Assembly: GCA_027488335.1 (NCBI GenBank)
Contig: JAIYBU010000048.1
Coordinates: 1 to 32,970, forward strand
Reading direction: 5' to 3'
Origin: Cytophagaceae bacterium
Lineage (GTDB): Bacteria; Bacteroidota; Bacteroidia; Cytophagales; Spirosomataceae
DNA: 32,970 bases
In this document: positions 1-32,970 of the stretch, one piece after another
How positions within the stretch are numbered: position 1 is the first letter of the stretch
How the letters are laid out: each line of letters starts with the position of its first letter
The notes under the pieces: model-generated
Told to the model about the DNA's origin: nothing
Database searches by the model: none
What the model saw: only the letters and a program-made list of their open reading frames with translations
Translations under genes and position numbers: made by a program

Positions 1-1581
1 AACAGAAATGTTGTTGAATCGAATAGTAAAACTATTTTTATTTATTTCAATGATATTAAGTTTTCGTCCACTGGTCATGCTCTTAGGGTTGGAGCTGACT
101 ACCAAATAAAAAAGCAACAAACCGTAGGGGTTTTAGTAAAAAGTAACTTTACGACAGGTGAACAAAATAGCCATAACTTAACCAAAATCACTACCCTTCA
201 AGATAGTCAGCCTTCTACTTTGCAACGGTTACAAACAAATAATTTTTCTAACTCTAAAGGTACAAGTGTAGCTGTCAACTTAAACTATCGTGGTACAATT
301 AATAAAAAAGGTGCAACTCTCACAGCAGACTTTGATGCCGCCAACTATGATATAAATCGAAACCAAGATTTTAAGAATCAATATATTTCGGAAGCAGCAC
401 AAGTGATTGGAACACCTACTCAACTACGAAACCTATCTCCATCGAATACGAGTTTTCAGTCGATAAAAGTAGATTTTTCGCAACCTATCAATAAAACTAT
501 GGCTTTAGAAATAGGGGCAAAAACCAGTTGGAGTAAAAGCGATAATGATTTAAAGTTTGATACATTAAATATCAATCAATGGGTTGTTGATAAAAGCAGA
601 AGTAATCGTTTCTTATACGAAGAACATATCATAGGGGCCTATACTAATATTTCGGGTGAAGTAGGGAAAAACTCTTTTCAGGTTGGACTACGCATTGAAA
701 ACACCCATACACAGGGCAATTCGTTAACTACTGATAATGTGGTTGATAGAACGTACTTCCGATGGCTTCCGACTGCACAAGTTATGCACAAATTTAATGA
801 CAACCACTCTGTTTCGTTAGGTTATGTGCGTAAACTTACACGCCCAACCTATTATGACCTCAATCCATTTAAGTATTATATAAACCCATTTTCATATACC
901 GAAGGTAATCCATTTTTATTACCTATCACACGTGATGTTGTAGAAGCCAATTATGCTTATAAAGATTATAGTTTTGGCATATCCTACCGCAATGATTCGG
1001 ATGTATTTGCTCAAATGCCTGTGCAAAATGACGCAACAAAGGTATTGTATTATACACGAGTAAATCTCAATACACAACGTACACTATCTTTCGACATATA
1101 TGCACCTATTAAAATCACCGATTGGTGGCAAATGCAACATAACTTTTCTGTTTACTATCGTCAAGTTAAATCAAATTATCTCAGTAGTAGCTTCAATAAC
1201 ACAAACTGGTCGTATTATATGGATGGTTCGCAGGCATTTTCGTTATCCAAGACTTTCACAACTGAGTTAAGCTATTATTTCAGTGGCCCATCTGCTTCAC
1301 AATTTTATTTAAATCAATCTTACGGTGAAGTAGCTCTAAATTTTAAGAAAACCATTTTGAATAAAAAAGCCGATTTGACGCTCAATTTTACAGATATTTT
1401 TAGGACTTACCGAGAAAAATACGCTGGACAATACCTCAATATTGATGTTTCGACCCTTCAACTTAGAGGAACTCAAGCCATAAAACTGAGACTAAATTAT
1501 CGTTTTGGTTCTTCGACATTTAACCGAAGAAATCGAAATACAGGTAGTTCGGAAGAAGAAAACAGAGTAAAAATGAATTAG
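1..1581 (+). CDS. Outer-membrane beta-barrel / TonB-dependent-receptor-like protein, C-terminal part (5' end outside window)
   Basis: The reading frame is open from base 1, so the gene starts upstream and the visible 526 residues are its C-terminal barrel. The chain alternates aromatic and polar residues as outer-membrane beta strands do, includes an RPTYYDLNPF-type segment, and ends with RLNYRFGSSTF followed by a polar tail rich in Arg, Asn and Glu. These are features of the OMP_b-brl_3 family of Bacteroidota, whose missing N-terminus usually carries a carboxypeptidase-regulatory-like domain and a plug. It should sit in the outer membrane. The stop is only 19 bases before the dioxygenase fusion gene, so the two are probably co-transcribed. 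A role in export, uptake or immunity for the peptide product is inference from position only. The TTG at 220 is internal and is not the start. Confidence 0.85.
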   Translation, partial: NRNVVESNSKTIFIYFNDIKFSSTGHALRVGADYQIKKQQTVGVLVKSNFTTGEQNSHNLTKITTLQDSQPSTLQRLQTNNFSNSKGTSVAVNLNYRGTINKKGATLTADFDAANYDINRNQDFKNQYISEAAQVIGTPTQLRNLSPSNTSFQSIKVDFSQPINKTMALEIGAKTSWSKSDNDLKFDTLNINQWVVDKSRSNRFLYEEHIIGAYTNISGEVGKNSFQVGLRIENTHTQGNSLTTDNVVDRTYFRWLPTAQVMHKFNDNHSVSLGYVRKLTRPTYYDLNPFKYYINPFSYTEGNPFLLPITRDVVEANYAYKDYSFGISYRNDSDVFAQMPVQNDATKVLYYTRVNLNTQRTLSFDIYAPIKITDWWQMQHNFSVYYRQVKSNYLSSSFNNTNWSYYMDGSQAFSLSKTFTTELSYYFSGPSASQFYLNQSYGEVALNFKKTILNKKADLTLNFTDIFRTYREKYAGQYLNIDVSTLQLRGTQAIKLRLNYRFGSSTFNRRNRNTGSSEEENRVKMN

Positions 1582-1600
1582 TATTCATCCTAAAATCACT

Positions 1601-2614
1601 ATGACGATGGAAATGGCATTTACTACCAAACCGACATATTGTCCAAATGTTCTATCGGTTCAATACTTCGTAAAATCACTGGGTATAGAACCCGATAGAA
1701 GTCAAATTCGTGAACAAATTACGTCATCGACTAAATATCCATTAGTGACGGTAAATGATATTACAACGGTCTTAGGTAACTGGAATATAAATTGTGCAGC
1801 ATTCAAGGCAAAAACAGAAATCTTGCCTCAACTGGGTAGTCCGTTTATTGCTCATTATACAAAAGCCAACGATAAGTATTTTGTTGTGGTAGAAAACGTA
1901 GATTCCAACTACGTAGATTATTATTTACCACAGCAAGGTCATATTAAAGAATCATTCGGGGATTTCTTAAATAACTGGACTGGTATAATTGTGGTTGCTA
2001 ATACTGAAGAAGTAACAACCATCACACTACCAAAAGATTTAGAAACCATAGAAGCGGATAGATATAAAAACGAATGTGTGAAAATTATTCCAGCGTTTTT
2101 AAGTACAGACGAATGTCAGGCCATTATAGACTATACCGAAACTCAAAGTCTTTTCCAAAGAAGCGAAGTAGTTGAGTATGCCACAGGTAAAGTAAACATT
2201 ACTGACCATCGAACAAGCTTTAGTGCAACGCTTTCGGCAGAAGAATTACCAATGTATAGTAAAATACAAGATAAAGTGGCCGAATTATTACAAATCCCAA
2301 AATCACATATTGAGGCATTGCAATGCGTACGATATTGCGAAGGGCAGGAATTTAAACCCCACCATGACTCTGGAAGTGAACTCCATCGCTTGCATACCTT
2401 ACTTATTTATCTGAACGATGACTTTGAAGGTGGGCAAACATACTTCCCAGAATTGTTTTTTGCAGTAAATCCTAAACGTGGAAGTGCGTTGCATTTTCTG
2501 AATCAAGATACAGAAGGCAATGTTATTCCATACTCATTTCATGCAGGATTACCCATTAAAAATGGCATAAAGTACGCCTGTAACATTTGGGTAAAAGATA
2601 GACCTATTAATTGA
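1601..2614 (+). CDS. Inactive C39-like domain fused to prolyl-4-hydroxylase-type Fe(II)/2-oxoglutarate dioxygenase
   Basis: Residues about 10-133 follow the plan of the C39 peptidase domain, including a Pro-rich PFIAHY segment and a closing NNWTGIIVV strand. The position of the catalytic His is Tyr93 (DKYFVVVE against EHFVVLYD in the exporter next door) and the Asp position is Leu109, so it should not cleave. Residues about 155-333 are a P4Hc dioxygenase with iron ligands His254 and Asp256 (PHHD) and His314 (FHAGLPI), and 2-oxoglutarate-binding Lys324. The expected reaction is hydroxylation of a peptide side chain in the cytoplasm with O2 and 2-oxoglutarate. The dead C39 domain may hold the leader peptide, as C39-like domains do in some exporters; this is inference. 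The gene is 54 bases before the C39 exporter. ATG codons at 1601, 1607 and 1613 are all possible starts. Confidence 0.85.
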   Translation: MTMEMAFTTKPTYCPNVLSVQYFVKSLGIEPDRSQIREQITSSTKYPLVTVNDITTVLGNWNINCAAFKAKTEILPQLGSPFIAHYTKANDKYFVVVENVDSNYVDYYLPQQGHIKESFGDFLNNWTGIIVVANTEEVTTITLPKDLETIEADRYKNECVKIIPAFLSTDECQAIIDYTETQSLFQRSEVVEYATGKVNITDHRTSFSATLSAEELPMYSKIQDKVAELLQIPKSHIEALQCVRYCEGQEFKPHHDSGSELHRLHTLLIYLNDDFEGGQTYFPELFFAVNPKRGSALHFLNQDTEGNVIPYSFHAGLPIKNGIKYACNIWVKDRPIN

Positions 2615-2668
2615 TTAATCGGTTTATCCAGCTTGTATTCTGAACTTCATTCTGAACCAACATTCATC

Positions 2669-4960
2669 ATGCTTAACTCAAAGTTCAAATATTTTCGACA
2701 GCTCGATTACATGGACTGTGGGCCAACCTGCCTCCGCATGATTTCGGCTTACTATGGAAAAGATTATTCCTTAGACTTTTTCCGTGCCAACGCTCACATC
2801 ACTCGCAATGGTGTGAGCTTGAGCGGTATTGCCCAAGCCGCCGAAAAAGTAGGTTTCCGCACGCTCTCCGTCAAGCTAACTTTAGAACAACTCGTAAACG
2901 AAGTGCCTCTCCCCTGCATTTTGCACTGGAATCAGGAACACTTTGTGGTATTATATGATGTAACAGATAAAAACTTTTTCGGAAAAACGGAGCAAAAATT
3001 TATAGTAGCCGACCCTGGTCATGGCTTAGTAAAGATTGATAAGGCAACCTTAATGAAATGCTGGACCAGCACCAGCACCCAAAAAGGCATTGCACTATTA
3101 CTTGAGCCAACGCCAGAGTTTCATAATGCTACCGAAGACCACAAGGCTACGCCAGTTGGATTTAAGTTTTTATTTCAATATTTGTTTCCTTACAAAAAAT
3201 ATATCTTTCAGATTTTCCTCGGAATGATTTTCGGGAGTCTGATAAGTATGATTTTTCCGTTTTTAACTCAAAGTTTGGTTGACTATGGCGTACAGATGCA
3301 AAACGTCAGCTTTATTCATCTGATACTTTTCTCTCAACTCTTGCTTTTCTTGGGCAACATCGGAGTTGACATGATACGAAACTGGATTTTGCTGCACATC
3401 AATACCCGACTGAGTGTTTCGATTATATCCAATTTTTTATCGAAACTCATGAAATTACCCATCAATTTCTTTGAGTCGAAAAACATTGGTGATGTTTCGC
3501 AGCGTATCAACGACCACCACCGTATCGAAGAATTTCTGACGGGTTCTACCCTCAACACGCTCTTTTCATTTATCAATCTTATTGTGTTTTCGGTGGTTTT
3601 GGGGTCTTATGCTTCATCGCTCCTATTTGTGTTTTTCTTCGGAAGTGTCGTTTCGGTTGCATGGGTTTTCATCTTCTTGAAACAAAGAAAAAACTTAGAT
3701 TATCGACGTTTTCAGCGACTGCGTGAAAATCAAAATAGTATTTATGAACTTATTACAGGAATGCAGGAAATCAAACTCAATAACTGTGAGCAAGCCCGTC
3801 GATGGGAATGGGAACGCATTCAAGCCAAACTCTTCAAGATAAATATTCAAAGTTTATCGCTCGAACAATACCAAGAAGTCGGTTCATCGTTTTTTACACA
3901 ACTCAAAAACATTTTGATTTCATACATGGCCGCCAAGCTCGTCATTGAACACCAAATTACGCTCGGTGCAATGCTCAGTATTTCATACATCATCGGACAA
4001 ATGAATGGCCCACTTCACCAACTCATGGACTTTGTGAAGAAAGTACAAGATGCCAAAATAAGTTTGGATAGACTGGGAGAAATTCACAACAAACCCAATG
4101 AAGAATTAGATGAAGAATATACTTGGGGAAAATCGAAACTTCATAACGAAGACGATGATGAAACCGATGAAGTAGAGAAAGACGTGATTAAACTAAATAG
4201 CCTTGAAGCAAGCCGAGCAAAAGGAATTACGCTTGAAAATGTTTCATTCCGATACGGAAGTCCAACGTCACCGTTGGTTGTTAAAAACTTAAATTTACAT
4301 ATTCCTAAAGGCAAGGTTACGGCCATAGTTGGAGCAAGTGGCAGTGGAAAAACTACGCTATTAAAATTGTTTCTAAAATTCTATTCGCTCACTGAAGGCG
4401 AGATTTTTATTGATGGCGTAAATATCAACGACATTTCGGCCAAAGCTTGGCGAGAACAATGCGGAACCGTCATGCAAGATGGCTATATTTTCTCGGATAC
4501 GATTGCTCGAAACATAGCCGTTGATGGACAAAAAATCAACGAAAAACGTATCATGAAAGCCGTGCAAGTGGCTAATATTCAAGAGTATATCAAGAAACTT
4601 CCGCTCGGTTTCACCACACGTATTGGCAATACAGGTGCGGGCTTAAGCGGTGGCCAACGACAAAGATTATTCATTGCCAGAGCGGTCTATAAAGACCCGA
4701 AATTTCTCTTCTTTGATGAGGCCACCAGTGCTTTAGATGCCAATAATGAAAAAATAATTATGGAAAATCTTGATGAGTTTTTTAAGGGAAAAACCGTTGT
4801 CGTGATTGCCCATCGTTTGAGTACCGTTAAGAATGCCGACCAAATAATTGTGCTACACAACGGCGAAATCAAGGAAGTCGGTAATCATAAAGAATTAACC
4901 GTAAACAAAGGTTACTATTACGAATTAGTAAAAAATCAGTTGGAACTCGGAGCTGCTTAA
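2669..4960 (+). CDS. Peptidase C39-containing ABC transporter (RiPP/bacteriocin exporter)
   Basis: This 763-residue exporter has three parts. The N-terminal C39 protease has Gln11, Cys17 (DCGPTCL), His91 (EHFVVL) and Asp115 (ADPGHG), so the full catalytic set is present. A membrane domain covers about residues 165-455. The nucleotide-binding domain has Walker A GASGSGKTT near 555, signature LSGGQRQR near 657, Walker B FLFFDEATSALD near 680 and the switch-His IAHRLS. An acidic linker (EDDDETDEVE) lies before the NBD. Family members cleave leader peptides, normally after Gly-Gly, and export the product. I chose ATG 2669 because it leaves the usual short lead-in to the Cys motif; an upstream TTG at 2633 would add 12 residues. 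HlyD follows after 14 bases, indicating one operon. The proposed precursor lacks a Gly-Gly site, an open question. Confidence 0.95.
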   Translation: MLNSKFKYFRQLDYMDCGPTCLRMISAYYGKDYSLDFFRANAHITRNGVSLSGIAQAAEKVGFRTLSVKLTLEQLVNEVPLPCILHWNQEHFVVLYDVTDKNFFGKTEQKFIVADPGHGLVKIDKATLMKCWTSTSTQKGIALLLEPTPEFHNATEDHKATPVGFKFLFQYLFPYKKYIFQIFLGMIFGSLISMIFPFLTQSLVDYGVQMQNVSFIHLILFSQLLLFLGNIGVDMIRNWILLHINTRLSVSIISNFLSKLMKLPINFFESKNIGDVSQRINDHHRIEEFLTGSTLNTLFSFINLIVFSVVLGSYASSLLFVFFFGSVVSVAWVFIFLKQRKNLDYRRFQRLRENQNSIYELITGMQEIKLNNCEQARRWEWERIQAKLFKINIQSLSLEQYQEVGSSFFTQLKNILISYMAAKLVIEHQITLGAMLSISYIIGQMNGPLHQLMDFVKKVQDAKISLDRLGEIHNKPNEELDEEYTWGKSKLHNEDDDETDEVEKDVIKLNSLEASRAKGITLENVSFRYGSPTSPLVVKNLNLHIPKGKVTAIVGASGSGKTTLLKLFLKFYSLTEGEIFIDGVNINDISAKAWREQCGTVMQDGYIFSDTIARNIAVDGQKINEKRIMKAVQVANIQEYIKKLPLGFTTRIGNTGAGLSGGQRQRLFIARAVYKDPKFLFFDEATSALDANNEKIIMENLDEFFKGKTVVVIAHRLSTVKNADQIIVLHNGEIKEVGNHKELTVNKGYYYELVKNQLELGAA

Positions 4961-4974
4961 TCTAACTCAATCTT

Positions 4975-5694
4975 ATGCCAAACTCTACTACTCAGTTCGA
5001 AATCGTCAGCGACGAAATGCAGGAGATAATCGGGTATATTCCAAGCTGGATAACCCGCTGGGGAATCACCGTATTATCTATTTTATTAGTGATTTTAGTG
5101 GTTGTTGCTCAATACATTTCTTATCCCGATGTACTGATTGCTCCAGCCGAGATTCTGGCTAAACAACAACCATTCAAAGCAAGTTGGTTTCGTTCCGAAC
5201 AATTTATGGCCTATCAATTAAAAACCAAAGAAAACCAGCAAGTTGCCAAAGGAGACACGCTATTGGTAGAAGAAAACCTTAAAACACATCAAAAACAAGC
5301 TATTCTATCACCAATTGCTGGAAAAGTTTTCTTAACAAAAGGCTATCAGGACAATGCTCGCAAACAAACCATTTGGGTGATGCCCGATATTGATGATTTT
5401 GAGGTGCAACTACGAGTACCCATAAAAAAATCGGGTAAAGTAAGAGCTGGACAAAAAGTGCAAGTAAGTTTAGACGAATACCCAGCCAACGAGTTCGGAT
5501 TCTTATACGGAAAAATCACGCACATTACTCCAATAAGAATCGAAAACGTCTATCGTGTAAATGTTGCACTTGAAAATAAGTTAGTATCAAATACAGGCGT
5601 ATCTATTCCACAACAGCCCAGTTATATCGGCAATGCCGAAATTATATCTACCGAAAAAAGTGTTTTTAATCGCATATTTGGTGGGCTATTTTAG
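4975..5694 (+). CDS. Short HlyD-family membrane-fusion (periplasmic adaptor) protein
   Basis: The protein has one membrane helix at about residues 30-47 (ITVLSILLVILVVVAQYI). A lipoyl/barrel-sandwich module follows (VAKGDTLL, then SPIAGKVF) and then a beta-barrel part (RVPIKKSGKVRAGQKVQVSL). At 239 residues it is a little over half the size of ordinary adaptors in C39 exporter systems, which are roughly 400 residues. The long alpha-helical coiled-coil hairpin that normally splits the lipoyl halves is missing: the two halves are joined by only a short linker around residues 95-105. It should be anchored in the inner membrane and work with the exporter encoded 14 bases upstream. Because the hairpin normally contacts the outer-membrane channel, it may dock differently. 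The C-terminus RIFGGLF looks natural and I see no frameshift. Confidence 0.85.
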   Translation: MPNSTTQFEIVSDEMQEIIGYIPSWITRWGITVLSILLVILVVVAQYISYPDVLIAPAEILAKQQPFKASWFRSEQFMAYQLKTKENQQVAKGDTLLVEENLKTHQKQAILSPIAGKVFLTKGYQDNARKQTIWVMPDIDDFEVQLRVPIKKSGKVRAGQKVQVSLDEYPANEFGFLYGKITHITPIRIENVYRVNVALENKLVSNTGVSIPQQPSYIGNAEIISTEKSVFNRIFGGLF

Positions 5695-5722
5695 GTAATC
5701 AATTAATGATGTAATTTTAGGT

Positions 5723-5754
5723 AATTTCTTCTATGAATCTACATAGGAGAAATT
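5723..5754 (+). terminator. Hairpin after the exporter operon (possible weak terminator)
   Basis: Arms 5723-5735 and 5742-5754 pair over 13 bp with one G-U pair and a 6-base loop. The hairpin lies 28 bases after the HlyD stop and before a new promoter candidate. It is not followed by a T-run, so termination could be weak or could depend on another factor. Confidence 0.4.
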
Positions 5755-5839
5755 GGCATTTACACCCCTAAGTGAATTAGTTAGTTAAATTGTTTCCCAC
5801 CCTCCCCCCGATGGGGAACAACAGTACGCCATAGCAGGA

Positions 5840-5871
5840 TTTGCCATATACGTATCGATTTACTACTTTTA
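5840..5871 (+). promoter_or_regulatory. Candidate Bacteroidota promoter for the kinase-regulator operon
   Basis: TTTG at 5840-5843 (-33 element) is separated by 20 bases from TACTTTTA at 5864-5871. The latter matches the TAnnTTTG -7 element except at its last base. This predicts a transcript start near 5878 and a leader of about 20 bases before the ATG at 5898. Upstream, at 5789-5818, there is a C-rich stretch and an 11-mer that recurs before the stand-alone LytTR gene. Confidence 0.45.
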
Positions 5872-5897
5872 TAATCTCCAATTTTTAAGCATAGCTA

Positions 5898-7013
5898 ATG
5901 GTCAAAGAAAAACACAACATTTCGGAATTGATAAACCAATTCGACTATTCGGGCTGGCGACGCATCGGTATTCATTTATTCTTTTGGTCAATTGTTTATA
6001 TGTTTATAAGGTTTGAAACCAATCAAAACAATTATTATTCAAACCAAACACTATTTGAGCTAATAGTTCTGAGAGACTTCCTTATATGTGTCTTTTCGCA
6101 TTATTTTATCGTTGCATTTATAATTCCCAAACTACTCAATGCTCGCTGGTTACCTTCACTGTTCTTATTAATTTTGGCATATATGACTGTTCACACGATG
6201 TCTTATTGGAGCAATCAACTACTGCTTTTTTATTTTGAGAATGCGGGTATGAAAAAAGCTCTCGGCAAATATTACTTTAAGGTTCCCTTTATTGTCGGGG
6301 TGTTTAGCCCTATTACGGTCTATTATAACTATGCCGTTTATGGGTTCAATACTGCTATTACGATTGTGGTAAAGGTATCAAAAGATATTTTTCAATCTCG
6401 TATCAGAAATACTGCTCTCGAAAAGGAAAACTTAAAACTTGAAATGGATTTTCTGAAAGCTCAAGTGAATCCACATTTTTTATTCAATACCCTTAACAAT
6501 GTCTATTCACTCATCATTGATAAAGATGAAGCGGCTGCCAATATTCTCATTAAACTATCAGATTTGATGAGATACACCCTTTATGAAACCAATACTGATA
6601 AAATACTATTATCTCGTGAGTTGAAATTTATTGAAGACTACATTGCCTTAGAGAAAATACGGCATCAGAGAAAAGTAAAAATTGAACTTAATCAAAAAGG
6701 AAATACAGGTAATTTGATGATTCCTCCATTAATTTTAATCACTTTTGTCGAAAATGCGTTTAAACATGGCGTCAATAATACGATTGAAGCTTCGTGGATA
6801 AAAATCACAATTGAATTAGAGAATAATACGCTTAAATTTGATGTGTTAAACAGTAAACCCAAAAAATTAAGGGACGAAACCATGCAAGGAGGTATAGGAG
6901 TTGTAAATGTTCAGAAAAGACTCAAAAATCTATATCCTAATCACCACTCTTTAAACATAAAGAACGAAGCTGATAAATTCCATATACATCTAATCTTACA
7001 ACTCAATGGATAA
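5898..7013 (+). CDS. LytS/YehU-type sensor histidine kinase
   Basis: The N-terminal half has four probable membrane helices (about residues 24-38, 55-78, 85-110 and 130-160). A short coiled coil of charged residues leads into the His_kinase domain, with phospho-acceptor His193 in AQVNPHFLFNTLN. The ATP-binding region has PPLILITFVENAFKHG (N box) and GGIGVVNVQKRL (G box). The length, 371 residues, is usual for the family. It has no recognisable extracellular sensor domain, so the signal is likely sensed in or at the membrane. It overlaps the regulator gene by 8 bases, so the pair is translationally coupled. Lying between the exporter and the proposed precursor, it most likely controls the peptide locus; the actual signal, perhaps the peptide itself, is unknown. 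Confidence 0.93.
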   Translation: MVKEKHNISELINQFDYSGWRRIGIHLFFWSIVYMFIRFETNQNNYYSNQTLFELIVLRDFLICVFSHYFIVAFIIPKLLNARWLPSLFLLILAYMTVHTMSYWSNQLLLFYFENAGMKKALGKYYFKVPFIVGVFSPITVYYNYAVYGFNTAITIVVKVSKDIFQSRIRNTALEKENLKLEMDFLKAQVNPHFLFNTLNNVYSLIIDKDEAAANILIKLSDLMRYTLYETNTDKILLSRELKFIEDYIALEKIRHQRKVKIELNQKGNTGNLMIPPLILITFVENAFKHGVNNTIEASWIKITIELENNTLKFDVLNSKPKKLRDETMQGGIGVVNVQKRLKNLYPNHHSLNIKNEADKFHIHLILQLNG

Positions 7014-7782
7014 AATACTATCATGTGTTATTATTGACGATGAGCCTTTAGCACAAGATTTATTAGAAAAATTCGTCAATCGTATTTCCTACCTAAGTTT
7101 GGCTGCCCGCTTCGATAATGCCATAGACGCCATTGGTCAATTAGATAAATTGACGCCTGATATTATTTTTTTAGATATAAATATGCCCGAAATGACGGGT
7201 ATTGAATTTCTTCGTTCTTTTTCACAAAAACGTCCATATATTATTCTTACGACCGCCTACCCACAATATGCCATTGATGGTTTTGAGTATGATGTGGTAG
7301 ATTATTTATTGAAACCTATTCCTTTTGATAGGTTTATGAAAGCCATCAACAAAGTAAAAGACCGACAAAAAGATGCTAAAGTAGAGCCAGTAAACGATAA
7401 GTCTAATCTTCAAACAGATACGCAGGCAGCATCTCAGCCAATCCAAGAAAACACCGCCAATAACAATTTTATTTTGGTTAAAGAAGATAAAAAATTGGTT
7501 CGTATAAGTTTTGAAGATATTGTTTTTATTGAGGCCATGCGAGATTATATAAAAATTCATACCAAACATAAAGAAATAATTACCCACATGACAATGGCAA
7601 AAATCGAGCAAGCTCTCAATACTGTTCTATTTTTACGAGTAAATCGTTCGTTTATTATGAATATTGATTGCATAAAAGCAATTGATGGTAATACCATCGA
7701 AACAACGAATCATAAAAAATTACCCATCGGAATCAACTATAAAGATGCTGTAAAAGAAGTTCTGCACAGTAAAATGGTATAA
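7006..7782 (+). CDS. LytTR-family response regulator
   Basis: A receiver domain occupies residues 5-120, with acidic pocket Asp11/Asp12, phospho-acceptor Asp57 (FLDINMPEM), the TTAYPQYA switch strand and Lys103 (LLKPI). A Gln/Asn/Thr-rich linker at about 120-150 joins it to a LytTR DNA-binding domain at 155-255 (ISFEDIVFIEAMRDYIKIHT, then FLRVNRSFIMN). These regulators bind pairs of short direct repeats in phase on one face of the helix. It is encoded in an 8-base overlap with the kinase gene. The first sequence downstream of its stop is a 139-base gap holding a 21-bp-period direct repeat and then the proposed precursor gene, so that promoter is its most likely target. Confidence 0.95.
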   Translation: MDKILSCVIIDDEPLAQDLLEKFVNRISYLSLAARFDNAIDAIGQLDKLTPDIIFLDINMPEMTGIEFLRSFSQKRPYIILTTAYPQYAIDGFEYDVVDYLLKPIPFDRFMKAINKVKDRQKDAKVEPVNDKSNLQTDTQAASQPIQENTANNNFILVKEDKKLVRISFEDIVFIEAMRDYIKIHTKHKEIITHMTMAKIEQALNTVLFLRVNRSFIMNIDCIKAIDGNTIETTNHKKLPIGINYKDAVKEVLHSKMV

Positions 7783-7810
7783 AATTGAGGGCATTTATCT
7801 TCGATATCTC

Positions 7811-7864
7811 AAATTCATCGAAGAAAATACTAAATCCGTCGAATTTTTTTTACCCATACATTTA
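7811..7864 (+). promoter_or_regulatory. Direct repeat and -7-like box upstream of the peptide gene (candidate LytTR-controlled promoter)
   Basis: AAATTCATCGAAG at 7811-7823 recurs as AAATCCGTCGAAT at 7832-7844, matching at 10 of 13 positions with starts 21 bp apart, two helical turns. A further TCTTCGAT at 7798-7805 forms an 8-bp inverted repeat with ATCGAAGA at 7817-7824. TACATTTA at 7857-7864 resembles the TAnnTTTG -7 box, but no TTTG lies where a -33 element is expected; the second repeat is there instead. That arrangement fits an activator-dependent promoter. The regulator identity is inference. Confidence 0.4.
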
Positions 7865-7921
7865 TTCGATTTAACTTCATCATATTAAAATAATTCATTT
7901 CAAATATTAAAACACAAAACG

Positions 7922-8050
7922 ATGAAAAATCTGAACCAACCATCAAAATTATCAGTAAAAAAATCAATTATCGTAAAATTCAAAAACGATACATCTCCTA
8001 AAAACAGATTGACCTACTGTTCTATTCGCATCACCGATACTATTTTCTAA
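7922..8050 (+). CDS. Putative RiPP (class I lanthipeptide-like) precursor peptide, 42 residues
   Basis: A small ORF with an ATG start fills the otherwise empty gap between the regulator and the receiver-only gene. Residues 9-20, KLSVKKSIIVKF, resemble the K-L-S-L-K-K-x-T-I-x-x-L leader motif of Bacteroidota lanthipeptide precursors. The remainder carries the residues a LanB enzyme would act on: Thr24, Ser25, Thr31, Ser34, Thr38 and Thr40, with a single Cys33 in RLTYCSIRITDTIF. It also contains Pro26 and Asp39, which a dioxygenase could hydroxylate. No Gly-Gly cleavage site is visible, which is unusual for a substrate of a C39 exporter, and one Cys allows at most one thioether ring. The next gene starts 31 bases later. 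Assignment rests on size, position, leader resemblance and composition, not on homology that I can test. Confidence 0.65.
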   Translation: MKNLNQPSKLSVKKSIIVKFKNDTSPKNRLTYCSIRITDTIF

Positions 8051-8081
8051 TTCAAATTAACAAACTGCTAATCAACCTGTT

Positions 8082-8459
8082 GTGACCTATACTTGTGCAA
8101 TCATAGAAGACGAGTTTTTATCAGAAAAACTTTTAAAAAGATACATCCACCAGACTCCTTTCTTAGAACTGTCATGGACTTGTAACTTTGCCGAAGAAGC
8201 TATCGAAATAGTAAGCACACAACAGGTAGATTTACTTTTTGTAGATTTACAACATTTACCCATACAACCTGACGATGCCTTGGTGCAGCTCTTACGTGAG
8301 CATCAAAGCATAATTATCACTTCAATCTATCCCAAAAAGTTTTTAAACGTAGCGTTAAATATAGTGGCATTCATCGAAAAACCTGTAACCTTTGAGCTTT
8401 TTCAAGATGCTCTCGAAAGATTTATGGCTAAAATGGAAAACGACATTACGCCAAGCTGA
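8082..8459 (+). CDS. Stand-alone response-regulator receiver domain
   Basis: This 125-residue protein is a complete receiver fold and nothing else. The acidic pocket is Glu9-Asp10-Glu11 (IIEDEF), the phospho-acceptor is Asp55 (LLFVDLQ), the switch Thr is in IIITSIYP, and the conserved Lys is Lys100 (FIEKPV). It most resembles the receiver half of the LytTR regulator at 7006, so it may have arisen from a duplicated regulator that lost its DNA-binding domain. It could act as a phosphate sink or as an adaptor for the upstream kinase; this is inference. GTG at 8082 is the only plausible start after the in-frame stop at 8058. It lies between the proposed precursor and the dehydratase, presumably in the same transcript. 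Confidence 0.88.
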   Translation: MTYTCAIIEDEFLSEKLLKRYIHQTPFLELSWTCNFAEEAIEIVSTQQVDLLFVDLQHLPIQPDDALVQLLREHQSIIITSIYPKKFLNVALNIVAFIEKPVTFELFQDALERFMAKMENDITPS

Positions 8460-8508
8460 TAATTAACGGTATTAAAATGGTAATATAGGTAGTAAAACAT
8501 CAATTCTT

Positions 8509-11500
8509 TTGGAAAATAAAATCATTCCTTTTGATTTCTATTTGCTTCGTAGGCCATTACTTTCAGTCGAAATTTTTGATGATTTTCTAAAATCTGAAAA
8601 TCCACCTGAATGGCTGCGTGCAATCTATCAAAACCCGATTCTTCAGGAAGCAATCTATATAGCCTCACCAAATCTGTATCAGCGATTTGAACTTTGGCTA
8701 AAAGGAGAGAAAATTGGTGAAGAAGAAAAGTTTAAGCAAACACTCGTCAAATACCTCATTCGGATGTGTACCCGCTCCACGCCGTATGGGCTATTTGCGG
8801 GCTGTGCCGTAGGAAAATTCGACACCAATACCACCATACGCTTCAACACAAATACTCCGTTTCATAAACATACTCGACTCGACATGAATTATCTGACCGA
8901 GATAATTCAGCATTTGACCAACAATGAACGTTTCTTGGCAAAGTTCTTATTTTTTCCAAATTCAAGCATATATCGACTAAACAATACCTATCGTTATCTT
9001 TACTACGAGGTTATCAACAAAAATCGCTATTATTCTTTGGTTTCGGTCGAAGCATCGGCAGCTCTCTCTTTGGCATTACAAAAAGCCGAAAAGGGCATTT
9101 TGCTTACTGATTTAGCAACGATACTCACCAACGCTGACGTAAATTTTGAAGAAGCGGTTGATTTTGTTAAACAACTCGTAAACGAGCAAATACTTCAATC
9201 AGAACTCGAACCCACAACCACTGGACAGGAGTTTCAAGAAGTACTTTTACAAAAATTAGGCTTAAAACCTTTTGATGAAATAGTACGTTTGCTACAAAAA
9301 CAAGAAGAGAACATTTTCAAATATCAACATGCGAAGCAGTTAATTGAAGAAAACTTTTCGGAGATTGCAGAGAAAGACCTCTTTCAAACCGATTTATTTT
9401 TCAAGACAGATAAAAATACCATCAGTCATTCGGTGATTGAAAAACTTACTTCTACGCTTTCAAAAATACTAATTGCCTTAAATCCGCCTTATAAAAATTT
9501 GAATCTCGACGAGTTCAAACAAAGATTTTATGAACGTTATGAACGACAAGAAATTCCACTAACCCAAGTACTTGATTCTGAATTAGGACTGGGATATGCC
9601 ACCGATTCTCACCTTTCGGTAGGACATTTACCACTGATTGAAGATTTAAACATCAAACAACCAAACGACAACGATAAAACTGGGTGGAATACTTGGAAGG
9701 AATTTGTACTTAAAAAATATACCGAAACATTATTCAGGCAACAACCCGAACTCATAGTTACCGACGCTGATATTGATTTCTTGACAAAAAACTATTCAAA
9801 TACGAATCAGCTACCCGAAACATTCTATGCTTTGGGTAGTATTTTATCCACTTCCGAACAAAGCTTAGATGCTGGAGATTTTCGGTTTATACTAAAAAAT
9901 GCCTTTGGCCCATCAGGAGCAAAAACAATGGCTCGTTTTTGTCATGGGAATGAAGAACTCAGCCAGAAAGTGGCAGACATAGTTCGGTTTGAGCATCACA
10001 CAAACAGCGATGTTATTTTTGCAGAAATTGTTCACCTCCCCGAAGAACGCACAGGAAACATATTGATGCGACCGCAGTTTCGGCAGTACGAAATTCCGTA
10101 TATCTGCCAATCTTCGGTACAACAAGAAAATCAGATAAAACTCGACGATTTGATGGTTTCAGTAAGAAACAATCGTATTTTTCTACGCTCTCGTAAGCAT
10201 AATAAATTTGTAATTCCTCGACTGACAAACGCTCATAACTATCATAATGGACTCGGTATTTATCGATTTTTGTGCGATTTACAATATGAATACGGCTCTC
10301 TGAATGCTTTTTGGCATTGGGCAAATTTTAAAGAACAACTCTTTTTGCCGAGAGTTAGATATAAAAATATCATTCTGAGTTTATCCACTTGGAATATCCC
10401 AACCAACGATTTTGTGACTCATAAAAAACTATCAGCATCGGAATTTTGTACCATCCTAAGAACTTCATTTCGATTACCAAAATTCGTCGTTTTAGGCGAC
10501 TTTGATAATGAATTAGTGCTTGATTTAGACAATAACTATTGCCAAGAGATTTTAAAAAGTGAATTTTTCAAAAAAACCATTATCAAACTAAGTGAATATC
10601 TTTCTGATTCATCGAATTGCTTTATCACACATGAAGGGAAAGCATTTTCACACGAAATTATTATACCCTTCAAAGCAGATTCTTTCCTAAAAAAACTACA
10701 TTTCCCTGCTCTCAACTTTACGGCTAAAAATATTAAACGCAATTTTGAGGTGGGAAGTGAGTGGTTTTATGTCAAATTATATTGCGGAGAAAAAACAGCC
10801 GATGAGGTGCTACAAAAGATAATTAGACCTTTTGTAGAAAAATCATATAAAAAAGAGCTAATAAATGGATTTTTCTTTATTCGATATTATGATTCTGACC
10901 CCCATCTAAGACTCCGCTTTAGAGGAAATGCGAAAAATAAATTTTATGATAATGTCTTGGTTCAACTTCAAGTAAAACTAAAACCTTATCTGACTCACAA
11001 TCGAATTTATCAACTAAAAATTGATACTTATCAAAGAGAAATTGAGCGTTATGGTGCGGAAAATATCGAACAAGTAGAAAAAATGTTCTGTCAGAACAGT
11101 TATTTGGTTTTAAAACTAATGCAGTTGCTTACCGATGACGATTCCGAAATACTTCGTTGGCATGTAGGCATTAAAGGAATGGACTGGATAATGTCTGACT
11201 TCGGCCTGACACTTCCCCAAAAAAGAGCATTTGCAGAAGAGTGTCAACTTGGTTTTTTTGCAGAGTTTAGCATTGAAAAAACAACAAAAGAGCAACTCAA
11301 CCAGAAGTTTCGAGAGGACCAACAGGCGATTCGTGATACACTTACATCAACAGATTTTGATGCTATATTTGAACAATACTCAATTAAAAAACTTGATTTT
11401 TCGGTCGATAAATTAAAGAAAAGTTCTTATTTTTATCAGATTTTAGGAAGTATCATTCATCTTTTCATCAATAGGCTTTTTATCTCACAACACCGCCAGC

Positions 11501-11571
11501 ACGAACTCGTACTCTACCATTTCTTGACTCGATACTACATTTCTGAAATTAGTCGAGAACCAAAAACGTAG
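8509..11571 (+). CDS. Full-length lantibiotic dehydratase (LanB) with C-terminal thiopeptide-type elimination domain
   Basis: At 1020 residues it matches full-length LanB enzymes such as NisB. The N-terminal glutamylation domain shows DFYLLRRPLLSVE (9-21), EAIYIASPNLYQRF (47-60) and RMCTRSTPYGLFAGC (85-99), the signature of the lantibiotic dehydratase N-terminal family. The C-terminal elimination domain begins near residue 745 (SEWFYVKLYCG) and contains FFFIRYYDSDPHLRLRFRG near 787-805. Known LanB enzymes use glutamyl-tRNA to glutamylate Ser/Thr in a leader-bearing peptide and then eliminate glutamate, giving dehydroalanine/dehydrobutyrine. It is cytoplasmic. The start is TTG at 8509: the frame is closed at 8473 and no ATG lies between. 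No LanC cyclase gene follows, so ring closure, if any, is unexplained in this window. Confidence 0.95.
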   Translation: MENKIIPFDFYLLRRPLLSVEIFDDFLKSENPPEWLRAIYQNPILQEAIYIASPNLYQRFELWLKGEKIGEEEKFKQTLVKYLIRMCTRSTPYGLFAGCAVGKFDTNTTIRFNTNTPFHKHTRLDMNYLTEIIQHLTNNERFLAKFLFFPNSSIYRLNNTYRYLYYEVINKNRYYSLVSVEASAALSLALQKAEKGILLTDLATILTNADVNFEEAVDFVKQLVNEQILQSELEPTTTGQEFQEVLLQKLGLKPFDEIVRLLQKQEENIFKYQHAKQLIEENFSEIAEKDLFQTDLFFKTDKNTISHSVIEKLTSTLSKILIALNPPYKNLNLDEFKQRFYERYERQEIPLTQVLDSELGLGYATDSHLSVGHLPLIEDLNIKQPNDNDKTGWNTWKEFVLKKYTETLFRQQPELIVTDADIDFLTKNYSNTNQLPETFYALGSILSTSEQSLDAGDFRFILKNAFGPSGAKTMARFCHGNEELSQKVADIVRFEHHTNSDVIFAEIVHLPEERTGNILMRPQFRQYEIPYICQSSVQQENQIKLDDLMVSVRNNRIFLRSRKHNKFVIPRLTNAHNYHNGLGIYRFLCDLQYEYGSLNAFWHWANFKEQLFLPRVRYKNIILSLSTWNIPTNDFVTHKKLSASEFCTILRTSFRLPKFVVLGDFDNELVLDLDNNYCQEILKSEFFKKTIIKLSEYLSDSSNCFITHEGKAFSHEIIIPFKADSFLKKLHFPALNFTAKNIKRNFEVGSEWFYVKLYCGEKTADEVLQKIIRPFVEKSYKKELINGFFFIRYYDSDPHLRLRFRGNAKNKFYDNVLVQLQVKLKPYLTHNRIYQLKIDTYQREIERYGAENIEQVEKMFCQNSYLVLKLMQLLTDDDSEILRWHVGIKGMDWIMSDFGLTLPQKRAFAEECQLGFFAEFSIEKTTKEQLNQKFREDQQAIRDTLTSTDFDAIFEQYSIKKLDFSVDKLKKSSYFYQILGSIIHLFINRLFISQHRQHELVLYHFLTRYYISEISREPKT

Positions 11572-11610
11572 AAAAAATGTAGTATTAGTTCAGTAAAACA
11601 ATTTTATAAA

Positions 11611-11910
11611 ATGACTGGTACTTTTGAAGAATTAGTAGGTTCGACCGAACCCGTTTTGATAGATTTCACGGCCGAATGGTGTAAGCCATGCCGAAAAATA
11701 GACGCAATGCTCAATCAGTTGGTAGAGGAACTTGACGAAGATATTACGATTATGAAAATCGACGTTGATAAGAACCCAGCCCTCCGAAAAAAATATGCGA
11801 TTGATGCCGTACCAACTTTAATTTTGTTTCAAAAAAGCAAACAATTATGGCGACACACAGGGCTTATTTCTGTTCCCGAAGTAGTAAGAGCAGTGAATAG
11901 AGCTTTGTAA
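11611..11910 (+). CDS. Thioredoxin-family protein
   Basis: A 99-residue single-domain thioredoxin fold. The redox site is WCKPC with Cys24 and Cys27, preceded by the LIDFTAE strand, and the cis-proline strand is VPTLILF. No signal peptide or membrane segment is present, so it should be cytoplasmic. It starts 39 bases after the dehydratase stop and ends the transcription unit, directly before a strong hairpin. In this setting it may keep the precursor cysteine reduced before modification, or serve general thiol chemistry; the link to the peptide pathway is inference from position. It could also be an ordinary thioredoxin captured by the operon. Confidence 0.92.
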   Translation: MTGTFEELVGSTEPVLIDFTAEWCKPCRKIDAMLNQLVEELDEDITIMKIDVDKNPALRKKYAIDAVPTLILFQKSKQLWRHTGLISVPEVVRAVNRAL

Positions 11911-11928
11911 GTTTGCTTAAAAAAATGC

Positions 11929-11973
11929 AATGTGGCACACCTGTTATCTGTGATAATCGAGGTATGCCACATT
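11929..11973. terminator. Bidirectional intrinsic terminator between thioredoxin gene and sbcC
   Basis: AATGTGGCA at 11929-11937 pairs perfectly with TGCCACATT at 11965-11973. After one mismatch a further 4 bp pair. A T-run follows on the + strand and an A-run precedes it (T-run for the - strand). It sits 18 bases after the thioredoxin stop and 7 bases from the end of the converging sbcC gene. Confidence 0.8.
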
Positions 11974-11980
11974 TTTAGTT

Positions 11981-14900
11981 TTACTGGATAACGATTTGGC
12001 TAAAGCCTCGATTATTGCGTTCGAGACGTATCTGGGTAGCAATTCGCTCTTTTATTGACTCTACGTGCGAGATAATCCCGATATTCTTTTGAGCTTCTTG
12101 CTGCAATTTTTCGAGTGTATTCAATGCTAAGTCAAGCGTTTCGGGGTCGAGCGTGCCAAAACCTTCATCAATAAATAAACTATCGAGTTTGATATTTTTT
12201 GATGCTAAATCTGACAAAGCCAAGGCCAACGATAAACTAATCATAAAGGTTTCTCCACCCGAAAGAGTTTTCACTGAGCGGCGTTCGTTAGCCATATATT
12301 GGTCAACAATCATTAGCTCATCTTCATCTTGTTCGCCAGGTTTATCAAGCAAATACCTATCTGATAAATCCGTAAGGCGGCGGTTTGCCAAAGCCATTAA
12401 ACGTGAAAGTGTAAGTCCTTGTGCGAAAGTGGCAAACTTTTTACCGTCGGCATTTCCGATATATTTATCCAATAACTCCCATTTCAAATTGTCTTTTTCT
12501 AAGTTTTGTAGTTGGGTTTGCAATTGTTCAATCGTTGCTTTTATTTGGGTTTGGGTGGCAAGATTTACCGATATTTCTACTTGTTCTTTTCTTGTTGTTT
12601 CTTGCTTGTTGTTTGTATCAATTTGTTGTGAAAGCAACGTCTCCAAATCTATATTCTTATCATCTTTTTCCTGCAATTTATCCAGCTCCCATTGATGTTC
12701 TTTTATTTGCTCAATCAAGGTTTGAATGGCTAAATGTAAAGCTTGTTTTTTCTCTCTTAATGCCTTTGCATTTTCGCTACTCAAAATGGCAGCTTGACAA
12801 GCTTTCACATCTTCAAAACCGACCAGCTTCACTTGAGTTTCAAGGTTACTTTTATCCGTTTCAAAGTTTTTTTGCTTAGGAAACAGTTCTTCTTTGAGTT
12901 CTTTAATAATTTTTACAGAAGATTGAATATTGGCCTGGGTCTTTACAAACCAAGTCTGAATATCGTTGTAGTCTTTCTCGAAGTTTAGACCACCATATAA
13001 GTTTTTGATGCTTATAGTCAACAAACTAAAGTCTTCTTGAAGTTTTTTAGTACTTATACAAAGATTGTATAAACTTCGTAAATCTTCACGTTTTTGCACT
13101 TTACTGTCAATCCCATTTAAGGCATTTTGTTGCGTTTCGATTGCCTTGATTTGAGCATCAATGATTTCTGTATTTCCTCCTACTTTTTCGAGTTTTAGTG
13201 CTTGTTTCTTTTCTTCTATTTTTAGTTTTATAAGCAAAATTTGCTCATTGAAAGTGGCAATTTTAGCAATCGCATTTTTCAATAGCACATCGGCCGAAGT
13301 CAGTTTTGTATGGAAGTCTTGAAAGGTTTCATTCAAGGCTTTTTCTTCTTTTTTAGCTTCACTAAGTTTCAAATCAATCTCCACGTAATTATTGGCATAA
13401 TGGCTCAAAAATGGGTGTTCGAGCGAGCCACAAAGCGGACACGGCTCATCTTTCTTTAGTAAAGTCTGGCGGTCTTTTTCAAAGTTATAAGATTTACCGA
13501 GTGTTTCTTTTTCGGTTTCGAGTTGCTTTATTTTTTGTCCAATTTCTATAATAAGTTTTTGTACTTTTTCAAGTTCTGGCTTTTGTGTGGCAATAAATGT
13601 GCTTTGCAATTTTTCTTGCTCTTGTTCTTTTTTTATATCCTCACTAATTTTTAGATACTCCCAAACAAATTGCTTTAAAGCCGTATAATTTCGGTGTTCT
13701 TCGGTCAAGTTTTCTCTTTTCGTAGAAACTTCTTCCAAAGCAGTAATTTGGGCAATTTTAAAAGTCTCATCAAGCGTAGTTTTGTGCGTAAGACCTACAT
13801 TTTTTATACGTTCAATGGTTTCATCTGTAATTTGTCGGAAATCAAAATTGAGTGATTTTTCGGAAATTTTGTTCATTAATTCCTCAATCTGAGTCTCGTT
13901 GGTCTTTTTGGCGGCTTCCTGTATGCTTCTTTGGTTTTCAAACTGAGTTAATTTTTCTCTAAAATTTTGCAGAACTTCGAGGGCATTTTCAAGAGTAAGC
14001 GTGCTTGGCTGTTTGGTTAATTCACCAATTTTATTTAAAATTCTATTGAGTAAGTTTGTATTTTTTTCCAAACTTTCCTCTTCGCTCGTCAAGCGTTCTT
14101 GGAGGCTTTGAAGACTTTTTTGCTGGCTTTCAAGCTGCAAAATTTGCGATTGAAAAGGTTCAGCTTTTTCGTGAGTTTGTAGCTTTTTTGCTTCAAAAGT
14201 CTCAAAATCATTCAAATTTTGCAGTTCTTTGGCTTGTCGTTCGCTTTTTTCAGCAATACTTTTCTGAAAATTTAGCATCTGATTTTTGAGGTCAATTTTG
14301 GTTTTTAAAACCTGCGTTTGAGCCTCTAAGTCAATCAAAACTTTCTCAATATCTGCCTTACGATTCAACCAAACTTGTTCTTGTTCGGGTGTGCAGAGTT
14401 TACGTTTTTCGGTGTCGATATTGGTACGTAAATCTTTGAGGGCTTGCCCTTTTTCTTTCGCAATTTCAAAGGCTTTTTTGCCCAATTTTCGGTAAATCTG
14501 TGTGCCTGTTATATCTTCCAACAATTTCCCCCGTTCGTCTTTTCCTGATTTTAGAAACTTGGCAAACTCCCCCTGCGAAAGCAAAATTGATTTGATAAAT
14601 TGGTCATACGAAAGCCCGATTAGTTCTTCGTTGCGTTTTGGCACTTCGCTTTTTTTGAGTGGTAATAATTGCCCAGTTTGTAGGTTGGTAATTTCCATTC
14701 CATAATCATTGAGATTTTGATTACGGTTCATCTCAATCCACCATTTCGATACAAAACTGCCCGATTTGCACGAAAATTCAATTTCTACGGCACATTCTCG
14801 CTCACCTTTGGTCAGAATTGAGCCAGCCGAAGCCACAAAATCTTTCGATATTTTTTTATCAAATCTTGGAATTTGGTTGAAAATTGCGAGCGTAATAGCA

Positions 14901-15043
14901 TCTAAAAGCGTAGATTTTCCTGCCCCCGTTGGGCCGACGATGGCAAAAAGGCCTGCCGAACCGAGTGGATTTTCGGTAAAATCAATGCGATGCTCGCCTT
15001 TAAATGAATTGATATTTTTTATGTATATTTTATTAATTTTCAT
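11981..15043 (-). CDS. sbcC: Exonuclease subunit SbcC (Rad50-like ATPase)
   Basis: This is the ATPase subunit of the SbcCD nuclease, which processes DNA hairpins and protein-blocked ends. The 1020-residue protein has Walker A GPTGAGKST near residues 37-45, long coiled coils on both sides of a zinc-hook CPLCGS near 534, the ABC signature LSGGETFMISLSLALAL near 925 and Walker B LFIDEGFGTLD near 958. The order and length are those of a complete Rad50-type protein. I chose the ATG at 15043, which begins MKINKIYIKNINSF as is usual for the family; a TTG at 15055 would add four residues. The start overlaps the sbcD stop by 11 bases, so the two are translationally coupled. Confidence 0.97.
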   Translation of the reverse strand: MKINKIYIKNINSFKGEHRIDFTENPLGSAGLFAIVGPTGAGKSTLLDAITLAIFNQIPRFDKKISKDFVASAGSILTKGERECAVEIEFSCKSGSFVSKWWIEMNRNQNLNDYGMEITNLQTGQLLPLKKSEVPKRNEELIGLSYDQFIKSILLSQGEFAKFLKSGKDERGKLLEDITGTQIYRKLGKKAFEIAKEKGQALKDLRTNIDTEKRKLCTPEQEQVWLNRKADIEKVLIDLEAQTQVLKTKIDLKNQMLNFQKSIAEKSERQAKELQNLNDFETFEAKKLQTHEKAEPFQSQILQLESQQKSLQSLQERLTSEEESLEKNTNLLNRILNKIGELTKQPSTLTLENALEVLQNFREKLTQFENQRSIQEAAKKTNETQIEELMNKISEKSLNFDFRQITDETIERIKNVGLTHKTTLDETFKIAQITALEEVSTKRENLTEEHRNYTALKQFVWEYLKISEDIKKEQEQEKLQSTFIATQKPELEKVQKLIIEIGQKIKQLETEKETLGKSYNFEKDRQTLLKKDEPCPLCGSLEHPFLSHYANNYVEIDLKLSEAKKEEKALNETFQDFHTKLTSADVLLKNAIAKIATFNEQILLIKLKIEEKKQALKLEKVGGNTEIIDAQIKAIETQQNALNGIDSKVQKREDLRSLYNLCISTKKLQEDFSLLTISIKNLYGGLNFEKDYNDIQTWFVKTQANIQSSVKIIKELKEELFPKQKNFETDKSNLETQVKLVGFEDVKACQAAILSSENAKALREKKQALHLAIQTLIEQIKEHQWELDKLQEKDDKNIDLETLLSQQIDTNNKQETTRKEQVEISVNLATQTQIKATIEQLQTQLQNLEKDNLKWELLDKYIGNADGKKFATFAQGLTLSRLMALANRRLTDLSDRYLLDKPGEQDEDELMIVDQYMANERRSVKTLSGGETFMISLSLALALSDLASKNIKLDSLFIDEGFGTLDPETLDLALNTLEKLQQEAQKNIGIISHVESIKERIATQIRLERNNRGFSQIVIQ

Positions 15044-16241
15044 CGTCTTGCTCAACCATTAGTAATAATTCGGTGAAGGCTTCCATCATCAAAGCACGGT
15101 GTTCGTCAGAAAGCGAATTTTCTTTTTCAAGACGTTTTTGTAACATTGATTTCTCCGAAATATCCTCCAGATTTTCTCCTTCCACAAATAATTCTTCGCT
15201 GCTTTTTACTTCATTTTTAAAACTGATTTTATGTTTAAGCACAATGGCATTTTCATCATCGTAAAGGCTAATACAATCATTTAGCTCTTTGATAATTAAC
15301 GGATTGAAATTCTCTTCAACAACCTCTACTTCCAAAAAAGATTTTAGTGGAGCTTCATTCTGAAAGGCAATTAGTTTAGATTTCACGACTTCGAGTGTTC
15401 CTGAAATACGTTTTAGTTCTCTAAACTTTGGTACTTCAATGGTTTTGATTTCTTGAATTTTATTGGCTGAAATGTCAAGAATCAGCACTATTTTTTGGTC
15501 GTTTTTTTCGCTAAAACTCAACGGAATCGGTGAGCCTGAATAACGTATTCGCTCGTTTCCGCCAATGATTTGCGGGCGATGAATATGCCCCAATGCTACA
15601 TAATCAAAGATAGGTGAAAAATCAGCTCCCTCAACCGATGCCAAATTTCCAATCTGAATTTCTCGCTCCGACTCCGAACTTATTGAACCGTTGGCGTACA
15701 AATGGCCCATCGCAATTTTGGGTAGATTTGGATATTTTTCTTGACAGATTACTGCCAAAGTATCGTAGTGTTTTTTTATGCCTAAACGCACGTTCTCAAT
15801 TCTTGAAGTACCACTTTCGCCTTCAATGGCCTGACGTAAATCGGCATCACGCAAATATGGCACAGCACAAACCACCAGATTTTCAAATACCACAATTTCG
15901 TTTTCGATTGGGGTTTCCGTTCCGCCAACTACCTTTATATCAAGCAGTTGCAGAATATCTTTGGGTGCATCAAGCATCTGAGCTGAATCATGATTTCCGC
16001 CCGTAATAATGATTTTACATTTGAGCTGAATCATTTGGCGTAAAAACCAATAATACATCGCTCGTGCCTCAATGGGGGGATTTGCCAAATCAAAAATATC
16101 GCCCGAAATGAGTAATACATCTATTTTTTGTTCGTGAATAAGGTTTATTAACCAATCCAAAAATAGTTGGTGGTCTTTCGAGAGGTCGTGTTTATGAAGT
16201 TTTTTGCCCAAGTGCCAGTCGGCAGTATGTAGTATTTTCAT
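15033..16241 (-). CDS. sbcD: Exonuclease subunit SbcD (Mre11-like nuclease)
   Basis: A 402-residue metallophosphoesterase nuclease, partner of SbcC. Metal-binding motifs appear in order: HTADWHLGK (Asp8, His10), ISGDIFD, GGNHDSAQM and ALGHIHRPQ. The C-terminal capping and SbcC-binding region follows. The ATG at 16241 puts the first strand, MKILHTADWH, at the N-terminus as in the family; the longer frame back to 16271 would add ten residues (MPFLLFRKKH) that overlap the preceding hairpin, so I reject it. It is the first gene of the sbcDC pair, transcribed toward lower coordinates. Confidence 0.96.
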   Translation of the reverse strand: MKILHTADWHLGKKLHKHDLSKDHQLFLDWLINLIHEQKIDVLLISGDIFDLANPPIEARAMYYWFLRQMIQLKCKIIITGGNHDSAQMLDAPKDILQLLDIKVVGGTETPIENEIVVFENLVVCAVPYLRDADLRQAIEGESGTSRIENVRLGIKKHYDTLAVICQEKYPNLPKIAMGHLYANGSISSESEREIQIGNLASVEGADFSPIFDYVALGHIHRPQIIGGNERIRYSGSPIPLSFSEKNDQKIVLILDISANKIQEIKTIEVPKFRELKRISGTLEVVKSKLIAFQNEAPLKSFLEVEVVEENFNPLIIKELNDCISLYDDENAIVLKHKISFKNEVKSSEELFVEGENLEDISEKSMLQKRLEKENSLSDEHRALMMEAFTELLLMVEQDDEN

Positions 16242-16262
16242 GTGTTTTTTTCTGAACAACAA

Positions 16263-16293
16263 AAATGGCACATCCTTTCGAGATATGCCATTT
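16263..16293 (-). terminator. Intrinsic terminator after the NarL-type regulator
   Basis: Arms 16263-16274 and 16282-16293 pair at 11 of 12 positions around a 7-base loop. Read on the - strand, the stem is followed by a T-run (A-run at 16261-16265). It is 25 bases beyond the regulator stop at 16318 and just before sbcD, separating the two units. Confidence 0.75.
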
Positions 16294-16317
16294 ATTTGTG
16301 GTTTTTATCAAAAGCGT

Positions 16318-16941
16318 TTAACATAAACTATTCTTGTCAACAAACTCAATCAACTCAAAAACGCTCGTTACGCCGAGTTTAAAGTAGATATTTTTTCGGT
16401 GGGTTTTTACGGTTTCGACACTTACCGATAGTTTTTCGGCAATTTCTTGCGAATGTAGCCCTTTACAAATTAGATTTATAACATCTAACTCTCTCGGAGA
16501 AACGGCAAATTGTTTGACAAAAGTATCTTTTTGATGTAGATTAATAACAGGTTCGTCGAGCTTTGGGTCATAATAAATTTTATCAGCCAACACAGCATCA
16601 ATACAGGTCTTTAGTTCATCTTTGGTCGAATGTTTAAGCATATAACCATCTACTTCTATTAGCTTAGCTTTTTCAATAAAACTCGTTTCGCTATACATTG
16701 ATAAAAAAATAATTTTTATGTTATTGAAACTTCGTTTTATTTCTTCCGCAATCTTAAAACCATTCTTATTTGGTAAATTTATATCCAATAATATTACCTG
16801 CGGCATTAAGCGTTGTAATGTTTCTATAACGTTTGCTCCATCTGTTACTTGTGCTATAATGTCATAATCTGTTGATAATAAATACTTTACCCCATCATTT
16901 ACAAGTACGTGGTCATCGGCAATAATAATCTTAGGCTTCAT
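16318..16941 (-). CDS. NarL/FixJ-family response regulator
   Basis: The receiver domain starts at MKPKIIIADDH, with phospho-acceptor Asp in VILLDINLP and the switch region IIFLSMYSE. The C-terminal LuxR-type helix-turn-helix is SPRELDVINLICKGL followed by IAEKLSVSVETVKTHRKNIY. It is 207 residues long, usual for the family. I chose the ATG at 16941, giving a 10-base gap to the kinase stop; an ATG at 16971 would overlap the kinase by 20 bases. It is the cognate output of the 7TMR kinase. The targets are not evident from this window. Confidence 0.93.
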   Translation of the reverse strand: MKPKIIIADDHVLVNDGVKYLLSTDYDIIAQVTDGANVIETLQRLMPQVILLDINLPNKNGFKIAEEIKRSFNNIKIIFLSMYSETSFIEKAKLIEVDGYMLKHSTKDELKTCIDAVLADKIYYDPKLDEPVINLHQKDTFVKQFAVSPRELDVINLICKGLHSQEIAEKLSVSVETVKTHRKNIYFKLGVTSVFELIEFVDKNSLC

Positions 16942-16951
16942 AGGGTTAGGG

Positions 16952-18817
16952 TTACGAATAATGTACATCAAAGGTAATTAGTGTACCATTTTCATTAGTG
17001 TCAATAATTAGTTTAGATTTTAGAAACTCAATGCGAGATTGAATATTCAATAAACCAATTCCTAAACTATTTCTATTTTTTTCGATACCTACCCCATTGT
17101 CTTCAATCGAAATATGGGCATAATCATCATAATACAGTATCTGCATGGTTGCTTTTGTAGCGACCGAGTGTTTAACGATATTATTTAATAATTCGGCAAT
17201 TATTCGGTAGGTATGTAATTCTTGCTCTTCGTTTAATCGCTTTTCGTTTCCGAATGTAATAAAATCAAATTCAATATTCGATGCAACTTGAAGGTAATTT
17301 ATATTTTGCTGAACCGCTTTTAACAATCCATTTCTTGACAAATTGAGCGGTAACAAATTTTTTGAAACATTTCTTAAATCAACAATTGCACGGTCAATCA
17401 ATGGCAATAGTTGCACTTCATTATTTTTTGTGATAATCGAATTTTTTATGGCCGTCAGTGTTCCACCCAAATCGTCATGAAGGTCTTTGGCAAGCCTTTC
17501 ACGCTCCATTTCTTGTGCTTTTAGCTCAATATTAAGAAGATTTTCTTTTTGTTGAAGCACCACAATATCTAAGATATTTTTCTCGGTTTCTATTAATCTA
17601 AACCTATAAATAATGGCGATTGATAGCGTAAAAAGCTCAAGTATGTGTGAGCTGTAAAAAATAGCATTAACATTTCCGCCAATTAGGCCTGATGTTCCAA
17701 GTGGGTCAAGAAAAAATGCAACAAAAAAAATGGGAAGATAACCTAATCCGAAAAGATAGGCGGGTCGAAATTTATTTTGAACGGCTTTGAATATAAAATA
17801 CCATACATATAATAGCATTAGGGGATTGATGAAGAACACCACCACGGATGCTAATTTAACTAAGGTTAAATCGAAAAAACATAAAGCGATGAGTATTAGG
17901 ACGTAGTAGATAAAAAAGGCTTTTTTTAATATGCGAAAAGGTTTTATATAGGCTATTTTGATAAACTGAGAAATATTCAGAAACTCTTCAGAAAAATTAA
18001 CATAACCCATCAGCATTAGAAAATAGCTAAGGATAAGGCATATCCAATTATATTTAAAGAACGTATCAGCATCTGAAAAGTAAACAGTAAAATTATTAGC
18101 AAAAATATAAAATAAAACTAAACCTAATAGGTACAGTAAATAAGAAACATAAATACGCTTGCGGTAAAAAACGACAAAAACTAAAGTAAAGATGACAATG
18201 AAAAATAATGTTCCGAGGTAGATTTTCTCAAATAATATTGCCCAAAATTGTTGAGTAGGAAAATACGATTTAGCAATAAACTTAAGCCGAAGTTTAAGCT
18301 TATTATACGAGATTTTATTATCTATCTGAAGGTATAATTTATAACTTGTTTTAGCTTTTAGTAGTAGTGGAAGTTGAGTTATTAAATTATTACCTAAGGT
18401 CTTTACTTTAGGGTCAAGAATGTATTTTGAAAAGGTCTTAACTGGCTTCCCATTTTCAAACATCACAAAATTGAAATGGTCAATGCGTGGTTCATCGACA
18501 AGCACCATGACTTCTATGTCTTTATCATCGACATTTTGCACTTCTATCTTTATACAGTAAAAACTACTGTCGCGTGTGGTTTTAAAATTGCGAGCAAACT
18601 TCAAAGAATTGTTATTTGCATCATCGGTAAGTTCGGTTAGTGTTAGTGGTTTCTGTGTTTTTATATATTCATTTTCGCCCGATAAATACAAATACTTAAA
18701 GCACCTATTGAATTGCACTTTTTTAATATTTTTCCCAACCACAAAGAAAGAATGAAAAAGTAAAAATAAGACAAAAACAAGTCTAATTTTATTCAAAACA
18801 AATGGTCGATTATTCAT
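16952..18817 (-). CDS. 7TMR-DISM sensor histidine kinase (HisKA_3 type)
   Basis: A signal or anchor helix lies at residues 10-28. It is followed by an extracytoplasmic 7TMR-DISM-type sensing domain to about 185 and a run of roughly seven membrane helices from about 190 to 405. The kinase core has phospho-acceptor His447 in RLAKDLHDDLGGTL. The HATPase motifs are HTYRIIAELLNNIVKHS and EDNGVGIEKN. DISMED2-type domains in other proteins are thought to bind carbohydrate-like ligands; the ligand here is unknown. The 621-residue length is usual. The regulator follows 10 bases later, giving a simple two-gene operon. Confidence 0.93.
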   Translation of the reverse strand: MNNRPFVLNKIRLVFVLFLLFHSFFVVGKNIKKVQFNRCFKYLYLSGENEYIKTQKPLTLTELTDDANNNSLKFARNFKTTRDSSFYCIKIEVQNVDDKDIEVMVLVDEPRIDHFNFVMFENGKPVKTFSKYILDPKVKTLGNNLITQLPLLLKAKTSYKLYLQIDNKISYNKLKLRLKFIAKSYFPTQQFWAILFEKIYLGTLFFIVIFTLVFVVFYRKRIYVSYLLYLLGLVLFYIFANNFTVYFSDADTFFKYNWICLILSYFLMLMGYVNFSEEFLNISQFIKIAYIKPFRILKKAFFIYYVLILIALCFFDLTLVKLASVVVFFINPLMLLYVWYFIFKAVQNKFRPAYLFGLGYLPIFFVAFFLDPLGTSGLIGGNVNAIFYSSHILELFTLSIAIIYRFRLIETEKNILDIVVLQQKENLLNIELKAQEMERERLAKDLHDDLGGTLTAIKNSIITKNNEVQLLPLIDRAIVDLRNVSKNLLPLNLSRNGLLKAVQQNINYLQVASNIEFDFITFGNEKRLNEEQELHTYRIIAELLNNIVKHSVATKATMQILYYDDYAHISIEDNGVGIEKNRNSLGIGLLNIQSRIEFLKSKLIIDTNENGTLITFDVHYS

Positions 18818-19184
18818 GTTCCCTTATTTCTGATTAATTCCCTATTAGTCTTGTAAAATATAAAATTTGTATATATACGAGAATTCATTTTAGTAGGAAT
18901 TGTTTTTTTTAATAAAAAGGTTTCTCTCTCTTAAAATTCTCAACAAAGCCCCCAAAACTACAAAAACAAAGGATATTTAGTATTTTTTTTTTAATATTTT
19001 TATTATTCGGCACTTCCCCTATTTTTCTATCAAAGAAACACCAATCCAAGACCATATTCCAATTCATTTTCTGTTTAGACTAAAAATCCCCCCAACGTGG
19101 TATTGTTTCCCATTATTCATCCTCTGTATTTTTGTGTCAGTATAATTTACAATTTTCACTAACCACAAAAATATAATTTTTCTA
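18818..19184. other. Divergent intergenic region between the 7TMR kinase and the LytTR gene
   Basis: These 367 bases are very AT-rich with long T-runs, and I find no credible ORF. They must hold the promoters of both divergent genes; only the rightward one, near 19102-19134, could be picked out. Four short C-rich patches (for example CACTTCCCC near 19011 and TCCCCCCAA near 19087) are scattered in the right half. Confidence 0.6.
19102..19134 (+). promoter_or_regulatory. Candidate promoter of the stand-alone LytTR gene
   Basis: TATTTTTG at 19127-19134 is an exact match to the Bacteroidota -7 consensus TAnnTTTG. ATTG at 19102-19105 lies 21 bases upstream, at the -33 position with one mismatch. 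The predicted transcript would have a leader of about 45 bases before the ATG at 19185. The segment ATTGTTTCCCA at 19102-19112 also occurs upstream of the LytS-type kinase. Confidence 0.5.
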
Positions 19185-19538
19185 ATGAAAGCCAATGTAA
19201 ACAACGAAGATAACACCTATATTTCAGAGCCAAATAAGATTCCTGTTGGGGGACGAAAATCTGTTACTCCTAAACATGTATTGATGCTTGTGGCTGATAT
19301 TAATTATACTACCATTCACCTCTGCAATGGCGAACAGTTCATCATTGCAACTACACTAAAAAAGGTTCAACAAAGCCTTGATTCACATGGAAACTTTGTT
19401 CGGACTAACAAAAAGATTGTCGTCAACTGGGATTATGTACTTAGCCATAGTGCGAAAGAATTAATACTTCCAAATAACCAGATAATACCATTTTCGAGAA
19501 GGCAAGGAAAGTTAGCTATGAAAAAAATGGTTAAATAA
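19185..19538 (+). CDS. Stand-alone LytTR DNA-binding protein
   Basis: Of 117 residues, about 28-115 form a LytTR domain: VLMLVADINYTTIHLCNGEQ, the mid-domain LKKVQQSLDSHGNFVRTNKK, and the C-terminal LPNNQIIPFSRRQGKLAMK. No receiver domain is present, so it is not controlled by phosphotransfer to itself. Proteins of this form are common in Cytophagales. It is followed on the same strand by three secreted-protein genes, and a C-rich motif from its own promoter recurs before the next gene, suggesting local regulation. That role is inference. It starts at ATG 19185. Confidence 0.9.
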   Translation: MKANVNNEDNTYISEPNKIPVGGRKSVTPKHVLMLVADINYTTIHLCNGEQFIIATTLKKVQQSLDSHGNFVRTNKKIVVNWDYVLSHSAKELILPNNQIIPFSRRQGKLAMKKMVK

Positions 19539-19591
19539 ATTAAAGAAATCATTATTCCCACCATTCATCCCCCTTTAAAGAGAATTTGTGT

Positions 19592-20233
19592 ATGAGTAAA
19601 ATAATTAATTTAATATGGTGCAGTATATGCTATGCTTTAGTATTTACTAATGCCAATACAAAACAATTAGGAGTAGATTTTAGCTTTTCGAATTTCCCTC
19701 AGAACGCAACCAGTGTAACTACTGCCACTCTCAATTCTATCCATTTCTCTAATAATAATGGTGTAGCCGTAAGTACGAATGAAACAATTATACACACAAC
19801 TAATAGTGGAAACACGTGGCAAGGTATAGCGAGTGGGGGAAATAATAGTTTGACAGATATTTGCTTTCTGAATGCAACGACTGGTTGGACAAGCGAGTGT
19901 AGTTCTAACCTAAATGTTAGGCTTCTTTATGTTTCAAAACCCACCAATGGGAGCATAAATTGGCTTTCGTATTCGGCTCTGCCAACTCCTGCTTATGCCA
20001 ACACGATTAATATTTTAAAGTATAACGATGCTATTTGTACTTTAAACGCCATTATGGTAGGTCAGAATCTGATTTTATCAGGCAATGATGCCACTAACTC
20101 TACCCAACGAGCAAGTACTACTACCTCTACGCAACCTATGATAGCAGGCATTATCAGTACTTATTCCGTACACCTAAAGTGTGAGACTTTTGCACTCATT
20201 TCAAGTATTTCCTCAACTAAGATTGAAAGCTAA
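19592..20233 (+). CDS. Secreted YCF48/BNR-like protein, short and possibly truncated
   Basis: After a probable signal peptide (MSKIINLIWCSICYALVFTNANT), residues about 45-100 fit one blade-like unit of the YCF48/BNR type. The repeating pattern is LNSIHFSNNNGVAVSTN, then IIHTTNSGNTWQ, then LTDICFLNATTGWTS. Family members normally carry several such units and a C-terminal sorting domain; here only one to two can be recognised and the final 60 residues resemble nothing I know. The protein may be the remnant of a longer gene or a small surface protein. I use ATG 19592 as start; an upstream TTG would add two residues. The next gene starts 25 bases later. Confidence 0.65.
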   Translation: MSKIINLIWCSICYALVFTNANTKQLGVDFSFSNFPQNATSVTTATLNSIHFSNNNGVAVSTNETIIHTTNSGNTWQGIASGGNNSLTDICFLNATTGWTSECSSNLNVRLLYVSKPTNGSINWLSYSALPTPAYANTINILKYNDAICTLNAIMVGQNLILSGNDATNSTQRASTTTSTQPMIAGIISTYSVHLKCETFALISSISSTKIES

Positions 20234-20258
20234 ATTAAGTTATATCAAAAACTAACTC

Positions 20259-21767
20259 ATGAAAAAACAATACTTTATTTACTTGTTACTACTCTTCTGT
20301 AGTCAATTACAAGCTCAGCAGCAACTTACGAAAGCTGAATATTTTGTAGATGCAGACCCTGGTTATGGTGCGGGCGTTGATATTCCGTTTACGGCTGGCA
20401 CTACGTTGGATGTCAATTTTTCGGTATCATTACCGAATAATATCGCTGACGGCTTTCATTATATAACTGTTCGGGTGAAAAATGCTACTAATCAATGGAG
20501 TTCAGTGCTTACTCGTCCGTTTTTGAAAGAAAACCTTACGCCTCGAACAACCTCAACCGTAACTGCCATAGAATATTTCATTGATGCAGACCCTGGCTAT
20601 GGTGCAGCCACGGCGGTACCCGTTACGGCGGCTCTCACTACTGATAATAGTTTCTCGATTTCGTTGCCAAACAATATTGCAGAAGGTTTTCATTACTTAA
20701 CTGTTAGGGTAAAAGATGCCAATAATCGGTGGAGTACCATTATTACTCGTCCGTTTTTGAAGGAAAGTTTGACACCTCGCCCTACCTCGACTATTACAGC
20801 CATTGAGTATTTTGTAGATGCAGACCCTGGTTATGGTGCAGCCACGGCAGTACCCGTTACGGCGGCTCTCACTACTGATAATAGTTTCTCGATTTCGTTG
20901 CCAAACAATATTACAGAAGGTTTTCATTACCTAAGTGTTCGGGTAAAAGATGCCAATAATCGGTGGAGTACCGTTATTACTCGTCCGTTTTTGAAGGAAA
21001 GTTTGACTACACGTACATTACCAAACTTGGTAGCAATGGAATATTTCATTGATTCCGACCCAGGTTACGGTGCAGCAACGGCTGTTAATTTTACGGCAGG
21101 AACACCAATCGTGATTCCATTTACTGCTGCTTTGGGTAACTTGTCGTTGGGCAATCATACTATTTATATTAGGGTCAAAGATGCTAATAATCAATGGAGT
21201 ATGGTTGGCACAAAGCCTTTTAAGGTTGCCAGCACTTTTGGTTTAGTGACAAGCCAAACACCTTCGGCTTGGTGCAAAACAACTCCTTTCAATGTTGCTT
21301 ATCAAGTATTTGGAACTTATGCCTCTAACAATGTTTTCACGGCTCAACTTTCTGATGCTTCAGGAAGTTTTACTTCACCTACTACACTCGGTACTTTGGC
21401 TTCGGTGAGTTCGGGTAGCATTGTGGCCAATATTCCATCATCAACTACTCTTGGTACGGGCTATCGTATTCGAGTGGTTTCTTCTTCGCCTGCCATCACC
21501 GATAATCCAAGCATTGAGTTTAGCGTACTTGATGTTTGTCCATCACCTTGTCCTACTTCACTTACGTTGGCCAGCACCACCGACGACTATTCGAGTGGAG
21601 TTTTGATTAAAGAAACCAACGCTCAAACGGGTATTGTGGTGGCAACCAACAAAATAACAGGCACCGCACGGGTAACTTATTTAGCAGGCAAAAGCGTAAC
21701 GCTTAACCCTGGCTTTGTTGCCAATAACGGAACAGTTTTCACCGCCCAAAAAGGTGGGTGTCAATAG
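20259..21767 (+). CDS. Secreted repeat protein with C-terminal Gly-Cys-x domain
   Basis: The protein has a signal peptide (MKKQYFIYLLLLFCSQLQAQ) followed by four 78-residue repeats. Each has the pattern EYFIDADPGYGAA, SLPNNIAEGFHYLTVRVKD and NRWSTIITRPFLKE. An Ig-like segment follows at about residues 330-425. The last 70 residues (KITGTARVTYLAGKSVTLNP, then GFVANNGTVFTAQKGGCQ) look like the C-terminal domain of Bacteroidota surface proteins that ends in Gly-Cys-x. The protein should be exported and displayed or released. The function of the repeat is not known to me. It is in a same-strand series with the LytTR gene and the beta-helix gene, separated by 25 and 35 bases from its neighbours. 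Confidence 0.82.
   Translation: MKKQYFIYLLLLFCSQLQAQQQLTKAEYFVDADPGYGAGVDIPFTAGTTLDVNFSVSLPNNIADGFHYITVRVKNATNQWSSVLTRPFLKENLTPRTTSTVTAIEYFIDADPGYGAATAVPVTAALTTDNSFSISLPNNIAEGFHYLTVRVKDANNRWSTIITRPFLKESLTPRPTSTITAIEYFVDADPGYGAATAVPVTAALTTDNSFSISLPNNITEGFHYLSVRVKDANNRWSTVITRPFLKESLTTRTLPNLVAMEYFIDSDPGYGAATAVNFTAGTPIVIPFTAALGNLSLGNHTIYIRVKDANNQWSMVGTKPFKVASTFGLVTSQTPSAWCKTTPFNVAYQVFGTYASNNVFTAQLSDASGSFTSPTTLGTLASVSSGSIVANIPSSTTLGTGYRIRVVSSSPAITDNPSIEFSVLDVCPSPCPTSLTLASTTDDYSSGVLIKETNAQTGIVVATNKITGTARVTYLAGKSVTLNPGFVANNGTVFTAQKGGCQ
20337..21240 (+). repeat. Four in-frame tandem repeats with exact 234-bp period
   Basis: The Asp codon that opens each DADPGYG motif lies at 20349, 20583, 20817 and 21051, exactly 234 bp apart each time. 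Units 2 and 3 are nearly identical at the DNA level from about 20583 to 20765 versus 20817 to 20999, with only scattered differences. Units 1 and 4 have diverged. Recent duplication or gene conversion of the middle units is likely. Confidence 0.92.
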
Positions 21768-21802
21768 AAATAATTAAATAAACCATTTAAAATCAATATT
21801 TT

Positions 21803-22861
21803 ATGAAAACCATCAATTACATTTTTCTTTTCGTAAGTCTATCATTTTTTACACAGGCTCAGACTATTCGTAGGGTAAATTCAACACCTGGTATTACGGG
21901 GGTAAATATTTATACAACTGTCCAAGCTGCCCACGATGCCTCGGTAGCTGGTGATATTATTTACATTGAACCTTTTAATACAGACAATACAGACTACGGT
22001 AACTTAACTATTAATCGTCGTATTACGATTATTGGTACTGGCTACAACCCTACATTGGTTACGGGTTCAAGTTTTGATAAACGAACAGTTTCTTTGGCCA
22101 ATGTTACCATGACTCAAGGCAGTGCAGGGAGTAGAATAACTGGATTGACTATTTCAAATTTAAGCGTATACGACGCAAATTGTATAATTGACCGAAATAA
22201 TATTGGTAATATTAATCTATACCTCCAAACAATTGAAGGGTTTACTACTGTTGCAAATAATACAATAATTCGCAATAATATTTTAGGAAGTATTTCTGGT
22301 GCAGGAAATCAGAGTGGTACGGTTGTTACAACAAATAATTGTAATATAACCAATAATATTATCCGTGGCATAGTTAGTTATTTAGTCTCGGCAACTATAA
22401 ATAGAAATACTTTTTATAGTTCTAATAGTATTGAGTTTAGAGATGTAGATGCAAGTACCATCACAGCCAATATTTTTGACGCACGTGATGCATATTCCTT
22501 TTTTGCAACAGAAGGAACAAATTGTCAAGGAACAACCTTATCAAACAACTTATGCACCAGACATGCGGGCTTACCAGCCAATAATGGTAATGTAAACTCG
22601 GTTAGCTCAAGCACAGTTTTTATAGTAACTAATCCTTGGACGGTAAGTCCTTTTCTTGAGAGCAATTTAGACCTTTCACCTACTTCACCTGCTCTTACGG
22701 TTGGACCAAGCAGCACACCTATTGGGGCTTTTTCGGGTACAACACCTTTTGTTCCATCAGGTTTAACAAATATTCCTTTTATTACTGATTTTTCAATCAA
22801 TGGTATTGGTAATGTTAATAGTCCTTTACTAATCAATGTGAAAGCAAGAAGTAATAATTAA
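21803..22861 (+). CDS. Secreted right-handed parallel beta-helix protein
   Basis: A signal peptide is present (MKTINYIFLFVSLSFFTQAQ). The body repeats short turns rich in Asn, Ile and Thr (NNTIIRNNILG, CNITNNIIRG, ATINRNTFYSS, STITANIFDAR), the pattern of the right-handed beta-helix. The N-terminal part (YTTVQAAHDASVAGDIIYI) is the usual cap seen before such helices in pectate-lyase-like and carbohydrate-binding surface proteins. I see no catalytic motif. A C-terminal type IX sorting domain is not obvious; the last 30 residues (INGIGNVNSPLLINVKARSN) resemble a linker-like end found in related proteins. It ends before a strong terminator. Confidence 0.78.
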   Translation: MKTINYIFLFVSLSFFTQAQTIRRVNSTPGITGVNIYTTVQAAHDASVAGDIIYIEPFNTDNTDYGNLTINRRITIIGTGYNPTLVTGSSFDKRTVSLANVTMTQGSAGSRITGLTISNLSVYDANCIIDRNNIGNINLYLQTIEGFTTVANNTIIRNNILGSISGAGNQSGTVVTTNNCNITNNIIRGIVSYLVSATINRNTFYSSNSIEFRDVDASTITANIFDARDAYSFFATEGTNCQGTTLSNNLCTRHAGLPANNGNVNSVSSSTVFIVTNPWTVSPFLESNLDLSPTSPALTVGPSSTPIGAFSGTTPFVPSGLTNIPFITDFSINGIGNVNSPLLINVKARSNN

Positions 22862-22963
22862 GTTCGTCTTTTCTACTACTTTTTGATTTTGTCCAAGTTT
22901 TTCTTGACTATTTGTTAGTAGTTTAGTTAAGTATCTTAAAGAGATACGTATGGAACGAAAGAT

Positions 22964-23003
22964 AAAAAGGCACAATATACAAATTGTTATATTGTGCCTT
23001 TTT
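22964..23003. terminator. Bidirectional intrinsic terminator
   Basis: A perfect 16-bp stem: 22964-22979 with 22988-23003, around an 8-base loop. The stem has A5 at one end and T5 at the other, so it can work on both strands. It lies between the converging beta-helix gene and lipoprotein gene. Confidence 0.9.
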
Positions 23004-23074
23004 ATTATATAATCAACTAACTTTTCCTAACCGAGATAACTATCCATTTCCATAAACTAAAGTTAATCCGTATA

Positions 23075-24505
23075 TTATTTGCCCGTCTCAATAGTTTTGA
23101 TGAGCTTTTGTGTAACTGCTCTGATTAATTCTTTTCGATGATTTAATAATTTTTGTTTACCCATAACATCAGAAGCTGCATCAATTGATAAATTTGGCTG
23201 AATATTAGGCTCACTAACAATGTATGAATAGGTCCATTGGGTATCTAATTCTGGAGGGGTATCTTTTTTTATTGTCTGAATTTTAATTTCTAAATCTCTT
23301 TGTCGCTTCTTTAAGGCTTCAATTTTATTAGCTATATTTATTTTGAAAGTAGTAAGTTCTGTTGATTTTTCAAATTTCTTTCTGGCAGAAGCAAGCTGAT
23401 ATGTTTCTTTCAAATTCGATGTTACGTTTTCCCATTCGGTTACCACACCTCTAAGTGTATTATTATAGGAACGAATAGCACGGTTTATTTTTTCGCCATT
23501 ATCAACCAGTCGTTGCACATCAATAATTATTTTTATTGGTTCGGCAGCCCATGACTCCAACTGGTATGAACCCAACCAAACGATACTACCTGTTTGAACA
23601 CTTATTAGTTTTGCATTAAATTCTACACGTAGCCATTTTGAAGCTATATTAGCTGGTAATGAGCTCGGTAATGGTCCAAATCTTAAACCAGAATTATTAT
23701 TCATAAACTCTTTAACTTCGGGTAGTTCTTGCAGAGATATTTGTCGGTCGCCAGCATCAGAAATGGCGACCTTATTTATCTGTAAAAGATAATCAGCTTG
23801 GTCTTCACCCGTTTGTGCTGCACGTATTACTTCGGCAATATCAACCAATTCATCTTCTGTTCTTTTCTCACCAGGCAAACCAACCTGACTTAATTTATCT
23901 ATTTCTCCAATTCGTTCAATATAGTCTTTCTGTGTAATAGTTCCTTTCTTAAAATCATCAGACAAAATCTGTTTTACTACATCGTATTGCTTATTTTCTA
24001 AGAGTTTATCATAATTAGAATACCAATAGGTCTTCGCACTATTGGCACGGTCTCTTAAATCTCTGAGTTTAGCTTCAAATTTAGAACGGTCTAAAACATT
24101 GAAACCTTTTCGCAATAATGCAGCCTCAATGGCTTGCTCTGCTTCATTGTAATACCCATCAGTTTTATAGATTTCACCTTGCTGGCTTGTGGGCTTAGCA
24201 TTTACATCTTTTTTTTTGCTTGCCTCCTCAGGTACACCAATAATCACCGATGGTAAGGATTTAGAAATTTTTCCTTCGAGACTATTATAAAAATCATCCT
24301 TTGTAGGGGCAGTATCTTTGAACAAACTTATCACTAATTGGCTTCTTACTGGTCCTGGAACACTTCGCTCTGAAAGGTAGGAAATATTTTGTAAGGGTTC
24401 AATCACTGGTACGGTTTTATAAAGAGGTTCAAATACCTTCGAGGCACAACCAGCCAATAAAAAACTAATAAAAAGTATTGAAAATGAGTATTTAATTGAA
24501 GTCAT
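23075..24505 (-). CDS. Lipoprotein with CsgG-like features
   Basis: A lipoprotein signal peptide ends in LLAGC, with lipidated Cys20. Two stretches recall CsgG/curli-assembly-type proteins: AEQAIEAALLRKGFNVLDRS near residue 120, and EFNAKLISVQTGSIVWLGSY near 300, which matches the usual strand that says how a parameter is set. Residues about 350-425 are rich in Lys, Glu and Leu and probably form a coiled coil. The family is not clear to me; a periplasm-facing outer-membrane lipoprotein is the safest description. It lies downstream of the damaged exbD gene on the same strand, with a 17-bp hairpin in its leader, but no functional link is proven. Confidence 0.65.
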   Translation of the reverse strand: MTSIKYSFSILFISFLLAGCASKVFEPLYKTVPVIEPLQNISYLSERSVPGPVRSQLVISLFKDTAPTKDDFYNSLEGKISKSLPSVIIGVPEEASKKKDVNAKPTSQQGEIYKTDGYYNEAEQAIEAALLRKGFNVLDRSKFEAKLRDLRDRANSAKTYWYSNYDKLLENKQYDVVKQILSDDFKKGTITQKDYIERIGEIDKLSQVGLPGEKRTEDELVDIAEVIRAAQTGEDQADYLLQINKVAISDAGDRQISLQELPEVKEFMNNNSGLRFGPLPSSLPANIASKWLRVEFNAKLISVQTGSIVWLGSYQLESWAAEPIKIIIDVQRLVDNGEKINRAIRSYNNTLRGVVTEWENVTSNLKETYQLASARKKFEKSTELTTFKINIANKIEALKKRQRDLEIKIQTIKKDTPPELDTQWTYSYIVSEPNIQPNLSIDAASDVMGKQKLLNHRKELIRAVTQKLIKTIETGK

Positions 24506-24542
24506 ACTACTAATCTTTTAAATTGTTTACAGTTAGTCTAAT

Positions 24543-24582
24543 CATTGTAATTGGCCTTTTTTGAGAAAGGCCAATTACAATG
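24543..24582. repeat. Perfect 17-bp inverted repeat in the exbD-lipoprotein gap
   Basis: Arms 24543-24559 and 24566-24582 are perfect reverse complements around a 6-base loop. It lies 37 bases upstream of the lipoprotein start on the - strand. No T-run follows on the - strand outside the stem, so it is not a typical terminator. It could be a leader hairpin or an operator. Confidence 0.7.
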
Positions 24583-24739
24583 TCAGTATAGCTACAAAAT
24601 TAGAGGTTTGCTATAATGGCTACAATACCCCTTATGGGGGATTTTTGCGAGTAATAATCAAGAAAAAGAGAAATTCCTTTTAATTATTATAATCAACGTA
24701 AACAAGTTTTTTTTGTAATATGCCATGGTAATAAATACC

Positions 24740-25269
24740 TTAGGGATGTTCATTCTTTTTATCAAATCCTTTATCTGCAATAAATTTACTCTGATACACC
24801 TCTACTTCTTTCGGTGAGATATCGGTCAGTACATACAATGGCTGATTGGTTACTATCATTTCGTCTAAAACATCAACTGTATTTTTATAAACTGATTCAT
24901 CAGTTGGGCGGGGCGAATGATTACCGTAAAAATCTTACTATTCTCAGCCTGTTTTCTTTTTTCAATTATTAATTGGCTTAATGTTGTTCCATAAGATGTT
25001 TCCGTTAAAAGACTTGTATTCAAATCTTTAGGGCCTTTTTGGTGATAAAATATTCGATTGTCTTTGCCCAAAATAAGCGTCAAGGTATTTTTGTATTTGA
25101 CTGGTGGGCCTGGGTCATCCGTTTTATCTGGTATATATAAAGGCATCATTCGGTTTGATGTAAAAGTTGTGGTAAAGACAAAAAATGTGATGAGCAGAAA
25201 ACCCAAATCGACCATTGGGGTCATATCTACTCGTGGTTGGCGGGTGTTATTAGTAGTGAGTTCGGCCAT
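24740..25269 (-). pseudogene. ExbD/TolR-family proton-channel subunit, frameshifted
   Basis: Residues 1-120 are a normal ExbD: a short cytoplasmic tail, DMTPMVDLGFLLITFF with the proton-carrying Asp21 at the start of the membrane helix, then a periplasmic domain. After FTVIIRP the reading frame moves into MNQFIKIQLMF and stops at 24865. The other frame continues as TDESVYKNTVDVLDEM and runs to a stop at 24740-24742, ending DKKNEHP, which is the expected ExbD C-terminus. The break lies in a C-rich patch (G-rich on +) near 24905-24915; one extra base would restore a 176-residue protein. Whether this is a real mutation or a base-calling error in the G4 run cannot be decided here. No exbB or tonB gene is adjacent. 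Confidence 0.85.
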
Positions 25270-25303
25270 TGTAGTAAAAGTTTAAGTTGAACAATCTATT
25301 AAC

Positions 25304-25325
25304 TATTTAGATAAATATCTAAATA
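25304..25325. promoter_or_regulatory. Perfect 22-bp palindrome upstream of exbD (possible operator)
   Basis: TATTTAGATA at 25304-25313 and TATCTAAATA at 25316-25325 are exact reverse complements around AA. The centre is about 45 bases upstream of the exbD ATG, the usual place for an operator or promoter element. The sequence is AT-only except for one G and one C, so chance is not excluded. Confidence 0.4.
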
Positions 25326-25359
25326 TATTTTTAAATTTCCAAGAAAACTATTCAAAAAA

Positions 25360-25392
25360 AACGTCGGCATCGCTTGAAGCGATGCCGACGTT
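25360..25392 (-). terminator. Strong intrinsic terminator after the PorE-like gene
   Basis: Arms 25360-25375 and 25377-25392 are perfect 16-base reverse complements (in practice a stem of about 13 bp with a small loop), rich in G and C. On the - strand a T-run (A-run at 25354-25361) follows the stem. The stop codon at 25413 is 20 bases before it. Confidence 0.92.
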
Positions 25393-25412
25393 AAAATCTT
25401 CAGTAATAAATA

Positions 25413-27974
25413 TTACTTTCGCTCAATCGAAAGAATTTTAAATTCGGTTCGGCGGTTACGTTGATGTTCGGCTTCGGTACATTGTACGCCATCGCCACAA
25501 CTATTTACTGGTTCAGATTCTCCTTTTCCTACACCACGCATTCTGGCACGTGCAACGCCTTTATCGACCAAGAACTCTACTACTTCGTTGGCTCTTCGTT
25601 GTGATAAACTTAGGTTATCAAGGGCATTCCCACGTGTATCGGTGTGCGAACGAATCTCGATAATCATATTGGGGTTTTTCTGCATGGTTCGCACCAGTTT
25701 TTCGAGTTCACGGGCAGCGTCTTTCCTTATCTTATAACTTTCGGAATCGTAGTAAATATTGTCGAGTTTTACTACATCACCCACTTTATAAAGCTTAGTA
25801 TCGAATAATGAACCAACACTCGGCACAGGTGTCTTCTTACGAAAAATATTAATAATACTACGTTTTTCTTCAATTTTTTCTACTAACTCCGACGATTTAC
25901 CGAAGTTTTCTTTGAAAGATTCCAAGATATAATCACAGTTACGTTCACGATTAAATTCATACGAACCATCTGAACCAGTAACCATTTCTTGAACAAGGCC
26001 TGTGCATTGATTGATAAACTTAATTTTTACACCCGCAATTGGTGTGCTATCTTTTCCAGCCGTCACGATTCCTCGAAAGATTGTCGAAACTGGGTTTCCG
26101 TTTCGGCGTGCCACTAAAATATCGTTTGCAGTTTGAGCCTTGATTTCAGCGGGTTTGTTTTTCTTACTTTTATCCACAGCTATCACTTCTTTTTTAAGAT
26201 AAATATCCAACTTTGAAGGTTCATAATCTGACGCATCTTTGTTTGAAAAACTCACGGTTTCTGCTTGGAAACCATTTTGTTTTACGATAAAATTAAAATC
26301 ATTATCGGCTTCAAGGCAAAGCTTTATTGTACCCAAGCTGCTCGTGATGGCACTTTCTCGACTTATAGTATTTCCTTTGATTTCGTATTCAAATCTGATG
26401 CGGTCGAAAGGTTTTTTAGTGTCGTTATCATAGATATTGACTACCAATTCTCGACAACCATAGAGTGTACCGAGGCGAGTAAATTTGTAAATATCATCAT
26501 CGGTTCCGCCACGTTTGCGATTACTACTCAGAAAACCCGTTTGGCGTTCGCTGTCAGTGATGATTCCAAAATCATCTTTATTTGAGTTGAGCGGAGCTCC
26601 CAAATTACGAACTTTACCACTTGGCATACCTGTTGCGGTATTCATTGGAATAAAGAAAATATCTAAATCGCCCAAGCCTGGGTGGAAATCGGATGAAAAA
26701 TAGAGGTTTCCTCGCTCATCAATAAACGGAAACATTTCGTTGCCACGAGTATTGACTGAGCCACCTAAGTTTTGTGGTTTTGTCCACTCGCCATTGTTGT
26801 AGCGAGTCATCCAAATATCAGTTCCGCCATAGCCGCCAGGCATATCTGATACAAAATACATAATTTTATCATCAATCGTTAGCGTTGGGTGTCCGCACGA
26901 ATAGTCATTACTATTGAAAGGTATTTCTTTGATTTTTCGCCAATCGTTATTTTCAAACTCGGCCGAATAAAGTTTTAGACGATTGATTGCAGCATTCTTT
27001 TTTTGGCCGAAGATTCCCCCCCCTCCGATTTGACTATTTTGGGTAAAAATAATTTTTGAGCCATCATGAAAAAATGCACATGGACCTTCATGATATTTTG
27101 AGTTAAGATTTTTACTAAATTTTTCGGTCGGAATTGTTGGGCTTTCTTCGTAATCTAACTCTTTACTTCCTGTAATATATTCGTTGCCTTTGCGACCAAC
27201 GGTTTTGGCATCGTTGGAAGTAGGTGGTGTATAATAATCCGTACCGAGTTTCTTTGAAGGCGGAGCGGTCTTTTGTAAAGGTGTTTGTGTACTCGACCCA
27301 ATGGCCGATGCTCCGTTTGTTTCGTTGCCCAAAACTTTCAGGTCTTCGAGATAGAATAAATCAAGAAAAGAAGAAGCGTCCCAATTAAAGACTCGTCGAA
27401 TACCAGAATTAGCACTTCTTCCTGAAACAAAAACTAAGCCTTTTTTATAATAAACTGGGCTAAAATCGGCACTACTTGAATTGATTCCAACGTATTCGAT
27501 TCTATAACTTCCTGCGTTTCGTTCTAAGGCTTCACGATTACTATTGAGTTTTATAAATTCTACACCACGCTTATCTTGCTCTTGCAATTCGTTGAATTTT
27601 TGCCAATATTGATTGGCTTCAGGATATTTTCCATTGCTCGAAAGCACTTGTGCATAATGTCGATATGTTTTTATGTCATCGCCTTTAAGAATTGGGTTGG
27701 CACTGAGGGCTTCACGATAAACCCTTTCGGAGTTGGCATAATCTTTTACGAGTTTATAACAAAGGGCTAAGTTGAGTTTGGCTATTACGATTTCTTCTTC
27801 GGTAGCACCTTTGGGTTTCTTTAGGGCAGTCTCATATAGTTCTATTGCTTTTGCATAGCCCAGTGCCTCGAATTGGGTATTGGCTTTCTGAAAAACCTTC
27901 GAAGTATTTTGGGCAAATAATGCAAAAGTAGCAGTTGTGAGATATATAAATCCTATGATTCTCCCTAATGACAT
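25413..27974 (-). CDS. PorE-like TPR / beta-propeller / carboxypeptidase-regulatory / OmpA protein
   Basis: Domain order in 853 residues: signal peptide (MSLGRIIGFIYLTTATFALFAQ); TPR-like helices at about 25-130; a PD40-type propeller at about 160-505 (IMYFVSDMPGGYGGTDIWM, NLYFSSDFHPGLGDLDIFF, GFLSSNRKRGGTDDDIYKF); two carboxypeptidase-regulatory-like folds at about 510-700; and an OmpA C-terminal domain at about 735-850 with the peptidoglycan-binding Asp and Arg (IEIRSHTDTRGNA, LSLSQRRANEVVEFL, NRRTEFKIL). This order is that of PorE, a type IX secretion component that ties the outer membrane machinery to peptidoglycan. Related proteins also lie beside large type B adhesins, as here, where it is downstream of the adhesin. 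I cannot say whether it is the general PorE or a partner dedicated to that adhesin. Confidence 0.88.
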   Translation of the reverse strand: MSLGRIIGFIYLTTATFALFAQNTSKVFQKANTQFEALGYAKAIELYETALKKPKGATEEEIVIAKLNLALCYKLVKDYANSERVYREALSANPILKGDDIKTYRHYAQVLSSNGKYPEANQYWQKFNELQEQDKRGVEFIKLNSNREALERNAGSYRIEYVGINSSSADFSPVYYKKGLVFVSGRSANSGIRRVFNWDASSFLDLFYLEDLKVLGNETNGASAIGSSTQTPLQKTAPPSKKLGTDYYTPPTSNDAKTVGRKGNEYITGSKELDYEESPTIPTEKFSKNLNSKYHEGPCAFFHDGSKIIFTQNSQIGGGGIFGQKKNAAINRLKLYSAEFENNDWRKIKEIPFNSNDYSCGHPTLTIDDKIMYFVSDMPGGYGGTDIWMTRYNNGEWTKPQNLGGSVNTRGNEMFPFIDERGNLYFSSDFHPGLGDLDIFFIPMNTATGMPSGKVRNLGAPLNSNKDDFGIITDSERQTGFLSSNRKRGGTDDDIYKFTRLGTLYGCRELVVNIYDNDTKKPFDRIRFEYEIKGNTISRESAITSSLGTIKLCLEADNDFNFIVKQNGFQAETVSFSNKDASDYEPSKLDIYLKKEVIAVDKSKKNKPAEIKAQTANDILVARRNGNPVSTIFRGIVTAGKDSTPIAGVKIKFINQCTGLVQEMVTGSDGSYEFNRERNCDYILESFKENFGKSSELVEKIEEKRSIINIFRKKTPVPSVGSLFDTKLYKVGDVVKLDNIYYDSESYKIRKDAARELEKLVRTMQKNPNMIIEIRSHTDTRGNALDNLSLSQRRANEVVEFLVDKGVARARMRGVGKGESEPVNSCGDGVQCTEAEHQRNRRTEFKILSIERK

Positions 27975-28189
27975 TTCTAAAGAATGGCTGCTTCTTATTT
28001 AAATAACGAACGATTGGCAAAAATCATGCCTTTAGATATTTTATAAAATTCACGAATACCTAATAATGAAACACAAACCTAATAACTAACTTATAATCAA
28101 TAGTATATCAATAGTAAACTTGATTTTTTCTTCATTCAAAAAAAACATTTTTTGAAATGATAATTTTAGAATCAGGTGTTTTTAAAATA

Positions 28190-28237
28190 AAGTGCCACTT
28201 TCATTACGTTGTTTAAACGTTTTGAGAAGTGGCACTT
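28190..28237 (-). terminator. Terminator hairpin after the adhesin gene
   Basis: AAGTGCCACTT at 28190-28200 pairs perfectly with AAGTGGCACTT at 28227-28237. The 26-base loop can form a small inner stem (28206-28220). Read on the - strand it is followed by TTATTTTAAA. It lies 21 bases beyond the adhesin stop. Confidence 0.75.
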
Positions 28238-28258
28238 AGCGGTTAAATTATTTAGGAA

Positions 28259-31200
28259 TTATCTCGCAAGGGTTAGATAATTCACTTTATGAACTCTTTG
28301 TCCATTTAGTTCATAATCGAGAGCGAAGTAATAAGTACCGTCTGGTACTCCTTCAGTTCCGAATCTTACACCTTGATTCGATTTACCATCCCATCCATCT
28401 TTTGTCAGAATACCATCTTTATCTTTGAAGACTACATGCCCCCATCTGTTGTAGATGTCAAAAGAAATCATTGTAGCACCCGTTGGTAACTTTATGATAA
28501 ATGTATCATTCTTACCGTCACCGTTTGGTGAAAAAGCTTCTGGGATAACAAGATTGCCATTGTTAATTGGCAACACTAATGAGGTAGGCGTTGATTCGTT
28601 AATCTTAATTTCAGTACCTGCATTCGAGATGTCAGTTACGATTTTGCCATTTCCGAGTGCCTTCGCATAAGCATTGTTATAGAATGGTCCTTTGATTCCG
28701 TTATGGAAGACCTTAACAGTAAAGAACAATGAGTCTAATTGGCCAACTTCCAATTTGCTTGTTGAGTCAGCAATTAAGAGATTTACATCATCTTTACCAT
28801 TGAAGCTTGGGTTCAATTTCAATGAACTCTTACTTCCAACCGTTGAACCTACAACTTTGTAAGTAACACTATCAGCAAATGTTTTGCTTAAACTATCAGC
28901 TACTTGCACGTTTGTCAACTTAGCATTTCCGAAGTTTTTCACAAGGGCTAAGTAAGTTACGTTATAACAAGTTTCGTCAATCTTAGCAGAATCGGCCACT
29001 GATAATGCAATTCCGATTGCTGGACGGTCTGGTGAAATATCAATCTTGAACTGAATCGGTGTTGGGTCAGCGTTGTTGGTTGGGTCGCCATCACCATCAG
29101 GGTCAGAATTTACACCATCGGTTGATAGGTCTTTCTTACCATTGGCGGTTACTTCTGCAATGTTGAAGAAGTTTGTGATTGTTGCATTTTTCAAGTCAAC
29201 TTTCACAGTAAATCTCATGGCAAGTTTTTGGCCTTTCTTGATGCTACTCAATGAATCAACCAACATATTTGTGTTCAATCCACGACCCGTGTATTTAGGA
29301 TTTACTACTAAGCCTGGGTCTGCTACAATTTTGATTGTATCGTTCAGAATCTTAGCACCACTACCAAATGCACGGTCAAGGTCATCTTTCACTTGAATTT
29401 TACTTACGTCAGTTCCACCGAGGTTAGTTACATAAATCACGAACGGAACGTTGTAAATCATGTCGCTTACCAATACTGCTGGGTCACATACTTTACTCAA
29501 ACCGATTAGCTCTCCAGAAGCTGGGTCGTTGATTGTTGCTTCGCTTGAGTTATTCGATAAAACATTGTCTGTTTCTTTTATCTTCGATAACTCTGCTTTG
29601 TTTACAATTTTACCCGCTGCGGTCACTTTCGTATTGTAAGTAAATACAGTGCTATCACCCCTTACTAATGAATCAAGTTTGAGAGTTATGATTCCATTGG
29701 CAAATGTTGCATTGTTGGTTACACTTTCAAACGCCAATCCGCTTGGTAAGATATCACGTACTTCGATACCCGTTGCTTTTACTTGTCCGTTGTTCTTAAC
29801 AGTCACTTTGTAAGTAACGATTTCGTTTACTGGAACAATCGAAGCAGAAGCTACTTTCTTTACTGCAATATCTACTATTGGTATAGTTGGAGTTACTCCG
29901 CCACCTTCACAAGCTGTGATGGTAACTTTCACCGCTACGCCATCACAATAGCAACCTACTGCACTACGCTCAAACACATAATATGTTCCTGCTGTTACGG
30001 CTCCTGGATTTGTTACCAACGGAGAGCTTGGTGAGCTCGTAGTATGGAATTCAAACTGACCGCCCGTTGTTGGTTCGCTTAGAATTGCCGTGTTGAGGTC
30101 TGCTGTATTGAATGGACACACATTCTTGATTTCAGCAATCACTTTCGGTGCATCTACTTTCTTACCAACGGTTACTACTATTTCGTTTGAGTTATCGCTT
30201 ACACATTTACCACCAATTGATTTACAAATTGCAGTATATGTTGTTTTCTCTACAATAGGCGAAACGGTAATTACACCACCTGTTGAACCATCTGACCAAA
30301 CTACGATTCCTGTACAACCCGATGCTGTTAGGGTAGCTGTACCACCATAACAAATTACACTATTTTTACAAGAAACGAATGGTTTGTTTGGACTGCCAAC
30401 TGCTATAGCAACGTGTTCTGAGCTTGGGCTTTCACAATCTCCAACTTTACATTTTGCTGAGTATTTGGTAATGCCATCTGGAATAACCACGATTGACTCG
30501 CCCGTTGAACCATTTGACCAAACAATTGTACCTTCACATCCGTAAGCTTTGATTGTTGCTGATTCTCCACTACATACTAAATCAGTACTACAAGCTACGG
30601 TTGGTGTTGAAAGTGCACCTAATTTTACTTGAACTAAGTTAGATAATGGGCTTGAACAAGTACTTGAAACATTACATACTGCTGAGTATGTTGATGTTGC
30701 TGTTGGTTTCACCGTAATTACACTTCCTGTCTGACCAGTTGACCAAACTATTGTGCCAACCGAACAACCTGTTGCTGTCAATGTGATATTTTCTGGCTTA
30801 CAGATAGTTGTCTTCGATGCCGCTATTACTGGAGCAGTTGCCGTACAGACTGTTCCACAATCTGTTTTCGATTTGATAACGACTGGTGTAGAAGCTGTAC
30901 TTATCCCACAAGTATTTTTACATGTTGCTGAGTAAGTTCCGACGGTAGTTACTGTTAAGCTGCTACCCGTTGCACCTGTACTCCATGTAATTGTTCCAGA
31001 ACATCCTGCTGCATTCAGTACTGCCGATTCGTTTGTACAAATCTCAATTCTGCTCGCTGTTACAGTTGGTGCTGATGGATTTCCCCCGCTCGTTATCGTA
31101 ATCGCTGAGGCTTTATCGCTCGTTCCGCAAGCATTCTTACAGTTTGCAGTATAAGTACCGGCAGTTGTTACTGATAATGTAGTGCTTGTTGCACCTGTAT

Positions 31201-32970
31201 TCCAAGTGATTGTGCCTGAACACGCTGTTGCTGTTAAAATTGCGGTTTCTGTTCCACACAAGCTTGTCTTATCGGCAGTCAATATTGGAGCAGATGGCTT
31301 ACCACCAGCTGTAATTACTATCGTATTTGATACGGGACTTGTTGCACAGTCGTTTTTACAGGTTGCTGAATACGTGCCTGCGGTGCTTACACTAATACTG
31401 CTTCCTGTTGCTCCTGTACTCCATATAATTGTTGCCGTACAATTTGAAGTTGTGAGTGTTGCGATTTCAGTTCCACATAAACTTGTTTTGTTAGTTGCTA
31501 CTATTGGTGCTGCCGGTATTACGCACCCACAATCAGATTTTGTTTTGATTATGATAGATGACGAAGCTGCACTCGTTCCGCAAGTATTTCTACAAATAGC
31601 ATTGTATGTACCAACTGTTGAAACAGTTAAGCTACTTCCTGTCGCTCCCGAACTCCAAATTACAGTTCCAGAACAACCTGTTGCGGTTAAGTTTACAGTT
31701 TCAGTTGCACAAATCTCAGTTTTGTTTGATACTACATTCGGTGCTGACGGGCTTCCACCACTCGTAATTGTAATTTTATCAGACGCCAAGCTCGTTCCAC
31801 AATCATTCTTACATATTGCAGTATAAGTTCCTACCGCTGAAACCGATAACGTACTACCAGTTGCTCCCGAACTCCAAGTTACTACTCCTGAGCAACCAAT
31901 TGCAGTTAAGATTGCAGTATCTGTTCCACAAAGACTTGTTTTATCAGCAGTTACTTTCGGTGCCGTTGGTGTTCCACCATTTGAGATATTTACGATATTA
32001 GAAACACCACTCGTACCACAAGCATTGACACAAGTTGCGGAATAAGTACCTGAACTTACTTGAACTGTAGTGCCTGTTGCACCTGTACTCCAAGTGATTG
32101 TTCCAGTACATCCCATTGCCATCAAATTTGCTTTTTCAGTTCCACAAATACTCATTTTATCTGATGAGATGATTGGTGCTGCTGGAGAGTTACCTTTACG
32201 AATCACGATACCCTGACTTGGTGAACTTTCGCCACAAATATTAGAACAAATAGCCGTATATGTGCCTGCTGCACTTACTGTAAGTATTGTGCCTGTTGCA
32301 CCTGTACTCCAAGTTACAATTCCTGTACAACCAGTGGCTAATAAATTGACCTTCTCTGCTCCACAAATACTTGTGCTATTTGCCGAAACACTCGGTACTA
32401 ATGGTATTCCTGTTTTCTTAATGATTAAAGCATTACTGTTTCCACTTTCTCCACAAGTATTCTTACAAGTAGCTGTATATGTACCTGCTTCACTTACTGA
32501 AATTGTAATTGTAGTTGCCCCTGTACTCCACTTAACACTTCCATTACAACCTGATGCTGTTAATATTGCAGATTCAGTACCACAAAGCTCCACTTTATTT
32601 GCACTTATAATTGGTGATAATGGAGCAGCACCTGTTGTAATAATAATCTGATTAGATGCTCCACTTTCTCCACAGCCTACACCAGTACATTTTGCTGTAT
32701 AAGTACCTGACGTGTTTATTGTAATGCTATTACCTGTGGATGCATTGCTCCAAATAATTATACCTGTGCAACCAGATGCTGTTAGTACTGCAGATTCAGA
32801 ACCACACAAATTAGTTTTGTTTGTGCTAATTGATGGTGGCGTCGAAGTTCCTCCTGTCGTGATAATCACCACATTGCTCGCTCCACTTTCTCCACAACTG
32901 TTGCTACATGTGGCTGTGTACGTGCCTGCTGTGCTTACGCTGATGCTGCTGCCGGTCGCATTCGTACTCC
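28259..32970 (-). CDS. Giant secreted adhesin, C-terminal part, with type B type IX secretion signal
   Basis: The frame stays open through base 32970, so the N-terminus is outside; about 1570 residues are visible. From N to C: one partial and 12 full Cys-rich Ig-like repeats (TSLCGTETAILTATGCSG, then ITWSTGATGS, then GTYTATCKNTCG); a Cys-containing linker domain; three DUF11-like units (VDIAVKKVASASIVPVNE, YKVTVKNNGQVKATGIEV, NVPFVIYVTNLGGTDVSKI); an acidic SDPDGDGDPTNN stretch that may bind calcium; and the gliding-motility-type C-terminal domain (IPEAFSPNGDGKNDTF, IYNRWGHVVF, DGTYYFALDY). That last domain directs export through the type IX system and anchoring or release at the surface. A PorE-like OmpA protein is encoded next. 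The function is presumably adhesion or motility. Confidence 0.93.
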   Translation of the reverse strand, partial: STNATGSSISVSTAGTYTATCSNSCGESGASNVVIITTGGTSTPPSISTNKTNLCGSESAVLTASGCTGIIIWSNASTGNSITINTSGTYTAKCTGVGCGESGASNQIIITTGAAPLSPIISANKVELCGTESAILTASGCNGSVKWSTGATTITISVSEAGTYTATCKNTCGESGNSNALIIKKTGIPLVPSVSANSTSICGAEKVNLLATGCTGIVTWSTGATGTILTVSAAGTYTAICSNICGESSPSQGIVIRKGNSPAAPIISSDKMSICGTEKANLMAMGCTGTITWSTGATGTTVQVSSGTYSATCVNACGTSGVSNIVNISNGGTPTAPKVTADKTSLCGTDTAILTAIGCSGVVTWSSGATGSTLSVSAVGTYTAICKNDCGTSLASDKITITSGGSPSAPNVVSNKTEICATETVNLTATGCSGTVIWSSGATGSSLTVSTVGTYNAICRNTCGTSAASSSIIIKTKSDCGCVIPAAPIVATNKTSLCGTEIATLTTSNCTATIIWSTGATGSSISVSTAGTYSATCKNDCATSPVSNTIVITAGGKPSAPILTADKTSLCGTETAILTATACSGTITWNTGATSTTLSVTTAGTYTANCKNACGTSDKASAITITSGGNPSAPTVTASRIEICTNESAVLNAAGCSGTITWSTGATGSSLTVTTVGTYSATCKNTCGISTASTPVVIKSKTDCGTVCTATAPVIAASKTTICKPENITLTATGCSVGTIVWSTGQTGSVITVKPTATSTYSAVCNVSSTCSSPLSNLVQVKLGALSTPTVACSTDLVCSGESATIKAYGCEGTIVWSNGSTGESIVVIPDGITKYSAKCKVGDCESPSSEHVAIAVGSPNKPFVSCKNSVICYGGTATLTASGCTGIVVWSDGSTGGVITVSPIVEKTTYTAICKSIGGKCVSDNSNEIVVTVGKKVDAPKVIAEIKNVCPFNTADLNTAILSEPTTGGQFEFHTTSSPSSPLVTNPGAVTAGTYYVFERSAVGCYCDGVAVKVTITACEGGGVTPTIPIVDIAVKKVASASIVPVNEIVTYKVTVKNNGQVKATGIEVRDILPSGLAFESVTNNATFANGIITLKLDSLVRGDSTVFTYNTKVTAAGKIVNKAELSKIKETDNVLSNNSSEATINDPASGELIGLSKVCDPAVLVSDMIYNVPFVIYVTNLGGTDVSKIQVKDDLDRAFGSGAKILNDTIKIVADPGLVVNPKYTGRGLNTNMLVDSLSSIKKGQKLAMRFTVKVDLKNATITNFFNIAEVTANGKKDLSTDGVNSDPDGDGDPTNNADPTPIQFKIDISPDRPAIGIALSVADSAKIDETCYNVTYLALVKNFGNAKLTNVQVADSLSKTFADSVTYKVVGSTVGSKSSLKLNPSFNGKDDVNLLIADSTSKLEVGQLDSLFFTVKVFHNGIKGPFYNNAYAKALGNGKIVTDISNAGTEIKINESTPTSLVLPINNGNLVIPEAFSPNGDGKNDTFIIKLPTGATMISFDIYNRWGHVVFKDKDGILTKDGWDGKSNQGVRFGTEGVPDGTYYFALDYELNGQRVHKVNYLTLAR
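30155..32970 (-). repeat. Array of about 13 Cys-rich Ig-like repeats within the adhesin (runs off window)
   Basis: The units average roughly 215 bp (about 72 residues). Each carries four cysteines: LCGTE, a GC before the central WS.GATG, and a Cys pair in CKNTCG. The two or three units nearest the C-terminus are the most divergent (TICKPE, LVCSGE, VICYGG), while units further in are closely alike in DNA. The array is coding and is not a CRISPR. Confidence 0.9.

Follow-up and report, generated by a model that had tools for sequence, protein, structure and literature searches.

In Bacteroidetes, class I lanthipeptide clusters have been surveyed by using LanC as the start and requiring a LanB within seven genes (Walker et al., 2020; PMC7268733); because LanC was its start, loci that are free of LanC lie outside this survey. 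Clusters that lack LanC have been described for the pearlins and pyritides, but these encode truncated LanBs (PMC11002830). The locus analyzed here is located on a 32,970-bp contig of a Cytophagaceae bacterium (JAIYBU010000048.1; 'the window'). As in the Bacteroidetes class I lanthipeptide clusters that the survey describes, the LanB is full-length, the leader motif is of the same class (here in a relaxed form), and a C39 exporter for GG leaders is encoded; however, the cluster has no LanC, and the precursor is short, GG-less, and Cys-poor. With the pearlins and pyritides, as described in PMC11002830, it shares Cys-poor precursors and a protein of the LanB family that no cyclase accompanies; in contrast to theirs, its LanB has the full length and conserves the elimination domain, which makes dehydration, not aminoacyl ligation, the expected reaction.

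The assembly (240 contigs, 94.7% complete) is interrupted at base 1 of the window, that is, a contig ends inside the cluster. The features are as follows (bit scores are for the Pfam families named):

1–1581, + strand: outer-membrane beta-barrel protein (OMP; called TonB protein), 3′ part, 526 aa (PF14905, 332.8 bits)
1601–2614, + strand: fusion of a C39-like domain, which lacks the catalytic triad, with an Fe(II)/2OG dioxygenase of the prolyl-4-hydroxylase (P4H) type (PF03412, 48.8 bits; PF13640, 46.3 bits; both above cut-off)
2633–4960, + strand: C39-ABC exporter with the Cys-His-Asp triad present (PF03412, 110.5 bits; PF00005, 112.8 bits)
4975–5694, + strand: HlyD-type adaptor (PF13437, 31.5 bits)
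5898–7013, + strand: histidine kinase (PF06580, 91.6 bits)
7006–7782, + strand: LytTR response regulator (PF00072, 74.9 bits; PF04397, 69.2 bits)
7818–7843, + strand: direct repeat TCGAA-N16-TCGAA with a 21-bp period, candidate operator of the LytTR regulator
7922–8050, + strand: short GG-less precursor candidate, 42 aa, with a relaxed LxLxKx5L-type leader and a core with one Cys and six Ser/Thr
8082–8459, + strand: receiver-domain-only protein (PF00072, 26.9 bits, E = 5.9e-6, just below the cut-off of 30.2)
8509–11571, + strand: full-length LanB with glutamylation and elimination domains (PF04738, 518 bits; PF14028, 213 bits)
11611–11910, + strand: thioredoxin, a doubtful cluster member (PF00085, 79.6 bits)

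Pfam confirms every gene that the original prediction named at 1601–11910, all on the + strand (LanB, C39 exporter, HlyD, two-component system, thioredoxin, and dioxygenase fusion). That prediction overlooked the contig end at base 1, the truncated OMP gene at 1–1581, the 42-aa precursor, the receiver protein, the loss of the triad from the fusion, and the continuation of the cluster on a second contig, C78. Relatives of the receiver protein are also encoded by other LanB loci. Nothing corresponding to the thioredoxin was found in the other stretches examined, and its membership in the cluster is doubtful. Inverted repeats are found in the gaps 5690–5900 and 7783–8085.

Contig C78 continues the cluster upstream of the window. 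The OMP gene is split by the contig break, with its first 292 aa encoded by C78:1–877 (−) and the remainder by window positions 1–1581; an in-frame overlap of 16 bases occurs only at C78:1–16 (−) and C207:1–16 (+), the ends of the two contigs, and the two pieces align to residues 3–292 and 290–812 of a single 812-aa homologue. The upstream rest of the cluster is, then, not lost: C78 adds two radical-SAM maturases (rSAM1 and rSAM2) and four Cys-rich GG-leader peptides. The same gene set recurs, without a LanC match, in L005, G355, G299, and G352. Two other loci in the same genome were set aside: a second LanB on a 4.4-kb contig (C35; partial LanB and an ABC fragment) is uninformative, and a distant rSAM1 relative on C146 belongs to a separate small locus.

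In our interpretation, the window contains the downstream half of a single RiPP cluster whose genes are co-regulated and in which three enzyme-substrate pairs use a shared chassis (C39-ABC exporter, HlyD, OMP, kinase, LytTR regulator, and receiver protein), and we give this reading as a whole a probability of about 0.6. The chemical steps, substrate assignments, and regulator binding that we infer are these. The LanB would recognize the peptide encoded at 7922–8050 by its leader and then glutamylate and eliminate Ser/Thr residues; given a single Cys and the lack of a LanC, the resulting dehydropeptide would be mainly linear. In the second pair, rSAM1 (a radical-SAM/SPASM protein) would crosslink the Cys-rich GG-leader peptides, the fusion would dock on the same GG leaders via its inactive peptidase domain and hydroxylate the cores, and the C39 exporter would then cleave at GG and secrete the Cys-rich peptides. 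In the third, rSAM2, a relative of cyclophane formers, would modify a GG peptide of its own. Direct repeats with a 21-bp period, located upstream of the precursor genes, would be the sites through which the LytTR regulator works.

The absence of LanC from the window, as originally noted, extends to the whole assembly (94.7% complete), in which nothing exceeds the cut-off: PF05147 has no match at E ≤ 0.001, and at E ≤ 10 it matches three stretches, the best with 13.8 bits (cut-off, 23.2); in controls, matches at E ≤ 10 were obtained in 5 of 14 genomes, with just one of these above the cut-off. A LanC gene just upstream of base 1, named in advance as the result that would refute the prediction, is absent from the 16 kb annotated on C78 (C78:1–16000). 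Of the hallmarks of class I lanthipeptide clusters, then, the locus has the full-length LanB (PF04738 and PF14028), and the cyclase is found neither in the assembly at E ≤ 0.001 nor on the joined contig stretch; the LanB without an elimination domain that marks pearlin clusters is not present either, as the elimination domain is retained. The related cluster in G355 encodes a 462-aa protein with a LanC-like stretch that remains below the cut-off (PF05147, E = 0.003, 16.6 vs 23.2 bits) and scores 5.8 bits with a model built from 10 LanCs. Among 390 genomes drawn from the order, at least 93 carry LanB, with LanC matched in 64 of the 93 and no LanC match in 29; counts from this sample are lower bounds because limited candidates were scored per genome (the best ≤2 LanB, ≤5 LanC, ≤4 rSAM1, and ≤18 short-peptide candidates). 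One genome, G096, carries a LanB (L048) that is absent from the LanB survey listing.

The LanB retains 119 of the 132 columns that are invariant in 13 GG-type LanBs and probably acts on its own 42-aa, GG-less, Cys-poor peptide (7922–8050). With its single Cys, this peptide fits the earlier expectation of at most one thioether. It matches the relaxed but not the strict LxLxKx5L leader motif; the relaxed regex is also given because the strict one fits just 7 of 14 short peptides. The relaxed motif is present in 11 of 14 short peptides (those of L005, G355, and G299 miss even this form) and in 12 of 12 GG peptides beside LanC, as compared with 1 of 17 rSAM1 GG peptides and 0 of 4 rSAM2 peptides. 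Where a gap held several ORFs, the one with a leader-like segment was picked for the motif count, so a profile search, in which only sequences that are not themselves members of the profile are counted, tests the point more fairly: at E ≤ 1e-3, the short-peptide profile gives at least 14 new matches in the 390 genomes, and 10 of them are followed within 2 kb by a LanB on the same strand. Chance does not account for these short ORFs; a motif ORF occurs in the sense direction in 27 of 37 LanB upstream regions (a count that mixes GG and short types, includes some evident chance ORFs, and misses some short peptides) vs 7 antisense, and mono-nucleotide shuffles of the 37 regions give a mean of 6.0 and a maximum of 12.

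No LanC lies within 20 kb of 19 of 24 short-peptide LanBs, vs 0 of 13 GG-peptide LanBs; the five with LanC ≤20 kb away, which count against our reading, are G096:C345, G096:C325, G059, G233:C1, and G100:C34, and at G233:C1 both a short and a GG peptide are upstream of the same LanB. In the LanB tree the short-peptide LanBs cluster yet do not form one clade (four changes). It also counts against our reading that, in G213, only 4.3 kb separate a stand-alone LanB from a C39-ABC exporter with HlyD, and that HlyD-like genes are close to the stand-alone LanBs of G151 and G370. The LanC-free LanB cassette may represent a new dehydropeptide class; in a literature search that covered few subscription papers, no LanC-free cassette of this kind with a full-length LanB was described. 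If LanB alone matures such short peptides, they would constitute an overlooked set of dehydroamino-acid peptides: mining that starts from LanC is blind to these loci, yet LanC goes unmatched in 29 of the 93 LanB genomes. A more far-reaching proposal, which we consider less likely than not, is that kinase, regulator, short peptide, receiver protein, and LanB form a self-contained circuit, a new LanC-independent class of GG-less linear dehydropeptides in which the LanB product might feed back on its own kinase and LytTR regulator, with composite clusters having placed under the same operator the secretion of Cys-rich peptides that rSAM and hydroxylase enzymes modify.

The N-terminal half of the fusion (1601–2614) lacks the triad that defines C39 peptidases. 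Across 12 fusions, the catalytic Cys is kept in none, the His in one (L005), and the Asp in none, with a Cys one residue off the catalytic position in 6 of 12; in the C39 exporters each of the three residues is present in 9 of 9. The iron ligands (HxD and H) and the basic 2OG residue (K), as read from the alignment, occur in 12 of 12, and the second half is a P4H-type dioxygenase (PF13640, 46.3 bits vs a cut-off of 27; PDB P4H chains, E = 3.4e-23). In a structure model (3 sequences; mean pLDDT, 66.7), the N-domain matches the fold of 6mpz (GG protease) at 1.9–2.1 Å and the other half matches P4H, so the model indicates that the C39-like fold is kept although the triad is lost. The two halves thus have the folds of the PCAT exporter C39 domain and of bacterial prolyl-4-hydroxylases; unlike the PCAT domain, the C39 half is triad-less, and its fusion partner is an oxygenase instead of a transporter. 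The same literature search, with its few subscription papers, returned no C39-like/P4H fusion. GG leaders are what the C39-like domain would be expected to bind, and the short LanB-type peptide does not have one; such a fusion would show that the leader-grip domain of an exporter has been reused to recruit a tailoring enzyme for several RiPP types that are not related to each other.

The fusion is ≤20 kb from a LanB in 7 of the at least 9 fusion genomes among the 390 and also in Dyadobacter sp. CY261; the LanB-dioxygenase pairing therefore recurs, and its failure to do so had been the second result named as refuting the original prediction. It has no LanB match in the stretches examined of L006 (21 kb), G235 (29 kb), and G367 (39 kb, in which the fusion is accompanied by rSAM1), and no fusion match was found in 8 of 8 inspected LanB cassettes (G216, G045, G100, G236, G151, G284, G213, and G370). 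In L006 the fusion adjoins a grasp-with-spasm pair (TIGR04192/TIGR04193), as in the graspetides described in PMC8939145; the present cluster differs from these in that no homologue of the L006 ATP-grasp is encoded in the window or C78:1–16000. Among the matches listed, 8 fusion genomes or loci have rSAM1 or LanC near the fusion, and none of the 8 has both. The fusion travels with a GG-peptide module in which an rSAM enzyme or LanB2/LanC alternate; the dioxygenase probably serves these other, Cys-rich peptides, under the same genetic switch as the LanB peptide.

Among the matches listed, rSAM1 exceeds 500 bits only in its own genome, G355, G299, G352, and G367, all of which encode the fusion. 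Like the radical-SAM/SPASM systems of TIGR04463, PapB, and SCIFF, it lies beside Cys-rich GG peptides, and the SPASM model TIGR04085 is exceeded (44.3 bits vs a cut-off of 27); we do not name it by family, as none of these equivalog models reaches its cut-off (190.9 vs 525 bits for TIGR04463). Similarly, rSAM2 is close to the YhhB and FxsB cyclophane formers, yet below both family cut-offs (343 vs 445 bits and 331.6 vs 370 bits, respectively). The GG peptide cores contain 2–4 Cys and 3–10 Ser/Thr.

The original prediction was that LanB and dioxygenase share one peptide, dehydrated and hydroxylated, with at most one thioether, whose closure is either spontaneous or due to an enzyme encoded elsewhere. 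The two genes do share a strand-coherent block, they recur within 20 kb of each other in 7 of 9 genomes, and repeats that precede both substrate classes suggest joint expression; however, three fusions have no LanB match in the stretches examined, eight of eight inspected stand-alone cassettes have no fusion, the short peptide has no GG leader that a C39-like domain could grip, and 16 of 17 rSAM1 GG peptides have no LanB-type leader. Because C78 supplies both radical-SAM enzymes and GG peptides, a single doubly modified peptide is not the best reading, and we consider it unlikely. The missing leader motif in the same 16 GG peptides also argues against a lanthipeptide/radical-SAM hybrid, in which the LanB would additionally dehydrate the Cys-rich GG peptides of C78, Cys addition would follow, rSAM1 would install other links, and spontaneous or rSAM-assisted closure would replace LanC. 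This explanation would suit the Cys and Ser/Thr content of the cores, the presence of LanB and rSAM1 in the same cluster in five cases (this genome, L005, G355, G299, and G352), and the mutual exclusion of rSAM1 and LanC near the fusion (8 genomes or loci, among the matches listed), but a dedicated short peptide adjoins the LanB, and in the 39 kb of G367 rSAM1 and the fusion occur without a LanB; we judge it similarly improbable.

It is very unlikely that the locus is a class I lanthipeptide cluster of the ordinary sort that has additional enzymes and whose LanC is hidden in the 5% that the assembly lacks. The fragmentation into 240 contigs (94.7% complete) leaves room for it and 64 of 93 LanB genomes also carry LanC, but none is encoded in the 16 kb annotated on the continuing contig, PF05147 has no match at E ≤ 0.001 in G355 (a single contig), G352, or G367, LanC goes unmatched in 29 of 93 LanB genomes, and the precursor holds one Cys.

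The reading as one co-regulated cluster with three enzyme-substrate pairs also draws on the repeats. TCGAA-N16-TCGAA has one match in the window (7818–7843) vs 0.15 expected, and like repeats precede two precursor operons on C78 (ahead of C78:4291 and C78:6126) as well as precursors of the relatives. A direct repeat with a 21-bp period is located ahead of 16 of 27 precursor genes vs 4 of 381 controls, the motif having been refined on the regions counted. Because the repeats occur ahead of precursors far more often than ahead of control genes, they suggest that the precursor genes form one predicted LytTR regulon; the shared 21-bp repeat defines that regulon in a form open to direct testing.

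The genes that the original prediction placed between 1601 and 11910 are confirmed at those positions, each on the plus strand; the LanB is full-length, with both domains complete, and the C39 exporter keeps its catalytic triad, as had been claimed. The opening gene of the block encodes one fused protein that joins a C39-like domain to a prolyl-4-hydroxylase-type 2OG-Fe(II) oxygenase (the fusion). The predicted lack of LanC was also borne out: at E ≤ 0.001 PF05147 matches nothing in the assembly (5.01 Mb, 240 contigs, 94.7% complete), and a lenient re-search gave three stretches, none above 13.8 bits; lenient matches also occur in 5 of 14 control genomes, one exceeding the cut-off.

The window is the whole of contig C207, and its edge interrupts the cluster. 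A related locus in Dyadobacter sp. CY261 (L005, itself located with the fusion) encodes a radical-SAM protein; used as the query against our genome, it matches contig C78 near its end at 73% identity. The last 16 bases of the C78 minus strand are the first 16 of the window, and this 16-mer occurs only at these two contig ends in the whole assembly; the outer-membrane gene broken by the junction reads on across it: in an alignment with an 812-residue homologue, the C78 piece covers residues 3-292 and the window piece 290-812. No LanC, which the prediction proposed to seek upstream of base 1, is found on the continuing C78 stretch. The genes include:

C78, upstream from the junction: 341-aa protein (labelled "TPR" for convenience; matched by neither Pfam nor NCBIfam), next to rSAM1
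C78, further upstream: radical-SAM maturase rSAM1, then four Cys-rich GG-leader peptides of 60-64 aa
C78, beyond these: radical-SAM maturase rSAM2, a further two small ORFs and finally a gene on the opposite strand
Window, 1601-2614, plus: fusion
Window, 7006-7782, plus: LytTR regulator
Window, 7922-8050, plus: short peptide (42 aa, no GG), precursor candidate
Window, 8509-11571, plus: LanB
Window, 11981-18817, minus: SbcC/SbcD-like pair and 7TMR-DISM kinase with LuxR-type regulator, apparently unrelated to the cluster

Similar small proteins (..KSLDEIAK..NKxIGDNIxGGW..) adjoin rSAM2 here (L012:5756-5911) and an rSAM2 remnant in the closed relative G355 (G355:C1:5953604-5953771). Contig C146 carries a second, distant rSAM1 relative (L013:6276-8907; 46% identity), preceded by a candidate peptide of 78 aa and followed by a weak TPR-labelled relative.

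The locus is a composite RiPP cluster, probably co-regulated. A LanB dedicated to the short, Cys-poor, GG-less peptide best accounts for the lack of LanC, and the Cys-rich GG peptides are the most likely substrates of the dioxygenase.

The complete fusion occurs in 9 of 390 genomes of the order (10 copies), with a LanB within 20 kb in seven of the nine. By homology annotation of 17-39-kb stretches, our genome (two contigs), L005, G355, G299 and G352 share LanB, rSAM1, the TPR-labelled protein, fusion, outer-membrane protein, C39-ABC, HlyD, kinase and regulator, and LanC has no match in these stretches. rSAM2 is present in our genome, G299 and G352, is limited to a 123-aa piece in G355 and has no match in the L005 stretch. 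In G096 and G059, the fusion lies near a TPR-labelled relative (61 and 54 bits), an outer-membrane protein, LanC and a second LanB (LanB2); rSAM1 was not found in those stretches. Other fusions occur with LanB and LanC (G040), with rSAM1 and no LanB match in 39 kb, a LanB lying 57 kb off (G367), with an exporter (G235), or adjoining a grasp-with-spasm pair (L006). In the 390-genome search, rSAM1 matches at least 41 genomes at any strength and exceeds 500 bits only in our genome, G355, G299, G352 and G367. The gene content of these relatives leads us to conclude that the dioxygenase goes with the GG-peptide module, which contains rSAM1 in some loci and LanB2/LanC in others. The fusion also has other candidate tailoring enzymes beside it: a carbamoyltransferase (G040; L051:7568-9373) and a luciferase-like monooxygenase (G096; L048:17780-18721).

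In an alignment of 12 fusions with nine exporters, all nine exporters keep the catalytic Cys, His and Asp, and the fusions keep them in 0, 1 (L005) and 0 of 12, respectively; six fusions have a Cys one residue before the catalytic position. The HxD, distal His and Lys of the oxygenase part, read from the alignment, are kept in 12/12. An AlphaFold2 model of the fusion (3 sequences, mean pLDDT 66.7) matches prolyl-4-hydroxylase structures, and its N-terminal part matches 6mpz, a GG protease solved with leader peptide (1.9-2.1 Å, 120-124 columns); this fold match, together with the triad loss, suggests that the C39-like part serves to dock leaders. In all four C78 peptides, Leu stands 12 residues and Ile or Val 4 residues before the cut (−12 and −4), the usual GG-leader pattern. 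Another reuse of the C39 fold is a protein (L024:1465-3084) in which a C39-like domain without Cys at its start is fused to VKOR and thioredoxin domains. Similar 500-580-aa frames match the fusion N-domain in many of the genomes searched.

The short-peptide leader resembles LxLxKx5L, reported for Bacteroidetes class I LanAs by Walker et al. (2020, PMC7268733). The strict motif is present in 7/14 short peptides, 11/12 GG peptides beside LanC, 0/17 rSAM1 GG peptides and 0/4 rSAM2 peptides; the relaxed motif is present in 11/14, 12/12, 1/17 and 0/4 (shuffled means 0.59, 0.84, 0.36 and 0.18). Our short peptide has only the relaxed form, and those of L005, G355 and G299 have neither. A profile (A1) of the 14 short peptides finds at least 14 further matches in the 390 genomes (E ≤ 1e-3): ten lie within 2 kb upstream of a LanB on the same strand (G100:C34, G233:C2, G074, G045, G376:C9, G096:C325, G296, G227, G236, G230), two are 3-6 kb away (G356, G376) and two elsewhere (G314; G336, at a contig end). 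In 15/15 pairs from six short peptides the non-synonymous proportion is below the synonymous (ratios 0.22-0.86, synonymous sites being near saturation). Seven weak A1 matches stand in tandem, ~210 bases apart, at G379:C10:51106-52467, six sharing one score (E 0.024-0.028).

Among the matches listed, 19 of 24 short-peptide LanBs (13 of profile members in the 390 genomes, 10 new, and the second of G299) have no LanC within 20 kb. The exceptions are G096:C345 and G059, where a second LanB with GG peptides is present, G233:C1, where GG peptides lie beside the same LanB, G096:C325 and G100:C34. All 13 GG-peptide LanBs of the tree set have LanC within 20 kb (G233:C1 enters both counts). Within the limits of the assembly the lack of LanC is real, and it recurs.

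LanB also occurs with kinase and regulator in stand-alone cassettes (G216, G045, G100, G236, G151, G284, G213, G370), accompanied by a receiver protein in seven of the eight; LanC, fusion, rSAM1 and rSAM2 have no match in these stretches. A GG-less peptide of 42-54 aa lies in the gap ahead of the receiver protein or LanB. Not all are exporter-free: a C39-ABC and HlyD gene lies 4.3 kb from the LanB of G213, and HlyD-like relatives are within the G151 and G370 stretches. A helix-turn-helix regulator is nearby at four loci (G216, L123:7627-7962; G100; G236; G370). Our LanB keeps 119 of the 132 alignment columns invariant in 13 GG-type LanBs. In a tree of 37 LanBs, the short-peptide label requires 4 changes (12.2 in shuffles; 0/500 as low), that is, short-peptide LanBs are clustered and do not form one clade.

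One caution is that a 462-aa cluster protein of G355 (L044:4816-6201; G355:C1:5955515-5956903) contains a LanC-like stretch below the cut-off (16.6 vs 23.2 bits for PF05147; 5.8 bits with our own LanC model); no CHG zinc motif was seen in it. LanC-free clusters with truncated LanBs are already known (PMC11002830); in the literature, as far as covered by our partial search, no description was found of a full-length LanB with this short-precursor family and no LanC. A Bacteroidales survey (PMC10352776) reports LanC-like proteins and no LanB, the reverse of the LanB without LanC found here.

TCGAA-N16/17-TCGAA precedes our short peptide and both C78 precursor operons; it is not rare (67 genome sites vs 32 for the reversed control pattern). 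Among 27 precursor upstreams from 15 genomes or loci, 21 contain an exact 5-mer direct repeat of period 21, and each other period from 12 to 39 occurs in 3-14 (shuffles, 6.0). AgrA, ComE and other LytTR regulators recognise direct repeats spaced by about two helical turns. The refined GTCKR-N16-GTCKR is found in 16/27 precursor upstreams vs 4/381 upstreams of other genes in those stretches, an optimistic contrast because the motif was fitted to these precursor regions; three of the four control occurrences belong to genes in clusters of this kind (G096 outer-membrane gene, L005 gene 5610, G376 regulator). The GTCKR pair precedes all three precursor classes in G299 and G352, and one of three in our genome, where the other two have the TCGAA form.
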